Positions 1-64,000 of a stretch of 64,000 nt of DNA are shown one piece after another. Origin of the DNA: an uncultured Opitutia bacterium. GTDB taxonomy: Bacteria > Verrucomicrobiota > Verrucomicrobiia > Opitutales > Opitutaceae. The stretch lies in assembly GCA_903877135.1 (NCBI GenBank), contig CAIRCN010000034.1:1-64000 (forward strand), given 5' to 3'. Made by a program: the position numbers and the translations under genes. The stretch's first letter is position 1. Each line of letters starts with the position of its first letter. The notes under the pieces were generated by a model. The model was not told where the DNA came from. It was given only the letters and a program-made list of their open reading frames with translations, and did no database searches.

Positions 1-2103
1 CAACAACCCACGATCCTTGCCGACCAGATCGACGAAAGTCAGCGCGTGGAACTCCGCTTTCTCCGCCCGTTCTACAGCTAGCGGAAAATCACGAAATACA
101 CCAACAGGCTGGAAGGCGGGGGCGAACGAAAGCCAGTAACCCTCGTGGATCTCCGCCGGTTTTACGTCAGCTTGGGGTGGGGCGCAGGCCATCACGCGGC
201 AGAGCACTTCCACATAGGGAAGGCCGACGGTCAGGGTCGTGCGGGTTTCGAAGATTAAATTCGACCAGTGATGTTGCGCCCGGACCGTGGCCCGGACCGG
301 CCCCTGCTCGATCCAGTCGATCTTGGCCTTGGACTTGGAACTGTCGTAGACCACGGGGGGAGGGGAAAATCCGTGGTGAGGCAGAAGCTTGCGCAGACCG
401 CGGTCAGGCTTGCCCGTGAACGTGGGAAAGGCCGCTTTGGTGGGGTCGAGCGTCTCGTGACCCGACCGCTTGTTGACCAAGCTGGTCACGGCGCCCGTCT
501 CGACTTCGAGTCTTACTTTGACGTGCTCATTCTCCATGACCAGCGAAGGTTCGTTGATGTGCAAGGACGAGGGCGGCGCGGGAATTGCGGTTGGCGTGAA
601 CTCCAGATAATAAGTGTCGTATCCGACGGAGGGCACCTGTTCGGCGACGAAGGCTACGTCGGCCACCAATAGATTTCCAAGCGGGTCACGTTCAGCTTTG
701 ACGATCTGCGACGGAACTACGCGGTGGGCGCGATTCTTGACGACTACGCCTGCCGCTTTTTCGGAGATGGGGTAAATCCTTCCCGTAAGCGCAAGGTCGC
801 TCCGTGGCCAACCGCTGGGATTGAGCACGGTGACAGCGCGCGCCCCCCCTGCGCCGCCCGCAGAGTTGATCCGCTGGACGATGTGTTCAACCGAGGCGTT
901 CAGCACGGCCTGCCCCTGCTTTTGGGCGCTATCGAGGTGGTTGTAGCCAATCGCACCCCAGGTAAAATTATGATAGTCCTCGATCCGGTCGAGCGGCGCC
1001 ATGCGGAGCGCGATACCGTGGTGCCAGCGGGAATATTCGCACAGCCCTACATCGTGACTTTGCGAAGCCATCAGGTCTTTCCAAGCGGCCTCCAACTGTC
1101 CGGCTTGCGAAGGGGCACCCAAGGTGGAGGCGACAGCATCGAAGCGCTCCGACGCCTGGAGCAGCGCGTCCACCTTGCGGTCCATGATACGCAACTGATC
1201 GCCGCCCAATCCCCAAGTGAGCGACTTGTCCCAAGCGTCCATTGGCAGGCCAATCGTTTCCTTGGGATTCGAGCCATGCTTATCGAGATACTCCGTGCAC
1301 GTGACGAACTCCACGGGCCATTTTTCGGCGAACTCCTTGAACTTGGCCGATGCGGTCAGATAGGCGGGCTGCTCAGGCGATTCCCAGCCGAATTCCTGCC
1401 AGGCGGTCATCAAAGGTTTTCCCAAGGTCCGGAGTTTTTTGAAGGAATCCGACGAGGCCAAAGCAGTCATGTCGGGGCAGAAACCGATCAGGGTGTTTTT
1501 TGGGAGAGTGGGAATCGTTGTCCCGTCGATGCCCTTCCAGTGTATCGCATTGAATTCATGCGTCGGGCAGCCTGCTCGTCCCCACGTGTCCAATTGGCCC
1601 AAACTGGCGTAGCGAAAGCCGGCGCCGATTAGGATTTGCGGGAGTTGGGGATGGCTGAATTCCTCCTCTTCAAGGAACGTCACCAATTCATAGCCCACGG
1701 TGCGGCGGATCGTTTCACGTCCCACGACGATCTGCCGGATATTCGACTCGCCGCTGAACATCGTCCCCATGGGCTGACCGTAGCTGCCGCCGATCAACTC
1801 GATCTCTCCTTCGGCCAGACTCTTCTTGAGCCGTGTGACGACTTCGGGAAATTTTTCGGCCATGAACTCAAAGGCCCGGGCGTCTAGATTGAGGCAGGTT
1901 TTTACATGCGGTTGACGATCGGCCAGCTCCAGCGCATCGATCACGGAAAGCACGCACGACTCGATCCCCATCTGCCACCCAATCCCGATGTAACTCCAAT
2001 GGTTGCACAGGGTCAAACAGAGCCCCTGGGATGCTTCCGGTTTTTTCTCCGACTCGATATCTTGGCGCCCCGGCTTGAGTGCTATACGCTCTTCTTTATT
2101 CAT
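1..2103 (-). CDS. GH38-like (alpha-mannosidase family) protein, partial, C-terminus cut by window edge
   Basis: An uninterrupted minus-strand frame of 701 codons runs from an ATG at 2103 off the left edge of the window. The N-terminal part has the layout of a GH38 catalytic domain: a first metal-site region at residues 33-44 (CNHWSYIGIGWQ), a GSYGQP segment near 106-111, an LPQIL motif near 154, and an SHD motif near residue 347 that matches the late metal-binding His of the family. The usual H-x-D metal pair reads H35-W-S37, and the nucleophile region (normally W-x-P-D-x-F-G) reads F143-L-E-E-E-E-F. Standard GH38 chemistry is therefore doubtful, and this may be a divergent or non-mannosidase subfamily. 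No signal peptide is visible. The start overlaps the stop of the upstream methyltransferase gene by one base (TGATG), which suggests translational coupling. The fold assignment is by motif reading; the substrate is unknown. Confidence 0.8.
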   Translation of the reverse strand, partial: MNKEERIALKPGRQDIESEKKPEASQGLCLTLCNHWSYIGIGWQMGIESCVLSVIDALELADRQPHVKTCLNLDARAFEFMAEKFPEVVTRLKKSLAEGEIELIGGSYGQPMGTMFSGESNIRQIVVGRETIRRTVGYELVTFLEEEEFSHPQLPQILIGAGFRYASLGQLDTWGRAGCPTHEFNAIHWKGIDGTTIPTLPKNTLIGFCPDMTALASSDSFKKLRTLGKPLMTAWQEFGWESPEQPAYLTASAKFKEFAEKWPVEFVTCTEYLDKHGSNPKETIGLPMDAWDKSLTWGLGGDQLRIMDRKVDALLQASERFDAVASTLGAPSQAGQLEAAWKDLMASQSHDVGLCEYSRWHHGIALRMAPLDRIEDYHNFTWGAIGYNHLDSAQKQGQAVLNASVEHIVQRINSAGGAGGARAVTVLNPSGWPRSDLALTGRIYPISEKAAGVVVKNRAHRVVPSQIVKAERDPLGNLLVADVAFVAEQVPSVGYDTYYLEFTPTAIPAPPSSLHINEPSLVMENEHVKVRLEVETGAVTSLVNKRSGHETLDPTKAAFPTFTGKPDRGLRKLLPHHGFSPPPVVYDSSKSKAKIDWIEQGPVRATVRAQHHWSNLIFETRTTLTVGLPYVEVLCRVMACAPPQADVKPAEIHEGYWLSFAPAFQPVGVFRDFPLAVERAEKAEFHALTFVDLVGKDRGLL

Positions 2104-2555
2104 CAAAGCCAGCGACGAACGCGCACGACGTAAGCGGAATATTCGGACCCGAAAGCCCGCTGGATCACTGCCTCCTCGCGAACCATTACGAACCGATCGA
2201 GCAACAGCAGCAGGCTGGCGGTGGCAACCGCCAGCCATAATGAATTGCCCATGACCGCGAGAGAGGCGAGCACGAGCAGCAGCGCAAGATACAGGGGATT
2301 GCGCGTGAATCGGAACGGGCCGGTGGTAACCAGACGGATCGGAATCTGATCAGGCTTGATGGGGGTCTTGCGATTTTTCATTTCAATGATTCCCCATGAA
2401 GCAAGGCTGACGGCAAGCAGCAACGTGATCGAACCGACGCCCATTCCGACTATGAAGGAATAGTCTGCAATCGACAGTGGACTGAAGTGTTGGGCGAGTG
2501 CGGCCAAGATCAGGCAGGTAAAGAAGAGGACCGGAGGTGAATGGAGTCTGTCCAC
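2103..2555 (-). CDS. isoprenylcysteine carboxyl methyltransferase (ICMT/PEMT)-like membrane protein
   Basis: Small integral membrane methyltransferase-like protein of about 150 residues. Hydrophobic segments lie at roughly residues 8-25, 34-58 and 98-122. The family signature follows the second: a TTGPFRFTRNPLYL block (roughly 78-91) that binds S-adenosylmethionine, then a REE...FG..Y..Y..RVRRWL tail typical of ICMT and phospholipid methyltransferases. The frame is open upstream to an ATG at 2717, but that extra 54-residue segment is Arg/Cys/Pro-rich and unlike the family. I therefore prefer the GTG at 2555, directly before the first hydrophobic segment. The methyl acceptor cannot be told from sequence; bacterial members are usually uncharacterised. 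Its stop overlaps the start of the GH38-like gene, so the two form an operon. Confidence 0.75.
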   Translation of the reverse strand: MDRLHSPPVLFFTCLILAALAQHFSPLSIADYSFIVGMGVGSITLLLAVSLASWGIIEMKNRKTPIKPDQIPIRLVTTGPFRFTRNPLYLALLLVLASLAVMGNSLWLAVATASLLLLLDRFVMVREEAVIQRAFGSEYSAYVVRVRRWL

Positions 2556-2742
2556 GCACGGGATATTCGCCCGACACCGATGGTAGCACAAGGACAACGC
2601 ACCGGGTGGTCGTACCGGAATGGACCCTTTTTGGAGCGAAACCGAAATCTGCGTTTTGCTAAGAACGAGGACTCCGTAAATCGTTGGTCGAGGATTCCGA
2701 AGGAATCTCCGTTTCAAAAAGGTATGGGTCAGTATCGCCGAT

Positions 2743-3102
2743 TCACGCGTTGGCGATGGCGGCGGCTACGAATTGATTTAGACTTTCGCCACGGGTTGAA
2801 GCTTTGATGGCGGCTTTTTGGTGAAGGTCGGGCCCCACTCGAACAACAAATTTGCCGCTATAGGTTTTCCCAGCGGTGGTCGGAGGCAGTTTCTCCTTAT
2901 TTGCCAATAGGTCGCCGACGTGTTCCTCGACGATTTTGCAGACCTCCCGGTATACAGTGGTCTCGTCCTCGCCGTGGCATCCACCGAAGAACAGTCCTGG
3001 GCAGCGGCCGACGAAACATTGATCCTCTTCTGACCACTCAACAATTTTGAGATAATGGGCCGCTGCTTCTTTAACAGCATCTTGGGTATTCTTGTTTTTC
3101 AT
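2743..3102 (-). CDS. hicB: HicB-family antitoxin
   Basis: 119-residue antitoxin of a type II HicAB module. Residues about 15-75 form the partial RNase-H-like HicB fold, with the characteristic 'W-S-E-E-D-Q-C-F-V-G-R-C-P-G' strand pattern and a G-G-C-H-G-E-D turn. The C-terminal part (about 85-119, containing SGKFVVRVGPDLH and GESLNQFV) reads as a ribbon-helix-helix DNA-binding domain of the Arc/HicB type. HicB normally neutralises the HicA ribonuclease and represses its own operon. The start overlaps the end of hicA by four bases (ATGA), so the order is toxin first and antitoxin second, as is usual for HicAB. The perfect palindrome at 3308-3321 is the likely HicB operator. Confidence 0.9.
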   Translation of the reverse strand: MKNKNTQDAVKEAAAHYLKIVEWSEEDQCFVGRCPGLFFGGCHGEDETTVYREVCKIVEEHVGDLLANKEKLPPTTAGKTYSGKFVVRVGPDLHQKAAIKASTRGESLNQFVAAAIANA

Positions 3103-3302
3103 GGCTTTGGTTCCTTCGTGGCAACGATCGCACGTTGCACGTCTTTCTCTTGGTAGTGATGCGCATCCGCCCCAGATTGACCTGAGATGATAACGATAGT
3201 CCCTGTGGCGTGTCTGAATTTCCGATGGCTGCTATTGGTTGGGATTCGCATGAAACCTGCGTGCTCTAAGTCGGCGATGAGTTGACGGATCTTACGCGGC
3301 AT
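3099..3302 (-). CDS. hicA: HicA-family mRNA interferase toxin
   Basis: 67-residue toxin with the double-stranded-RNA-binding-like HicA fold. The N-terminal helix region (RKIRQLIADLEHAGF, residues 3-17) leads into the SSHRKFRH segment, in which H26 matches the conserved catalytic histidine of the family (usual motif G-S-H-x-x-F/Y). HicA toxins cleave mRNA and tmRNA when freed from HicB. The gene precedes hicB with a 4-base overlap. The start ATG at 3302 lies only 5 bases downstream of the palindromic operator, and the AAGAG ahead of it sits flush against the start codon. Translation initiation may therefore be weak, or the message nearly leaderless. Confidence 0.88.
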   Translation of the reverse strand: MPRKIRQLIADLEHAGFMRIPTNSSHRKFRHATGTIVIISGQSGADAHHYQEKDVQRAIVATKEPKP

Positions 3303-3307
3303 CTCTT

Positions 3308-3321
3308 AGTATCATGATACT
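3308..3321. promoter_or_regulatory. perfect 14-bp palindrome, candidate HicB operator
   Basis: AGTATCATGATACT is an exact inverted repeat immediately upstream of the hicA start. HicB antitoxins with ribbon-helix-helix domains bind such palindromes to autoregulate hicAB. Position and symmetry are seen directly; the binding is inferred. Confidence 0.6.
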
Positions 3322-3435
3322 GATTGTCCGGATGTCAAGCGATGCAGTTTTGCAGGGTGATTGTTCCCGAATCGTTGGCTTTTGGCGCATGCGGAAATCG
3401 CTCAAACCCCCCTGGCCGATATCTCCAGCGGTGCG

Positions 3436-5415
3436 TTAAACGGCCAAAATTCTGAAGCAGGCAATTGGCGTCGGCACGTTTTTCAATTCCAACTTGCCCA
3501 TTGGCTCGAAGCGAAAGCCACCCGTTACCTCCATCATGGCCTGGCTCGAAGCCACGACATTGCCGTCCTTCGCCACGCCTTGCAGTCGGGCAGCTAGGTT
3601 GACCGCAGCGCCGTAAACATCACCGCCGGGCGCCTCGACCAATGACCCAAAATGGACACCGCTGTTGACGGGCAGCACGGGCATTTTGTCCGCTTGAGCC
3701 GACCGTTTGAATTCGGACGGCAGCTGAAGCGTAGCCGCAAACGCCTCCGCCGGCGTGGCGAAGACCCACAGCACGGCGTCGCCGATCGTCTTCACGATCC
3801 GGCCGCCGTGCCGCCGCGCCACCTCGGCTGCCGCTTTCTGAAAGTGCCCCGCGACGTGCAGCGCCTGTTCCTCGTCGGTGGCCGAGAGCGCGGTGTAGCC
3901 ACCGAGGTCGGAAAACACCACCGTCAAGTCGCGGCGCTTACCGTCGGCGATGACCGTTGCGGGCATAAAACGGTCGAGCCAGTTGCCGAAGCCCAGCTCG
4001 AGTTTTTGGCGAAAAAAACCGAAAGCACATACCACCATGCTGCCCGACACCACAGTGCTGACACCGTGTTGGGCATTAGCCGAAAGCTGCCCCAGCAATT
4101 TGGTGACAACCGTATGCTGCACGAGAGCGATAAGAAAGCTCATGGTGATGCCCACGGCCGCGATCAGTGCCGTGCGTTTCAACAGCGGTCGCGGACCAAA
4201 GCTCCGGCTGAGAAAAACCGCACCGCCCAGGGCAAGCAACATCAGGGCCCAGCCCGTCGGGAAAAACATCATGGCAGCGCTCCCACCATAGTGCCGGATC
4301 CATTGGCTGTCGCCCCAGGCGAGATAGACCATCTCCAAGACCAGACCGGCGCTGAAAATGAAGAGCATCAGAGACACGGTCAGTCCGCCAGCGAAGAGCC
4401 AGTCGGTGCGCCGTCGCTCCTCCTCCGTGCATTGTTCACGCCCGGCCCGCAACTTGGCCGTCAACGACACCGAGAGCAGCCAGCCAAACGCCATGAGCAG
4501 GACGAGGGCGATCAAGCCACAATACATCCCGGCCGCAAGACTGCCGAGGCCGAGTTTCTCTTCAAAGGACCAAGGTGTGCCGTCCGGTTTTGCATCGATA
4601 TTGTAGCGGATATGATAAAACAGATACGGTAGGGAACTCGCGACAGTTCCCACCAGCAGGACTCCCGTGAGCACCTTGGGAATCAGCCGGGCGAGGGAGA
4701 GCAGGTTGGCCCGGCCGCCGCGATACCACCGGCTTGGTAGGGCGTCCGTTGACGGACGCCGGCGCCAGCGCAGGAGTGTCTGCAACACCTGCCAGTCCTC
4801 CAGCGGAGCCGGGAAGGCGGAGAAGAATTTCTCAAACCCGACGAGGCTTAGGCCGAAGGAGAGTGTCGCCGTTACATCTGTCAGCAACCTTGACCAGCTC
4901 GGCCAGGCAAACCACTCGCCACGTAACCGCGCCTGCCCGTTGACCAAAAAGCAGGCCAGAGCAAAACCGAACAGACCCAAGCTCAGGGCGAGCTGCCGGG
5001 CGGGATCGCTGCTGCGACGCCAGCCGAGCAGCGCGAGTGCGAGCAGTGCCGCCACTGCGGCGTCAACGGCGAGGAAGCGCGTGAATGCCTTCTCCTCCCA
5101 TCTGGCTGGTTCAGTATCTTTGCGTAGTCGGTCCTGCCGGAAAGAGAAAAACGTCTGGGCTATGGCCGGTAAGGTGGGCTTGTCCACATAGCCGATATTT
5201 GACTTCTCCCGTGCGCGGCGCATGGCGAGCTTTTGCTCCTGATTCACCTTTCTTTCCGAGATTTTTGCTGCCGTCTCTCCGACATTAAAGGTGCCCTCCA
5301 GCGCATCAGGGCGCCACGGCGCCAGTTCGTGTGGGCCAAAAGTCCAATACGTCAGGAGGACAACCGCCAAAAGGCAAAGACCGGCCGCCAGGGTAGTGCT
5401 GCGCTCAACGTTCAC
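3436..5415 (-). CDS. membrane-anchored class III adenylate cyclase
   Basis: 659-residue protein with an N-terminal hydrophobic helix (about 8-28), several further membrane segments between about 110 and 470, and a C-terminal class III nucleotidyl cyclase domain (about 494-655). The catalytic set is complete: metal-binding Asp in FSDLGGYT (about D503) and IGDAV (about D546), the adenine-selecting Lys in RIVKTIGD (about K542) with Asp in GGDVYG (about D599), and the transition-state Asn/Arg pair in VNLAARL (about N606, R610). This pattern predicts ATP to cyclic AMP. A first TM plus an extracytoplasmic loop before the remaining TM segments suggests a sensory input, but no named sensor domain is recognised. 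The start codon is GTG. There are no obvious operon partners; the neighbouring hicA is separated by 133 bases. Confidence 0.88.
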   Translation of the reverse strand: MNVERSTTLAAGLCLLAVVLLTYWTFGPHELAPWRPDALEGTFNVGETAAKISERKVNQEQKLAMRRAREKSNIGYVDKPTLPAIAQTFFSFRQDRLRKDTEPARWEEKAFTRFLAVDAAVAALLALALLGWRRSSDPARQLALSLGLFGFALACFLVNGQARLRGEWFAWPSWSRLLTDVTATLSFGLSLVGFEKFFSAFPAPLEDWQVLQTLLRWRRRPSTDALPSRWYRGGRANLLSLARLIPKVLTGVLLVGTVASSLPYLFYHIRYNIDAKPDGTPWSFEEKLGLGSLAAGMYCGLIALVLLMAFGWLLSVSLTAKLRAGREQCTEEERRRTDWLFAGGLTVSLMLFIFSAGLVLEMVYLAWGDSQWIRHYGGSAAMMFFPTGWALMLLALGGAVFLSRSFGPRPLLKRTALIAAVGITMSFLIALVQHTVVTKLLGQLSANAQHGVSTVVSGSMVVCAFGFFRQKLELGFGNWLDRFMPATVIADGKRRDLTVVFSDLGGYTALSATDEEQALHVAGHFQKAAAEVARRHGGRIVKTIGDAVLWVFATPAEAFAATLQLPSEFKRSAQADKMPVLPVNSGVHFGSLVEAPGGDVYGAAVNLAARLQGVAKDGNVVASSQAMMEVTGGFRFEPMGKLELKNVPTPIACFRILAV

Positions 5416-5421
5416 GCCTGT

Positions 5422-5450
5422 ATGGTAATCCGGAGTTTTCTTTCTGCCAA
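5422..5450 (-). promoter_or_regulatory. possible sigma-70 promoter of the cyclase gene
   Basis: Reading the minus strand, TTGGCA (5450-5445) and TACCAT (5427-5422) are separated by 17 bases and lie directly ahead of the GTG start. If used, transcription would begin at or very near the start codon and give a leaderless message. The match is moderate and could be chance. Confidence 0.3.
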
Positions 5451-5717
5451 GCCCAGTTTGGAGCTATCTGACAAAGGTTTCGTTGGGCACTGACAGAAAG
5501 CCGGGGCGCGTTTGACAGACCTTTATGTGAGTTCGGAGCCACGCCAGCCGTAGTCGGGGCTGATCGCAAAGATGAGTGCCAGAAAGGACCCTCTGCGGGA
5601 CGGCGGTGATTTCCGGGGAAAATACGCTCAGTGGAGCGCAGATTCTGGCTCCGGCCGGGAGGCCGTGCCGTTAAGGTTGTTTGTGACACCCGGTTTCACC
5701 GTGCATATCTGATCACG

Positions 5718-5867
5718 TTGAGGCGATCTTGCTATCTGGATCCGATCTACGACCAGATTCGCAACGACCCGCGCTTCAGAAAATTCCTCATGACGATCGG
5801 ATTTGCCGACGCCAGCGTCCGCGTGAGAGCCTATCGCGCCGCACACCCCGAAATGAAAGCCCAATGA
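5718..5867 (+). pseudogene. relic of the C-terminus of a TPR-type protein
   Basis: The last about 50 codons before the TGA at 5865-5867 read LRRSCYLDPIYDQIRNDPRF followed by RKFLMTIGF. This strongly resembles the closing segment 'LRLDP-x-W-D-P-L-R-x-DPRF-x-x-L' of tetratricopeptide proteins, often protein kinases or cyclases, in this kind of genome. Upstream, the frame (open from 5631) loses all similarity. A possible continuation (TPGFTVHI) sits in another frame just before, as expected for a decayed gene. It lies next to a cyclase gene, but no full-length TPR protein is present in the window. The identification is by memory of the motif and is tentative. Confidence 0.35.
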
Positions 5868-6069
5868 GTGACGCCCCTACCGGAAACAGCAGTTTTACCC
5901 CCTGCGAGACTGGTCTCATCGGAAGTCTTCCAGCATTTCGTCGGTCAGGTTGCATGGTTCATTTTGCAATGCGCCATTTGACCAAAGAGATTTTGTGAAT
6001 ACCCATTGAATACGTGCGCGAGGAGGACCCCATCCAATTCTCGCTGCACCCTAAAGAAAAGGAACTACC

Positions 6070-6624
6070 ATGTCCGTGCTTCACTCCTTCTGGCTGCCGA
6101 TCCTTGCGTCGGCGGTGCTTGTGTTCATTGTCAGTTCGATCATCCATATGGCGTTGCCCTGGCACAAGGGTGACTATCGCAAGATTCCGAAAGAAGATCA
6201 GGTCATGAACGCGCTGCGCCCATTGAACATTCCTCGCGGCGACTACATGGTGCCGCGCCCCGATAGCATGGACGAAATGAGAACGCCCGAATTTAAGGCC
6301 AAGATGCAGCGAGGGCCTGTCTTCGTTGCCACGTTCATGAGCGGCGAGACGGCCGTCGGAAAAAACATGGTCCTGTGGTTTGTCTACCTTCTTGTGATCA
6401 GCTACTTTGCCGCCTACGTCGGTGCCCAGGCCAGTGCATTCGGCGCCGTTGCCATTCATTCACGCCGCATCATTGGAATCACGGCCTTTCTCGGCTACGG
6501 CGGCGCGCTCTGCCAGGCTTCGATCTGGTATCAGCGCTCATGGGGCACCACGGTCCGCTCGCTTATCGACAGCGTAATCTACGCCGCGATTACGGTAGGC
6601 ACATTTGCATGGCTTTGGCACTAA
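6070..6624 (+). CDS. conserved hypothetical membrane protein
   Basis: 184-residue protein that I cannot name. It starts with a hydrophobic helix (about 7-29), followed by a polar stretch of about 70 residues rich in Met, Pro and charged residues (including PRGDYMVPRPDSMDEM). Three further membrane helices follow at about 102-121, 126-148 and 163-183. The start ATG is preceded by a clear AAGGA ribosome binding site about 7 bases away, unusual in this window, where most genes lack one. It stands alone with no operon partners, and the following gene is a pseudogene. No catalytic motif is evident. Confidence 0.75.
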   Translation: MSVLHSFWLPILASAVLVFIVSSIIHMALPWHKGDYRKIPKEDQVMNALRPLNIPRGDYMVPRPDSMDEMRTPEFKAKMQRGPVFVATFMSGETAVGKNMVLWFVYLLVISYFAAYVGAQASAFGAVAIHSRRIIGITAFLGYGGALCQASIWYQRSWGTTVRSLIDSVIYAAITVGTFAWLWH

Positions 6625-6684
6625 TCACGCTACGTGTAGTTGACGATCCGTTTGGCGCGGGGCGTGGGCATACGAGGAATTCCG

Positions 6685-7050
6685 ATGGCCGCTAATTCCC
6701 CAGAAGTCTTTTCTGCTCTTCGAGACATCCTCCTACGGCATGCCGGTTCTCTCGTGGTTATGGAGGACACATCGAGTGATTTTCGGTTGGAATGCTGACC
6801 GTTTCCAACCCACCGGAAGCCACTCCCGATCGCCTGGGTGAGCGTGGGAAAGAGCTATGTGAGCTTTCATCACATGGGTGTTTATGCCCGACCTGACCTG
6901 CTCAAAGGTGCGTCGAGGGAATTGAAGGCACGGATGCAAGGCAAGTCGTGCTTCAATTTCTCCTCAGTTAACCCGACACTATTTGCGGAACTAGAGGCAC
7001 TCACGGTCCGATGTTTTGAGGCGTTTAGAAATGCACCGTTCATGAAGTGA
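6685..7050 (+). pseudogene. small conserved protein interrupted by one in-frame TGA
   Basis: From the ATG at 6685 to the TAG/TGA-type end at 7050, one frame of 121 codons reads as a coherent small protein, except for a TGA at 6794-6796 (codon 37-38 region). The first part (SPEVFSALRDILLRHAGSL) and the second part (VGKSYVSFHHMGVYARP, then LKARMQGKSCFNF) both look like parts of one small cytoplasmic family that I recall but cannot name with certainty (DUF1801-like size and style). Because the frame is the same on both sides, a single nonsense change explains it. A restart at the GTG at 6838 could give only the C-terminal 70 residues. Selenocysteine read-through is unlikely, since I see no SECIS-like hairpin directly after the TGA. 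Confidence 0.55.
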
Positions 7051-7710
7051 CCGACGGGAAGCCCTTCGGACGGCTGAAAAGTCTGTACCAGACCGGAGGT
7101 GGGGTGTTTTATCCCAATCAGGGGGTGTTTTTGGAACAGGCAAATTCTGCCGGAAATTCAGGCCCTGAATGTCGTCGTCAGACTTTGATGAGCGGGGAGG
7201 CGCGAATCTAATCGACCTCGCAATTTGAGGGCTGAGCAAGTTGGGGTCGGACTCCACCAATCACCGATAATTGAGGGAATCCCCAATCGTAAGCCAACTC
7301 GACGGTTGGAAGCAACGGCTGACCAGCCAGCCGAGCCAGTTCCTCCGTGCGGCATTAAAGATGCAGGAGTCCGACTGGTGCCAACTGGACCAGCAATCCA
7401 TGTGCGTGCGTTAAAAGTAAAGTGTACGGCAACCCCGCTTCAGTCTTGCCACAGTCTTGTCATTTCTGTGCTTTGGGGGCCGTTCTATTCCATTCCATGT
7501 CACTAAGCATTGTCGCGCCTATCGCCCGCGAGACGGCTTCTGAAGCCGTTTTCGAGGGAAAACATAATATCAGGCCGATTTACCTTAAAACCGCCACCGA
7601 GGGTTCGAATCCCTCTCTCTCTGCCAGCTTTCGGTTTGGCCAATTTGGGCATGGTTGGGCAAACTTTTCTCTTCGTACCTTAATCAGCAACGGTGTGACC
7701 CTAGGCCAGC
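7051..7710. other. 660-base interval without a gene, contains a tRNA 3' fragment
   Basis: No supported protein gene is present. The open frames here have no recognisable protein character. A short hairpin (ACGGCTTC, T, GAAGCCGT; 7533-7549, followed by TTTT) may act as a weak terminator or be part of an element boundary. The 3' end of a tRNA lies at 7599-7626. The interval looks like the scar of an inserted or lost mobile element. Confidence 0.45.
7599..7626 (+). tRNA. 3' fragment of a serine-type tRNA (T-arm, acceptor strand, GCCA end); not a complete gene
   Basis: A perfect T-arm (GAGGG, TTCGAAT, CCCTC at 7599-7615) is followed by a 7-base acceptor strand TCTCTCT, discriminator G and encoded CCA ending at 7626. 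The 5' partner strand (AGAGAGA or a wobble variant) and any D-arm or anticodon arm are missing from the preceding 130 bases, so this is only the 3' end. Discriminator G with CCA suggests tRNA-Ser. Such fragments are typically left at one end of an element integrated into a tRNA gene. Confidence 0.6.
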
Positions 7711-8724
7711 ATGAAAATCCAAGGCATCTACACTCCCAATATTGTGCCGTTCAGCAGCACCGGAGCGATCAACGAGCACGAACTCCGCCGCCTGACCTCG
7801 TGGCTCGTGGAGAAGGGAATTCACGGCCTGTATCCCAATGGCAGCACGGGGGAATTCATCCGTCTAAGTTTCGAAGAGCGGCTGCGGGTGGTGCAAATCA
7901 TGGCGAGCGAGAACCGCGGGCGCGTGCCCATCCTCGCCGGTGCAGCCGAGGCCAATATCGACCTCGTGTTGAAAGCCTGCCACGCCTACGCCGACTTGGG
8001 CTGCGCCGCCGTCAGCCTCACCGGGCCTTATTATTATAAGGTGAGCCAGGAGAGCATTGAGCATTATTTCCGAGAGATTGCCGCCCGCAGCCCGATCGAT
8101 ATCCTGCTCTACAACATCCCGCAGTTTTCCAATGAGATCAGCCTGCCGGTCGTGCAGCGTCTGGCTATGGATTGCCCGCGGATAATCGGCATCAAGGACT
8201 CAAGCCGGGATTTCCCCCGTTTCTGCACGATGCTGGCCCAGATCAAGCCGCAGCGGCCCGACTTCGTCTGCTTCACCGGCACCGAGGAGATCCTTTTCCC
8301 GAGTCTCGTGATGGGCGGCGACGGCGGCACGATTGCGAGTTCGGGCGTCATTCCTGAGGTGATCCTGAAAATCTACCGGGACTACCAGACCGGCAACTAC
8401 GCCGAGTGCCGCCGGGTGCAGCTGAAGATTCAGGAGCTGATCAGCACAATGTTCGCTGCCGGCAATTTTCCCGAGGGCTTCCGGGCGGCAGTGGCCTTGC
8501 GCGGCTTCGATCCTGGCCGTCCCCGCTACCCGATGGGACCGCACGAGCAGGAGAGCCTTGAGGAGGCGAAGGGGAAACTCGCCTGCATCTTGGGCGAATG
8601 CGGTTATGCCGAGGCGGCACGCGAGTGCGAACTCCGCCGGCAACGTCCTCCCACAAAACAGCCCGTTACCCGTCAAGACGTGGAGAAAATCGTCCGGGCC
8701 GTGGTGAGCAAATACCAGTCCTGA
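7711..8724 (+). CDS. DHDPS/N-acetylneuraminate lyase family protein
   Basis: 337-residue class I aldolase of the DapA/NanA superfamily. It has the GSTGE substrate-carboxylate motif (residues 44-48), Tyr134 in YNIPQ and the Schiff-base Lys162 in IGIKDSS. Family members form or cleave 2-keto acids with pyruvate; the NAL-type subgroups act on sialic acid or 2-keto-3-deoxy sugar acids. At 337 residues it is about 40 longer than housekeeping DapA. The surplus is a charged C-terminal tail (after about 285) containing a VTRQDVEKIVRAVV segment. It is followed after 19 bases by a GH42-like glycosidase, so a role in sugar-acid catabolism is more likely than lysine synthesis. The start ATG is placed at the family N-terminus (KIQGIYTPNIVPF). 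Confidence 0.85.
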   Translation: MKIQGIYTPNIVPFSSTGAINEHELRRLTSWLVEKGIHGLYPNGSTGEFIRLSFEERLRVVQIMASENRGRVPILAGAAEANIDLVLKACHAYADLGCAAVSLTGPYYYKVSQESIEHYFREIAARSPIDILLYNIPQFSNEISLPVVQRLAMDCPRIIGIKDSSRDFPRFCTMLAQIKPQRPDFVCFTGTEEILFPSLVMGGDGGTIASSGVIPEVILKIYRDYQTGNYAECRRVQLKIQELISTMFAAGNFPEGFRAAVALRGFDPGRPRYPMGPHEQESLEEAKGKLACILGECGYAEAARECELRRQRPPTKQPVTRQDVEKIVRAVVSKYQS

Positions 8725-8743
8725 TCGGCGGTGCGCGAGTCAC

Positions 8744-10948
8744 ATGGCACGACCTATCACTGCCAAGGTTGAAGTGCGCCGCGGCCGGCCCACGCTGCTG
8801 CTCAACGGCACCGCGCAGGCCCCGCTCATCTATGCACTCACCGACTGTCCGGGCGCCCGCTGGTCATGGGAGGAAGTGCCGGCGCGCAATATTTCGCTTT
8901 TCGCTTCCCAGGGCATCCGGTTGTTCCAGCTCAACCTCAATCTCGAGCAGTTGCTAGGCGAGGACCACCGCCTCGACATTACTCTCGCCCGGAAACAAAT
9001 CGCCGGTGTGGTCGCGCAGTGTCCGGACGCCGCCGTCATGCTCCGCTTGAATGTCTTCGCTCCGCTGTGGTGGTGCGCGCGCCACCCTGAAGAGTGCGTT
9101 GGCTACGCTGATATCACGCCGCAAGAACTGCCCGCCTGGGGCCTGAACCGGCTGGTGGGCACGGATGGCGACCGCCCGGTGCGCGCGAGCTTCGCCTCGC
9201 GTGCCTGGCATGGGTGGGCGACGGCGCACCTCCGTGATTTCTGCACACAGTTGGCGGCAACGCCCGAAGGCGACGCCCTGTTCTGCCTGCATCTGGCCAA
9301 CGGCCTCTACGGCGAGTGGCACCAATACGGCTTCCTCCACCACGACCCCGACACCGGGATTGCCGCCACGCAGTCGTTTCGGACGTGGCTGCGCGCACGC
9401 TACGGAACCGACGCCGAACTGGCCCGCGTGTGGCACCGGTCCGATGCCCGCATCGACGAAGCGCTGCCTCCCGACACGTCCGCGCGCGAGCGCGCCGACT
9501 GCGGCCCGCTGCGCGATCCGCGCATACAGCAGGACGTGATCGACTATTTCACTTGGCTGCATTCTACGATGGCGAACGCGCTGCTGGACCTGGCGGCAAC
9601 GGTGAAAATGTCCTGGCCGCGGCCGATCGTGACCGCTGCGTTTCAGGGTTATTTCTACGGGCAGTTCGGGCGCAACGCCGCCGGCAGCCACCTCGCCATG
9701 GACAAGGTGCTCGCCTCCCCGCACCTCGATTGCCTCTGCTCGCCACAATCCTATTCCAAGGGCGTCCGCGCCATGGGCGGCTCTGGCCACGGGCGCGGCA
9801 TCCTCGGCAGCGTGCGCCGCGCCGGAAAGCTCTGGCTCGACGAGAACGACCACGGGACCTTCCTCGTCGGCTGCCCTTGGGACCGGAATTTCAAAACAAC
9901 GCCTGAGGACGACATCGCCTACCTGCGCCGCAACGTGCTCCAGCCCGTCATGCGCGGCGGCGGGCAGTGGTGGTATGACTTCGGCATGGTTGCTGGCACG
10001 CCGTCTTTCACCCTCTACGGCAACGTCGGCTGGTGGGACGACCCGCGTCTAGCCGGAGAAATCGCCGCCATCCAAGGCGTCGTGGCAGCACGGCAGGCCC
10101 ACCCGTTTGTCCGTCCAGCCGATGTGCTCATCGTGCACGACCCGTGGTCATTCTGCCACACGGTGGCTCGCCGCTGGTCACTCGAAGGTTTCAAGTTTGG
10201 CGACCAGCCACCCATCGGGCCCAATCCGTTTTCCGCTCGAGGTATGGACGGTATCCTTGAAGGCCTCTACCACTCCGGACTGATGTTCGACGACGCCTTG
10301 GTAGGCGAACTGGCGACGATGGACCTGTCGCCTTACCGGCTGGTTATTTTCGGCACGACGCCAGTGCTCGATGAAGCGCTCCGTCAGACTATCGCCACCA
10401 GGTTGGCTGGCAGTGGCCGCCACCTCGCCTGCACCGGCTACACGGGCTGGAGCGACGGGCGCGAAGTGAGCGCCGCACTGGCGACCGCGTTGAGCGGCAT
10501 TCCCACGACTGGCCGCGATACTGCCACTCCGACCTCCCGCCTGCAACTCGACGGCGCCACGGAGGAACAAGTGCTCGAGTCGCCGCAGCGCGTCCCTGTC
10601 TACGCAGTGCCCGAGGCTCAGGTCGTCGGCCGCTGGGCCGATGGCGCCATCAGCGCAGCTTGGCGCCGGGACGAGGCGACCACTTGGTGGTCCTTCGCCA
10701 TCGCACCGAACGCGCCATCTGTGCTCCGCTCGCTCGGCCGTTGCGCGGGCTGCCACGTCCTCAACGACCACGACGACGCCACCACACTGGGCGACGGGCT
10801 CCTGATGGTTCACACGCTAAACGGCGGACCGCGCACCCTGCGCCTCCCTGGCGGGCGCACCCTGTCAGTCACTTTGCCGCCGCGCAGCACGACCGTCTTC
10901 GATGCCGCGACCTGCGCGAATCTACTGCCCGCAGTAAGGAACGCTTGA
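8744..10948 (+). CDS. GH42-like beta-galactosidase-family hydrolase
   Basis: 734-residue protein without a signal peptide. It reads as a clan-A TIM-barrel glycosidase of the GH42 style (GH-A beta-galactosidase). Candidate acid/base Glu191 lies in [13 protein letters not shown] and candidate nucleophile Glu367 in [10 protein letters not shown], at the expected separation. A Rossmann-like trimerisation-type domain follows (about 430-600, with LIVHDPWSF and [12 protein letters not shown]), and then a C-terminal beta domain. This matches the three-domain layout of GH42, although the N-terminal sequence is divergent. The exact substrate is unknown. It lies 19 bases after the aldolase gene and is probably co-transcribed with it. 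The catalytic residues are assigned by motif, not by alignment. Confidence 0.7.
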
Positions 10949-11028
10949 GAGGAGGTTGCTCTCTGTGCCTGTCCGTGCGCAATCGCGCTTGTCAACGCCC
11001 GCCCGCTCCCTCTGTTTTCGCCCATCCC

Positions 11029-12870
11029 ATGGCCCAAGCCTACACCGAAGCATCAATCAAGACTCTCTCCTCGCTTGAGCACATCCGCCTGCGCCCCGGC
11101 ATGTATATCGGTCGCCTCGGCAGTGGCGCCCACGCTGAGGACGGCATCTACGTCCTGCTGAAGGAGACCATCGACAACAGCATCGACGAATTCACGATGG
11201 GCTACGGTCGGAAGATTGAGGTCGAGCTTGCCGACCGCACTCTCCGCGTGCGCGACTACGGCCGCGGCATTCCGCTCGGCAAGCTCATTGACTGCGTCTC
11301 GATCATCAACACTGGCGCGAAATACGATAGCGAGACGTTCCAAAAATCCGTCGGTTTGAACGGCGTCGGCCAGAAGGCGGTCAACGCGCTAGCCCTCGAG
11401 TATCGCGCACAGGCTTTTCGCGACGGGCAGGCGAAGCTGGTCGAGTTCGCCCAGGGCAAACTCAAGAAAGATCACAAGATCGCGAAGACCGACGAGCGCA
11501 ACGGGACGCTTGTCGAGTTCGTGCCCGACGGGGCGCTCTTCGGGACAGATTTCCGGTTCCGCCCCGAGTTCATCGAGGACATGCTGTGGACCTACGCCTT
11601 CCTCAACCGCGGTCTCACGCTCACGCTGAACGGCAACGCCTTCCGGTCCGAACATGGCCTCCGCGACCTCCTTCAGAAAAACCTCAGCGGCGAGCCGCTA
11701 TACCCGATTGTCCATCTCGAGGGCGACGACATCGAGGTGGCGTTCACCCACGGCGGCCACTACGGCGAGGAGTATTACGCCTTCGTCAACGGTCAGCACA
11801 CCACGATGGGCGGCACGCATCTCGCTGCCTTCCGCGAAGCATTCGTCGACACGGTGCGGAATTTCTTCAAGAAAGACTACGACGCCGCCGACATCCGCCA
11901 ATCAATTGATGCCGCCATCGCCATCCGCGTGATGGAGCCCGTGTTCGAGTCGCAGACCAAGACCAAACTCGGCTCCGCCACCACCGGACCCAACGGGCCG
12001 ACGCTGAAGGAATTTATCGGCAAGTTCATGCAGCAGTCGCTCGACGGCTACCTGCACAAGAACCGCGAGATGGCCGAGGTTCTCAGGCGCAAGATCGAGG
12101 AGAGCGAACTCGAACGCAAGGAGCTCTCCGGCATCCGCGGCCTGGCGCGCGAGCGGGCCAAGAAAGCCTCGCTGCACAACCGCAAACTCCGCGACTGCCG
12201 ACTCCACCTCGGCGACCGGAACGAGCGCGCTGAGGAGAGCACGATCTTCATCGTCGAGGGCGACAGCGCCGCCGGCTCGCTCACCGCCACGCGGGACGTG
12301 CAAACTCAGGCCGTGTTTGCGCTGAAGGGCAAACCGCTAAACACCTTCGGCCTCTCGAAAAAAGTCATCTACGAAAACGAGGAGTTTCATCTCCTGCAGT
12401 CCGCCCTCAACGTCGAGGAGGGCCTCGACGGGCTCCGCTACAACCGGATCGTGATCGCCACCGACGCCGATGTGGACGGCATGCACATCCGGCTGCTCCT
12501 GATTTCGTTTTTTCTCCAATTTTTCCCCGACCTCATCCGGCACGGCCACCTCTTCATCCTCGACACGCCGCTGTTCCGGGTGCGCAATAAGAAGCGCACT
12601 ATCTACTGCTACTCCGAGCAGGAGAAACAGGCCGCCATCGCCGGGCTTGGCGCCACCCACGAGATCACACGCTTCAAGGGCTTGGGTGAAATCTCGGCCG
12701 GCGAATTCAAGGATTTCATCGGTGAAAACATCCGACTGGAGCCCGTTTCTCTCAGCCACCTCCACAGCAGTGACGACCTGCTAGGCTTCTTCATGGGCAA
12801 AAACACGCCCGAGCGGCAGGACTTCATCATCGACAACCTGAAGGTCGAAAAGGACCTCGTGGATGCCTGA
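11029..12870 (+). CDS. parE: type IIA topoisomerase subunit B (ParE/GyrB type)
   Basis: 613 residues from the ATG at 11029; the frame extends upstream, but the family N-terminus ([16 protein letters not shown]) begins here. The GHKL ATPase domain shows ETIDNSIDE (Glu46, Asn50), RDYGRGIP and the [13 protein letters not shown] loop. The transducer domain follows, then the TOPRIM domain with IVEGDSAAG (about 410) and DADVDG (about 479) for magnesium. The length matches ParE rather than the longer GyrB types. It would pair with a ParC/GyrA-type subunit not present in this window to decatenate or relax DNA using ATP. A strong intrinsic terminator follows at 13028. Calling it topoisomerase IV rather than a second gyrase is inference from length. 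Confidence 0.88.
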
Positions 12871-13027
12871 GTTGCCGACAGGCGATGCCAGTTCGCGCTG
12901 GTAGAGCAGTCTGCGCCGCTGCGCAAATTTTCCTACAATTTTGAACGTCTGCCCGGCTCGTGCGTCTGTCTCTTCGTTAGTTACCCGTTCTTTTTGGTGT
13001 TCAATGTTTGCAGTTCCAAAAGTCGGC

Positions 13028-13059
13028 AAGGGCGCTGGTCAAAACCAGCGCCCTTCCTT
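13028..13059 (+). terminator. intrinsic terminator after parE
   Basis: A perfect 12-bp stem (AAGGGCGCTGGT, 13028-13039, pairing with ACCAGCGCCCTT, 13044-13055) with a CAAA loop is followed by CCTTTT. It separates the topoisomerase gene from rsmE and is the clearest terminator in the window. Confidence 0.75.
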
Positions 13060-13111
13060 TTGGCGACCACCGAGGCTTGTCTCGCGCGGCACCGCCCGCT
13101 CCACTTCCCCG

Positions 13112-13870
13112 ATGCCTGATTTTCGCGCCTATTGCCTGCCGGCGACTCCCGAACCGATGGAAATAACACTCTCGCCCGAGGAATCGCACCACCTCGTCGC
13201 CGTAAACCGTGCTCGGCCGGGTGACTCTGTGGTCATCTTTGATGGCCGGGGGTCCGAGTGGATTTGTGAACTTGCGAGCGACCGCAAGCACGGCGCCGTG
13301 CTCAAGGTCCGCTTCCGCCAAAAGGCCACGCCCCTGCCCTACCAAATCACACTCGGACAGGCGCTGCCGAAGGGACCGTCGATGGACGCCATCGTCCGCA
13401 AAGCCACCGAAATCGGCGTCGGGCGGATTGTGCCGCTGGAGAGCGAGCGCACCCAAATCCATCTCGACAGCGACCGGTCAGCTCGGAAAATCGACCGATG
13501 GCAGACCGCCGCGCTTGAGGCCGCCAAGCAGTGCGGCAACCCGTTCCTGCCGGAGATCACGCCAGTGCAAAAGGCCGTGGCCTTCATGGAATCGGCGCGC
13601 GGCTACGACCTGAAGCTGATCTCCAGCCTGCATCCCGGCGCGAGTTCGTTGAAGCGGGTGCTCGCAACATTTCAAACCTCCCAAGGTCGACCCCCGCGAA
13701 CAGTGCTCTGGTTGATCGGCCCAGAGGGCGACTTCACGGCGGCTGAGATGAGTCTGTCGCGCACCTCCGGCTTCAAGCCGATCACGCTCGGGCCGCTTGT
13801 GCTGCGCTGCGAAACCGCCGCCACCTACGCGCTCAGCGTGCTGAGCTACGAACTGCAGAACGCCGGCTGA
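13112..13870 (+). CDS. rsmE: 16S rRNA (uracil-1498-N3)-methyltransferase RsmE
   Basis: 252-residue SPOUT-class methyltransferase that methylates U1498 of 16S rRNA with S-adenosylmethionine. An N-terminal PUA-like domain (residues about 1-75, with LSPEESHHLVAVNRARPGD) is followed by the SPOUT domain. The knot motifs are LIGPEGDFTAAEM (about 202-214) and LGPLVLRCETAATYAL (about 227-242). The start is placed at the ATG at 13112 (MPDFRAYC). The frame continues upstream into the terminator region, but that part reads as non-coding. It is followed after 59 bases by a prolyl oligopeptidase gene on the same strand. Confidence 0.92.
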   Translation: MPDFRAYCLPATPEPMEITLSPEESHHLVAVNRARPGDSVVIFDGRGSEWICELASDRKHGAVLKVRFRQKATPLPYQITLGQALPKGPSMDAIVRKATEIGVGRIVPLESERTQIHLDSDRSARKIDRWQTAALEAAKQCGNPFLPEITPVQKAVAFMESARGYDLKLISSLHPGASSLKRVLATFQTSQGRPPRTVLWLIGPEGDFTAAEMSLSRTSGFKPITLGPLVLRCETAATYALSVLSYELQNAG

Positions 13871-13929
13871 GGCGGCGCGCTCAAGCCGAATAGGCTTGGC
13901 CCCGCGCCGTCGCGCGCAAGCGTTTCGGC

Positions 13930-16008
13930 ATGAAAATCCCCCTCTGGTGTCTCCTGCCCCTGCTCCCTCTCGCCTCCACCTTCTCCCAAATGGCCGATCC
14001 CGACCCCAACCAGTGGCTCGAAGACGTGACCGGCGAGCGCGCCCTCACTTGGGCCCGTGCGCACAATGCCATCACGCAACGCGAACTCGAGGATTCCCCT
14101 GACTTCAAGTCCATCCACGACCGGCTGCTCGCCATCTACGACTCGACCGCGCGCATCCCCTACGTGGCGAAACGCGGCGCGTTTTACTACAACTTCTGGC
14201 GCGATGCGCAGCATGCGCGCGGCATCTGGCGCCGCACCACGCTCGCCGAATATCGCAAGCCCGAGCCCGCGTGGGAAATCGTCCTCGACCTCGATGTGCT
14301 CGCGACGGCAGAAAATGAGAACTGGGTGTGGAAGGGCGAGAATTTCCTCTATCCCACTTACGACCGGGCGCTGCTCAACCTCTCGCGGGGCGGCGGCGAC
14401 GCCGTGGTCGTGCGCGAGTTCGACCTCTCCACGAAGAGCTTTGTCGCAAACGGCTTCTCGCTGCCCGAGGCGAAAAGCTCCGTCGACTGGCGCGACCGCG
14501 ATCATGTTTTTGTCGGCACCAATTTTGATGCCGGATCCATGACGACCTCCGGCTACCCACGCATCGTGAAGGACTGGCGGCGCGGCACGCAGTTGGCCGA
14601 GGCGCGGGAGGTATTTGCCGGTGAGTCCGGCGATGTTGCATCGGCGGGTTTCACCTCGAACGAGCCCGGGTTTCACCGCGAGTTTGTTTACCGGGCCATC
14701 GAGTTCTTCAAAGGCAACACCTACATCCGCGTCGGTGACAAATTCGTCAAACTCGACCTGCCCGGGGATGCGCGTGCGAGCACCTTCCGCGAGCACCTCA
14801 CCGTCGCGCTCCGCTCCGCCTGGTCCGTCGGCGGTAAGACCTATCCGGCGGGGGCGCTACTCGCGATTCGTTGGGATAAATTTCTCTCCGGCGGACGCGA
14901 CTTCGCCGTCCTGTTCAAGCCCGGCCCGCGCACGTCGCTTGCCGGCCACAGTAACACGCGCCACCATATCATCGTCAACGAGCTCGAAAACGTCCGCAAC
15001 CGGCTCTACGTCCACACACCGCTGCCTGACGGCACGTGGTCGCGCACGCCGTTGCCCGCACCCGAATTCGGCACGACCTCGGCCACCGCGGTCGACGACG
15101 AGTCGGACGACTACTGGCTGAACGTCACCGACTTTCTCACGCCCTCGAGCCTCATCCTGGGCACGCTCGGCAAGCCGAAGCGCGAGTTGCTGAAGCAGCT
15201 GCCCGCGTTCTTCAACGCCGACGGGCTTGAGGTCACACAACACGAGGCGGTGTCGAAGGACGGCACGCGCGTGCCGTATTTTCAGGTCGCCCGCCGCGGC
15301 CTCGCGCTCGACGGCACCGCGCCAACCTTGCTCTATGGCTACGGTGGCTTCGAAATCTCGGAGACGCCCAACTACAGCGGAGGCCTCGGCGCCTCGTGGC
15401 TCGAGCGTGGCGGCGTTTACGTGCTCGCGAACATCCGCGGCGGCGGCGAATTCGGACCGGCGTGGCATCAGACCGCGCTCAAGGCCAACCGCCAGCGCGC
15501 CTACGACGACTTCATAGCGATCGCGGAGGACCTGATCAAGCGGCGCGTCACCTCGACACCGCACTTCGGCATCATGGGCGGCAGCAACGGCGGCCTGCTC
15601 ATGGGCGTGATGTTCACGCAGCGGCCCGATCTCTTCGGCGCCGTGGTGTGCCAGGTGCCCCTCCTCGACATGCAGCGCTACAGCCACCTACTCGCCGGCG
15701 CCAGTTGGATGGCCGAATACGGCAATCCCGACGTACCCGAGGAATGGGCCTACATCAGCCGCTATTCGCCATACCAGAACGTGAAGGCGGGTGTGAAATA
15801 CCCGCGCATCCTCTTCACCACCTCGACCCGCGACGACCGCGTCCACCCCGGTCACGCGCGCAAGATGGTCGCGAAGATGAACGCTCTGCACCAAGACGTG
15901 CTCTACTACGAAAACATCGAGGGCGGCCACGGCGGCGCGGCAAACAACCGGCAGCAAGCCTACATGAGCGCGCTCGCATTCACGTTTCTGCTGAAGCAAC
16001 TGAAATAG
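13930..16008 (+). CDS. exported prolyl oligopeptidase family (S9A) serine peptidase
   Basis: 692-residue peptidase with a signal peptide (about 1-19: MKIPLWCLLPLLPLASTFS), an N-terminal propeller and a C-terminal alpha/beta hydrolase domain. The catalytic triad is visible: Ser552 in MGGSNGGL, Asp635 in TSTRDDRVHPGH and His667 in EGGHGG. The family cleaves short peptides after proline; the propeller excludes large proteins. The fold order and length match S9A enzymes (about 690-710). It is probably periplasmic. It converges on the fabH-like gene with only 25 bases between the stops and no terminator between them. Confidence 0.9.
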   Translation: MKIPLWCLLPLLPLASTFSQMADPDPNQWLEDVTGERALTWARAHNAITQRELEDSPDFKSIHDRLLAIYDSTARIPYVAKRGAFYYNFWRDAQHARGIWRRTTLAEYRKPEPAWEIVLDLDVLATAENENWVWKGENFLYPTYDRALLNLSRGGGDAVVVREFDLSTKSFVANGFSLPEAKSSVDWRDRDHVFVGTNFDAGSMTTSGYPRIVKDWRRGTQLAEAREVFAGESGDVASAGFTSNEPGFHREFVYRAIEFFKGNTYIRVGDKFVKLDLPGDARASTFREHLTVALRSAWSVGGKTYPAGALLAIRWDKFLSGGRDFAVLFKPGPRTSLAGHSNTRHHIIVNELENVRNRLYVHTPLPDGTWSRTPLPAPEFGTTSATAVDDESDDYWLNVTDFLTPSSLILGTLGKPKRELLKQLPAFFNADGLEVTQHEAVSKDGTRVPYFQVARRGLALDGTAPTLLYGYGGFEISETPNYSGGLGASWLERGGVYVLANIRGGGEFGPAWHQTALKANRQRAYDDFIAIAEDLIKRRVTSTPHFGIMGGSNGGLLMGVMFTQRPDLFGAVVCQVPLLDMQRYSHLLAGASWMAEYGNPDVPEEWAYISRYSPYQNVKAGVKYPRILFTTSTRDDRVHPGHARKMVAKMNALHQDVLYYENIEGGHGGAANNRQQAYMSALAFTFLLKQLK

Positions 16009-16033
16009 CCCGTGCCAAACGTGACGCGATTTT

Positions 16034-17035
16034 TCACCACACCAGCAGTCCGCCCGCAAACGTCAGGCCGGCGCCGACACTGCAGAAGATGATTTTGTCG
16101 CCCGCGTTGAAGATGCCCTCCTCGGCCGCCCACCCCAGCGCCATCGAGACACTCGCGGCGCTCGTGTTGCCGTATTTAGATATCGTCATTACGAACTTTT
16201 CGTAGGGAATGCCCACGCGCTTGCTGACGGCCTTGAGAATGCGCTCGTTGGCCTGGTGCGGCACGACCCACGCGATGTCGGCGGGTTTCAGATTTTCCCG
16301 TGCCAGCGTCTGCTCGATCTGTTCAGAAAAGCCCACAACGGCATGCTTGAACACCGACGCACCGTCCATCTGCAGGTAAAACGAGTCCATGTCGCCACCT
16401 TCGGCAGCCGGCCAAGGGTGCCGGGCGCCGCCGCCGGGCCGTTGAATCGATTCGAACTGCTCCGCGTCGCCCGACAAGCCCATCCGGTGCAGCCGGTGGC
16501 CGCCTTTACCCACGGTAAGGATCGCCGCGCCGGCCCCATCGCCAAAGAGAAACGCCGTGTCGTGGTCATTCGGGTTGGTGATGCGCGAGAGCAGCTCGGC
16601 AGTGACCACGATCAGGTTTTTCGCGGTGCCGCTGCGGATGAACGACCGGCCAACCTCCAGCGCGTAGAGCCAGCCCGAGCAAGCGGCGTTGATGTCAAAC
16701 GCCAGCACCCGCGGAATGCCCAGCAAGCGTGCGAGCGCGCTCGCCATCGAGGGCACAGGCTGGTCGGGAATCAGCGTGGCCAGAATAATACCGTCGATCT
16801 GCTCCACCCGCATGCCGGCTTGGACCAGTGCGTGCAGGACCGCCGTGGCGGCCAACTCGGTCGCGCACTCGTCTTCCGCCGCATGCCGCCGCTCCTTGAT
16901 GCCCGTGAGGCGGACCATTTCGTCCTCTGTCCGGTGCGGGAAGGCTTTAAGTATTTCACTATTGGCTCGCACGGTGGCGGGAACGGCGTAGCCCACCCCG
17001 GCGATGCAAACGGTCTCAGAGGTCAAATTGTTCAT
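16034..17035 (-). CDS. fabH: 3-oxoacyl-ACP synthase III (FabH-like)
   Basis: 333 residues from the ATG at 17035, where the family N-terminus (VCIAGVGYAVPATVRAN) begins; the longer open frame upstream overlaps the next gene and is not protein-like. The catalytic triad is complete: Cys119 in NAACSGWL, His260 in VVPHQANER and Asn290 in SKYGNTSAAS. KAS III enzymes condense an acyl-CoA primer with malonyl-ACP to start fatty acid synthesis; relatives make other ketides. It lies 20 bases downstream of a lipoyl/E3-binding-domain protein. That pairing hints at a primer derived from a 2-oxoacid dehydrogenase, for example a branched-chain acyl-CoA. Whether this is the main FabH or a specialised paralog cannot be told here. 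Confidence 0.87.
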   Translation of the reverse strand: MNNLTSETVCIAGVGYAVPATVRANSEILKAFPHRTEDEMVRLTGIKERRHAAEDECATELAATAVLHALVQAGMRVEQIDGIILATLIPDQPVPSMASALARLLGIPRVLAFDINAACSGWLYALEVGRSFIRSGTAKNLIVVTAELLSRITNPNDHDTAFLFGDGAGAAILTVGKGGHRLHRMGLSGDAEQFESIQRPGGGARHPWPAAEGGDMDSFYLQMDGASVFKHAVVGFSEQIEQTLARENLKPADIAWVVPHQANERILKAVSKRVGIPYEKFVMTISKYGNTSAASVSMALGWAAEEGIFNAGDKIIFCSVGAGLTFAGGLLVW

Positions 17036-17055
17036 CAGTTGAAAGCAGCGTGCGC

Positions 17056-17529
17056 TCAACGCGGGTGTTTGGCGAGATAGCGTTGCACGTCGTCGCCAGA
17101 AACCCGATTGCCCGGACCCGTGGCCTCGATGTCTGAAATCGTCGTCGGATCGAGACCGGCTTCCTGCGCGAGTTTGGTGGCGCGGGGCGTCCAGACCAGC
17201 GCGGCGACAGGTTTCGGTGCCACTGGAGCAGGGACTGCCGCTGCAATGCCCCCCGCGCCGGCCAGATGCCGCTGGCTCTCGTCGGCGGTTTCGATCGAGC
17301 AAAAGAGCTGCCCGGACACCAGAGTCTGGCCCGCTTGGGTGCCGATCATCTTGATTACTCCGTCGCACGGGCTTTCGAACTCAAACGCTGATTTATCGCT
17401 TTCGAGTTCGGCGATCCGCTGGCCCTTGATTACACGGTCGCCCGGCTGCACATGAAGCGCGATGACGTTTAGTTCGCTGACAGTCGCACCCATCGAAGGG
17501 ACGGGAACATCGATAATGAAAGAGGCCAT
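17056..17529 (-). CDS. lipoyl domain plus E3-binding domain protein lacking an acyltransferase domain
   Basis: 157 residues from the preferred ATG at 17529 (MASFIIDVPVPSMG); an in-frame ATG at 17565 would add 12. A complete lipoyl domain (about 3-77) carries the modifiable Lys46 in ESDKSAFE. After an Ala/Pro-rich linker (about 92-108) comes a peripheral-subunit-binding domain (about 111-153, TPRATKLAQEAG, then GNRVSGDDVQRYL). Normal E2 subunits continue for over 200 residues into an acyltransferase domain with an HxxxDG motif; here the gene simply stops. It could be a carrier/E3-docking subunit like protein X, or a swinging-arm partner for another complex. It is followed by the fabH-like gene after 20 bases. 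kdsA lies 105 bases upstream on the same strand. Confidence 0.85.
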   Translation of the reverse strand: MASFIIDVPVPSMGATVSELNVIALHVQPGDRVIKGQRIAELESDKSAFEFESPCDGVIKMIGTQAGQTLVSGQLFCSIETADESQRHLAGAGGIAAAVPAPVAPKPVAALVWTPRATKLAQEAGLDPTTISDIEATGPGNRVSGDDVQRYLAKHPR

Positions 17530-17634
17530 GGCTGATTTGGTGGGCGCAGTCTGCGAGAACATCATCGCTGGTCAAGGGAGCGTGTGTGGGTGACTGTCAC
17601 CGCGTTGCTACGCGCCACGCGCTCCAGCCCTGCC

Positions 17635-18444
17635 TCAGCGTGCACTTCCTTCGCCGCGGACGGCTTTCCAGATTGCAAGGCAACTGGCGATGAGCGCAGG
17701 CAGTTCAACAAGCGGGATCATGTTGGACCCGTCGCTGATAGCCCGCGCTGGTTCCGGGTGAGTTTCGATAAAGAGTCCGTCCGCACCGGCGGCGAGCGCT
17801 GCCTTGGCGAGCGGCGGCACAAACTCCCGCTGGCCGCTGCTCATGCCGCCACCGGCGCCAGGTAATTGGACCGCATGCGTGGCGTCGAACACCGTGGGGA
17901 ATCCGTTTTCGCGCATGATGGCGAACGAGCGCATGTCCACGACGAGATTCTGGTAACCGAACGTCGTGCCGCGCTCCGTTTGCCAGATTTCTTTCGCCTT
18001 TCCCTCGCGCAACTTTGCCGTGACATAGACCATTTCCTGAGGCGAGAGAAACTGGCCTTTTTTCACATTCACGGCCCGCCCGGTCGCGGCCGCCGCCAGC
18101 AGGAGATCCGTCTGGCGGCAGAGGAACGCCGGAATCTGCAGCACATCGCACACCGCCGCGACAGCCGGAATCTGCTCTCGCTCATGCACATCGGTGAGTA
18201 CGGGGAACCCGTAGTCCTTCTTCACCATCGCGAGTAGTTTTAATCCATCCTCAAGGCCCGTGCCGCGCGCCCCACCGCCCGAGGTGCGGTTGGCCTTGTC
18301 GAAGGAACCCTTGAACACGAGGTTCAGCTCAGGCCGTGTGCGGCGCAAGTGAACTAGCGCCTCGGCGACCGTGCGGCAGACACGCTCATTTTCTAGCGAA
18401 CAGGGCCCGGCAATGAGCAGAAGTTTTGCGGGATCGAAGAGCAC
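17635..18444 (-). CDS. kdsA: 3-deoxy-8-phosphooctulonate (KDO-8-P) synthase
   Basis: 269-residue TIM-barrel enzyme that condenses phosphoenolpyruvate with arabinose-5-phosphate to KDO-8-phosphate, a precursor of the lipopolysaccharide core. It shows the N-terminal AGPCSLENE segment with Cys15, [12 protein letters not shown] (about 45-56), and the late motifs [11 protein letters not shown] and [14 protein letters not shown]. The Cys in GPC is the metal ligand of the metal-dependent class (as in Aquifex), whereas E. coli KdsA has Asn there, so this should be a metalloenzyme. It starts 4 bases after the pyrG stop; pyrG-kdsA is a common bacterial gene order. Its presence says the organism makes KDO and hence has an outer membrane. 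Confidence 0.93.
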
Positions 18445-18448
18445 GTGA

Positions 18449-20405
<1,957 letters not shown>

Positions 20406-20488
20406 GCACTCACCAATAAGCCGTTCACGCGGCGCATCTCCAAGCAAAATGATTTGCCCCGCGCCGCTGCACTCGTCCCACTCACCTC

Positions 20489-20872
20489 ATGCAATCCAAG
20501 CCCCAGCTCCTCGCCTGGCTTACCTGCGACGGCGTCCACATTGATCCCGGCACAGGCAAGCACACCCTTCTGGGCGTTTTTTCCAACATCAAGGCCCAGC
20601 GTTTCCCCGTTTCGCATCCCTTCATGATTTGGTTCCTCACTCTGAGCGATTGCACGGCCGGCGAGCACCGCATCCGGATCTCGCTGGGCCTCGATCCCAC
20701 CAATATGCAACAACTCCTCGACCGTCCTTTCGAATCGCAGAGCCCGCTCCAGCGCATCAACCTCATCAATGAAATCCGCAACCTCACCTTCCCCGCGCCA
20801 GGCGACTACTCCATCCTCATCGATGTGGACGATGAGCCGATGCTGGCCACCAACCTGACAGTCAGCAACTGA
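20489..20872 (+). CDS. DUF6941-type conserved hypothetical protein
   Basis: 127-residue soluble protein. Its opening (LLAWLTCDGVHIDPGTGKHTLLGVFSNIKAQRFP is the region, residues 8-40) and closing region (INLINEIRNLTFPAPGDYSILIDVDD, about 89-115) match the short beta-rich family I know as DUF6941. Predicted all-beta. No function is established. It is followed after 14 bases by a sugar-kinase gene on the same strand, so the two are probably co-transcribed. Confidence 0.7.
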   Translation: MQSKPQLLAWLTCDGVHIDPGTGKHTLLGVFSNIKAQRFPVSHPFMIWFLTLSDCTAGEHRIRISLGLDPTNMQQLLDRPFESQSPLQRINLINEIRNLTFPAPGDYSILIDVDDEPMLATNLTVSN

Positions 20873-20886
20873 CCCGCGTCCACCGT

Positions 20887-21912
20887 ATGGCCACCGCCAG
20901 CCCCGCATTTGATCTCATCGGCGTCGGTTCGCCGATCATGGACTTGCTCGCATCCGTGCCCGAGTCCTTTCTGGCCAACGTTCCCGGAGAAAAAGGCGGG
21001 ATGGTGCTTGTGGACTCCGCGGAAATGGCGCGCCTCGTCCGCCTGCTACCCGCGCCCCCTGCCAGCTCAACGGGCGGCTCGTCGGCCAACGCCACCTTCA
21101 ACGCCGCCCGCCTCGGCCTCCGCGCCACCTTCCTCGGCAAGCTCGGCAACGACGACCTCGCCCGCATCTACCGCCAGTGTTTTGAGAGCGCCGGCGTTGA
21201 CGGCCGCCGCTTCAAGACCGGCACGGTGCCCAACGCCCGTTGCCTTGCCCTCGTCACACCCGACGCCCAGCGCACCATGCGCACCGACCTCGGTGCCGCC
21301 ATGACGCTCTCGCCCACCGAGATTTCGCCCGCCGATTTCGCCGGCTGCCGCCACGCCCACATCGAGGGCTACCTCGTGTTCAACCAGGCGCTCGCCGACG
21401 CCGTCCTCAACTCCGCCCGCGCTGCCGGCTGCACCGTCAGCCTCGACCTCTCATCCTTCGAAGTCGTCGCCGCCTCCCGCGCCTGGCTCTTCCAGCAGTT
21501 CGGGCACGGACTCGACATTGTCTTCGCCAACGAGGACGAAATCCGCGCGCTCTTCGAGGATCAAACCTCCAGCTACGCCGACCTCGCCCGCCGCCTTGCC
21601 ACCTTCGGGGTGCTCGCCGCAGTGAAGGTCGGCAAAGACGGCGCATGGCTCGCCCGCAGGGCCGAACTCCACCACATCGCGCCCGTCGTCGTGCCCGACG
21701 TCATCGACACAAACGGCGCGGGCGACTCCTGGGCAGCGGGCTTCCTCACCGGCTACCTCCTCGGCTGGCCGTTGCCGACGTGCGGTGCCCTCGCCTCGCT
21801 GATCGGCGCCGAGACCGTCCGCCACCTGGGCCCCATCATCCCTAACGCGGCCTGGCAGGAATTCCTCCCGCGGGCTCGGGCTCTCGCGCCAGCCGGGACG
21901 CAACCCCGCTAA
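20887..21912 (+). CDS. PfkB-family carbohydrate/adenosine kinase
   Basis: 341-residue ribokinase-superfamily enzyme. The N-terminal signature (FDLIGVGSPIMDLLASVPE) and the GGSSANATFNAARLG block (about 61-75) are those of the adenosine-kinase-like branch. The C-terminal DTNGAGDSWAAGFL motif (about 275-288) supplies the catalytic Asp and the anion hole. It phosphorylates a sugar or nucleoside hydroxyl with ATP; adenosine kinase is the commonest annotation for this branch, but ribose or other sugars are possible. The stop codon overlaps, on the opposite strand, the stop of the propeller glycosidase (21909-21912). Confidence 0.85.
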   Translation: MATASPAFDLIGVGSPIMDLLASVPESFLANVPGEKGGMVLVDSAEMARLVRLLPAPPASSTGGSSANATFNAARLGLRATFLGKLGNDDLARIYRQCFESAGVDGRRFKTGTVPNARCLALVTPDAQRTMRTDLGAAMTLSPTEISPADFAGCRHAHIEGYLVFNQALADAVLNSARAAGCTVSLDLSSFEVVAASRAWLFQQFGHGLDIVFANEDEIRALFEDQTSSYADLARRLATFGVLAAVKVGKDGAWLARRAELHHIAPVVVPDVIDTNGAGDSWAAGFLTGYLLGWPLPTCGALASLIGAETVRHLGPIIPNAAWQEFLPRARALAPAGTQPR

Positions 21913-22871
21913 TCTCGGATCAGCCCAAACTCGCGCAACGCCGCAGAATCGGTGACCTGCGCAATCGTCGGCACCACCGCCGACCAGTCGAGCACGCCAA
22001 CCTGCAGCCGGTAATACCGTAGCCCGAAATACGCCACGAGCCAGCGAGCGCCACGCCGCCGGATGACTTCCATTCCGGTGATGTCCGCGCGCAGCGCTTG
22101 CGGCGCGACGTTCGGCCAGCGCAGCGGGTTGTCCGAATCGACCCAGCTCCACGCGTGGTGTCCGCCGAAAAACAGCCGCCAGCGCCCGTCGTCCATCTGC
22201 TGCACGTTGCACGATTCGCACTGGTTCCAGCCGGAAAACTCGTAGGCCGGCCCCTCGTCGCGCCAGTTCAGCAGATCCCGCGACACCGCCCGCGCCACGC
22301 ACCCGCGCCCCTCGCGCGTGACCGCCGTGTAATACATCTGAAACTCCCCGTTCAGGTTGATCACGTGCGGATCGCGGCAGGCCGCGCCGCCGCTCGTCGG
22401 GCAAAACGCCCAGCCATATTCCTCCGGCCGGATCACCGGCCGGCCGTGTGTGCGTGTCCAGTTGAAGAGATCACGCGACACCGCCACGCCGATGCGCTGG
22501 GTGTTGTCGGTCGCCACGCCCGTGTAGAACATCCAGTGCTTGCCGCCATGCGAAAGCACAAACGGCGCGAACACATGCCCATGGTCCCACCCGCGCACGT
22601 CGATGAAGAAGCACGGCTCGTGCGTCTCCCACGTCACGAAGTCGCGCGTCGTCGCGTGGCCGAACCAGATTTCGTTGCCCGGTAGGCAGCAGCTCACGCC
22701 CGGCGTGCCCGCGATGTGGTAGAGATGCCAGACACCTTCCGCCTCGTGCAGGCAGAAATCCTTGAGATAAAACCCCAGCGGCGCATAGCCGACCTTGAGC
22801 CAGTCCTCCTGATGCGCCCGTTGTCGCGCGACCGCATCGAGGTAGCACTGGTGGTCGGGATTGCCGCTCAT
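21909..22871 (-). CDS. five-bladed propeller glycosidase-like protein (GH43/GH32 superfamily)
   Basis: 320 residues from the ATG at 22871, which overlaps the upstream GH172 stop by four bases (ATGA) and so fixes the start. Repeated W/Y-F-x-G and D-P-x-x segments are typical of the five-bladed propeller of GH32/43/62/68: LKDFCLHEAEGVWHLYH, KHWMFYTGVATDN, ACRDPHVINLNGEFQMYYT and RWRLFFGGHHAW. The RDPHV segment matches the RDP motif of the GH32 (clan GH-J) side. No signal peptide is seen. Context with GH172 and GH127 suggests trimming of arabinofuranose- or fructose-containing glycans. The exact family is uncertain. Confidence 0.75.
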   Translation of the reverse strand: MSGNPDHQCYLDAVARQRAHQEDWLKVGYAPLGFYLKDFCLHEAEGVWHLYHIAGTPGVSCCLPGNEIWFGHATTRDFVTWETHEPCFFIDVRGWDHGHVFAPFVLSHGGKHWMFYTGVATDNTQRIGVAVSRDLFNWTRTHGRPVIRPEEYGWAFCPTSGGAACRDPHVINLNGEFQMYYTAVTREGRGCVARAVSRDLLNWRDEGPAYEFSGWNQCESCNVQQMDDGRWRLFFGGHHAWSWVDSDNPLRWPNVAPQALRADITGMEVIRRRGARWLVAYFGLRYYRLQVGVLDWSAVVPTIAQVTDSAALREFGLIRD

Positions 22872-23974
22872 CGCTGCCAGCGCTCGTTCAACATCGGCAA
22901 TTTCGGAAACGTTACATGCGGCTCGCTCTGATACCAGAACGCCGTCGAGGCCACGTCGTCCGTCAGCGGCTGATAGATGTGCCCCGGCCACCAGCCCAGC
23001 GTCTGCACCGTCACGCGCACGTCCGCCGTGAAGCCGATACTGTCGAGCACATGCCAGCGGTAGAGTCCGAAGTAGCGCGGACCGTCGGCGCTGCCCGTGT
23101 GCGCGAGTGGCATGCCGATGAACGGCGCGTTGTAGACCTCCTCCACCTGGTCCTTTTCGGGATGCTTAAAAAACCCCCACGCGCCGCCGAAGTAATCCTC
23201 CGTGCCGTTGTCGCAGATCGTCGGAAACTCGCCGTCGCCATCGAGGTAAAATTTCACCTCGCCCTCGCCCCACCAGCCGCGTGAGAGCGCCGTCCACGCG
23301 AGATAGGTGCCGATATAGAGCCCGCGGCCCTTCACGCCGTCGAGAATCGTGTGCTCCGGGCGTTCGCGCGTTGTCAGGCTGCGCCGCCACTGCGCGTGAA
23401 AATACGCCGCATCCGCCGGAATCTCGTGCAGCTTGTAAAGCACCTTGAAGGCGATGATGCGCACATCGTCGCGTCCGTCGTTCGTGAGCGTGATCCGCGC
23501 GTGCTTGCGGAACGGCATCTGCCAATAGCAACTGCAGCCACGGTGCGGCGCGACCACCACCGGCAGCGATGTGACCTGGTGCGGCTGCGTGTCGAACCCC
23601 ATCGCAAAGAAATCCCCCAGCGGCGCTTCGACCGACGGTGCCTCCTCACAGTCCCAATACATCCGCAGGACGAGCGTGCGCCACTCCTTCGAGCTAGTCG
23701 TGATCCAAAACTGATTGATACAGCCCGGCCCCGCGATGACTGCCAGCACCGTCGTCTCCCCTGCCTTCAGACTGATGAACGGGCGCACCTTCCAGCCGCG
23801 ACCGAGATGCTTCGCCGGACCGCTGTGCGCGAGCATCGGATCGTCAGGATTCGGGTCCCACCGCGCGCCGCCGCCCTTTTCACCCGTGGGATTCTCAGCG
23901 TTGATCATGCGCGTCACCGCGCCGGTCTGGAACGGCAGTTGACCGAGGAGGTTGTTCATCGCGAGTGGATTCAT
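22868..23974 (-). CDS. GH172 (former DUF2961) glycoside hydrolase
   Basis: 368-residue jelly-roll protein of the DUF2961 family, now GH172. Characterised members act on alpha-D-fructofuranosides and alpha-D-arabinofuranosides and form trimers or hexamers. Candidate catalytic glutamates are in WWGEGEVKFYLDGD (Glu237/Glu239) and DNGTEDYFGGAWGF (Glu259). The early GAVTRMINAENPTGEKGGG and GCINQFW segments are also typical. There is no signal peptide, so it acts in the cytoplasm. It lies 18 bases after the GH127 gene and overlaps the following propeller gene by four bases, making a tight three-gene operon (GH127, GH172, propeller). Confidence 0.9.
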   Translation of the reverse strand: MNPLAMNNLLGQLPFQTGAVTRMINAENPTGEKGGGARWDPNPDDPMLAHSGPAKHLGRGWKVRPFISLKAGETTVLAVIAGPGCINQFWITTSSKEWRTLVLRMYWDCEEAPSVEAPLGDFFAMGFDTQPHQVTSLPVVVAPHRGCSCYWQMPFRKHARITLTNDGRDDVRIIAFKVLYKLHEIPADAAYFHAQWRRSLTTRERPEHTILDGVKGRGLYIGTYLAWTALSRGWWGEGEVKFYLDGDGEFPTICDNGTEDYFGGAWGFFKHPEKDQVEEVYNAPFIGMPLAHTGSADGPRYFGLYRWHVLDSIGFTADVRVTVQTLGWWPGHIYQPLTDDVASTAFWYQSEPHVTFPKLPMLNERWQR

Positions 23975-23992
23975 GGGGTCGTCAGAAAAAGA

Positions 23993-25684
23993 TCAGTTGG
24001 AAAACACCGACTGTAGGCGCCGCGTGCGCGCGACCGCCTCGGGGAGATAGGTGAGCCCGTCGATCGGCGTGAGCAACACCTGTGTGCGCCGGCACTGGTA
24101 GCGCCCGCCGCCGAGCGGCGCGAGATCCGCGGCCGCCGGCAGCGGCACCGTCGCGGCAGTCTCCGCCCCCAACAGCAGCGCGCCGTGCATGAAATGCATC
24201 CCCGCGGGAAACTCCGCCGGATATTTCGCCGACTCGCACAAGAGCGAGATTGCAAACTCGACCTTCAGCGTGTCGTCCACGGCCAGCGGCGTCTCCACGA
24301 CGACAAAGCCATTCTCAACCCTGGTCGCGAGCACTGCGTCGCCCCTCTGCACGGCGAACGACTCTGCCGCCACTCCGGGCGGCACAAAAAACCGCAGCCG
24401 CCACGGCGCACCGGCCGTCGCCGCAGTCACCGTGTAGCTCACGCGTCCCCCGTAGGGATATTCGCCGGTCACCTTCATCGCGAGCTCGCCGCCGGCTGCC
24501 CTCACCGTCACTGCGCCTTCGAAATAAAACGGCAGCCACACGTCGCGCGGCGCCGCCGGATCGGTGAACGCCGCGTAGCGTGCAGCGCACGTCAGCCCCT
24601 CGGCTCCGCGCATCGAGCAGCACCACGGCGCCTCGAACCACTTGAACGCCTGCACAAACCGCTCGCCCCGTGACCCCGTACAATGATCGCACCCGAAGCC
24701 GCCGTTGGGCCGCTGGTGGTGGCAGATCGCGTTGTGGTAAATCTTGTGGGCCTCGGCAATGTAGGCCGGCTTGCGCGTGAGTTGCCACAGCTGCACCGCC
24801 AACATGAACGAGTCGATGATCGCGCAGCTCTCGGTCCAGTCCGGTCGGCCGAACCAGTTGAAGTTCCCGTGATGCTCCGTTCGCGCCAGGTCAAGATAGA
24901 GCCCGAAGCGTTCGGTCACGATCCGCAACAACTCCGGGCGCGGGTCGACTTCCACATACCAGCGCAACATCCCGCGCAGCGTCGTGAGTGTGGCGTGCGT
25001 CTGTGCGCTGAGCGCAATGATGTCGAGCTGGGCGTAGCGCGCCATCATCGTCTCGATCAGCGCGCGCAACTCGGGCGAGGGATCGACGAGATAAGCCTGC
25101 GTCAGACCGTCGAGCGTAAAGAACACCGTGCCGATGTCCGTCGAGAGCCCGGCCCACACTCCGTCGTTTTCCACGGTGAGGCCGGAGACGGGCCCACCCT
25201 TCAGCTTGTCGAGCAGATGGTCGGGATACTCCGCATAGAGCCCACGCGTCGGCAACATCAGGTTCGCGATGATCGTGCGGAGCGCCTCGAGCGCTCGGGG
25301 ATCCTTTTTCCACAGATAATACTCGCTGAGACCGCGGAGCATGGCGTTGTGCCCGCCCACCTGGTTTTCGTCGGCGCGGCCGGCTGCGTGCATCGCCCCA
25401 ACGTAGCCACGCTTATTGCACACGCTCGGCCAGCGGCGCACAATGTCCTCCGCACGCGGCGCCTCGCGCCCGAGCGCCTGTGCATCAAGCGTGAGCCCGA
25501 GCAGCGTGCGCCCCACCCAGTCGCCCGGCGCCTCGCGCACCGTGAACGCCGTCGTTGCCGCCTCGAAGGAAAACTCCGGGTCGTGCAGCCGCCCAAAGTT
25601 CAGCTCCAGCCGGCGGCGCAGATCGCCTGCCGGCACGAAATTGTTTAGTGCAGTCGGTTGCAGAAGTGATAGGATCTTGGGCAT
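23993..25684 (-). CDS. GH127-family (DUF1680) beta-L-arabinofuranosidase-like enzyme
   Basis: 563 residues from the ATG at 25684; the longer upstream frame is not protein-like. An (alpha/alpha)6 barrel precedes a beta-sandwich tail. Metal/catalytic cysteines are visible: C332-x-x-C335 in GCDHCTG and C355-C356 in WCCSMRGAEG, matching the zinc-cysteine site of HypBA1-type enzymes, in which a Cys is the nucleophile. Other family segments include NQVGGHNAMLRGLSEYYLWKK and WTESCAIIDSF. No signal peptide is seen. It heads an operon with GH172 and a propeller glycosidase, predicted to release L- or D-arabinofuranose or related furanosides inside the cell. The family call is firm; the sugar is inferred. 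Confidence 0.88.
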   Translation of the reverse strand: MPKILSLLQPTALNNFVPAGDLRRRLELNFGRLHDPEFSFEAATTAFTVREAPGDWVGRTLLGLTLDAQALGREAPRAEDIVRRWPSVCNKRGYVGAMHAAGRADENQVGGHNAMLRGLSEYYLWKKDPRALEALRTIIANLMLPTRGLYAEYPDHLLDKLKGGPVSGLTVENDGVWAGLSTDIGTVFFTLDGLTQAYLVDPSPELRALIETMMARYAQLDIIALSAQTHATLTTLRGMLRWYVEVDPRPELLRIVTERFGLYLDLARTEHHGNFNWFGRPDWTESCAIIDSFMLAVQLWQLTRKPAYIAEAHKIYHNAICHHQRPNGGFGCDHCTGSRGERFVQAFKWFEAPWCCSMRGAEGLTCAARYAAFTDPAAPRDVWLPFYFEGAVTVRAAGGELAMKVTGEYPYGGRVSYTVTAATAGAPWRLRFFVPPGVAAESFAVQRGDAVLATRVENGFVVVETPLAVDDTLKVEFAISLLCESAKYPAEFPAGMHFMHGALLLGAETAATVPLPAAADLAPLGGGRYQCRRTQVLLTPIDGLTYLPEAVARTRRLQSVFSN

Positions 25685-25825
25685 GGTAAAAATGTAAAGC
25701 CACACAGTCGCAGGAATGCGGCCCGCGCAAGCATGCAGCCGGTGATATTTCACCGCAGCCAGACCGGCGGCGCGATTGCCGGGTTTTCTGGCAAATTTCG
25801 TGAGTTGAGTTTTCCTCCAACGGAC

Positions 25826-27667
25826 ATGGCAATGCCCACTACTTCCCAGAACCCGGCCGCGGCACCCCGCCATGAGCCGTCGCGCCCATGGGGTTTCGTC
25901 GCGCTCCTCGTCGCCGCGATAGCTCTCGCTTGGGCCAACAGCTTCGCAGGGCCGTTCGTTTTCGACGACCTCCCGTCATTGCAACACAACCCGACCATCC
26001 GCCAGCTTTTCACCGCGCTCTTTCCGCCGAGCGGCGGGCTGACCGTGAGCGGCCGGCCGCTGCTGAACCTGTCGTTCGCACTGAACCATGCACTGAGCGG
26101 CGAGAACGTCGGGAGCTACCACGCGCTCAATCTCCTCATTCATCTGCTGGCGGCGCTGACACTGTTCGATCTGGTCCGCCGCACGTTGCGACTGCCTTTG
26201 CTCGCCCCACGCTTTGGCGACGCTACCGACCTGATCGCGCTCTCTGTGGCGCTCCTCTGGGGCGTGCATCCGCTCCAAACCGAATCCGTCACCTACCTCG
26301 TGCAGCGCGCCGAATCGCTCGCCGGGTTGTTTTGCCTTCTGACGCTTTACTGTTTTGCCCGCAGCGCGCAGTCGGAACGCCCGTTGCGCTGGCAACTCTC
26401 TGGCGCCGTTTGTTGCCTGCTCGGCGCTTTCACCAAGGAAAGCGCCGCTGTTGTGCCGCTGCTGGTGCTGCTCTACGATCGCACCTTCGTCGGCGGCACG
26501 TTCCGCGCGGCATGGGCGCGTCACCGGGGATTTTACACCGCACTCATGATGAGCTGGCTCGTGCTAGGCGGCCTCCTGCTCTCAACCGGTAACCGTGGCG
26601 GCACCACCGGCTTCGACACGCCTGTCGCCGCCTGGCAGTATGCGCTGATCCAGTTGCACGCGGTGGCGCACTATCTGCAGCTAACGTTCTGGCCGCACCC
26701 GCTCGTGTTCGACTACGGCCCATTTCAAACCGTCCAGCTCGGGCCGGTGCTGGCGGGCGCCGCGGTGGCTGTGCCCGGCCTGCTGCTGACGGCGTGGGCG
26801 CTCTGGCGCCGTCCCACGTTTGGTTTCATCGGCGCGTGGTTTTTCCTGACGCTGGCGCCCAGTTCCAGCCTCGTGCCCGTCGCCTCCCAAATAATGGCGG
26901 AACACCGGATGTATCTGGCACTCGCCGCCGTGGTGATATTGGCCGTGCTGGGACTGCATCGCACAACGGGGCGCTGGTTTTCCGCGACCATTCTTGTCCT
27001 TTCCCTCTCCAGCGCGGCCGTCACCGCACAACGCAACACCGCCTACCGCTCGGGCCTGGAACTCTGGACCTGGAATGTCCGCGATTGCCCCGCCAACCCC
27101 CGTGGCTGCGTCAACCTCGGTCAGGCCCTCGCCGCTTCGGACCGCTGGACTGCGGCCGCCGCGCAATACGAGGCTGCCCTGCTCCTCCAGCCCGACTATG
27201 TCACGGCCCATTTCGATCTCGGACTCGCCTGCATCGAACTGCGTCGGTTGACCGAAGCTGAGGAGCATTTCGCCGCCGCGCTTCGTCTCAACCCCACGAT
27301 GGCCGACGCCGCCTACAACTGGGGCAACGCCCTTGCCCTCGCCCATCAGCCCATCGAGGCCGCCGCCCGCTATGAACAGGCGCTGCGCCTCGATCCCGGC
27401 CACGCCCGCGCGCACTTCAATCTCGGCAACGCCCTCGTCGCCCTCGGACACATTGCGGCCGCAATCCCGCACTATCAGGCCTCCGCACGCCTCGCGCCGG
27501 AGCGCGCCGGCGCCCATTTCAATCTCGCCAACGCTCTCTTCCAGACCGGCCAGCCCGCCGCCGCCGTGCCCGAATACGAAACCGTCCTGCGCCTGGCGCC
27601 GCACGACGCCGAGGCCGCCCACAACCTCGCGCTGGCCAGGGAGCAGGCTGCCGTCACCGCGCGCTGA
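25826..27667 (+). CDS. TMTC-like multi-pass membrane protein with TPR repeats
   Basis: 613 residues from the ATG at 25826 (a second ATG at 25832). The N-terminal half holds about ten membrane helices, with the motifs FVFDDLPSLQHNP, WGVHPLQTESVTYLVQRAE and CFTKES-like AFTKESAAVVPLL found in GT-C-type O-mannosyltransferase relatives (TMTC/DUF1736). From about residue 440 to the end there are at least five tetratricopeptide repeats of 34 residues (for example YNWGNALALAHQPIEAAARY). Bacterial members are thought to glycosylate exported proteins, but the donor and target are unknown. It is divergent from the GH127 operon. lipA follows 90 bases downstream. Confidence 0.82.
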   Translation: MAMPTTSQNPAAAPRHEPSRPWGFVALLVAAIALAWANSFAGPFVFDDLPSLQHNPTIRQLFTALFPPSGGLTVSGRPLLNLSFALNHALSGENVGSYHALNLLIHLLAALTLFDLVRRTLRLPLLAPRFGDATDLIALSVALLWGVHPLQTESVTYLVQRAESLAGLFCLLTLYCFARSAQSERPLRWQLSGAVCCLLGAFTKESAAVVPLLVLLYDRTFVGGTFRAAWARHRGFYTALMMSWLVLGGLLLSTGNRGGTTGFDTPVAAWQYALIQLHAVAHYLQLTFWPHPLVFDYGPFQTVQLGPVLAGAAVAVPGLLLTAWALWRRPTFGFIGAWFFLTLAPSSSLVPVASQIMAEHRMYLALAAVVILAVLGLHRTTGRWFSATILVLSLSSAAVTAQRNTAYRSGLELWTWNVRDCPANPRGCVNLGQALAASDRWTAAAAQYEAALLLQPDYVTAHFDLGLACIELRRLTEAEEHFAAALRLNPTMADAAYNWGNALALAHQPIEAAARYEQALRLDPGHARAHFNLGNALVALGHIAAAIPHYQASARLAPERAGAHFNLANALFQTGQPAAAVPEYETVLRLAPHDAEAAHNLALAREQAAVTAR

Positions 27668-27757
27668 CTCACCGCGCCTCCTCCGCACCTCGCCGCATTT
27701 CGAAAATATCCCTGTTCCTCCGTGCAATCTGTGCTTAACTCCGCCCTTCCCATCCCG

Positions 27758-28654
27758 ATGGACACTTCCCGCAAACCCTCCTGGCTCCGCGCCAAACTCC
27801 CCAGCGGCCCCGGCTACGCCGCCGTGCACCGGATGGTCGGCGACCACACGCTCCACACCGTCTGCCAGAGCGCGCAGTGCCCCAACCTCGGCGAGTGCTG
27901 GGCCCGTGGCACCGCCACCGTGATGATCTTGGGCAACATCTGCACGCGCTCTTGCCACTTCTGCGCGATCCAGACCGGCCGCCCGACCGAACTCGATCTC
28001 GGTGAACCCGCCCGCGTCGCCGAAGCCGTGGCCAAGATGAACCTGAAGCACTGCGTCATCACCAGCGTCGCCCGCGACGAGCTCGCCGACGGTGGTGCCG
28101 CCGTCTGGGCCGCGACCGTCCGCGCCGTTCGCCACCGCAATCCGCACACCGCCATCGAGGTCCTCGTCCCCGATTTCAAGGGCAACACCGCCCACGTCGA
28201 CCTCGTCCTCGACGCCCGGCCCGACATCTTCAACCACAACGTCGAAACCGTCGAGCGTCTCCAAAAACCCGTCCGCGTGCAGGCCCGCTACGACCGGTCG
28301 CGCTCCGTGTTGCGCCACGCCAAGACCCGCGGCTTCACCACCAAGACCGGCATCATGCTCGGCCTTGGCGAGGAGCAGCATGAGATCGAGACCACGCTTC
28401 GCGACATCGCGGCCGACCGCACCGACATTTTGACGATCGGCCAGTATTTGCAGCCCACGCCCCAGCACTGGAAGGTCGCCCGCTGGGTGCCGCCGGAGGA
28501 ATTTGCGCACTGGAAACAGTTTGGCCTCGCCGCCGGCCTCGGTGTCGTCGAGAGCGGCGCGATGGTGCGCTCCAGCTACCACGCCGACGAGCAGTCGCAC
28601 AAATACACCGGCGACGCGCACCTGAACACCTCCAACGCACTCGCTGGGGCGTAG
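27758..28654 (+). CDS. lipA: lipoyl synthase
   Basis: 298-residue radical-SAM enzyme inserting two sulfurs into octanoyl chains on lipoyl domains. The auxiliary cluster cysteines C36, C41 and C47 (CQSAQCPNLGEC) and the SAM cluster cysteines C62, C66 and C69 (CTRSCHFC) are present, as is the C-terminal RSSYHA motif whose Ser binds the auxiliary cluster. The start is the ATG at 27758; the open frame from 27722 adds nothing family-like. The substrate would include the lipoyl domain protein at 17056-17529. No lipB is seen in the window. Confidence 0.95.
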   Translation: MDTSRKPSWLRAKLPSGPGYAAVHRMVGDHTLHTVCQSAQCPNLGECWARGTATVMILGNICTRSCHFCAIQTGRPTELDLGEPARVAEAVAKMNLKHCVITSVARDELADGGAAVWAATVRAVRHRNPHTAIEVLVPDFKGNTAHVDLVLDARPDIFNHNVETVERLQKPVRVQARYDRSRSVLRHAKTRGFTTKTGIMLGLGEEQHEIETTLRDIAADRTDILTIGQYLQPTPQHWKVARWVPPEEFAHWKQFGLAAGLGVVESGAMVRSSYHADEQSHKYTGDAHLNTSNALAGA

Positions 28655-28750
28655 AGATAGATCGCAATGCGGTTGCTCCTTCCGATGCAACTCTCCATCC
28701 GGGCGTATCGCCGAGCTTCTTGATCGTCGAATTACAGCAGCTAACAAGGA

Positions 28751-29266
28751 ATGCATCCTGCGACACATGTTCTTGCGGGCTGGTGTGCAGGAAACGCGTT
28801 ACGCCTCACCTCAAAGGAAAGGGCGTTGTGTATGGCTGTGTCTATTTTACCGGACGCCGATGGACTAGGCCTTCTGACGGGAGTGCGTGTCTATCAAACC
28901 TACCACCATGTCCTCGCCCACAGTCTCACCCTCGGGTTAGTCGCGACTGTTACGGTTGCATGTCTAGCTCGTTGCTCACTCAAGACCTCGATGTTGTTTC
29001 TTGCCTTATATCATCTGCACTTGCCCACGAACCTATTCGGCTCTGGGCCGGGATGAGGAATCCCGTATCTGTGGCCGTAGTCTGACCACGTTTTTTACAC
29101 GGCATACGCGTGGAAATTTACCGGGTGGCAAAATTATCTCTCGTTTCTCGTGTTCGCGATTTCGTCGGTGGAAATTGCTGTCGTCCGGCATCGCACGCCA
29201 GTCGAATTCGTTGCACCGCGCTTCGAAGCGCTTGCGTTGGCCGCCCTGAAAAGATGGCAGGCATAG
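28751..29266 (+). pseudogene. YdjM/DUF457-type membrane metal-dependent hydrolase, broken by two in-frame stops
   Basis: One frame of 171 codons from the ATG at 28751 to the TAG at 29264-29266 reads as a full-length small membrane protein, except for a TGA at 29054-29056 and a TAG at 29078-29080. The first part has the family opening MHPATHVLAGWCAGNAL, then VSILPDADGLGLL, the HHVLAHSL metal-ligand region and FLALYHLHL. After the stops the same frame continues with SDHVFYTAYAWKFTGW and a typical tail ending APRFEALALAALKRWQA. Coherent sequence on both sides in the same frame points to recent inactivation or sequencing error, not a chance frame. The family is often annotated as an LexA-regulated inner-membrane hydrolase. 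Confidence 0.7.
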
Positions 29267-29315
29267 GACGTGGCGCGACATTGCCATTGGCAGAGAAAGC
29301 TTCCTAGCGTCCGCC

Positions 29316-30617
29316 ATGCCCCATTCTCCCCGTGCTGCGCACGACAGCGGCGCTTTGCCCCAAAACGCCGCGCGGCCCTCTCGCGTGCGGCACGGCGTGC
29401 TCGCGCTTGCTCTGGCGGTGACGGCGGTTTCATACTTGGACCGCGTCTGCATTTCTATGACGGCGCCGTTCATGCAGAAAGACCTTGGCCTCAGCGACGC
29501 GCAGCTCGGCCTCGTCTTCAGCGCGTTTACGCTGACCTACGCCTTGTTTGAGATTCCCGCCGGCTGGCTCGCCGACCGGTTCGGCCCGCGCCTGATGCTC
29601 ACCCGCGTCGTCGTGTGGTGGTCACTGCTGACGGCAATTACTGGCCTGACAGGCGGATTCGTGTCGCTGCTCGTGGTCCGGTTTATGTTTGGCGCGGGCG
29701 AGGCGGGCGTCTTCCCGGGGCTGGCGCGAGTGTTCGCACACTGGTTTCCGGCGGACTGGCGGGGCAATGCGTTTGGCCTCGCCGTCGCGACCGCGCTGCT
29801 GGGCGGCGCGCTGACCCAGAAACTCACCGCCAGTTTGCTCGGGACGCTGCATGGTGACTGGCGGATGATCTTTTTCCTGTATGCGCTGGTGGGAATCGTG
29901 TGGGCTGCGGCGTGGTTTTGGTGGTTTCGCGACGAGCCGCATGATCATCACGCGGTGAACGCCGCGGAGCTCCAGATCATCGGCACGCGACCGCCCGCCC
30001 AACACCCGCCCGTGCCGTGGAAGAACCTCCTGCGTAGCCGCCCCATGGTTCTCCTGTGTGTAATGTATTTCAGCGTGATCTACGGCTGGTATTTTTATCT
30101 GACGTGGATGCCGAAATATCTGCTGAAAGCGCGCGGGTTCGATCTCCAGACGGCCGGCTGGCTCGCGATGCTGCCGCTGCTCAGCATGGCGGCGGGAGTC
30201 GCGACCGGCGGATTTGCGAGTGACACCCTGGTGCGCCGAGTCGGGCGACGTTGGGGGCGGCGCATTCCCGGCTTGATCGGCCTCCCGCTCGCCGCGGTGT
30301 TGACCCTTGTGGCAATCAAAACAGGCGATGCAAAAATCTCGGCATATCTCTTCGCACTCGCAGCGGGGCTCGCGACCTTGGGTGTCGCGCCCGGCTGGGC
30401 GGCGTGCCTAGACATCGGCGGGCACCATGCCGGCGTCGTCACCGGCGCGATGAATACCTTCGGCAATCTCGGCGGCACCGCAATGCCGCTGCTCATGGGC
30501 TTCTGCCTCAAGTGGTGGGGTTCCTGGAACATCTCCCTGCTGAGTGTCGCGCTCCTCTATCTGGTCGCGGCGATCTGCTGGCTCGGCATCGACGCGGAAG
30601 AGCCGACCCCGGACTGA
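29316..30617 (+). CDS. MFS transporter, anion:cation symporter (hexuronate/glucarate) type
   Basis: 433-residue major facilitator with 12 predicted membrane helices. The diagnostic segment VRFMFGAGEAGVFPGLARVFAHWFPA is the ACS-family signature in the helix 4-5 region (only the pattern GAGEAG-FPG matters). The loop 2-3 motif is GWLADRFGPR. ACS carriers import organic acids such as galacturonate, glucarate or other sugar acids with protons. It sits at the edge of the sugar-acid/amino-sugar region and would suit uptake of uronates released by the heparinase-like lyases further on. There is a polar N-terminal extension of about 25 residues. The substrate is inferred. Confidence 0.85.
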   Translation: MPHSPRAAHDSGALPQNAARPSRVRHGVLALALAVTAVSYLDRVCISMTAPFMQKDLGLSDAQLGLVFSAFTLTYALFEIPAGWLADRFGPRLMLTRVVVWWSLLTAITGLTGGFVSLLVVRFMFGAGEAGVFPGLARVFAHWFPADWRGNAFGLAVATALLGGALTQKLTASLLGTLHGDWRMIFFLYALVGIVWAAAWFWWFRDEPHDHHAVNAAELQIIGTRPPAQHPPVPWKNLLRSRPMVLLCVMYFSVIYGWYFYLTWMPKYLLKARGFDLQTAGWLAMLPLLSMAAGVATGGFASDTLVRRVGRRWGRRIPGLIGLPLAAVLTLVAIKTGDAKISAYLFALAAGLATLGVAPGWAACLDIGGHHAGVVTGAMNTFGNLGGTAMPLLMGFCLKWWGSWNISLLSVALLYLVAAICWLGIDAEEPTPD

Positions 30618-30835
30618 TAATCTCCGGGTCCACCACCAACCGCCCCAGGGCTCCTTCAAAGCAAAAGGTCCATAGGTCTGAGAATCAGGTTCCGTCCAGG
30701 AAGCATGAGACATACGCACCAAAACGCCGGGCCAACTGGACATCGACCGGAAGTTCAAAGTTCGAGGATCACTGATCACCGGCGCGCCGCCGTAACGGGC
30801 TTGCCTTGAGCTGGAGTGCTCCATACTCGCGCACC

Positions 30836-31855
30836 ATGGCAGAAACGCACATCCCCCCGGTCGTCGATTGGTATCGCACTCCGATTCCTTCGGACGTGTT
30901 CAAGAAGCTGCACACGCGCAGCGACGGACGCGCCTTCGCACAGGCGGGAGGGTTTCTCGGCATCCTCCTCTGCACCGCTGGACTTTCGCTATGGTCGTGG
31001 CACCACTGGGCGTGGCCCATCACTGTGCTGCTGGTTTTCCTACACGGCACGGTGTCCTCATTTTTTCCCAATGCCATGCACGAACTCGGCCACGGCACGG
31101 TCTTCCGCGCGAAATGGCTCAATTGGCTTTTTCTCCACCTCATCTCGTTCCTCGGCTGGCTCCATTTCGATGTCTTCAGCGCCAGCCACCAGCGTCACCA
31201 CCGTTACACGCTGCACCCGCCAGAGGATCAGGAGGTGGTGTTGCCGACCAAGCTCATGCTGAAGCATTTCCTCGAGCAGGGCTTCGTCAACCCCCGCGGC
31301 TTCTGGTGGACCTTCAAATACACCATTCGCCTTGCGGTCGGCCGCTTCGAGACACCTTGGGAACTCGTCTGCTATCCGCCGGAACAGCCGAAACTGCGCG
31401 AGGCCCCCGTGCGTTGGGCCCGGTTCGTCCTTGCCAGCCATGTGCTCGTCGCGGCGGTCTCGCTTTACTTCGGTCTGTGGCTCGTTCCGGTGCTCGTATC
31501 GCTCGCGCCGTTTTACGGCGGGTGGCTGTTTTTCCTCTGCAACAACACCCAGCACATCGGCCTGCAGGACAACGTTTCCGATTTCCGCCTGTGCTGCCGC
31601 ACTTTCCTTCTGAATCCGCCGGTGCGTTTTCTTTTTTGGCAGATGAACTACCACCTCGAGCACCACATGTATGCCGCAGTCCCCTGCTACAACCTCGGCC
31701 GGCTGCACGCGGCGATCAAATATGACACGCCTGTGCCACCCGATGGAATCGTCGCCGCATGGCGAGAAATAATCTCCATCTTGCGCAAGCAGCAAGCCGA
31801 CCCGACCTACCAGCATGTCGTGACGCTGCCCACCCCCAGCCCAACCGCGCACTGA
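30836..31855 (+). CDS. membrane di-iron fatty acid desaturase-like protein (paralog 1)
   Basis: 339 residues from the ATG at 30836. The three histidine boxes of integral-membrane desaturases/hydroxylases are intact: H82-x3-H86 (MHELGHG), H118-x2-H121-H122 (SASHQRHHR) and H273-x2-H276-H277 (NYHLEHHMY). An extra conserved His lies in NNTQHIGLQ. Four or so membrane helices surround them. The enzyme would use O2 and a ferredoxin-type donor to desaturate or hydroxylate. It is clearly paralogous to 47484-48581: both begin with an xxWYR motif and end with a W-x-E-x-x-x-I-x-R-x-Q-x-A-D-P-T-Y segment. Both sit among sugar-metabolism genes, so a non-lipid or glycolipid substrate is possible. It converges with the M20 gene 12 bases away. 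Confidence 0.85.
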   Translation: MAETHIPPVVDWYRTPIPSDVFKKLHTRSDGRAFAQAGGFLGILLCTAGLSLWSWHHWAWPITVLLVFLHGTVSSFFPNAMHELGHGTVFRAKWLNWLFLHLISFLGWLHFDVFSASHQRHHRYTLHPPEDQEVVLPTKLMLKHFLEQGFVNPRGFWWTFKYTIRLAVGRFETPWELVCYPPEQPKLREAPVRWARFVLASHVLVAAVSLYFGLWLVPVLVSLAPFYGGWLFFLCNNTQHIGLQDNVSDFRLCCRTFLLNPPVRFLFWQMNYHLEHHMYAAVPCYNLGRLHAAIKYDTPVPPDGIVAAWREIISILRKQQADPTYQHVVTLPTPSPTAH

Positions 31856-31867
31856 GCCCGTTGCCGC

Positions 31868-33010
31868 CTATCCGGTCCGCATCGCTTCAAGATAAACCAT
31901 CGCCGCCAGGGCCAGTTGATCGCGCGCCAGCCACTCGTCCTTAGTGTGCGCCTGTGCCAGGTCGCCCGGACCGAGCACAATGGTCGGCGCTCCCGCAGCG
32001 GCGTAGTGGCTCGCGTCGGTCACATAAGGCGCGCCACGCGGCGTGGCGTCGCAGCCATTTCGCGTGAGCACGGGACTCAGCCAGTGGTGAAATTCCCGTC
32101 CCAACGCCTCATCCAATGCTGGCACGACATAGAGTGAATCGTGCTCCACCGGCACTCCGGTAGCCGCGAGAAACTCGTCGCGTTCGCGCAATACCTGCGC
32201 CGCCGTTTCGCCCGGCACCGTACGCCGGTCGCACTCGATTTCGCACTGGGCCGGAATGATATTCACCGCGGTGCCGCCTCGAATTACATTCACGCTCGCC
32301 GCCGCACGGCCCGTCAGCGGGTGACTCCGCGAAACCGACGGCACGTAGCGCTGCTCAAACGTTTCCACGACCCGCAGCATCGCCGAGATCGCGGAAACAC
32401 CCTTGCTAGGATCGGCTGAATGCGCCGCACGGCCGCGCGTGATGGTGCGCCAGCGCACAACGCCATTGTGTCCGACGATTGGCCGCAGCATCGTCGGTTC
32501 GCCGACAATCATTCCGCGCAGCCTCGGCAGAAATTCCTTCAACTCGGCCCGCGCAAACGCCTGCGCGCCGGTCATCCGCGCCTCTTCGTCCACCGCGAAC
32601 AACACGCCGACATTGCGCGGCCGGATCGCGCCACGCGCATAATCGCGCAAGGCCCATAGCATCGCTGCGCCCGAGCCCTTCGTGTCGCAAGCACCACGGC
32701 CGTAAATCCGGTCGCCATCAATTTTCGCCACGAATGGATCTACCGTCATCCCGGCCACGGCCACGGTGTCGAGGTGGCTTTCGCCGAGCAGCCACTCGCC
32801 GCCAGGCACCGCCTCGCAGGTCACCAACAGGTTGAAAATACCCTCCGCGACCGGACAACGACGCGTGTGCAGGTCCCAGCCGCGCGCGATCGTTTCCAGA
32901 TGAGCCGCCAGCGCCGCCTCGCCGCCAAGCCGGCCGCCGAAGTGCGGGCTGATCGTGTCGAACGACAGCATTTGCGCCAGCATTTCTTCTAGCGTGCTCG
33001 GCGCGTTCAT
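31868..33010 (-). CDS. M20-family metallopeptidase/deacylase (ArgE/DapE type)
   Basis: 380 residues from the ATG at 33010, 8 bases after the upstream aldolase-like gene; the longer upstream frame is spurious. The two-zinc site is complete by motif: His79 in ESHLDTV, Asp109 in GACDTKGSG, the catalytic Glu pair 142/143 in DEEAR, and the final His in AHTKDEW. The dimerisation domain includes RAAHSADP. The family removes acyl or aminoacyl groups from amides (N-acetylornithine, succinyl-diaminopimelate, dipeptides). It is the third gene of an operon with an epimerase-like and a DHDPS-like gene. It may deacylate an N-acyl amino sugar or amino acid intermediate, which is inferred from context. Confidence 0.88.
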   Translation of the reverse strand: MNAPSTLEEMLAQMLSFDTISPHFGGRLGGEAALAAHLETIARGWDLHTRRCPVAEGIFNLLVTCEAVPGGEWLLGESHLDTVAVAGMTVDPFVAKIDGDRIYGRGACDTKGSGAAMLWALRDYARGAIRPRNVGVLFAVDEEARMTGAQAFARAELKEFLPRLRGMIVGEPTMLRPIVGHNGVVRWRTITRGRAAHSADPSKGVSAISAMLRVVETFEQRYVPSVSRSHPLTGRAAASVNVIRGGTAVNIIPAQCEIECDRRTVPGETAAQVLRERDEFLAATGVPVEHDSLYVVPALDEALGREFHHWLSPVLTRNGCDATPRGAPYVTDASHYAAAGAPTIVLGPGDLAQAHTKDEWLARDQLALAAMVYLEAMRTG

Positions 33011-33018
33011 AAATGTGT

Positions 33019-34065
33019 TCAGCTCAACCAACGGTCCCGGTTGGCCGCGACAAACTCGTGATCGGTCAGCTCCGGATAGGCCCGGCACACACGCGTCAGC
33101 TCCTCGGCCTGACCCGGTGAAAGTGCTTCGTGCAGATTGAGGCAGTTGAGCGACGGCACCAGCCCGCCGCGGCGGAGCACCTCGAGGATGCCGGGGATGC
33201 ACCCGCGAAACCCATTCGCCGCGTCGAACAACGCCGCGTTCATGTCCGTCACCGCGATCGCCCGTGCTAGCCACTTTGCATCGAGCGTCGTCACCGTGCG
33301 CGCCTGCTTGATCTCGTTCAGCAATTCCACCGCGCTGCGCGTCCACACGCCCCAGTGTCCGAGCAGGCCGCCCACAATCCGACGTGTGACGCGCTTGCCG
33401 CTGCAGTCAAATGTGAACGGTGTGAAAAGATCTACGACGATGCTGTCGTCGTTGCCGGTGTAGAGCGCGATGTCGTCGCGACCCGATTCCGCCACCGCCC
33501 GCACCACATCAATCGATTGATAGCGGTTGAATGGCGCGAGCTTGATCGCCACGACATTTGGAATCTCCGAGAAACGCCGCCAGAACGAATAGCCGAGCAA
33601 CCGTCCACCCGCCGCCGGTTGGAGGTAAAAACCCACCACCGGAATCGTCTCCGCTACGCTTCGGCAGTGCGCGATCAGCGCATCCTCAGAATCATTTTTG
33701 AAAGCCGCCAAACTGGTAAGTCCCGCCTGATACCCGAGCGAACGCGCCAGTTCCGCCTCACATATCGCCTGCTCCGTGCGGCCGCAGATCCCGGAAATTT
33801 TTATGAACGGCCGCGGCGCCTTCGCCAGTTCCTCGTCAATCGTGCGCGCCGCCAGTTCCAGCACCGGCTTGAACAAGCCGTGCTGTGGCTCGCGTATCTC
33901 GAACTGCGTCGAGTGCACCCCGACCGCGAGCCCGCCAACGCCGGCGTCTAGGTAGTAGCGCGTGATGGCGCGCTGATGACGCTCCGAGAACCGGCGGTTC
34001 GGGTCGAGCGCGAGCGGTTGCGCCGGAATGACGTGTCCTTCGAGAAGATGGTGGCGCAAGTTCAT
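33019..34065 (-). CDS. DHDPS-superfamily aldolase/lyase-like protein
   Basis: 348 residues from the ATG at 34065, which follows the upstream gene's stop by one base (TGA-C-ATG). A TIM-barrel of the DapA superfamily is indicated by the candidate Schiff-base Lys175 in VVAIKLAPFN and Tyr147 in VVGFYLQP. The usual GxTGE loop is replaced by GVHSTQFE (about 49-56), so it is a distinct subgroup from the 7711-8724 protein and should use a different substrate. It lies in an operon between an epimerase/reductase-like gene and an M20 deacylase. Plausible roles are cleavage or dehydration of a 2-keto sugar acid; this is inferred. Confidence 0.8.
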   Translation of the reverse strand: MNLRHHLLEGHVIPAQPLALDPNRRFSERHQRAITRYYLDAGVGGLAVGVHSTQFEIREPQHGLFKPVLELAARTIDEELAKAPRPFIKISGICGRTEQAICEAELARSLGYQAGLTSLAAFKNDSEDALIAHCRSVAETIPVVGFYLQPAAGGRLLGYSFWRRFSEIPNVVAIKLAPFNRYQSIDVVRAVAESGRDDIALYTGNDDSIVVDLFTPFTFDCSGKRVTRRIVGGLLGHWGVWTRSAVELLNEIKQARTVTTLDAKWLARAIAVTDMNAALFDAANGFRGCIPGILEVLRRGGLVPSLNCLNLHEALSPGQAEELTRVCRAYPELTDHEFVAANRDRWLS

Positions 34066-34066
34066 G

Positions 34067-35098
34067 TCAGTATTTGCCGTCACGAGTTTCAAAATGAGTG
34101 GGCTTGCCGAGCAGTCTGCCGCCGGCTCGGAGATGTTCGGCGACCATGACGATCATCTCGTCGAGCGATTTCGTAGTCGGGCCAAAGAGCCGGATCGACT
34201 CGCTGGCGTCAGAGTGCCAGGCGGCATCCGCCGGCGAACCGGTCAGCACAGGCGCGCGTCCGAAAATTTTCCCAAACCGCTCCGCCGTCTCGCGCAGCGT
34301 GATCTTCTCGGCACCGGTCACATTGAGAATTTTCGGCGGGGATTCGACATGCTGCAGGCATTGAATCGCCCGGGCGCAAGCGTCACCCTGCCAGATGAGG
34401 TTGAAGACGCCCATCGTGATGTCCACTGGCGCGCCCGCCAGCACGCGCTGTCCGATATCCACCAGCACACCGTAGCGCAGCTCGACCGAGTAGTTCAGCC
34501 TGAACATCAGTTGCTTCGTGCCATGCTTCCTCGAGTAGTGCGTAAAGACCCGTTCGCGGCCCACGCAAGTGCTCGCATACTCGCCGAGAAACGCCACGGG
34601 GGTCGTCTCATGCGCGCCCGGCCCGTCGATCGGAGTGAAGGGATAAACGCATCCCGTCGAAAACACCACGATCCGCGATGCTCGAAGCTTCCTCGCCACG
34701 AGCGACGGCACCACCGTGTTCTGGATCCACGTCTCGTCGGGCGCGCTGTCTGTGCCGAACTTCTGGCCTGCGAGATATTCCACGTTAGCGACCTGGGGTA
34801 ACCGCGCGACTTGCTCGGGATCGGCCAGATCGCAGGAAATCGGTTCGACACCCAGCTCCGTGAGCGCCGTTTTCGCCTCGGGCCGACTGAAGCGTGAGAC
34901 GCCGAGCACCCGCGTGGATTTTTTCCCTGCGGCGTCGAGCGCGCGCCTCAGCATCGCCGCGACTGAAGTGCCCATCTTGCCGCCCACGCCGAGCACCATG
35001 AAGTCGCCTTCCAGCGCCCGCACTGCCTCAATCGCCCCCGACGTCGGCGCCGAGAGCAGCAATTCGATTTCCTGATCATTGAGCGGTTGATTTTTCAT
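34067..35098 (-). CDS. NAD-dependent epimerase/dehydratase-like (extended SDR) protein
   Basis: 343 residues with an SDR Rossmann fold: dinucleotide loop GVGGKMGTS (about 37-45), VFSTGCVYPF with the active-site Ser (about 147), and GEYASTCVGRE carrying the Tyr. The canonical Y-x3-K pair is not intact, because the fourth residue after Tyr is Cys, not Lys. Catalysis may therefore differ from classical UDP-sugar epimerases. It is the first gene of a three-gene operon (then DHDPS-like, then M20) and is divergent from the amidohydrolase gene at 35190. The nucleotide-binding call is firm; the reaction is unknown. Confidence 0.8.
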   Translation of the reverse strand: MKNQPLNDQEIELLLSAPTSGAIEAVRALEGDFMVLGVGGKMGTSVAAMLRRALDAAGKKSTRVLGVSRFSRPEAKTALTELGVEPISCDLADPEQVARLPQVANVEYLAGQKFGTDSAPDETWIQNTVVPSLVARKLRASRIVVFSTGCVYPFTPIDGPGAHETTPVAFLGEYASTCVGRERVFTHYSRKHGTKQLMFRLNYSVELRYGVLVDIGQRVLAGAPVDITMGVFNLIWQGDACARAIQCLQHVESPPKILNVTGAEKITLRETAERFGKIFGRAPVLTGSPADAAWHSDASESIRLFGPTTKSLDEMIVMVAEHLRAGGRLLGKPTHFETRDGKY

Positions 35099-35122
35099 GA
35101 GTGAACAAACTGAACTGGGAAG

Positions 35123-35172
35123 ACACTTGTCACCTCGCTATCCCTCGCGCACGGTTAAAATAATCCAAGTGT
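35123..35172. promoter_or_regulatory. divergent promoter region with separated inverted heptamers
   Basis: Between the divergent epimerase and amidohydrolase genes, ACACTTG (35123-35129) and CAAGTGT (35166-35172) form an inverted pair whose centres are 43 bases apart, about four helical turns. The heptamer CAAGTGT recurs at 40450-40456 in the other divergent region of this cluster. It may be a shared regulator site; chance is not excluded. Confidence 0.25.
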
Positions 35173-35189
35173 AAACTCCCGGAATTTTC

Positions 35190-35957
35190 ATGCGCGCCAT
35201 CGACATCCACACCCACCCCGTATTCTTCGGCACCGGCCACAGCCGACGCGAGGCCAACCGCTTCGCCGCCTACGGTCTCCAACACGGCGTCGAGCGAATG
35301 ATTATCCTCGGCGACGTGCTCGCCTTCGGCCGCAGCCCCAATGCCAAACAACTTGTCATCATTAATAACCAGACCGCCGACCTCGTGCGTTGGCGGCCCG
35401 ACTACTACACCGGTTTCTGCGCGCTCAACCCCACCCTCGGAGAACGCGCCGTCATGCGCGAAGTTGAACGCTGCGTCGGTGGCCTCGGCTTTCGCGGTCT
35501 GAAGCTCGAAATCACCAACAATGCCCGCGATGCCTGCATGAAACCCCTGATGCGCGCCGCCGAGCAGTGGGGCGTGCCCGTCCTCCAGCACACCTGGAGC
35601 ATGACCAACATCCATCAACGCAGCTACCACAGTGATCCGGAGGACACAGCGCTGCTGGCGCGCCGTTTCCCCAACGTCCAGGTCATCATGGCGCACCTCA
35701 CCGGCTGCGGCTACCGCGGCGTGCTCGCCGCCAAGGGCATCGACAATCTCGTCGTCGACACATCGGGTGCCTTTCCTGAAGCCGGCATTCTCGACTACGC
35801 GCTCGAACATCTGGGTGCCGACCACATCGTCTATGGCTCCGACCTGCCGATCCGCGAGTCAAGCGTCACGATTGGCCGCACCGTCGATACGGTGAAAAAC
35901 GCCGCCGACAGCGAAAAGATCCTCCACGGCAATACCCGCCGCATCCTCAAACTCTGA
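35190..35957 (+). CDS. amidohydrolase-family metal-dependent hydrolase 1
   Basis: 255-residue TIM-barrel amidohydrolase (Amidohydro_2 type). Metal ligands are visible in DIHTHP (His7, His9), LQHTWS (about His134), MAHLTGCG (about His167) and YGSDLP (about Asp218). No signal peptide is seen. The family hydrolyses lactones, amides or decarboxylates acids; in sugar-acid clusters such proteins are often lactonases. It is followed after 5 bases by a second amidohydrolase and then an aminotransferase, and it faces the epimerase/aldolase/M20 operon across a 91-base divergent region. The substrate is unknown. Confidence 0.85.
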   Translation: MRAIDIHTHPVFFGTGHSRREANRFAAYGLQHGVERMIILGDVLAFGRSPNAKQLVIINNQTADLVRWRPDYYTGFCALNPTLGERAVMREVERCVGGLGFRGLKLEITNNARDACMKPLMRAAEQWGVPVLQHTWSMTNIHQRSYHSDPEDTALLARRFPNVQVIMAHLTGCGYRGVLAAKGIDNLVVDTSGAFPEAGILDYALEHLGADHIVYGSDLPIRESSVTIGRTVDTVKNAADSEKILHGNTRRILKL

Positions 35958-35962
35958 CGGTC

Positions 35963-36712
35963 ATGCTCTTCGACACCCACGTTCACCTCGGCTCCTGGCC
36001 GTTCGCCTTCCTGCCCGAATTCACCGCGCCGCAGCTCGCCGCGTATCTTAAGGACCGCGGCATCAGCCGCGCCGCCGTCTCACCGCTGGCCGCCGTGCTT
36101 GCGCCCGATCCCATGCCTGCCAACCGCGCGCTCCTGGCTGCAGTCAGCAGGACTCCGGCGCTGCTGCCCGTGCTGACCGTCAACCCCGCCCTCGCCCACT
36201 GGCACGAGCAGCTCGACCTCTGCGCCAACACACCGCTGCGCGCGCTCAAGCTCTATCCGAATTTTCACAACTACCGCCTCGATGCGCGCCGCTTCGCCCC
36301 GTTCTTCGCCGAAGTTGCCGCTCGGAAGTTGCGTGTGCTCATCGGCGTGCGCCTTGAGGACGAGCGCCACCGCTACTTCGCCCTCCGCATGAAGGGCGTG
36401 CCCGCTAAACAACTCGCGGCATTCCTGAAGCAGCAACCCGATCTGCACCCGCTGCTCCTCGGCCTCTATCTGGGCGAACTGCGCGAAATCGCCAAGAGGG
36501 CCTCAAACTTCTCCGCCGACACTTCCTGCATCGAGACGATGCGCTCTGCCGAAATTCTCGCAAAGGAGTTCCCACGTCGGATCGTGTTTGGTTCACACAC
36601 ACCGTTCTTCAACACCCACGCCAGCGCGGAAAAACTCATCGCCGCCCGACTATCCACCAAAGCGCGCATTGCCTTCGCTCGCGCCAACGCCGAGCATTTT
36701 TTCGGTCTGTGA
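35963..36712 (+). CDS. amidohydrolase-family protein 2, metal site incomplete
   Basis: 249-residue relative of the preceding gene, with the opening FDTHVHLGSWPF (His6, His8) and a LRALKLYPNFHNY segment (about 80-92). At the position where the first paralog has the metal Asp (YGSDLP) this one reads FGSHTPFF, so that Asp is replaced by His. The His strands corresponding to QHTWS and AHLTG are not evident either. It may be a lactonase of a different metal type or a degenerate partner subunit. It lies 5 bases after amidohydrolase 1 and 84 bases before the DegT gene. Confidence 0.78.
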   Translation: MLFDTHVHLGSWPFAFLPEFTAPQLAAYLKDRGISRAAVSPLAAVLAPDPMPANRALLAAVSRTPALLPVLTVNPALAHWHEQLDLCANTPLRALKLYPNFHNYRLDARRFAPFFAEVAARKLRVLIGVRLEDERHRYFALRMKGVPAKQLAAFLKQQPDLHPLLLGLYLGELREIAKRASNFSADTSCIETMRSAEILAKEFPRRIVFGSHTPFFNTHASAEKLIAARLSTKARIAFARANAEHFFGL

Positions 36713-36796
36713 GTATTGGCGGGATGTTCTTCCTCACTGCACTAGAGTTCGGTTCCTCGACCATTTGTTTTAGGTAGTAATCAGCCACTTCCCGCC

Positions 36797-38011
36797 ATGA
36801 GCGACTCCGACCACCGCCCGATTGTTGATGAACCTCTGCCCCTCCCCCAGCGCTGGGGCGAGGCCGAACTCACTCGGCTGACCACCATGGTCGGACAGTC
36901 TTCACTCTTTTACTGGAAGGGTCCGCAAACCACGGCGCTGCTCGAGGAATTTCGCCGCCACTACCCGTTAAAACACTGCTTCCCATGCTCCTCGGGATCG
37001 GCGTCGTTGCACATCGCCGTCGCCGCACTGCGCCTGCGTCCTGGCGATGAGGTGGTTGTGCCTCCGATCACTGACATGGGCTCGCTCATCGGCATTCTCT
37101 ACCAGCAGGGCGTGCCGGTCTTTGCCGATCTTGATCCCCGCACCTACAACCTCGCGCCGGCCGCCGTGCGCGCGGCCATCACCCCGCGAACTCGTGCGAT
37201 CATGGCCGTGCATCTCGCGGGCAATCCCTGCGACCTCGCCGCCCTCAGCCTCATCGCCCGAGAGCACCATCTCGCTCTCATCGAAGACTGCGCCCAGTCT
37301 TGGGGAGCGCGCTGGCAGGACCAGCCAGTCGGCACCATCGGCGACTTCGGCTGCTACTCATTCAACGACTTCAAGCATGTCAGCTGTGGCGATGGCGGCA
37401 TGGTTGGCACCAACGACGACCAACGCGGCAACGGCCTCTCCCGCTGGGGCGACAAATTCTACAACCGCATCGTGGGCGGCCGTGACCCCGAGGAACTCGC
37501 GCCGAACTATCGCATGAGCGAACCGCAGGCGGCGGTCGCCGCCGCCCAACTCACCAAGCTCGCCGACATTGTCGCCCGCCGCCGTGACGCCGGCGATTTG
37601 CTCACGTCGTCGCTCACCGGCACTCTTGGTGTGGTTCCGCCGTTCGTTGCCCAAGGCAACACGCACAGCTACTGGTTTTACATGCTGCGCCTCGAACTCG
37701 CGCACTTCAAAGCCACCCGCGACGAAGTCGCCGCAGCTTTCCAAGCTGAAGGGATCGCGTGCGGCGCCGGCTACATTCCCCGCCCGGTCTACCGCTACCC
37801 GGTGTTCAGAAATCACAATTTTTTTGGTGGTGCGTGGCCAATCCGTGACGCCGGCTACACTTCGATGGATTACCGCACCGTCACCTGCCCCGTCGCTGAG
37901 GCGATCCTTGCCGATTGCATCGTCCTGCGCCTCAACGAGGCCATGCACGACGATTACATCCAAAAGGTCGCGCGCGCCGTTCGCACCGTGGCAGGCCGCC
38001 TCTTGCGTTAG
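36797..38011 (+). CDS. DegT/DnrJ/EryC1/StrS family PLP aminotransferase 1
   Basis: 404-residue sugar aminotransferase-type protein. The PLP Lys193 lies in SFNDFKHVSCGDGGM, with EDCAQSWGAR (about 163-172) upstream supplying the Asp that contacts the pyridine nitrogen, and CSSGSASLHIAV (about 64-75) for the phosphate. Enzymes of this family convert keto-sugars or keto-cyclitols to amino derivatives, usually from glutamate or glutamine. It is the third gene in a row with the two amidohydrolases. Its stop is 8 bases from the convergent sialidase-like gene. Function in either making or dismantling an amino sugar is inferred. Confidence 0.88.
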   Translation: MSDSDHRPIVDEPLPLPQRWGEAELTRLTTMVGQSSLFYWKGPQTTALLEEFRRHYPLKHCFPCSSGSASLHIAVAALRLRPGDEVVVPPITDMGSLIGILYQQGVPVFADLDPRTYNLAPAAVRAAITPRTRAIMAVHLAGNPCDLAALSLIAREHHLALIEDCAQSWGARWQDQPVGTIGDFGCYSFNDFKHVSCGDGGMVGTNDDQRGNGLSRWGDKFYNRIVGGRDPEELAPNYRMSEPQAAVAAAQLTKLADIVARRRDAGDLLTSSLTGTLGVVPPFVAQGNTHSYWFYMLRLELAHFKATRDEVAAAFQAEGIACGAGYIPRPVYRYPVFRNHNFFGGAWPIRDAGYTSMDYRTVTCPVAEAILADCIVLRLNEAMHDDYIQKVARAVRTVAGRLLR

Positions 38012-38019
38012 GCGCCCAC

Positions 38020-39168
38020 TTATTTGCGTTTCGCTTCCGCTTCCGGCGGGAGCCAGCGCACGACACCCATGTGGTAACGGTAATGTGCCGGGACGCCCCG
38101 GCAATAATACGCTGTGATCACTGTGCCATCGGCGGCGACCACCGTGGACGGATAGCCGCCATCCCTCCTCGGATCTGGCGCCCGCGGATGATCGCTCGAA
38201 TCCTCGAAATCGACCAGCATCGTTGGCGAAGACCAGCTTCGCGCCGTCGGATCGCCAAAACGCACCGCGACGCCCCAAAATCCGGGATTGCGCACGCCAT
38301 AGCTCAACAAAATCCGTCCATCATGCAGCCGCGTAAGATCCGCCGGATGCTGCCCAGACAAGGTGAGCGGCCCTTCGGGTTTCCAAGTGGCACCGTCATC
38401 GGTCGACCGGTAGGCGTCGAGGCACGAATTTTCTGCCCCACGCGCTGCTGCAAAGAGGTCTCCGTTTGCCAGCCGCAGCCAAGTCGTCTCGTTGTGCGCG
38501 CCGTCGCCTGCAACCACACCGCGCACGCGCCACGTTTTCCCTCGGTCGGCACTGGTGTAAAACCACACCTTGTCCCCGTAAAGCATCACGCCGATTTCGC
38601 CGCCCCCCAGCGGCGCGATGCAACCGAAGGGGGTCAGCGAATTGCCGTTGGCCTGCCGCGGAAGGTCGAGAGCCGCGTCGCGTTCCCAAGTGCGACCGTT
38701 GTCGTGCGACGCCGCAGGCACCGAGGGCAGCGTGCGCGCGTCCTTGAACACCGCGGGGAGTTTCGCCTCGTCGTCGAGCGTGCCCGTCCACGGCGGCAGA
38801 TACGGCCGCGGCCAGCCCGACAGCAGCACCACATAGGTGCCGTCGTCCAGCACACCCGCTGCGGCGTTCATCCGGTTCGTGCCCGGGGCATTAGGCACAG
38901 GCACACCGACACGATGCCAGGTGCGGCCGTTGTCCATGCTGTTCCAGCACTCGGCTGCTCCCTGCACAAAGCCGTGATTCGGGTATGGCCAGATTAGCGC
39001 GGAAATCTCCCCGTGCGGCAGCACTGTCAGTCGCGGCCAGGCACAGGCACTGTCGATCGCGATGTAGCGCTCGTAAAGCGGCAGCGCCGGCAACGCGCTA
39101 GGTGCGCCGTGCGCCGCCGCAAACATGATGCCGACCACCGCAACCGCGCTCAAATGGCGAAGCTTCAT
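38020..39168 (-). CDS. exported sialidase-like (BNR repeat) protein
   Basis: 382 residues from the ATG at 39168, 7 bases after the upstream aminotransferase stop. The signal peptide covers about 1-22 (MKLRHLSAVAVVGIMFAAAHG). Four Asp-box/BNR repeats are visible: SMDNGRTW, SHDNGRTW, SADRGKTW and STDDGATW, as in six-bladed sialidase propellers. An arginine-triad assignment is not possible by eye. It may be a sialidase, a related exo-glycosidase or a carbohydrate-binding propeller. Being in an operon with a DegT aminotransferase and near lyases and transporters suits a role in glycan use. Confidence 0.8.
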   Translation of the reverse strand: MKLRHLSAVAVVGIMFAAAHGAPSALPALPLYERYIAIDSACAWPRLTVLPHGEISALIWPYPNHGFVQGAAECWNSMDNGRTWHRVGVPVPNAPGTNRMNAAAGVLDDGTYVVLLSGWPRPYLPPWTGTLDDEAKLPAVFKDARTLPSVPAASHDNGRTWERDAALDLPRQANGNSLTPFGCIAPLGGGEIGVMLYGDKVWFYTSADRGKTWRVRGVVAGDGAHNETTWLRLANGDLFAAARGAENSCLDAYRSTDDGATWKPEGPLTLSGQHPADLTRLHDGRILLSYGVRNPGFWGVAVRFGDPTARSWSSPTMLVDFEDSSDHPRAPDPRRDGGYPSTVVAADGTVITAYYCRGVPAHYRYHMGVVRWLPPEAEAKRK

Positions 39169-39175
39169 CAACGAA

Positions 39176-40414
39176 TCAGCCGCAGACTTCACAGTGCACC
39201 GCGATGATCGAGTCGGCGATGTAATCGGCGTCCTCGGCGGTGTAGAGCCAGCCGATCGGCAGCGCGATGAAGCGCTTCGTCAGTTCCTCTGTGCGCGGAA
39301 AATCCTCCGCGCGATAACCCTGTGCCGGCCACTCCTTGAACTCCCGAAACGGCGACGCCGCCGGTGCGTGCGCAAGCCCCGTCTTCACATAATCGCGGTT
39401 GTATTGGGGGTAGGTGCCGGTGCGCTGGCCGCAGTTCACATTGAGTGCATCGAGTTTGTCGCGGAACGGCGCCACGAGCGCGGGATCGTCGAGCATCAAG
39501 TAAATCTCGAAACCGAAATCGCCTGCCGGGTCCGGCACGCGTCGAAGCGACAACCCCTTTAGTCCCGCGAGCCGCGGCACGATACGCGACTGCAGCGCCC
39601 GGCAATGCTGCCACATTTTATCCACCTTCCGCAGTTGCGCGAGGGCCACCGCGGCGGTGAGTTCAGACATCCGAAACTGACCGCCCGCAAACGCAGGTTC
39701 CCGCGGCGGCACTATCGCCGCGTGATAGGGCCGGTAGTTCCCCAAGTCGTGGTAACGCACCGCCCGCTCATAGAGTCGCTGGTCGCGGGTCGTTACCATG
39801 CCGCCCTCGCCCGACGTCGCGACCTTATTGTATTGGAAACTGTAGGTGGCGATATCGCTCCACGTCCCAATGTGGCGGCCGCGGTAGCGCGTGCCCAGCG
39901 ACTGCGCACAATCCTCGATCACATAAATACCTCGCCGATGCGCTTCGAGTTGGATCGCCTCCATCTCGGCCGCAACACCCTGATAGTGGATGACCATCAC
40001 GGCTCTGGTGCGCGGCGTCACCAGCCGGGCGATCTCGTGGGGATCAAGGTTGAGGGTGTCGTTGATCTCGGCGAGCACCGGTCGCGCGCCGACCCGCACG
40101 ATACTGGTGAAGCAAGCGATCCAGCTCCAGGCGTTGACGATCACTTCGTCGCCCGGACCGATCCCCGCCGCCGCCATCGCCACCTCGAGCGCCGCCGATC
40201 CGCTCGTGACCGCGAGCGCATAGTCGGTGCCGATATACTCGCGAAATTCTTTCTCAAACTGCGCGGCCATCGGCGGTGTCGGCTTGAAATCCGAGCCGTA
40301 GTATCTGAACGGCTCCTTGCGGCGCAGGACATCCAGCACAAGGGCTTCTTCTTCAGCGCCGATCGCAGCGGCGCCCAGACCGGGTTTGGGACGGGGACGG
40401 AGGGGAGTCGGCAT
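39176..40414 (-). CDS. DegT/DnrJ/EryC1/StrS family PLP aminotransferase 2
   Basis: 412 residues from the ATG at 40414, which has a GAAGAGAG ribosome-binding-like stretch upstream. PLP Lys197 lies in SFQYNKVATSGEGGM, EDCAQSLGTRY (about 167-177) precedes it, and VTSGSAALEVAM (about 69-80) binds phosphate. It is longer at the C-terminus than aminotransferase 1 and only moderately similar, so it should use a different substrate. It heads an operon with the sialidase-like gene and is divergent from the first of the three propeller-like genes. Candidate reaction: transamination of a keto-sugar or keto-cyclitol. Confidence 0.87.
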   Translation of the reverse strand: MPTPLRPRPKPGLGAAAIGAEEEALVLDVLRRKEPFRYYGSDFKPTPPMAAQFEKEFREYIGTDYALAVTSGSAALEVAMAAAGIGPGDEVIVNAWSWIACFTSIVRVGARPVLAEINDTLNLDPHEIARLVTPRTRAVMVIHYQGVAAEMEAIQLEAHRRGIYVIEDCAQSLGTRYRGRHIGTWSDIATYSFQYNKVATSGEGGMVTTRDQRLYERAVRYHDLGNYRPYHAAIVPPREPAFAGGQFRMSELTAAVALAQLRKVDKMWQHCRALQSRIVPRLAGLKGLSLRRVPDPAGDFGFEIYLMLDDPALVAPFRDKLDALNVNCGQRTGTYPQYNRDYVKTGLAHAPAASPFREFKEWPAQGYRAEDFPRTEELTKRFIALPIGWLYTAEDADYIADSIIAVHCEVCG

Positions 40415-40519
40415 GACAACTCTCTTCTCTAAGAAATCTCTTGGAACGGCAAGTGTGCGTCGTTGAATAAACAGGAAAATCGCGTTGCTGCTCGCTTCGC
40501 GCCGACATTTTTTGACCGC

Positions 40520-42511
40520 ATGAATCCGCGCCGTGCCCACGGAGTCACCTCTCCCCTCGTTCGCGACCTTGGCGTTCCAGTCAAGGGCGTGTGCTGGGCG
40601 CGCCTGCATCCCGGAAAAACCGCCGCCGGGCGCGATTCGCTTCTGGCCTCGATGAGCCAGAACAATGGCGGTCTATTTGTCATCGATATCGACCTCGAGA
40701 CCGGCCACTGCACGCAGTTCCAAGTCCACGACGGCGCGCGCTCCACCTTCGCTGCCGCCTCGTTCCGCTCGTTGCTCACCGGAATTCTCTACATCGTCTC
40801 CGGCTGGGACGGCCACCTGCACCGCTTCGACACCACCCGCTCCGAGCGCGGTCTTGAGGACCTCGGCCGCATCTACGACACTCCCGGCGACATCGCTCCG
40901 CTTGGTATTAGCGAAGGCCCTGACGGCATTCTCTGGATAGGCACTTACCCTGGCGCGAGCCTCACCAAATTCAATCCCGCCACCAGCGGCTTCACGCATT
41001 TTGGCAGGTGCGACGAAACTGACAACTATCTCTATCCACTCGCTGGCGACGACAGTTCACTCGCCGGCATCGTGAAATTCGGTCGCCAGCACCTGCTCGT
41101 CATTGACCCCAAGACCGGCGAGCACCGCGAAGTTGGCCCCTCTGTTACCGATCCCACCGACAAGGCGCAATTCCTGAAATTCTTCAAGGGCACCGACCGC
41201 CGCCTCTATCTCGATTCGCACGCCGGAAAATTCCGCGTCGACGGCATGAACCTTACGCCTGTCGATGAGTTGCCCGCGCCGCTCCCCGGCATTCACGCCA
41301 CCTACAAGCACGCCTACCAGGCACCTGCCGAGATGCCTGGCGGTTGGACCGCTCATTTCCTCGACGACAACATCAACGGCACCGGCACGCCGCGCAACGT
41401 TCTCCTCGTCAACCGCGACCCGCTCGTCCCCAGCCGCCGCCTGCTTCTCGACTGGGTTGGCAGTGGCTCCAACCTGCACGTTTTCGACATTGGCCCCGGC
41501 GGCGACATTTTCGGCACGAGCTACATGCCCAATCGCCTCTTTCGCGCCAAACCCGACGGCCGTGAAATCGCCGACCTCGGTGAACACACCTTCGCCGGAG
41601 GCGAAGCCTACTCGCTCGCGACGCTCGATGGCAAAGTTTACCTTGGCTCCTACCCCGAATCGCGCCTCTCCGTTTACGACCCTACGAAACCCGTCCACTT
41701 CGGCACTGGCCCCAACGACAATCCACGCGACCTCGGCCGGCTCGACGCCATCGGCTTCCGCCCTAACGTCCTGCTCACGACGCCTGACGGCCGCCTCTGG
41801 ATGGGCTCAAGTCCCGACTACGGACTCTACGGCGGCCCGTTCGCGTGGTTCGATCCGAAGACCGGCGCGAAAAGATCCCACCGCCACGTCGTCGCCAATC
41901 TGTCGCCCGCCTCGGGCCTCTATCTGCCCGAGTTGAAACAAATTCTCCTCGGCCTCAGTATCGAGCCCGGCACCGGCATGCCGGTGAAAAAGAATCTGCT
42001 CAACGGCGCCTTCTCCTTCTGGGATCCGGCGAAAGACGAACTCGTCTGGTCCGGCGACCTCGGCCTCGACAACCTCGCCGACATCACCTCGCTCGCGCCT
42101 GCTGGCGGCGGCTACGTTTACGCGCTCATCGGCCGCGGCGACCACATTCTCACCGCTGGCGCGCCGGAGATTCGCCCCCGACTCGCGCTCATTGATCCAG
42201 CGAAACGCACCGTCGTCGCCTCCGCCTGGTTGCCTGAGGATTTCGGCCCGCTCTCGTGGCACGGCTATTTCTCGCTCCGCGTCGGACCGGGCGGCGTGGT
42301 TTATGGCGTGACCGGTTACTGCGTTTTCCGCATCGGGCCCGGCACCTGCGACCTCAAGCGTGTCTGGCAGCTCGACCAGCCAAAGAAGCGCCCCGGCACC
42401 GTCTGGCTCACCGCGTCCTCGACCAACGTCATCGACGTCGTCGGGCCCATCATCGGCCACCAGTTCTACTTCGCCACCGGCTGGCGCCTCCGCACACTCA
42501 CGCTACCTTGA
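40520..42511 (+). CDS. tandem propeller-like protein A (unknown function)
   Basis: 663 residues from the ATG at 40520. The frame is open to a TTG at 40463, but similarity to its paralogs starts at residue about 13 (VRDLGVPVKGVCWARLHPG). No signal peptide is seen. Repeated strand-turn units of the kind 'DGxLWIGTYPGASLTKFNP' and 'GKVYLGSYPESRLSVYDP' suggest a beta-propeller related to SMP-30 or streptogramin-lyase-like folds. The invariant blocks among the three paralogs are SQNNGGLFVIDIDL (about 50), ERGLEDLG (about 112), a Y-L-Y-P segment (about 172), and the C-terminal FYFATGWRLRTLTLP. I do not recognise a named family or catalytic site. It is the first gene of a five-gene operon. Confidence 0.8.
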   Translation: MNPRRAHGVTSPLVRDLGVPVKGVCWARLHPGKTAAGRDSLLASMSQNNGGLFVIDIDLETGHCTQFQVHDGARSTFAAASFRSLLTGILYIVSGWDGHLHRFDTTRSERGLEDLGRIYDTPGDIAPLGISEGPDGILWIGTYPGASLTKFNPATSGFTHFGRCDETDNYLYPLAGDDSSLAGIVKFGRQHLLVIDPKTGEHREVGPSVTDPTDKAQFLKFFKGTDRRLYLDSHAGKFRVDGMNLTPVDELPAPLPGIHATYKHAYQAPAEMPGGWTAHFLDDNINGTGTPRNVLLVNRDPLVPSRRLLLDWVGSGSNLHVFDIGPGGDIFGTSYMPNRLFRAKPDGREIADLGEHTFAGGEAYSLATLDGKVYLGSYPESRLSVYDPTKPVHFGTGPNDNPRDLGRLDAIGFRPNVLLTTPDGRLWMGSSPDYGLYGGPFAWFDPKTGAKRSHRHVVANLSPASGLYLPELKQILLGLSIEPGTGMPVKKNLLNGAFSFWDPAKDELVWSGDLGLDNLADITSLAPAGGGYVYALIGRGDHILTAGAPEIRPRLALIDPAKRTVVASAWLPEDFGPLSWHGYFSLRVGPGGVVYGVTGYCVFRIGPGTCDLKRVWQLDQPKKRPGTVWLTASSTNVIDVVGPIIGHQFYFATGWRLRTLTLP

Positions 42512-42533
42512 TTTTTCCCGGCAACAATTCCTC

Positions 42534-44528
42534 ATGAAACTCCTCTGCGTCCTCGCCGCACTCTGCATGTCCCTCGCCACTTCCCTCGCCTCCGAACCCG
42601 TCGTCCGCGAACTCGGCGTGCCCGTGAAGGCCGTCAACTGGGTCCGCCTTCATCCCGGCCGCGGCCCCGACGGCAAGGCGTCGCTCCTCGGCTCGATGGG
42701 CCAGAACAACGGCGGCCTCTTCGTCCTCGATATCGATCTCGCGACCGGTCACTGCCGGCAGTTCAACGCGCCTTCGGCCAAACAGCAGTATCCTACCGTG
42801 TCGTTTCGCAGCCCGCACACCGGCGCGCTCTACATAGGCGCCCACGCCGACGGCCACCTTCTGCGCTACGACCCAGCGCATGCAGAACGCGGCCTCGAGG
42901 ACCTAGGCGCCATCGACGGCGACCATGCCACTTTTCCTACCGGCATCACCGAGGCGCCTGACGGCACGCTCTGGATCGGTGGCTATCCCGACTGCACCCT
43001 CACGCATTTCGATCCGGCCACCAGAGTGTTCACGCGCTTCGGTATGATGGATGACACCGACAAATATCTCTACCCGATCTGCGGCGCCGATGGCACGATC
43101 GCCGCAGTTTCGAAGGTCGTGCATCCGCACCTGATCGTGTTCGATCCCAAAACCGGATCGCACAAGACCGTCGGCCCCGTGACCTCGCCCGAGGACAAAG
43201 CGCAGCGCCTGCTCTTTTTCAAAGGACTCGACGGCCTACTCTATCTCGACACGCATATCGGCAAATTCCGCGTGTGCGGCCAGGACTTGGAGCCGGTCAC
43301 CTACCTGCCCCAGGCCATGCCCGGAATTCAGGCGACCTACAAACACAGCTATCAGGAGGTCCTGCCGATGCCCGACGGCGTAATCGCCATGTGGGACGAC
43401 GGCGATGACGGCGCGGGAACTTTCCGCACCGTCCGCCTCACCAGCACCAACCCCACCGTCGCCCCGCGTCTCCTGCCGCTCGACTGGCAGGGCGGTGGCT
43501 CGAATCTCTTCGTCCTGCACCGCGGCCACGACGGCAACATCTACGGCTCGAGCTTTCTGCCCGAGCACATCTTCCGCTGTGCGCCCGACGGCTCCGGCAT
43601 GATCAACCTCGGCCGTTGCAGCCTGATGCTCGGTGAAGCCTACACCATCGGCAGCTTTAGCGACGGCACGATGGCGTTCGGCTCCTATCCACACGCCAAC
43701 ATTTCCCTCTACGATCCCCGCCGACCCTGGCATTTTAGCGCCGACGTCGATGGCAACCCGCGCGACATTGGCCGGCTCGACGACGTCGGCATCCGCCCGG
43801 TCGGAATGGCCATCGTCCCCGCGCTCGCTCAGCCCGACGGCACCACCGTGCCCGAGCGCCTGTGGGTCGGCTCGCTGCCCGACTATGGCACATGGGGCGG
43901 CACGCTCGCGTGGCTCGATCCCAAGACCTTGAAATTCGCCAGCCACCGCAACCTGATCCCCGAGACCGCGCCAGTCTCACTGCTCTGGCTACCCGCGATG
44001 AAACAACTGCTCATCGGCCTCAGCATCGATGGCGGCACCGGCACGAAGCCCAAGGCCAGCCACGGCGCCTTCGTGCTCTGGGATCCCATCAACGACCGGC
44101 CCCTTTACACCGGCGACTTTGGCCTCGCCAATCTGGCCGACGTCGTCGCGCTCGCCCCTGCCGGGGACGGCCGGGTGTATGCTTTGCTCGGCCACACGCG
44201 CTGGACCGCTGAGCAACTCGGCGCTGAGGCGGGCCCGACCCGTCTCGCGCTGATCGACCCCGCTGCGCACAAGGTGCTCGCCGTCGCTCCGCTGCCCCCA
44301 GAGTTCGGCCGGATGCCTGAGCAAATCCAGTTCTGCATTTTCCCCGGCCCCAACGGCGTCTACGGCATCACCGAGCGCACGCTCTACCGCATCAAACCCG
44401 GCACCTGCGACGTCGAGGCGGTCTGGCGCGCCCCCGCAGGCGACCAGCTCGACACGCCCGGCCCGTGGATCGGAAAGACGTTCTACTTCGCGACCGGCTG
44501 GCGGCTGCGCACGCTCACGCTGCCTTGA
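42534..44528 (+). CDS. tandem propeller-like protein B, exported (unknown function)
   Basis: 664 residues from the ATG at 42534, 22 bases after protein A. It is the only one of the three with a clear signal peptide (about 1-19, MKLLCVLAALCMSLATSLA, cleavage before SEP). The mature part aligns with protein A from VRELGVPVKAVNWVRLHPG onward and shares its blocks (GQNNGGLFVLDIDL, ERGLEDLG, KYLYPICG and the C-terminal FYFATGWRLRTLTLP). The nucleotide sequence at the 3' ends of genes A and B is also very alike, so these two are the more recent duplicates. The presence of a leader suggests the paralogs act on both sides of the membrane. Confidence 0.82.
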   Translation: MKLLCVLAALCMSLATSLASEPVVRELGVPVKAVNWVRLHPGRGPDGKASLLGSMGQNNGGLFVLDIDLATGHCRQFNAPSAKQQYPTVSFRSPHTGALYIGAHADGHLLRYDPAHAERGLEDLGAIDGDHATFPTGITEAPDGTLWIGGYPDCTLTHFDPATRVFTRFGMMDDTDKYLYPICGADGTIAAVSKVVHPHLIVFDPKTGSHKTVGPVTSPEDKAQRLLFFKGLDGLLYLDTHIGKFRVCGQDLEPVTYLPQAMPGIQATYKHSYQEVLPMPDGVIAMWDDGDDGAGTFRTVRLTSTNPTVAPRLLPLDWQGGGSNLFVLHRGHDGNIYGSSFLPEHIFRCAPDGSGMINLGRCSLMLGEAYTIGSFSDGTMAFGSYPHANISLYDPRRPWHFSADVDGNPRDIGRLDDVGIRPVGMAIVPALAQPDGTTVPERLWVGSLPDYGTWGGTLAWLDPKTLKFASHRNLIPETAPVSLLWLPAMKQLLIGLSIDGGTGTKPKASHGAFVLWDPINDRPLYTGDFGLANLADVVALAPAGDGRVYALLGHTRWTAEQLGAEAGPTRLALIDPAAHKVLAVAPLPPEFGRMPEQIQFCIFPGPNGVYGITERTLYRIKPGTCDVEAVWRAPAGDQLDTPGPWIGKTFYFATGWRLRTLTLP

Positions 44529-46432
44529 ACGCCTTTGTCGAACTCGGCGTGCCGGTGAAAGGCATCAACTGGGTGCGGCTGCATCCGGGGCAAACTGCAG
44601 ACGGCCGCCCGTCGCTGCTTGCCTCAATGGGCCAGAACAACGGCGGCCTCTTCGTTCTCGATATCGACCTCGCCACCGGACACTGCCGGCAATTCCCCGT
44701 CGGTCTCGTCGGCGCCGATTACCCGAGCGCGTCGATGCGCAGCCTGCGCACGGGCGCGCTCTATGTCGGCTCCGCGTGGTCCGGACATCTGCACCGCTTC
44801 GATCCCGCGCACTCCGGGCGCGGCCTCGAAGACCTCGGTGCCGTCGATCCCGAACTGGCGACGTTTCCCACCGGCATTCAGGAGGCGCCGGACGGCTCGA
44901 TCTGGATCGGCGCCTACCCGGGCGCGTGCCTCACGCGCTTCGATCCGGGCAGCGGCCGTTTCACGCGCCACGGCCGCATGGACCCGGTCGAAAAATACCT
45001 CTACCCGCTCTGCGGCGACGATGGCACGGTCGTCACGCAGGTGAAGATGATCCGTTACCGTCTCGAGGCCATCGATCCGCGCACGGGCGAACACCGCGCC
45101 GTCGGTCCGGCACTCGACGAGCCGACCAATCCGTCCCGCCGTTTCATCTTCTTCAAAGGCACCGACGGTCTCCTTTACCTCGAATGCGACCAAGTTAACT
45201 TCCGCCTCGCCGGCTTCGCCGCCATCCCGGTCGACCGCGTGCCGCCGCAGATGCCGGGCATCCATTCCACGATCAAACACGGCTATCAGGAACCCGTCCT
45301 CATGCCCGGCGGCCTGCGCGCAGCGCTCACCGATGAGGAAGCCGGCATCTTCCGCACGCTTCGCCTCACGTCTGCCAATTCCGCTGTCCCGACTCGCGAG
45401 GTCACGCTCGACTGGCAGGGCGGCGGCACGAAGATTTTCCTGATTCACCTCGGTCCGGACCGCCGCATCTACGGGTCGAGCTACATGCCCGAGCACCTAT
45501 TCCGCTGTGAACTCGACGGCACAGGCATGACCGACCTCGGCCAGTGCAGCCTCTCGCTTGGCGACGCCCACTCGATGATCAATTATGGCGACGGCCTCAT
45601 GGCGATCGCCTCCTATCCCGCAGCGCGCGTCTCGCTCTACGATCCGCGCCAGCCTTTTCGTTTCGGACTCGGCCCTGGCAGCAATCCCCTCGACCTCGGC
45701 AGCCTCGACGACGGCGAGATCGCTTACCGGCCACACACAATGGCAACTTCGCCCGACGGCCGCATCTGGATCGGCTCCGTGCCCAACTACGGTCTACGCA
45801 GCGGCCCGCTCGCCTGCTATGATCCGAAAACCGGTCACCGCAAAACTCACCGCGAACTGGTGCCCGACGCTTCGCCCAACTGCATGCTGTGGCTGCCGGC
45901 GCTGAACCAGATGCTCATCGGCCTCGGCACCGAGGAAGGCAGCGGCGTGCAGGTAAAACGCGACGCCGGCGCCTTCGTGCTCTGGGACACCGAGCGCGAC
46001 CAGCTCGCCTACGCGGGCGACTTCGGCGTCGCCAACCTTGCCGATGTCGTCTCGCTGGCACCCGCCGACCGCGACGGCCTCGTCTACGCACTCAGCGCCC
46101 GTCCGGCCTATCTCGTCGTCGATTTCGGCGCGAAACCTGCGCCGACGCAGCTCCTGCTCCTCAATCCCGCCCGCCGTGCCGTGGTGGCCAGATCACCCGT
46201 GCCACCGGAGGCCGGGCCACTGCCCGTATTCAGTTACGACATCCTGCGCACCGGCGACGACGGAGCGATCTACCTCGTGTTGGCCACCGGCGTGTTCCGC
46301 GTCACACCCGGCACCTGCGAACTCACGCCCGTCTGGAAAATGCCCGCCGACACTATCGACTCTGCCGGCCCCTTGGTCGGACGCCGCCTCTTCTTCGCCA
46401 CGGGATGGAACCTGCGCTGCGTCGATATTTAA
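44525..46432 (+). CDS. tandem propeller-like protein C (unknown function), TTG start
   Basis: 635 residues from a TTG at 44525 that overlaps the stop of gene B (TTGA). The protein begins almost directly with the paralog core (NAFVELGVPVKGINWVRLHPG), so no leader is possible. It shares GQNNGGLFVLDIDL, GRGLEDLG and KYLYPLCGDDGT. Its C-terminus differs (FFATGWNLRCVDI), marking it as the most diverged copy. An upstream ATG-type start would lie inside gene B. The coupled start implies translation dependent on gene B. The orphan sugar-binding protein gene follows 10 bases later. Confidence 0.8.
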   Translation: MNAFVELGVPVKGINWVRLHPGQTADGRPSLLASMGQNNGGLFVLDIDLATGHCRQFPVGLVGADYPSASMRSLRTGALYVGSAWSGHLHRFDPAHSGRGLEDLGAVDPELATFPTGIQEAPDGSIWIGAYPGACLTRFDPGSGRFTRHGRMDPVEKYLYPLCGDDGTVVTQVKMIRYRLEAIDPRTGEHRAVGPALDEPTNPSRRFIFFKGTDGLLYLECDQVNFRLAGFAAIPVDRVPPQMPGIHSTIKHGYQEPVLMPGGLRAALTDEEAGIFRTLRLTSANSAVPTREVTLDWQGGGTKIFLIHLGPDRRIYGSSYMPEHLFRCELDGTGMTDLGQCSLSLGDAHSMINYGDGLMAIASYPAARVSLYDPRQPFRFGLGPGSNPLDLGSLDDGEIAYRPHTMATSPDGRIWIGSVPNYGLRSGPLACYDPKTGHRKTHRELVPDASPNCMLWLPALNQMLIGLGTEEGSGVQVKRDAGAFVLWDTERDQLAYAGDFGVANLADVVSLAPADRDGLVYALSARPAYLVVDFGAKPAPTQLLLLNPARRAVVARSPVPPEAGPLPVFSYDILRTGDDGAIYLVLATGVFRVTPGTCELTPVWKMPADTIDSAGPLVGRRLFFATGWNLRCVDI

Positions 46433-46442
46433 CCTCACTGCC

Positions 46443-47423
46443 ATGCGCTCATCTCGCCTTCCTCCCACTCTGGCATTGTTAGCCGGATTCCTTGCCAGCT
46501 CTCTGTTTGCCGCCGAACGCGCCTACACCGTCGCGGTTGTGCCGATGGGGACGACGCACGAGTATTGGAAATCGATCCACGCCGGCGCGATCAAGGCGCA
46601 GCGCGAACTCCGCGCCGAGGGCATTGCTGTGGACATCATTTGGAAAGGACCGCTGCGCGAGGACGACCGCGACCAGCAGATTCAGGTCGTGGAGAACTTC
46701 ATCGGCCGTCAGGTGAGCGGCATCGTCCTCGCCCCGCTCGACAATCACGCTCTCGTCGCGCCAGTGGAAGCGGCCACCGCCGCCGGCATCCCCGTCGTAA
46801 TCGTCGATGCCGGCCTTAAGTCCAAGGCGCCGGTCAGTTTCATCGCGACCGACAACCTTGAGAGCGGCCGCATCGCCGCCCGCCGCCTAGGCGAACTGCT
46901 GCACGGCCGCGGCAACGTCATTCTCCTCCGCGTGCAGGTCGGTTCCGGCAGCAGCGAGGAACGCGAGGCCGGTTTCCTCGAGGAAATCACAAAAAGATTC
47001 CCCGCCATCAGAATTGTCTCCTCCAACCAGCACGGCGGTGCCACGCGCGACACCGCCATGGCGGTCAGTCAGAACCTGCTCAACCGCTACGGCGCGGAGG
47101 TGAACGGCATCTTTACGCCCAACGAGTCCACGACTATCGGCATGCTGCTCGCGCTGAACAACGCCGGCCTCGGCGGCGGCAAGGTGAAGATCATCGGCTA
47201 CGCGAACAGCCAGATCTTCGTCGACGCCCTGCGCCGTGGCGACCTCCAGGGCCTCGTCGTGCAGGATCCGGTGCGCATGGGATACCTCGGCGTGAAATTC
47301 GTCATCCAAGTGCTCCGCGGTGAGAAAGTCCCGCCCGTCGTGGTCACCGCCGTGGGCATGGCCACCGCCGAAAATCTCTCGGACCCCGCCATCGCCGCCC
47401 TCCTGAATCCGCCGTTGCAATAG
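46443..47423 (+). CDS. periplasmic sugar-binding protein (RbsB/LacI-type fold), orphan
   Basis: 326 residues from the ATG at 46443. The signal peptide covers about 1-23 (ending SLFAA). A type I periplasmic binding protein follows: VAVVPMGTTHEYWKSIHAGA (about 31-50), GIVLAPLDNHALV (about 87-99), GIPVVIVDAGL (about 109-119), FIATDNLESGRIAARRLGE and NGIFTPNESTTIGML. These are typical of ribose/galactose-binding proteins. No ABC permease or ATPase gene is present in the window, so it may serve a remote transporter or a sensor, or buffer the ligand for the neighbouring propeller proteins. It lies within the five-gene operon, 60 bases before the desaturase gene. Confidence 0.88.
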   Translation: MRSSRLPPTLALLAGFLASSLFAAERAYTVAVVPMGTTHEYWKSIHAGAIKAQRELRAEGIAVDIIWKGPLREDDRDQQIQVVENFIGRQVSGIVLAPLDNHALVAPVEAATAAGIPVVIVDAGLKSKAPVSFIATDNLESGRIAARRLGELLHGRGNVILLRVQVGSGSSEEREAGFLEEITKRFPAIRIVSSNQHGGATRDTAMAVSQNLLNRYGAEVNGIFTPNESTTIGMLLALNNAGLGGGKVKIIGYANSQIFVDALRRGDLQGLVVQDPVRMGYLGVKFVIQVLRGEKVPPVVVTAVGMATAENLSDPAIAALLNPPLQ

Positions 47424-47483
47424 CCTCCGCGTTTGCGGAGCGGCCGTTCTCGCTTACATCATCTCCAGTCCCACCTCCCCACG

Positions 47484-48581
47484 ATGAACGAGCAAATCAA
47501 GATCAACTGGTATCGCTGCAAGATCGACAAGGCCGTCATGAGCGAACTCATGCGCAAGAGTGATGCCCGCGCCTTCCGGCAGGCCGTCCCACAGCTCCTG
47601 CTCTTCGCCACCACCGGCACCCTCGCCTACTTTGCCTACCGTCATCTCCACTCCACCAACTGGCCGTGGATGCTGCCGCTTCTTCTGCTCGCGCTCTTCG
47701 CCCATGGCACCAACGCCAGCTTCATGGGCGGCATTGCCTGCCATGAACTCTGCCACAAGACGCCTTTTGCCACGCAGTTTTGGAACACATTTTTCCTGAA
47801 AATCTACGCCTTTCTCGGCTGGTTCGACCCGATCGGTTACCGCGCCAGCCATATTCGCCACCATCAGGCCACCACGCACACCGACCATGACGGCGAAGTT
47901 GTGCTGCCGCAGGGCCTCGACTGGCACGGCGTGAAGTTCGTGATGACGGCGCTCACCTGCAATCCCCTCGGGATCCTAAAGCAAATCCGGTTTTGGGTGG
48001 CGGCCGCGTTCGGCGACCTCAGCTACGACGCTTTCTTCAAGGCCAAATGGCTTCAGCGCGTGGTGCCCGAGTCGGATGCAAAATCCCGCCGTGAGCTGCA
48101 CCGCTGGGCGCGAATCGTTCTCTTCGGGCATTTCACCCTCGCAGTGTTGTTCATCGCCACTGGGAATTGGTTCCTGATTGTGATCGTTAATCTCGCGACG
48201 TTCTACTGCCCGTGGTTGGTGGTCCTTTGCGGCGTGCCGCAGCATATCGGCCTCTCGCCCAACACCCCCGACTTCCGCCTCTGCTGCCGCACCTACACCT
48301 GCAGCTGGCTGCCGGGCTTTTTCTACTGGAACATGCAATACCACGTCGAGCACCACATGTTTCCCGCCGTGCCGTTCTACAACTTGCCGCGGCTGCGCAA
48401 GGCCATCGCACACGACCTGCCCCCCGCACCGCACGGTCTCTGGGCCACATGGCAGGAAATGCTCCCCATCATGCGCCGGCAGCGCGCGGACCCAACCTAC
48501 GTTTACGTGCCGCCACTGCCAAAGAACGAGGGCGACCACGCCACCGACGCGACACTCTTCACCGAAGCCGCGCAGGCGTGA
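47484..48581 (+). CDS. membrane di-iron fatty acid desaturase-like protein (paralog 2)
   Basis: 365 residues from the ATG at 47484. Histidine boxes are H87-x3-H91 (CHELCHK), H123-x2-H126-H127 (ASHIRHHQ) and H287-x2-H290-H291 (QYHVEHHMF), with the extra His in VPQHIGLS. The first box has Cys in place of the usual Gly (HELCH). It shares the N-terminal NWYR start, the DFRLCCRT segment and the RQRADPTY tail with paralog 1. It ends an operon of three propeller-like proteins and a sugar-binding protein, an unusual setting for a lipid desaturase. It converges with the cysteine hydrolase gene, 3 bases apart. Confidence 0.85.
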   Translation: MNEQIKINWYRCKIDKAVMSELMRKSDARAFRQAVPQLLLFATTGTLAYFAYRHLHSTNWPWMLPLLLLALFAHGTNASFMGGIACHELCHKTPFATQFWNTFFLKIYAFLGWFDPIGYRASHIRHHQATTHTDHDGEVVLPQGLDWHGVKFVMTALTCNPLGILKQIRFWVAAAFGDLSYDAFFKAKWLQRVVPESDAKSRRELHRWARIVLFGHFTLAVLFIATGNWFLIVIVNLATFYCPWLVVLCGVPQHIGLSPNTPDFRLCCRTYTCSWLPGFFYWNMQYHVEHHMFPAVPFYNLPRLRKAIAHDLPPAPHGLWATWQEMLPIMRRQRADPTYVYVPPLPKNEGDHATDATLFTEAAQA

Positions 48582-48584
48582 AAC

Positions 48585-49430
48585 TCATCTTTGCGCCGGC
48601 AGCGAGCGCACTGCGCGGGTGAAATCGTCCGCGCCGAATACAAACCCGGAGTTGATCGCCACGCGCCAGAGCGCCTGCTGTTTCTCGCGCTCCTCGCGCG
48701 CGGTCTCGCGGTTTTCAACCGCCGTTACGGCCTCGCGGATCGTCGAGCACATCACACCGTAGCGTCCCATATCCACCATGCCGCCGGGCGACATCAGCAA
48801 GCACCAGTTGATCGCGAAGCCAATATAGACGAGGTGATTGATGCCGTGGGCGCGGCAGAGGGCGGCGAGTTGATGACCGTCCTCAGCGATCGGCTCGTCA
48901 CCGACCGGGCGGGCCTCGGGCGCAAAGCCGAGTTTCTTAAAACCTTTACGCACATCCGGCCAGTTGCGCTTGCCGACAAACACCTCGCTCGCGCGAAATT
49001 TCTCCAGCCGTTTGTAAACGGCGTCCTTTGTCACCGCCTGGTGCTTCGGCGACGGGCCGGCGAGTTTCTTCGTCTGCTTGTAGCCGGGCAGCTGAGAATA
49101 GTAATCGCCGCCACCCACGACGTGAAACACCGGGAGCGACGAAGCCCGGACGGCCGTCAGCAAGGGCGGGAAAACCTCGGCGAGAATCTTGAGCGCCCGC
49201 GGGTGATACTCGACGCAGCGCCGCCAGCCTGGCCATTGGTCCATCGTGCCGCACTCCCAGGCGTGCATCACGACGAGCGCGGTATGGTCGGGAGAGAGTT
49301 CAATGTCGGCGGTTTTCCAGCCGCCGAAGCCCTCGCCGGGCACGTCGTGGGTGTAGTCGGCGTCGAACTGCTGGTAGTAGTGCGCGGGAAGCTTCACGGG
49401 GTTCATGTTAGGCTGCCAATGGTCGTCCAT
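48585..49430 (-). CDS. cysteine hydrolase (isochorismatase-like)
   Basis: 281 residues from the ATG at 49430 (an in-frame ATG at 49406 would give 273). The isochorismatase-like alpha/beta fold has the catalytic Asp in DHTALVVMHAWE (about D48), Lys in VGKRNW, and nucleophile Cys in GFAINWCLLMSPGG (about C209). The family hydrolyses amides, enol ethers or ureido compounds. It is larger than typical members (about 180-220) by an N-terminal extension and a charged C-terminal helix. It is the last gene of the heparinase/symporter operon, 13 bases after the symporter stop. It may cleave an N-substituent or lactam from the imported compound, which is inferred. Confidence 0.8.
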   Translation of the reverse strand: MDDHWQPNMNPVKLPAHYYQQFDADYTHDVPGEGFGGWKTADIELSPDHTALVVMHAWECGTMDQWPGWRRCVEYHPRALKILAEVFPPLLTAVRASSLPVFHVVGGGDYYSQLPGYKQTKKLAGPSPKHQAVTKDAVYKRLEKFRASEVFVGKRNWPDVRKGFKKLGFAPEARPVGDEPIAEDGHQLAALCRAHGINHLVYIGFAINWCLLMSPGGMVDMGRYGVMCSTIREAVTAVENRETAREEREKQQALWRVAINSGFVFGADDFTRAVRSLPAQR

Positions 49431-49443
49431 CAGCGAAAAAATC

Positions 49444-51210
49444 TCAAGCGGGGCGTGTCCGCGCCAGCCAGCGCAGCACGAGACCGACCGCGATCATCAG
49501 GCTGCCGCCGACCACGTTGATCGACGCCGGGGCGATCTGCGTAGCCGGCACAAACCAGCAGCCCAGTAGCACCGCGCCGATCACCAGGCTGAGGTTGCCG
49601 ATCACGCCGTAAACCTTCATTGCGCCATGCCCCTCCGGGCCTTTCTCGCCGGGCACCCGCGTGCGCAGATCGCGGTCCAGTTGCACTGCAAGGGCGCTCT
49701 GCGGGTCGTCGGGACGCCACCAGAAGGCCGACACGGCGAACACCATTGTGGAAGCGACGACCGCGCTGAGGACGTTGCGCGCGTAGGCCTGGTCGGGAAA
49801 GGCATTAAGGCCCATCAGCGTGAACGCCGCGATAAAGGCCGCCATGCACGAGGCAATGCCCGACCACCACGGCGTTCTTCGGTAAATGAGCCCGAGCGCG
49901 ACCGGCATCATGAAGCCGGGACCGACCATAGAGTAATATTTCAGGCCAAAATCAAAGGCGCCGCCGAGCCTCGAAATCACGAACGACAGAGCCACTCCGC
50001 TGACACCGATCACGAACATAGTGACCTGCGCGGTGCGCATCTGGTGACGATCCGACGTTTCTGAGAAACCAAGCCACCGCCAGATCGGCACGTAAACGTC
50101 CTTCGTCACCGCCGCCGAAAGCCAGTTGAACGCGTCGTTCGCCTGCCCCAGCGTCGCCGAGAGAATGGCCGCGACCACGAAACCGATCATGCCGTGCGGC
50201 AACAGCAGCATGGCGAGGCTGACGAACGAGGCCTCCTCCGGCGCCTTCAGGTTCGGCCACAGGGCCGCCATGTCCGGGAAAATCAGCCGGGCGCACATCA
50301 CCGGTAGCACCCACATGAGCGGGCCGAAGACCGACAGCCACGCGCCGAGCATCGCCATCTTCTTCGCGTCGCGCTCGCTCGGCACGCTGTTGTAGCGCTG
50401 CGCGAAATGCCAAGCCACGTTATAGCCGAGCATCACGCTGATCAGGTAGGAGGCGAGGAAAAGCGGCTCTACCGGCTGGCCGCTCGGCGTCAGGTAGTCG
50501 TGCGGCAGCTCAGACACGAGGCGCCGCACGCCGGCAGAAATTCCACCGCCCTGGCCGAGGTAGGCTAGCGAGATCGGTAAAATGATCACCGACATCACGA
50601 GGATTATCACGCCCTGAATCGCATCCGACAGCACCGCCGCCCACAGACCTCCAACCACGCTGTAGAGAATCATGACGAAGCCGACCACGAGCATGCACGC
50701 CTGCAGGCCGGTGAGCGAGAAGCCCAACACGCCGAAGGTTGTGCGGTCGAACCCGAGCGCCGCCGACACAAAGATGCACAGGATGTAGAGCCCTTGCGCG
50801 ATGCCCACGACCTGCGGCACAATCGACGTCACCGTGTAGAAATAGGTCGTCGAAGGCGAATACCGCCGCGTCAGAAATTCGAGCGGAGCCTGAATGCGCG
50901 CGCGCCGCCACATCGGTGCGAAATAGAAATAGCCGGCGAGATAGGCCCAAAATGCCGAGGTAAAAATCACCAACGCGCCCGAGCCGTGTTTATAGGTATA
51001 GCCGGCCGCCGCCACGAACATGAACGCGGAAAAACCGGAGACCCAGCTCGACACGCCAGCCATAAACCACGGCACCTTGCCGCTCGCCTTAAAGAAATCG
51101 CTCGTCCCCTTGTTTTTGCCGGCCGCGTAGAAGCCGACCCAGATGACGATAATGAAATAGAGGGCGATCAGGATGTAATCGATCGCGTTGACGGTATTAA
51201 AGCGGGGCAT
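49444..51210 (-). CDS. sodium:solute symporter (SSS family)
   Basis: 588 residues from the ATG at 51210 (MPRFNTVNAIDY). About 14 membrane helices. The family signature appears as GKVPWFMAGVSSWVSGFSAF in the first helices and the FVVAAILSATLGQANDAFNWLSAAVTKD region around helix 8-9 that forms the sodium site. SSS carriers import sugars, sialic acid or other organic solutes with Na+. It lies 13 bases after a heparinase-like lyase gene and ahead of a cysteine hydrolase, so it probably imports the unsaturated oligosaccharide or monosaccharide product of those lyases. The substrate is inferred from context. Confidence 0.88.
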   Translation of the reverse strand: MPRFNTVNAIDYILIALYFIIVIWVGFYAAGKNKGTSDFFKASGKVPWFMAGVSSWVSGFSAFMFVAAAGYTYKHGSGALVIFTSAFWAYLAGYFYFAPMWRRARIQAPLEFLTRRYSPSTTYFYTVTSIVPQVVGIAQGLYILCIFVSAALGFDRTTFGVLGFSLTGLQACMLVVGFVMILYSVVGGLWAAVLSDAIQGVIILVMSVIILPISLAYLGQGGGISAGVRRLVSELPHDYLTPSGQPVEPLFLASYLISVMLGYNVAWHFAQRYNSVPSERDAKKMAMLGAWLSVFGPLMWVLPVMCARLIFPDMAALWPNLKAPEEASFVSLAMLLLPHGMIGFVVAAILSATLGQANDAFNWLSAAVTKDVYVPIWRWLGFSETSDRHQMRTAQVTMFVIGVSGVALSFVISRLGGAFDFGLKYYSMVGPGFMMPVALGLIYRRTPWWSGIASCMAAFIAAFTLMGLNAFPDQAYARNVLSAVVASTMVFAVSAFWWRPDDPQSALAVQLDRDLRTRVPGEKGPEGHGAMKVYGVIGNLSLVIGAVLLGCWFVPATQIAPASINVVGGSLMIAVGLVLRWLARTRPA

Positions 51211-51223
51211 GGAAAACGGGCGA

Positions 51224-53305
51224 TCAGACGGTGACGGCCGGTGATCCATCGGCCGTAGCAAGCACAAGCGCGTTGATGGAGCGACCATTGTGGGCGCCGC
51301 GCACCCGCCAGCCGGTGCCTTCACGGGTGACAGCGAGTGCGCCGTGCGCCGCACCCGCCTTTTGTGCTGTCGCCACCGTAAGCACTGCGTGCTCCAGCGC
51401 CGCCGCACTGGTCACCTCGGCGAATAAATAGATTCCCTCGATATCGGGCAGCGCGAGCCGACCTACCGCTGCGCTGACTGGACCGGTCGCGTGGACGGTC
51501 GCGCATAACGTGGCATGTGGTCGGGTGATGGCGAAGCGCGCCCCGGCGGCATCGGCGTGACCGCGGCCGTCCTCGTTGCAAATCTGAAACCGTAGTTGGA
51601 CGGGCGCCGCGTCCTTGGCCAGCCGCACGCGGTCGAGCAGAAGCAGCACGTCGGGTTTGAGGAAAACCACGGTGCGCTCGACGTGCATTACCGACGACCG
51701 CACCAGTTGATATGCCTCCGTCGCATCGCTGGTCACCGCCATCCAACCATCGCCGGTGCGATAATCAGTCACACTTGCCGTGGCCCACGATGAGTTTGTG
51801 CCTTCGCTGCCGTCGTGGTATTGGTGGCCCCGGCCCCCGATCAGCAACGCCGTATGCGCCTCCGTCTGGCGCAGCAGCCAGCGTGGGCTGGTGGGGATGT
51901 AGGCGGCCTTGAACGGGTCGTGGAACAGGCGCTCGCCATGTGCCTTGAAGATGACGCTGTTGCGGTCTGCGTGCTCGTGGTTGGCCGGACCGCCGCTGCG
52001 CAGCGCGACGACCGTGTCTTCCGCCGCCCAGCCCGTGCGCGAAATCACCAGGTCGTTCGCCATGCGCACATCGAGCAGTTCCGGACCCGGTGCTTGCGTG
52101 GGTGCTGCGGCATCATACCAGAACACCGAGGCAAGCTGCTTCATGCCGCCGATCTCGCGGGCGACATTGCTGGACAGCGCATCGTGGTGCGTGCGCGCGA
52201 CCCAGGGCGCGATCGAGACATCGATTGCGATGCCCGAGTCGCCGAAGTTCACCATGTCTTTGCGCGGATCGAGCGTGCCTTTGGGTGTGGCGGAATAGCC
52301 GGCCTTTTCGTTCGGGTTGACGACTGGCGGGCCGAGCGTCGGCATCGCCATGCTCAACGCATACCGCACCGTGCCGGGATAGTTGATCAGACTGCGTTCG
52401 TCGATGCCGGTGCGCCGGTGCAGCGCCTCGGCAAACATGATGAGGTGCATCGTCGTGTAGCCCCAGTAACCCACGCCCTCGTCGTAGCTGCCGTCGAGCC
52501 CATACATGGTCGCGAAAGCCCGGGCGCTCTGACGCGCCAGCTCGAGCCACTTCGGCGCCTCAGCGTGCCGGCCGTGCAACGTGATCGCCGCGAAACCGAG
52601 GCCGCACGTGGGGATGACTTTCAGGTTTGTGGCGTTGAGAATCAGCGGCCACCGGCGCAGGTCCGTCTGGAAAGGAAACTTTTCCGCCGGATCGAGCGTC
52701 CAGCCGCGGACACGGTCGGGATATTTCATCCCGTAGAGCGCCAGATAGCAGGCCGGCGCGCCCTTTGTCGCGACCTGATGCTCGATCGCGGCGCGTTCTT
52801 CCGCCGTGAGCGCGTCCCCCAGCCAGTCGAGGGCCAGGCAGCACGCGATGCTTGCCTCCGAAGCGCGCTGCAGGCCGAACGTCTGCGTGCCACCCTCGAG
52901 AAAATAGTCCCAGTGCTCGTATTCGCCCAGTCGCCGCAGCGCGAGGCGCGCCAGGGCGAGTTGCCGCTCGTCGCGGGTGAGCGCGAAGGCCAGCGCCGCG
53001 TGCTCCAGCAACGTGCGGGCGCGCAGCATGTCCACCACATGATCGGTCAGCTTGATCTCGTCGCGCAAAAACCGTTCCTGCGCTTCCAGGTCGGCCGGAA
53101 AAACCTCCGCCCGCAGTTCCGCAAAACGCGGTGAATCGAGGTTCGCGCGGATGCGCGGCAGATCCTCGGCGTCGAACAGCAATCCCCGCATGTGGCCAAA
53201 TTTGGCCGCAGGTGCCATCGGTGTGGCATCGCTCCCAGCTCGGCCCAGCAGCGGCAGCGTTGCGAGCAGGCCGGCGGATTTCAGAAAGGCGCGGCGGTTG
53301 AGCAT
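51224..53305 (-). CDS. exported heparinase II/III-like polysaccharide lyase (paralog 2)
   Basis: 693 residues from the ATG at 53305. The leader MLNRRAFLKSAGLLATLPLLG looks Tat-type (RRAFLK). An N-terminal (alpha/alpha) toroid contains SYDEGVGYWGYTTMH (about 300), whose Tyr and His residues are typical of the active site. A beta-sandwich domain follows with the GGPANHEHADRNS metal motif (about 440) of heparinase II/III-type lyases. Such enzymes cut uronic-acid glycans by beta-elimination. It is clearly paralogous along its whole length to the next gene upstream (53322-55421), 16 bases away. It is exported to the periplasm or beyond, with a sodium symporter 13 bases downstream. Confidence 0.87.
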   Translation of the reverse strand: MLNRRAFLKSAGLLATLPLLGRAGSDATPMAPAAKFGHMRGLLFDAEDLPRIRANLDSPRFAELRAEVFPADLEAQERFLRDEIKLTDHVVDMLRARTLLEHAALAFALTRDERQLALARLALRRLGEYEHWDYFLEGGTQTFGLQRASEASIACCLALDWLGDALTAEERAAIEHQVATKGAPACYLALYGMKYPDRVRGWTLDPAEKFPFQTDLRRWPLILNATNLKVIPTCGLGFAAITLHGRHAEAPKWLELARQSARAFATMYGLDGSYDEGVGYWGYTTMHLIMFAEALHRRTGIDERSLINYPGTVRYALSMAMPTLGPPVVNPNEKAGYSATPKGTLDPRKDMVNFGDSGIAIDVSIAPWVARTHHDALSSNVAREIGGMKQLASVFWYDAAAPTQAPGPELLDVRMANDLVISRTGWAAEDTVVALRSGGPANHEHADRNSVIFKAHGERLFHDPFKAAYIPTSPRWLLRQTEAHTALLIGGRGHQYHDGSEGTNSSWATASVTDYRTGDGWMAVTSDATEAYQLVRSSVMHVERTVVFLKPDVLLLLDRVRLAKDAAPVQLRFQICNEDGRGHADAAGARFAITRPHATLCATVHATGPVSAAVGRLALPDIEGIYLFAEVTSAAALEHAVLTVATAQKAGAAHGALAVTREGTGWRVRGAHNGRSINALVLATADGSPAVTV

Positions 53306-53321
53306 GGGGCGCGGGCGTCGT

Positions 53322-55421
53322 TCAAATGCTAATGACCGGAACCGCATCACCTGCTGTCGCGAGCGTGACCTGCACGCTGCGGCCTCCGTGCGCGCCTTGC
53401 ACGCGCCACCGACCAGCCTCACGGCTGATCTCCAGTTTTCCATGTGCGTCGCTCGCCGGACGGGCGCTGCACACAGTGAGAATCTCATGCTGCGACGCCG
53501 CGGCCGACTCGACCTCGGCAAACGGATAGACGCCGTCTTTTTCCTCGAGGGCGAGCCGGGTGGCGCGCACCTGCAGTTCTCCCGTGCCGGCCGTGCGACC
53601 GTGCAGGGTCGCATGCGGGCGCGTGATCGTGAAGCCGGCAGCTTCCGCCGTGGCCTGGCCGGCGGCGTCCTCGTTGTTCGCCTGAAAACGCACCTGCACC
53701 GTGGCGGTTGCGCCCTTGAGCGCCACGCGGTCGAGGAAGATCACGATGTCGGGTTTGAGGAAGACCAGCGTGCGGTGCACACGCACCACCTTGTCGTTCA
53801 CGAGTTGGTAGGCGTCGGTCGCATCGCTCGTCACTGTCATCCAGCCGTCGCCGGTGCGAAAACCGGTCACACGCGCAAACGCCCACGAGGCGTTGGTCCC
53901 CTCGTGGCCGTCGTGATACTGGTGCCCCTTGCCGTCAATGAGCACGGCGGTGTGCGCCTCGGTCAGACGCAGCAGCCAGCGCCGCTGGGTCGCGACGTAA
54001 GCGGCGCGGAACGGATCGTGCAACAGGCGCTCGCCATAGGCTTTGAAGATAACGCTGTTGCGGTCCGCGTGCTCATGGTTGGCCGGGCCGCCGCTGCGCA
54101 GTGCCAGCACGCTGTCCTGCGCACCCCAGCCGGTGCGCGAGACGACGAGGTCGTTGGCCATCCGGTGGTCGAGGAGCGCGGGTTCGGGCGGCGCTTCCTT
54201 CGCCGCCGGGTCATACCAGAGGAGACCGTAGAGCTGTTTCGCCTCGCCGATCTCGCGGGCCACGTATTGCGACAGCGCATCGCCGTGGGTGCGTGCGACC
54301 CACGCCGCAACGCACACATCGACGGCACCATTGGCGTCGCCAAAGTTCACTATGTCGTGCTTGGGCTTCACCGTGGGCATCGTGTAACCTTGGATGTGCT
54401 GGTAGTCAGCCAGCTTCCGGTGGTCGTCAATGGTTGGCATCGTCATCGCCAAGGCGTAGCGCACCGAGCCCGGATAATTGATCAGTTGCCGGTCGTCGAT
54501 GCCCTGCGTGCGCCAGAGCACTTCGGCGAACAGCGCGAGGAACATCGTGGTGTAGCCCCAATAGCTTACGCCCTCGTCGTAGCAGCCGTCACTGCCATAC
54601 ATGGTGGAAAACGATCTTGCGCTGGAGCGGGCCAGTTCCAGCCAGCCCTCAGCCTGCGGCAGCCGCCCGCGGAAGTAACATGCCACAATGCCGAGCGAGC
54701 CAGTTGGAATGATCTTCAGGTTGGTGGCGTTAAGGATGAGCGGCCAGCGCTTGAGGTTAATGTGGCGGAATTCGTCGACCTCGCTGCGGGGATTCCAGTC
54801 CCAGCCCCGCACCCGGTCGGGATATTTCATGCCGTAAACCGCCGCATGACACGCCGGCACCCCTTTGGTGATGACGGCCTGCTCGATCTCCTCGCGCTCG
54901 GCGGTGCTCACGCCGTCGCCAAGATAGTCGATTGCAAGCAGCAGCAGCACCGAGCCTTCGGTTGCGCGCTGGAGCCCGACCACCTGCCGGCCCCCTTCGA
55001 CGAAACTGTCCCACTCCGGGAAATCGAGCATGCGACGGATCGCCAGTTTCGCCAAGACAAGCTGCGCGGGATCGCGGTTGACGAAGTAGATGAACGAAGC
55101 CCGTTCCAGGATCTGCTGGACCCGCTGCAGGTGCATGACGTGATTAGTCAGCCGCAGGCCGTGCTGGAGAAACTCCGTGTCGGCCGAGATGTCGGCGGCC
55201 AGCTTCGTCTTCCATAAATCGGCGAACCGCGGATCGGTGGTGTTGGCGCGGATGCGTGGCAGGTCGCTCTCGTCGAAGAGAAGGCCGCGACGTTTTCCGG
55301 CCGCGAGCGGCGCGAGAGAAGGCGAATCGGGGCTGTCAGCGTGAAGTTTCATGGAGGCAAGGGGCAAGCTCGCCGCGAGCAGCGAGGTCATCTGCACAAA
55401 AGTTCGGCGGGATTGCTTCAT
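53322..55421 (-). CDS. exported heparinase II/III-like polysaccharide lyase (paralog 1)
   Basis: 699 residues from the ATG at 55421, chosen because AGGAAA lies 4 bases ahead of it (an ATG at 55442 is the alternative). The leader is MKQSRRTFVQMTSLLAASLPLA, with the Tat-like SRRTFVQ. It has the same layout as paralog 2: a toroid with CYDEGVSYWGYTTM and a sandwich with GGPANHEHADRNS, then RTGDGWMTVTSDATDAYQLV. The two differ enough to expect distinct bond or chain specificity. It heads the operon lyase-lyase-symporter-hydrolase, 117 bases downstream of the ROK kinase on the same strand, so araD and the kinase may be part of the same transcript. Confidence 0.87.
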   Translation of the reverse strand: MKQSRRTFVQMTSLLAASLPLASMKLHADSPDSPSLAPLAAGKRRGLLFDESDLPRIRANTTDPRFADLWKTKLAADISADTEFLQHGLRLTNHVMHLQRVQQILERASFIYFVNRDPAQLVLAKLAIRRMLDFPEWDSFVEGGRQVVGLQRATEGSVLLLLAIDYLGDGVSTAEREEIEQAVITKGVPACHAAVYGMKYPDRVRGWDWNPRSEVDEFRHINLKRWPLILNATNLKIIPTGSLGIVACYFRGRLPQAEGWLELARSSARSFSTMYGSDGCYDEGVSYWGYTTMFLALFAEVLWRTQGIDDRQLINYPGSVRYALAMTMPTIDDHRKLADYQHIQGYTMPTVKPKHDIVNFGDANGAVDVCVAAWVARTHGDALSQYVAREIGEAKQLYGLLWYDPAAKEAPPEPALLDHRMANDLVVSRTGWGAQDSVLALRSGGPANHEHADRNSVIFKAYGERLLHDPFRAAYVATQRRWLLRLTEAHTAVLIDGKGHQYHDGHEGTNASWAFARVTGFRTGDGWMTVTSDATDAYQLVNDKVVRVHRTLVFLKPDIVIFLDRVALKGATATVQVRFQANNEDAAGQATAEAAGFTITRPHATLHGRTAGTGELQVRATRLALEEKDGVYPFAEVESAAASQHEILTVCSARPASDAHGKLEISREAGRWRVQGAHGGRSVQVTLATAGDAVPVISI

Positions 55422-55519
55422 AGGTTTCCTGATTTTTCGCAACGATTCAACAAGCGGTGCGGGTGAGCGCCGAAGCTAGGCGCAGCTCTGTGGCTGTCAT
55501 TCCAAAAGCGCCGCCACTG

Positions 55520-55536
55520 CGGAATAGTTTCGGAAT
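55520..55536 (-). promoter_or_regulatory. direct repeat ahead of the lyase operon
   Basis: On the minus strand ATTCCG occurs twice with an 11-base period (one helical turn), between the ROK stop and the lyase start. Such direct repeats are used by AraC-type or response regulators. It is short, so chance is possible. Confidence 0.22.
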
Positions 55537-55538
55537 AA

Positions 55539-56465
55539 TCAACCGCCCGCACGGTAGCGCGCGACCGCCACCGCCGCGCAACTGCCCAGTTCGTCGCCGA
55601 GCTGGGCCGGCACGATGGCGCAATCACGCGCGCTGTCCGGCAGTGCCTCGCGCGCGATTACGGTCCGCAGCGCCGGGGCTAGAAATTTTTCACAGCGCTG
55701 GTAAATGCTGCCGATGACGATGCGCTCGGGGTTGAGGATATCGATGAACAGCGCGAGCGCCTCGCCCAGCCGCTCCCCCACTTCGCGCCAGATATCGAGT
55801 GCCAGCGCGTCGCCCGACTCAGCGGCGACGCCGACTTCACGCGCCGTAAGTTTGTCCACCGGGATCGCCTTCAATGCACTCGCCCCCCCATAGCCGGCCA
55901 CCCTCCGTTTCGCGATCTGCGCGATGCCGCCTCCTGAGCAAAAACCCTCAAACGATCCCGCCTTGCCATAACCCACTGGCCCATCCGCCGCCATGCGCAC
56001 ATGGCCGACCTCACCGGCATTGCCCGAGACGCCCTCGTAAAGCCGCCCGTCGAAAATAAGTCCGCAGCCCATGCCGGTGCCCATCGTGAGAAACATCATG
56101 CTCTGGCAGCCACGCCCCGCGCCGATCTGCCACTCTGCGAGCGCGCAGGCGTTGGCATCGTTCATCAGAAACGCCCGACCGCCGAAGCGTCGCGTCAGCT
56201 CGTCGCAGATCCCAATGCGGTCCCAGCCGGGGAGATTCGGCGGCGAGAGGATCAACCCGCGCGCCGCGTCGAGCGGTCCGCCGCACGAGACACCGAAGAC
56301 TGTGTCCGGCGCCGGTGCCAGCTTTGCGATCTCGGTGTAAAACCGCGCGAGAGTGCCTTGCACGTCGGAGGTGGCGAACCGCACGACCTCGCGCACCCGG
56401 TCCGGGCCTGCCGGCACGCCCAGCGCACATTTCGTCCCGCCGATATCGACGCCGATCAGGTTCAT
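55539..56465 (-). CDS. ROK-family sugar kinase without the zinc cysteine motif
   Basis: 308-residue kinase. It has the ATP-binding GVDIGGTKCALG (about 5-16), the catalytic Asp103 in MNDANACALAEW, and the LTMGTGMGCGLI phosphate loop (about 126-137). The ROK consensus G-H-x-x-x-(9-12)-C-x-C-G-x-x-G-C that binds structural zinc is reduced here to GHVRM...GPVGYGKAGSFEGFCSGG; three of the four cysteines are missing. It resembles the non-zinc glucokinase/NagK-like side branch. Its start overlaps the araD stop by four bases. The coupling with a ribulose-phosphate epimerase suggests it phosphorylates a ketopentose or a related sugar; this is inferred. Confidence 0.85.
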   Translation of the reverse strand: MNLIGVDIGGTKCALGVPAGPDRVREVVRFATSDVQGTLARFYTEIAKLAPAPDTVFGVSCGGPLDAARGLILSPPNLPGWDRIGICDELTRRFGGRAFLMNDANACALAEWQIGAGRGCQSMMFLTMGTGMGCGLIFDGRLYEGVSGNAGEVGHVRMAADGPVGYGKAGSFEGFCSGGGIAQIAKRRVAGYGGASALKAIPVDKLTAREVGVAAESGDALALDIWREVGERLGEALALFIDILNPERIVIGSIYQRCEKFLAPALRTVIAREALPDSARDCAIVPAQLGDELGSCAAVAVARYRAGG

Positions 56466-57154
56466 TTCGTCTGCCCGTAGTAGGCGCCGGGGCCGTGCTT
56501 GCGCTTAAAATGCTTCTTGAGCAACTCGGGCTCGATGGGCGCGAGCTTTGGCGCGAGTTGCAGTGACATCAGCGCCATGTGGGCGCAGCACTCAAGGGCG
56601 ACGGCGACTTCGACGGCTTTCGCAACCGTCGCGTCCCAAGTGAAGGGCGCGTGACGGTTCACCAGCACGCCGAGACAGTCGAGCGGATCGAGTTTCTTGA
56701 ACCGCTCCAGAATCGCGTTGCCAGTTTCCCACTCGTAGCCGCCTGCTATTTCCTCCGCGGTCAGCTTCCGTGTCACCGGCACCTCGCCATTAAAATAATC
56801 GGCATGCGTTGTGCCGAAACACGGAATCGCCCGGCCTGCCTGCGCGAACGCCGTCGCACAGGAGCTGTGCGTGTGCACCACGCCACCGACCGCAGCAAAG
56901 CCCAGATAGAGCCGCCGGTGTGTCGGCGTATCGGACGAGGGGTTGAGTTTGCCTTCGACTGTTTTCCCGTCGAGATCGACCAACACCATGTCCCGCGGAT
57001 GGAGCGCGGCGTAGGCTACACCGCTGGGCTTAATGGCGAAGATGCCGCGCTTGCGGTCGATCGCACTGGCGTTGCCGAAGGTGAGGTTGATCAACCCGTG
57101 CTCCGGCAGATCCCGGTTCGCCTCGTAGGCTTCGCGTTTGAGTTCGGTAAGCAT
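56462..57154 (-). CDS. araD: L-ribulose-5-phosphate 4-epimerase
   Basis: 230 residues from the ATG at 57154 (E. coli AraD has 231); the longer upstream frame is spurious. It converts L-ribulose-5-phosphate to D-xylulose-5-phosphate by retro-aldol cleavage. The metal and catalytic residues are all recognisable: Asp75 in SSDTPTH, His94 and His96 in VVHTHSS, Asp119 in THADYF, His168 in NRHAPFTW, and the C-terminal Tyr in GAYYGQ. The N-terminal LTFGNASAID matches the phosphate site. Translationally coupled to the ROK kinase. It would channel arabinose-derived pentose into the pentose phosphate pathway, fitting the GH127/GH172 operon elsewhere in the window. Confidence 0.92.
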   Translation of the reverse strand: MLTELKREAYEANRDLPEHGLINLTFGNASAIDRKRGIFAIKPSGVAYAALHPRDMVLVDLDGKTVEGKLNPSSDTPTHRRLYLGFAAVGGVVHTHSSCATAFAQAGRAIPCFGTTHADYFNGEVPVTRKLTAEEIAGGYEWETGNAILERFKKLDPLDCLGVLVNRHAPFTWDATVAKAVEVAVALECCAHMALMSLQLAPKLAPIEPELLKKHFKRKHGPGAYYGQTK

Positions 57155-57370
57155 GGAAACGGCGGTCAGATTGCAAGCTGACTGAAAAAAGTCGATGCGC
57201 GTGTTTTCGCATCGGATCCTTCTGCCTGTCATAGCCCGGGGTGCTGGCGGCATGGATGATCGCGCATGGCGAGCACTCGACGGCCCCGACCGCCATGAGG
57301 CGTCATTTCCGGCGGGCACGGCATGAGACAATGCTCTACCTGCCGGCAGAATTTCACTTATCAATTGGCA

Positions 57371-58024
57371 TCACTCTGTCAGATAAAACGGATTCGGCAG
57401 CTTAAACGCCCGTTCCGCAAATCCGCCCGCTACATCGCTCGTCTGATCGCCAATATTGGCGATGATTGCATATCCCTCCGCAGTTAGCCGCCGGCGCTCG
57501 GCCGTCTTGAACACCACCGCTGTGCGCGTGTCTCCCTCCGGCTGCATGATCAACGCCGTGCACTCGCAACAACCGATGTTGGAGAGATTCCGCTCCGTGG
57601 CCTTTCGCTCGCGCTCAGTCCGCGTCGTCAGAAAAAACACCTCTAGCCCCAGCTGACGCGTCACTTGGTAAACCGCTTGCACCGGCCTGATCGCGGGCGC
57701 CCTGGCCGCCTCTACCCACGCCACCCAAGTCGCGTCGTTCCAGCCAAAGTCATAGACCTTCAAGTCGGGCCAGCTCGACCACAGCGTGTCGTCGAGGTCG
57801 AACACCACGGCCAGCCGCTCGCCTGGCTGCCGTTTGGTCACGCGCGTCTCGATCCAGGCCGCCGCCTGTTTCGCCACGGCCGCCACCTCGCGGTCATACT
57901 CGCCCGACGCCACATAGGCCCGAATCTCCCGCTTGAGCAGCTCGAGATTCCGCGGTTCGGCGGTAGCGGGCAACGGCAGCGTGAAGATGAAAACAAACAC
58001 CAGCGAAATAAGGCTGAGGCGCAT
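57371..58024 (-). CDS. exported HAD-superfamily class B/III acid phosphatase
   Basis: 217 residues with a signal peptide (about 1-22, ending LPATA). The HAD core has nucleophile Asp76 and acid Asp78 in VVFDLDDTLWS, motif II Thr in FFLTTRTERER, and the final acidic pair region in IGDQTSDVAGG (about 195-205). This pattern is that of plant-VSP-like/class III and class B acid phosphatases (PF03767), usually periplasmic or lipid-anchored, releasing phosphate from nucleotides or phosphomonoesters. No lipobox Cys is visible. It is divergent from the PAS sensor gene and shares no operon. Confidence 0.87.
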   Translation of the reverse strand: MRLSLISLVFVFIFTLPLPATAEPRNLELLKREIRAYVASGEYDREVAAVAKQAAAWIETRVTKRQPGERLAVVFDLDDTLWSSWPDLKVYDFGWNDATWVAWVEAARAPAIRPVQAVYQVTRQLGLEVFFLTTRTERERKATERNLSNIGCCECTALIMQPEGDTRTAVVFKTAERRRLTAEGYAIIANIGDQTSDVAGGFAERAFKLPNPFYLTE

Positions 58025-58141
58025 GACCCGATACTCGCAACATCGTCGGAAAACTCAATCGTGTCTTCCGCCTAGAGGTATGCGACTCTCTCCAGATTCA
58101 TGTCGCCAGCGGCTTTTTTCCGCACAAGGTCATTCGGCTCT

Positions 58142-60175
58142 ATGCACGCGGCTGATTCTTTGGTTTTTTCCCCACGCCAACTGCGGCGCGTCACTTGGCT
58201 GTCGTTTGTACTTTTAACAGTGGCGCTGGCTGTGTCGGTTTTTTGGAACGTGCAGCTGTTGCACAACGCCATGCTCGATGCCGCCGAGCATGATGCACGG
58301 AGCAGTTTTGACCGGGACGTCCGCTATTTGCTGGATCCTGCCGCCATGACCCGCGAGGTGCATGAATTGAAGGCGCATGAGGATGGCACGCTGGGCCACA
58401 TCACCAGTTTGAAACCGAAGAGTGCCCACAACACGCCCGACGCATGGGAAACCTCCGCCTTGCAGACTTTCGTGCGCGGGCAGACCGAGGCCATCGCCCG
58501 GGTGCAATTGCAGGGTCAGTCTTATCTGCGTTTCATGAAGCCGGTGTTCACCGGGACGACCTGCCTGGAATGCCACGGCGATCAGGGTTACCGCCAAGGC
58601 GACCTCCGCGGCGGCATCAGCGTCGCCGTGCCGCTGGCGCCGTATCTGGCCATGGAACAGACTCGGGTTGGCCGCATCGTAGAAGTGCATGCCGGCTTGT
58701 GGGTATTGGGCGCACTGGGGATTTTCTTCGCCGCGCGCCAACTGCGCCAGCAGCTCGACGATCAGCTGCGCGCAGCGGCGGCACTAAGGGAAAGCGAAGA
58801 TCGCTATCGGACTGTGGTCAAAAACGTGGGTGAAGGCATCGCGCTGGTAAACCCGGCCGAACTGTTCACTTTTGCGAACCCGGCCTCCGAGGATATTTTT
58901 GGCGTGCCACCCGGCGGGCTGCTAGGGCACAGCCTGCGCGAGTTTACCACGCCCGAACAGTATGACCAGATTCGCGCGCAAACCGCCCGGCGCCAGGTGG
59001 GCGAACAAAACGCCTATGAAATCGTGATCAGCCGCCCGGATGGGGCATCGCGCCATGTGCTCGTAACTGCCGTGCCGCAACTTGACAGGGAGGGAAAGTT
59101 TATGGGCACCGTTGGTGTTTTCCGCGACATCACCGAGCGCCGCCAGGCGGAGGAGTCGCTGCGGGAGAGCGAATTTTTCTTCAAGGAGTCCCAGCGGGTG
59201 GCGCACATCGGCTCCTACCGTATCGATTTTTCCGCCGGCACTTGGATCGCGTCAGGCGTGTTGAATCAGATTTTCGGCATCGGTTCAGACTATGCCCGCA
59301 CTGTGGCCGGCTGGCTAGCCCTGGTCCACCCCGCGGATCGCGCCATGATGAGCCAGTATCTTCAGGACGAGGTGCTAGCCCACCAGCAGGCGTTCAACCG
59401 CGAATATCGCATCATCCGCAAAAGCGATGGCACTGTGCGCTGGGTGCACGGGCTGGGCGCACTCACGTTCGACCCAACGGGGACAGCTGTGGCGATGTCC
59501 GGCACCGTCCAGGACATCACCGAGCGGCGGCAGGCGGAGGAGACGTTGCAGGAAAGCGAGGAGCGCTTCAGGATCATCTTCAGCCGCTCACCTATGGGGA
59601 TTGCGCTGGTGGATCTGGAAGGTCACCCTTTCCTGACGAACACCGTCTGCCAGAATATGCTGGGGCGCACCGACGAAGAGTTGCGCGGGATGGTGTTCAC
59701 CGAGTTCACCCATCCTGAGGATTGTGACAAAGACCTGAAGCTTTACCACCAGCTCGTCGCCGGCGAACGCGACAGCTACCAGATTGAGAAACGCTACGTC
59801 CGCAAGGATGGCCAACTGGTATGGACCAGTCTGAGCGTAACCATGATTCGCGACTTTGCAGGCCAGCCCAAGTTTGCGCTCAGCCTCGTGGTGGATATCA
59901 CCGAGCGCAAGCAGGCGGAGGTCGAGCGCGAGCGGGTCGTCAGCGAGTTGCGTCAAACACTGGCGGAAACAAAAACCCTGAGCGGCCTGCTGCCTATCTG
60001 CGCCGGGTGCAAAGATATCCGCGACGCCGACGGGCATTGGAACAAAATAGAAATCTACATCCGGGAGCGCACCGGGGCCAAGTTCACTCACGGCATCTGT
60101 CCGGAGTGCATCAAGAAATATTATCCGGAGCTGGGCGACAATTTCACCGGTGGCCCCAAGTCGAAAACGACCTGA
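58142..60175 (+). CDS. c-heme/PAS sensory protein without kinase domain
   Basis: 677 residues from the ATG at 58142 (an ATG at 58100 would add 14). A membrane helix (about 17-37), then a periplasmic Tll0287/DUF3365-type domain with a c-type heme motif CLECH (Cys141, Cys144, His145), and a second helix (about 185-205). Three PAS units follow, each ending in DITERRQAEE-like PAC tails (about 220-345, 350-480, 485-605). The C-terminus is not a kinase but a short ICAGCKDIRD...HGICPEC block with two C-x2-C pairs (about 620-660), a zinc-ribbon-like tail also known from other PAS proteins. It probably senses redox, NO or a similar ligand and passes the signal to a partner; the hybrid kinase gene follows at 60309. 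Confidence 0.82.
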   Translation: MHAADSLVFSPRQLRRVTWLSFVLLTVALAVSVFWNVQLLHNAMLDAAEHDARSSFDRDVRYLLDPAAMTREVHELKAHEDGTLGHITSLKPKSAHNTPDAWETSALQTFVRGQTEAIARVQLQGQSYLRFMKPVFTGTTCLECHGDQGYRQGDLRGGISVAVPLAPYLAMEQTRVGRIVEVHAGLWVLGALGIFFAARQLRQQLDDQLRAAAALRESEDRYRTVVKNVGEGIALVNPAELFTFANPASEDIFGVPPGGLLGHSLREFTTPEQYDQIRAQTARRQVGEQNAYEIVISRPDGASRHVLVTAVPQLDREGKFMGTVGVFRDITERRQAEESLRESEFFFKESQRVAHIGSYRIDFSAGTWIASGVLNQIFGIGSDYARTVAGWLALVHPADRAMMSQYLQDEVLAHQQAFNREYRIIRKSDGTVRWVHGLGALTFDPTGTAVAMSGTVQDITERRQAEETLQESEERFRIIFSRSPMGIALVDLEGHPFLTNTVCQNMLGRTDEELRGMVFTEFTHPEDCDKDLKLYHQLVAGERDSYQIEKRYVRKDGQLVWTSLSVTMIRDFAGQPKFALSLVVDITERKQAEVERERVVSELRQTLAETKTLSGLLPICAGCKDIRDADGHWNKIEIYIRERTGAKFTHGICPECIKKYYPELGDNFTGGPKSKTT

Positions 60176-60308
60176 TCCGACTGCGCCCCGCCACTTCGCT
60201 GGCAAGATCGGTATGGCTTTTGCCGCGGCGCAGGCTACACTTGTGACACGGCCGCGCTCAATCCGCACGCGCAGCCTCTTCCGTCAATCCTGTCCGCCTC
60301 CGCCAGCC

Positions 60309-63300
60309 ATGCCCGACGAAAAACTCAACCGGCCTCGCCCCGCACTCTGGCAACGCCTACTGGTGGCGCTGCTGATCATCGTTGCCGCCAGTGTGTTCCG
60401 GACGATGTTCTTCGGTGGCTTGGGCCGGGGCATTCCTTACCTGCTCTATTATCCCGCGGTGATGCTGGCGGCGTTATATGGCGGACTGCCGGCAGGTCTC
60501 CTTGCCACGGCGCTTTCGGCGCCCTTGTGTTTCTTCTGGATTCAGCGGGGTGTAATGTCGCCGCCGGAATGGCTGGCCCTGGTGGTCTTTGTCCTCAGTT
60601 GCATCCTGATTTCCTATGTCTGCGAGGTAATGCACCGTGCGCAAGCGGAGGCGAAGCGAGCGCAGGAAAAAACCGAGGCCGCGAATCGGGAATTGCCCGC
60701 CGAAATCACGGAGCGGCTCAAGGCGGAGGGCGCGCTTCAGCGCGAGGAGAAATTTGATGGCACGCTGCTCGACAACCTCGCCGAGGGCGTGGTGGCCTGC
60801 GACGCCAGAGGGACGCTGGTGCTGTTCAACCGGACTGCGCGCGAGTGGCACGGCCTGGATTCGCTCTCCCTGCCTCCCGAGGAATGGGGCCGGCACTGCG
60901 ACCTATACAAGCCTGATGGGACCACGCCGCTCGCCACCGCCGACATCCCGCTGTTCCGCGCGTTTCACGGCGAAACCGTCCGCGAGGCCGCGATGACGAT
61001 TGTCGCCAAAGGCCGGCCGCCCCGGCATGTCCTGGCCTCGGGCGGCCCATTTTTCGACGCCCAGAACCACCTGCTGGGCGCTGTTATGGTGATGCACGAC
61101 ATCACCGCGCGCCGGCAGACGGAGGAGGACATGCGCCTGCAGAACGCCGCGCTGATGTCCGCGGCCAACGGCATCGTCATTACCGACCGCTCCGGCACCA
61201 TCGTCTGGGCCAATCCCGCGTTTAGCGCCCTGACCGGCTACTCGCTGACCGAAGCCTTCGGCAAAAATCCGCGGGATCTCCTCAAATCCGGCCAGCACGC
61301 CCGCGCCTTCTACGCGCAAATGTGGGATACGATAATGGCTGGCCGCGTCTGGCACGGGGAACTGGTGAACCGCCGCAAGGACGGCACCCATTACCCCGAG
61401 GAGATGACCCTCACGCCAATGCGTGATGCCAAAGGCGAAATCACCCACTTCATCGCGATCAAACAGGATCTCACCGCCCGCCGGCAGGGCGAGGCGGCGC
61501 TGCGGGCAAGCGAGGAGCACTACCGGTCGATCGCCCAGGCGGTCCCGGACGCCATCGTCACAGCCGACGCCGAGGGACGGGTTTGCGACTGGAATCCCGC
61601 CGCCGAGCGAATCTTTGGTTACAGCAAAGCCGAAGTGCACGGCGAACCGCTGGAGATCATCATTCCGCTTCGCTTCCGCGACCGGCACCGCGACGGCCTA
61701 CAGCGGTTGCTCGCAGGCGGTGAGCCGCCAGTCGTGGGCCGGACCGTCGAACTGGCGGGGTTACGACGTGACGGCACGGAATTTCCTCTGGAACTTTCGT
61801 TGGCCCGGTGGGCAAGCTCCGCGGGCGCATTCTTCACAGCGATCATCCGCGATATCTCCACGCGTGAGCTGGCGGAGTCGAACCTGCGGCAGAGCGAGGA
61901 GCACTACCGGCTGCTCTTCGACCACAATCCGCTTCCTATGTGGGTGCACGACACGGAAACGCTGCGGTTCCTCTCGGTCAACGAATCCGCCATGCAGCAC
62001 TACGGCTACACCCGCGAGGAGTTCCTCGGCATGACGCTCCCGCAAATCTGCAATCCCGACGACGTGCCCCTGCTGCTCCAGCGGCAGATGCGGGACCGCA
62101 CCGAAGGCGGTGCCAACTGCGAATTGCGGCACCGGCGGAAGAACGGAACGACGTTCCATGTGGAGACCTTCAGCCGCCCGCTGACTTTTGCCAGTCGCCC
62201 GGCCCAGCTGTCGCTCGTCAACGACATCACGGAGAAAAAATTGCTCGAGGATCGCTTCCTCCACGCCCAGCGGCTCGAGAGCATCGGCATGCTTGCCACT
62301 GGCATCGCCCACGATCTAAACAACGTGCTCGCCCCGATCGTGTTTGCCACCCCTATGCTGCGCGAAGGCCTCTCCTCCCCGCGAGACCTGAAAATTGTCG
62401 ATACACTCGAAAAAAGTGTCGCACGCGGTGCCAATCTGGTAAAACAGATCCTCAGTTTTGCCCACACCGCCACTGGTGAGTTCCAGGCCACGCAGGTGAA
62501 ACACCTCGCCCGCGATATTATCGCCGTCATTGAGGAAACATTTCCCAAGTCGGTCACGTTCGAGCACCACATTCCCTCCGACCTCTGGCCGGTGCAGGGC
62601 AACGCCACCCAAATCCACCAAGCGCTGCTCAACCTCTGCGTCAACGCCCGCGACGCCATGCCACATGGCGGCAAGCTGCGCCTCATCGCGACCAACCGCC
62701 GGCTCGACGCCGCCGAGGCGGCCTCCATCCCTGGCGCCCTGCCGGGCGTCTGGCTCGTGCTCGAGGTCGCCGACACCGGCACCGGCATTGCGCCCGATGT
62801 GCTGGAGCACATTTGGACACCGTTCTTCACGACCAAAGCTGTCGGCAAAGGCACCGGGCTCGGTCTCTCCACAGTGCGCGGCATCGTCGCCGGCCACCAC
62901 GGCTTTATTGAGTTGGACACGCAAGTCGGCCGCGGCACTTCTTTCCGCGTGTTTCTCCCCGCGATCGAAAGCGCAACACTCAAGTCGCCTGACCCCTTGG
63001 CTCCTGTGCAGCCCGGCGGCCACGGCGAACTCATCCTCGTGGTGGAAGACGAAACCGCCATCCGCCAGTTAATCTGCGATATCCTTCATCAGCATCGCTA
63101 TCGCGTGCTGGGCGCCGCCCATGGCGTGGAGGCGCTGGAGCTATTTGGCTCCCATCCAGGCGAATTCTCCCTCGTCATCACCGATGTCGACATGCCGCGC
63201 CTCGGCGGACTGAAGCTGACTCAGGCCCTATTGAAGATCAACCCCGGACTACCGCTCCTCGCCATGAGCGGGTTGTCCCGCAGTATCGATAGTGCCTCCG

Positions 63301-63410
63301 ATATCCCCGCGATTCAAGCGGTAGCACACGCGTTTCTCCGCAAGCCGTTTACCTCCGGCGAGCTGCTCAGCACCGTGTACCAACTGCTTCATCCAGCCGC
63401 CGCAACCTGA
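60309..63410 (+). CDS. membrane hybrid histidine kinase with four PAS units and a receiver
   Basis: 1033 residues from the ATG at 60309; the upstream extension overlaps the previous gene and is not protein-like. An N-terminal DUF4118-type four-helix membrane bundle (about 15-110, with GIPYLLYYPAVMLAALYGG) and a coiled stretch precede four PAS domains (about 155-275, 280-400, 405-525, 530-650). The HisKA helix carries His668 in GIAHDLNNV, followed by HATPase_c (N-box NLCVNARDAMPHGG, G-box DTGTGIAPDV and GKGTGLGLSTV) and a C-terminal receiver with phospho-acceptor Asp959 in VITDVDMPRLGG. It autophosphorylates and relays either to its own receiver or to the small response regulator encoded 4 bases downstream. 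Confidence 0.92.
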   Translation: MPDEKLNRPRPALWQRLLVALLIIVAASVFRTMFFGGLGRGIPYLLYYPAVMLAALYGGLPAGLLATALSAPLCFFWIQRGVMSPPEWLALVVFVLSCILISYVCEVMHRAQAEAKRAQEKTEAANRELPAEITERLKAEGALQREEKFDGTLLDNLAEGVVACDARGTLVLFNRTAREWHGLDSLSLPPEEWGRHCDLYKPDGTTPLATADIPLFRAFHGETVREAAMTIVAKGRPPRHVLASGGPFFDAQNHLLGAVMVMHDITARRQTEEDMRLQNAALMSAANGIVITDRSGTIVWANPAFSALTGYSLTEAFGKNPRDLLKSGQHARAFYAQMWDTIMAGRVWHGELVNRRKDGTHYPEEMTLTPMRDAKGEITHFIAIKQDLTARRQGEAALRASEEHYRSIAQAVPDAIVTADAEGRVCDWNPAAERIFGYSKAEVHGEPLEIIIPLRFRDRHRDGLQRLLAGGEPPVVGRTVELAGLRRDGTEFPLELSLARWASSAGAFFTAIIRDISTRELAESNLRQSEEHYRLLFDHNPLPMWVHDTETLRFLSVNESAMQHYGYTREEFLGMTLPQICNPDDVPLLLQRQMRDRTEGGANCELRHRRKNGTTFHVETFSRPLTFASRPAQLSLVNDITEKKLLEDRFLHAQRLESIGMLATGIAHDLNNVLAPIVFATPMLREGLSSPRDLKIVDTLEKSVARGANLVKQILSFAHTATGEFQATQVKHLARDIIAVIEETFPKSVTFEHHIPSDLWPVQGNATQIHQALLNLCVNARDAMPHGGKLRLIATNRRLDAAEAASIPGALPGVWLVLEVADTGTGIAPDVLEHIWTPFFTTKAVGKGTGLGLSTVRGIVAGHHGFIELDTQVGRGTSFRVFLPAIESATLKSPDPLAPVQPGGHGELILVVEDETAIRQLICDILHQHRYRVLGAAHGVEALELFGSHPGEFSLVITDVDMPRLGGLKLTQALLKINPGLPLLAMSGLSRSIDSASDIPAIQAVAHAFLRKPFTSGELLSTVYQLLHPAAAT

Positions 63411-63414
63411 CCCC

Positions 63415-63861
63415 ATGCCCTCCATCCTTCTCATTGATGACGACGCCTTGTTTCGCGAAACCCTCGGCGATGCACTCACCGAAAACGGCTATACGGTCAG
63501 GCAAGCCGCCGATGGTGCGGAGGGCACGAGGCTGCTGCGCACCATGCCCGTCGATCTTGTGCTCACGGACATCGTGATGCCGAGGCAAGAGGGACTCGAG
63601 ACCATCAAGGCGCTCCGTCGCATCTATCCCAAGCTGGGAATCATCGCGATGTCGGGCGGTCTGGCGCAGGCCGCCCCGTTTTACCTCAAGATTGCCGGCG
63701 ACTTCGGCGCCCAGCGCACGCTCCAAAAACCGTTCGACCTTCCCACGCTGCTGACCGCGATCACCGAAGTGCTCGCCTCCGAGGGCATAAGCCCCCCGCC
63801 CGCTTCCGCGCCAACCCACCCAGACTCCGGCTCTTCTCCAACGACCAATGACCCAAATTGA
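63415..63861 (+). CDS. single-domain response regulator
   Basis: 148 residues: a receiver domain (about 3-122) with acidic pocket IDDD (residues 7-10), phospho-acceptor Asp52 in VLTDIVMPRQEG and Lys104-region in LQKPFDLP. It is followed by a Pro/Ser-rich tail of about 25 residues with no DNA-binding domain. It is probably a CheY/Spo0F-like relay protein for the hybrid kinase whose gene ends 4 bases upstream. Its 3' end overlaps the start of the next, truncated gene by 14 bases. Confidence 0.9.
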   Translation: MPSILLIDDDALFRETLGDALTENGYTVRQAADGAEGTRLLRTMPVDLVLTDIVMPRQEGLETIKALRRIYPKLGIIAMSGGLAQAAPFYLKIAGDFGAQRTLQKPFDLPTLLTAITEVLASEGISPPPASAPTHPDSGSSPTTNDPN

Positions 63862-64000
63862 GGAGCCCGTCATGCCGCCCTCTCAATCTTTAACCTCATC
63901 GCCCCACCGAGCCCGGACCGCGTCGACGTTCAAGTTGTGGCATTACACACTGGCTGCGGGGCTAGTGTGGACAGCGCTGATGGCTGCATCCCTGGGCTGG
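63848..64000 (+). CDS. start of a membrane protein, probably another sensor (cut by window edge)
   Basis: 51 codons are visible from the ATG at 63848 (or 42 from a second ATG at 63872). A polar Ser/Pro/Thr-rich stretch of about 30 residues leads into a membrane helix (WHYTLAAGLVWTALMAASLG). Overlap with the response regulator and the surrounding signalling genes suggest a further sensor kinase, but nothing diagnostic lies inside the window. Confidence 0.5.
   Translation, partial: MTQIEEPVMPPSQSLTSSPHRARTASTFKLWHYTLAAGLVWTALMAASLGW

Follow-up and report, generated by a model that had tools for sequence, protein, structure and literature searches.

Introduction

The rhizopine (moc) genes of rhizobia (MocB, MocDEF) are among the described systems closest to the locus reported here; rhizopine and the mocD oxygenase are treated in excerpts of two papers (PMC2593844, PMC10107442). 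In both cases a ribose-type binding protein is encoded in the same locus as a membrane oxygenase, in a sugar or cyclitol context, and the oxygenase of the present locus, Des2, shares with the rhizobial enzyme the Pfam desaturase family and the histidine boxes. In contrast to the moc genes, however, Des2 is not adjoined by a ferredoxin or reductase gene. Identity to the proteins of the corresponding R. indicum region is low, 31% for Des2 and 24% for the binding protein (PBP), and the listed features of the R. indicum stretch include no propeller, DegT, heparinase-like or symporter gene.

The remaining parts resemble other known proteins. Like the binding proteins of CUT2 (ribose/allose-type) ABC importers, PBP belongs to Peripla_BP_4 and has homologues that pair with a ribose-type ATPase and permease, whereas the present locus encodes neither and a candidate pair is located on contig C51 of the same genome. 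Virginiamycin B lyase, like several other propeller proteins, has a fold similar to that predicted for one propeller domain, but here two propellers are read in one chain and no PDB sequence match to the lyase was obtained. Periplasmic Reg_prop sensors of hybrid two-component systems have in common with the propellers weak Reg_prop repeats and the best PDB sequence match; the propellers of this locus, in contrast, carry no attached kinase or regulator domain. A published description of the locus was not found in the open-access literature, judged by titles and abstract openings.

Organization of the locus

The locus is situated in a stretch of 64,000 nucleotides from an uncultured Opitutia bacterium, referred to as the window (Table 1). 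Five co-directional open reading frames, encoding propellers A, B and C, PBP and Des2, are confirmed, and the intergenic distances of 22, −4, 10 and 60 bases given in the earlier note are reproduced, in agreement with an operon-like set. The reading frame of propeller C offers no ATG start, and the TTG used overlaps the stop of B by 4 bases. A scan detected two terminator-like sites, both on the minus strand, where 5.7 are expected by chance, and one promoter-like site against an expected 1.0. Since both values are at or below chance level, the sequence does not contradict a single transcript.

The longest reading frame of propeller A is opened by a TTG at 40463, yet this triplet begins the conserved motif TTGAATAAACA, an exact copy of which precedes the leading propeller of nine further distinct loci. 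The TTG is probably not the start of A. Searched alone, the second half of the motif was found once against 1.4 expected occurrences, which is not above chance.

Table 1. Features of the window in and around the five-gene set.
Feature	Coordinates	Strand	Remarks
Des1, second desaturase	30836..31855	+	40% identical to Des2
DapA-like (−), NAD-epimerase-like (−), two Amidohydro_2 (+)	33019..36712		part of the same conserved locus
DegT1 aminotransferase	36797..38011	+	
DegT2 aminotransferase	39179..40426	−	divergent neighbour; best PDB match 5k8b
Motif TTGAATAAACA	40463..40473	+	precedes propeller A
Propeller A	40520..42511	+	663 aa; clade A; no leader by eye
Propeller B	42534..44528	+	664 aa; clade B; hydrophobic leader by eye; modelled
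Propeller C	44525..46432	+	635 aa; clade C; TTG start; no leader by eye
PBP, ribose/allose-type periplasmic binding protein	46443..47423	+	326 aa
Des2, probable MocD-type membrane oxygenase	47484..48581	+	365 aa
IsoC, isochorismatase-like protein	48585..49430	−	19.5 bits, under the Pfam cut-off of 27
Sodium:solute symporter (SSS)	49444..51207	−	
Heparinase II/III-like protein 1	51224..53299	−	
Heparinase II/III-like protein 2	53322..55430	−	weak PDB matches: oligoalginate lyase, PL35 chondroitinase
ROK family kinase	55539..56465	−	
AraD, L-ribulose-5-phosphate 4-epimerase-like	56462..57160	−	

The conserved locus extends beyond the five genes, and the predicted functions of the neighbours point to catabolism instead of a stand-alone device. 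The best PDB match of DegT2 is an 8-amino-3,8-dideoxy-octulosonate transaminase. At E 1e-5 NCBIfam gave no name to the DapA-like and epimerase-like proteins, the two amidohydrolases or IsoC, and the PDB matches of the three tried were weak or nil. The DapA and epimerase matches (23.5 and 31.7 bits) are too weak to sustain either an oxidative uronate pathway or a sialic-acid pathway, and both candidates were rejected.

Distribution of the propellers and the desaturase

For comparison, 47 propeller loci were fetched, not counting the window. They represent fewer than 47 genomes, since the pairs L112/L130, L116/L117 and L118/L138 each derive from one genome. Twelve were dropped, eleven located near a contig end and one without a full propeller match. 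The remaining 35 loci extend 1.5 kb or more beyond the propellers in both directions; 19 of them have DegT2 upstream and 16 lack it. Des2 follows the propellers within 5 kb in 15 of the 19 DegT2 loci and in none of the other 16. It is not found downstream in four of the 19, among them L134 and L138, for which at least 5 kb are shown. PBP is present in just one of the 19.

The same association is seen across 189 genomes, the window's own included. A full-length propeller is encoded in 30 of them (six of 36 genomes, G020, G040, G043, G105, G156 and G159, were dropped for weak matches), and 16 have a Des2 orthologue at 60% identity or above, two of these orthologues being fragments; matches below 60% were excluded (G123 and G132 at 52–54%, others at 46% or less). 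Both occur together in 12 genomes (Fisher p 3.5e-8 by genome and 2.8e-4 by genus). Six genera hold both proteins, five of them in one genome. In nine of the 12 genomes propellers and Des2 are separated by no more than about 1.2 kb; two of the remaining genomes, three in number, have Des2 next to IsoC. Des2 orthologues unaccompanied by propellers occur in G049, G055 and G095, and as a fragment in G024.

Relatives also carry the catabolic locus without the propeller-desaturase module. Where neither propellers nor Des2 are present in the fetched stretch, DegT2 adjoins SSS or IsoC in eight of nine DegT2 loci. In G064 a propeller lies about 18 kb from the core locus and is not adjacent to it. The conserved unit consists of the propellers and the desaturase, which tend to travel as an insert in a sugar-breakdown locus of one bacterial family. 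Members of this family are freshwater and soil bacteria.

With high confidence, the locus is composed of three layers. The first, shared by relatives of the same family, consists of two DegT, two amidohydrolase, DapA-like, epimerase-like and isochorismatase-like proteins together with the sodium symporter, heparinase-like proteins and the ROK kinase; it is complete in some relatives and partial in others. In a subset of relatives a second layer is positioned between DegT2 and IsoC; it comprises between one and four genes for double propellers and, after them, the MocD-type desaturase. The third, a lone binding-protein gene between propellers and desaturase, is seen in the window's genus. The co-occurrence of at least two of the three protein types, which the earlier note had named as a check, is thus found for propellers and desaturase, mostly close together. 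Its counterpart, that the genes lie mostly apart, applies to PBP (beside the propellers in two of 13 genomes) and not to propellers and desaturase.

Propellers A, B and C

The three propellers are paralogues, A and C each being 53% identical to B, and are predicted to be double β-propellers from three old clades, which are maintained in parallel with the order A-B-C kept. Pfam detects Reg_prop repeats barely above the cut-off in A and C and none in B, and no kinase or DNA-binding domain in any of the three; NCBIfam matches none of them. The AlphaFold2 model of B (pLDDT 92.8) consists almost entirely of β-strands and is read as a tandem arrangement with two propellers per chain. The proposal that the propellers are split across the membrane agrees with the window, where by eye only B displays a hydrophobic leader, but does not extend to relatives, in which the leaders vary.

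Structural comparison of the B model places virginiamycin B lyase first (Z 28.6, rmsd 2.4, 289 aligned residues), and matches at most 1.2 below this top Z include Lp49, YncE and WDR91. Since top scores are common to the lyase and to unrelated propellers, the fold is uninformative on function. No polysaccharide lyase is found among the best 50 VIA-align matches listed, which, by VIA-align's own note, excludes nothing. A sequence search of the PDB for a characterised relative returned short or marginal matches only, the best being a sensor histidine kinase chain (4a2l; E 6e-8 over about 95 residues, E 2e-7 with a larger alignment). The top Foldseek matches are BT4673 ectodomains, although the full-length match is poor (TM 0.34, rmsd 22). 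Polar residues invariant in 33 propeller sequences include His21, Gln38, Arg73, Glu103, Glu121, Tyr159, Asp214, Tyr366, Arg402 and Tyr432 (numbering of the alignment's first row).

The desaturase Des2

Des2 matches FA_desaturase (PF00487) with 104.6 bits (cut-off 29.7), and its best plasmid matches are desaturases of Caballeronia, Paraburkholderia and Rhizobium (31–33% identity, 93–98% covered). In all six outside regions opened, the desaturase adjoins a ferredoxin of the MocE family or of another oxygenase. One of them, that of R. indicum, also holds a sugar-binding protein, Gfo/Idh, iolE, an FAD reductase and purU and is read, from its gene content, as a rhizopine-type set. The histidine boxes and a C-terminal pattern (HELCH, SHIRHH, QHIGL and YWNMQYHVEHHMFP) align between Des2 and the R. 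indicum protein. In Paraburkholderia a sugar-binding-protein gene adjoins the desaturase and a MocE-family ferredoxin, and the gene table, which is incomplete, lists no ABC genes within 6 kb on either side. Judged from these alignments and gene contexts, Des2 is probably a MocD-type oxygenase, although its identity to the MocD-type proteins compared is just 26–34%. Weak NCBIfam matches comprise a lipid desaturase (DesB), a guanitoxin protein and carotene hydroxylase, a PDB search gave no meaningful match, and BLAST did not match Des2 with the C74 desaturase of the same genome (E up to 1e-3).

Three Rieske matches are present in the window's genome, on contigs C14, C68 and C6, and none on the window's contig. 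The protein on C14 is a lone Rieske protein, whereas C68 encodes a paralogue of Des2 in which desaturase, Rieske ferredoxin and reductase form one fusion protein (754 aa). In eight relatives, surveyed with a crude gene caller, no Rieske protein was seen in the stretches read around Des2.

The binding protein PBP

PBP is a Peripla_BP_4 protein (196 bits, Pfam), and its lack of an ABC permease and ATPase, pointed out earlier, is borne out for the five genes and the neighbours scanned. The counts given here cover sets of 115 and 49 genomes, which may overlap by a few. A close orthologue is encoded in 13 genomes (one, in G072, is counted although split across two reading frames) and adjoins the propellers in just two of them, the window's genome and G001, both of the same genus. 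The five close orthologues opened outside the genus have neither ABC genes nor propellers adjoining. Eleven of the 13 genomes possess propellers somewhere, which leaves room for a functional link between genes that are not neighbours, and ten of them also possess Des2. PBP is a local addition in the window's genus and not, as had been supposed, the central part of the module.

In 13 of the 20 loci fetched, a more distant homologue (46–64% identity) is directly followed by genes for an ABC ATPase and permease, although the closest PBP subfamily is absent from these trios; from the contexts of six ABC-linked homologues, compared by eye, no common substrate emerged. Six ABC permease-family matches occur in the window's genome (on C38, C51 and C22), and on C51 an ATPase/permease pair, homologous to the pairs in these trios, lacks a binding protein. 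The earlier note had named as a refutation an ABC pair encoded elsewhere and co-regulated with the binding protein alone. As to location, the window's genome has a candidate pair without a binding protein, and in relatives the homologous pairs adjoin PBP homologues. By analogy, PBP may borrow its transporter from the C51 pair. MocB works with membrane parts of an inositol transporter, according to the excerpt of PMC10107442, but because this precedent is an engineered hybrid the odds of such borrowing are set slightly below even.

Discussion

In the preferred reading, to which a probability of roughly 0.5 is given, the operon represents a layered insertion into a catabolic locus and contributes an oxidative step on a modified sugar. 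The lyases would produce a sugar acid or an oligosaccharide for entry through the sodium symporter. Des2, with electrons from a Rieske ferredoxin and a reductase whose genes lie elsewhere and which are assumed to act in trans, would hydroxylate the imported compound, most plausibly stripping an O-methyl group as described for MocD and 3-O-methyl-scyllo-inosamine. The propellers may act on this compound too, by binding or processing it, on either or both sides of the membrane, and PBP may deliver a related sugar to the C51 pair of ribose-type ABC proteins. O-demethylation by Des2 in modified-sugar breakdown is a tentative assignment drawn by analogy. Similarly speculative is a wider proposal, that of an oxidative module not described before and encountered in this analysis mostly in Opitutaceae. 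In it a new family of double-propeller enzymes would act jointly with a membrane di-iron oxygenase to open a modified, for example O-methylated, sugar or cyclitol of plant or algal polysaccharides, and the module would form a cassette in a heparinase/symporter/aminotransferase pathway that is likewise undescribed.

The earlier note had seen in the five genes a single device for capture and modification and not simple uptake; PBP would pass its ligand to propellers and oxygenase without import. The tight spacing, the joint presence of PBP orthologues with propellers and Des2 in most genomes concerned, and the ABC-free gene neighbourhood listed in the incomplete Paraburkholderia table agree with such a device. 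However, the restriction of the PBP-propeller adjacency to the window and G001, the ABC genes that follow distant PBP homologues, and the changing propeller leaders make it highly improbable. A lipid enzyme, that is a fatty acid desaturase or hydroxylase which tunes the envelope while the propellers act as scaffold or surface proteins and the sugar neighbours are incidental, would fit the Pfam family name and the DesB match. This alternative is nevertheless unlikely, in view of the missing similarity to the C74 desaturase, the position of Des2 between propellers and IsoC in several genera, and the oxygenase ferredoxins beside the six outside relatives.

The propellers themselves could be sugar sensors akin to the periplasmic domains of hybrid two-component systems, with the kinases detached. 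It is to such sensors that 4a2l and the BT4673 ectodomains point, but the sequence match is short, the structural match over the full length poor, a leader is not apparent by eye in several copies, and neither kinase nor DNA-binding domains are detected by Pfam; this role is unlikely. Alternatively, they may constitute a new enzyme family, for instance sugar-acid lyases or isomerases with the virginiamycin B lyase fold. The first structural match, the many invariant polar residues and the three clades kept parallel and in order are compatible with catalysis, yet a fold scored nearly as highly for Lp49, YncE and WDR91 is silent on function, and this assignment is rather doubtful.

The layered-insert reading illustrates that tight packing in one genome can hide layers with differing distributions, and the propeller family, with its three parallel clades, represents a well-defined target. 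Methylated and otherwise modified sugars are resistant to breakdown, and not many enzymes that demethylate modified sugars are known. If the module demethylates such sugars by means of a membrane di-iron enzyme, it would give insight into how Verrucomicrobiota use polymers in lakes and soils.

The propeller genes and the oxygenase

The open reading frames of the window bear out the five-gene arrangement of the earlier note, in which the genes of three propellers (A, B and C), a sugar-binding protein (PBP) and a desaturase (Des2) follow each other with gaps of 22, -4, 10 and 60 nucleotides. The reading of all five as one capture-and-modify device, in contrast, did not hold: the conserved unit consists of the propellers and a MocD-type oxygenase and lies inside a catabolic locus.

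Each about 650 residues long, the three propellers are paralogues, A and C both being 53% identical to B. The model of B (mean pLDDT 92.8; 33 rows) is almost all-beta, and about 290 residues, taken from a range covering the whole chain, match seven-bladed propellers. The top structural match is virginiamycin B lyase (Z 28.6), with unrelated propellers close behind. On this model B is read as a tandem double propeller. Pfam detects only the Reg_prop repeat, barely above cut-off, in A and C. Hydrophobic leaders, assigned by eye, vary among relatives, being present in both copies of G001, a genome of the same genus, and absent from all four copies of locus L113.

A family scan of limited reach, using one genome per species and a single peptide pattern, yielded 47 propeller loci, almost all labelled Opitutaceae, Opitutae, Opitutales or Verrucomicrobia. 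Two exceptions, loci L144 and L146 of the CTSoil set, come from records with the labels Bacteroidetes and Acidobacteria, which are probably mis-binned. In a tree of 74 rows, A, B and C belong to separate clades (36, 23 and 14 rows; SH-aLRT 100, 100 and 99, by a quick method without bootstrap), and in the multi-copy loci compared by tblastn the most A-like copies stand first and the most C-like last. A, B and C are old paralogues maintained separately and not fresh duplicates.

Among 189 genomes, the window's own included, 36 hold a propeller match. Full-length propellers occur in 30, a Des2 orthologue (at least 60% identity; two are fragments) in 16, and both in 12. For this co-occurrence Fisher's test gives p 3.5e-8 when genomes are counted and 2.8e-4 when genera are, the relatives not being independent. 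In nine of the 12 genomes the genes lie within about 1.2 kb of each other; in G072, G094 and G093 Des2 is on a contig other than that of the propellers, beside the isochorismatase-like gene IsoC in the former two and with no IsoC nearby in G093 (L172). Des2 without propellers is found in G049, G055 and G095, and as a fragment in G024.

Position within a larger catabolic locus

Gene order was derived by tblastn with 21 window proteins as queries against the loci of relatives. The recurrent order starts with M20, DapA-like and epimerase-like genes (-), followed by two amidohydrolases and the aminotransferase DegT1 (+), in some loci a BNR protein (-), a second aminotransferase, DegT2 (-), then the propellers, sometimes PBP, and Des2 (+), and finally IsoC, a sodium:solute symporter, heparinase-like, ROK and AraD genes (-). 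In individual loci the set is incomplete by at least one gene. No description of the locus was found in the open-access literature.

DegT2 lies upstream of the propellers in 19 of the 35 loci with enough flank, and Des2 follows the last propeller in 15 of these 19 versus none of the 16 without DegT2. The latter include L122 and L123, where a single propeller is flanked by DegT1 on one side and by IsoC, symporter and heparinase genes on the other; L124 is arranged alike and was left out of the count since its contig end is too near. Other relatives have the core with neither propellers nor Des2 in the stretch fetched; in eight of nine such DegT2 loci opened, DegT2 adjoins the symporter or IsoC gene. 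Because the core thus exists without both, the propellers and Des2 resemble an insertion that separates DegT2 from IsoC. Full-length propellers are encoded elsewhere in two of the eight genomes, G093 and G064; in the latter the distance to DegT2 is about 18 kb.

In a comparison of 23 gaps between DegT2 and propellers, a candidate promoter or operator motif, TTGAATAAACA, was found ahead of the first propeller in the window and in nine further distinct loci, each time inside the gap. Allowing one mismatch, the window has a single occurrence against 0.2 expected; no second site was found in the 64,000 nucleotides, so that the motif provides no link to other window genes. An inverted-repeat-like element (TCATT ... 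AATGACAAATCAGAA, with small variations) adjoins the DegT2 start in about ten of 22 relatives aligned (L103, L105-L111, L121, L130, L145) and was not seen in the window.

Features of the window and of related loci
Feature	Sequence	Positions	Strand	Remarks
Glycosyl hydrolase, DUF2961-like and GH127-like genes	window	21909-25873		in a row, by eye; perhaps an arabinan-related set
Des1	window	30836-31855		second MocD-like desaturase, 40% identical to Des2
BNR/sialidase-like gene	window	38023-39192		between the two DegT genes; 75-79% identity in L103, L108, L121
Five-gene operon	window	40520-48581
IsoC	window	48585-49430	-	kept across the locus, yet under the Pfam isochorismatase cut-off
Two large multi-PAS signalling proteins	window	58100-63410		in tandem, by eye; apparently more past the window end (L158)
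PhyH-type dioxygenase	L107	13252-14103		adjoins IsoC
PhyH-type dioxygenase	L119	15304-16143		adjoins IsoC
Desaturase-Rieske-reductase fusion	C68 (L155)	5686-7947		own genome

By eye, the first catalytic aspartate usual for the isochorismatase family seems to be missing from IsoC. In L133, also by eye, a PhyH-type dioxygenase again stands beside IsoC; a sulfatase gene and a third DegT gene lie nearby.

The binding protein

PBP is of the ribose/allose type. In two sets of 115 and 49 genomes, close orthologues (at least 69%) were found in 13 genomes, the window's included, and only the window and G001 place propellers beside them. Five other close orthologues opened are lone genes with unrelated neighbours, one being split over two reading frames. 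Propellers do occur somewhere in 11 of these 13 genomes, in ten of them together with Des2, so PBP may be functionally linked to them at a distance. In 13 of 20 loci fetched, a somewhat more distant homologue (46-64%) directly precedes the genes of an ABC ATPase and a permease. A counterpart of this ATPase-permease pair lies without binding protein on contig C51 of the window's own genome, which also has, on C44, a second lone PBP, 63% identical, next to a RidA gene; RidA, PBP, ATPase and permease stand together in G059 and G045. The simplest reading is that the C51 pair serves the C44 protein and perhaps also PBP of the window. MocB offers a partial precedent: in an engineered hybrid it functioned together with the membrane components of a transporter for inositol (PMC10107442).

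Des2 and its relatives

The plasmid proteins that match Des2 best (31-33%) come from Caballeronia, Paraburkholderia and Rhizobium. In all six regions opened around such outside relatives, a MocE-family or other oxygenase ferredoxin adjoins the desaturase. The R. indicum region, where a binding protein, Gfo/Idh, iolE, a ferredoxin, an FAD reductase and formyltetrahydrofolate deformylase accompany the desaturase, is read as a rhizopine-type set; its desaturase shares the histidine boxes with Des2 at 31% identity. MocD is described as the oxygenase converting 3-O-methyl-scyllo-inosamine to scyllo-inosamine (PMC2593844).

As no Rieske gene was found on the window's contig, Des2 would depend on an electron donor encoded elsewhere. 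The window's genome encodes a natural fusion of 754 residues with desaturase, Rieske and NqrF-like reductase domains, the Rieske part of which matches the MocE family best in NCBIfam, below its cut-off. Possible counterparts of the fusion are nine matches in eight relatives that sit in open frames of 764-816 residues. Between Des2 and a further desaturase, on contig C74 of the same genome, BLAST gave no match. Des1 follows the gene of an MFS transporter, which NCBIfam matches best to the galactonate type; 36-46% matches to Des2 are found repeatedly in relatives.

The oxygenase itself is of a known kind; its pairing with putative double propellers is, within reach of these searches, new.
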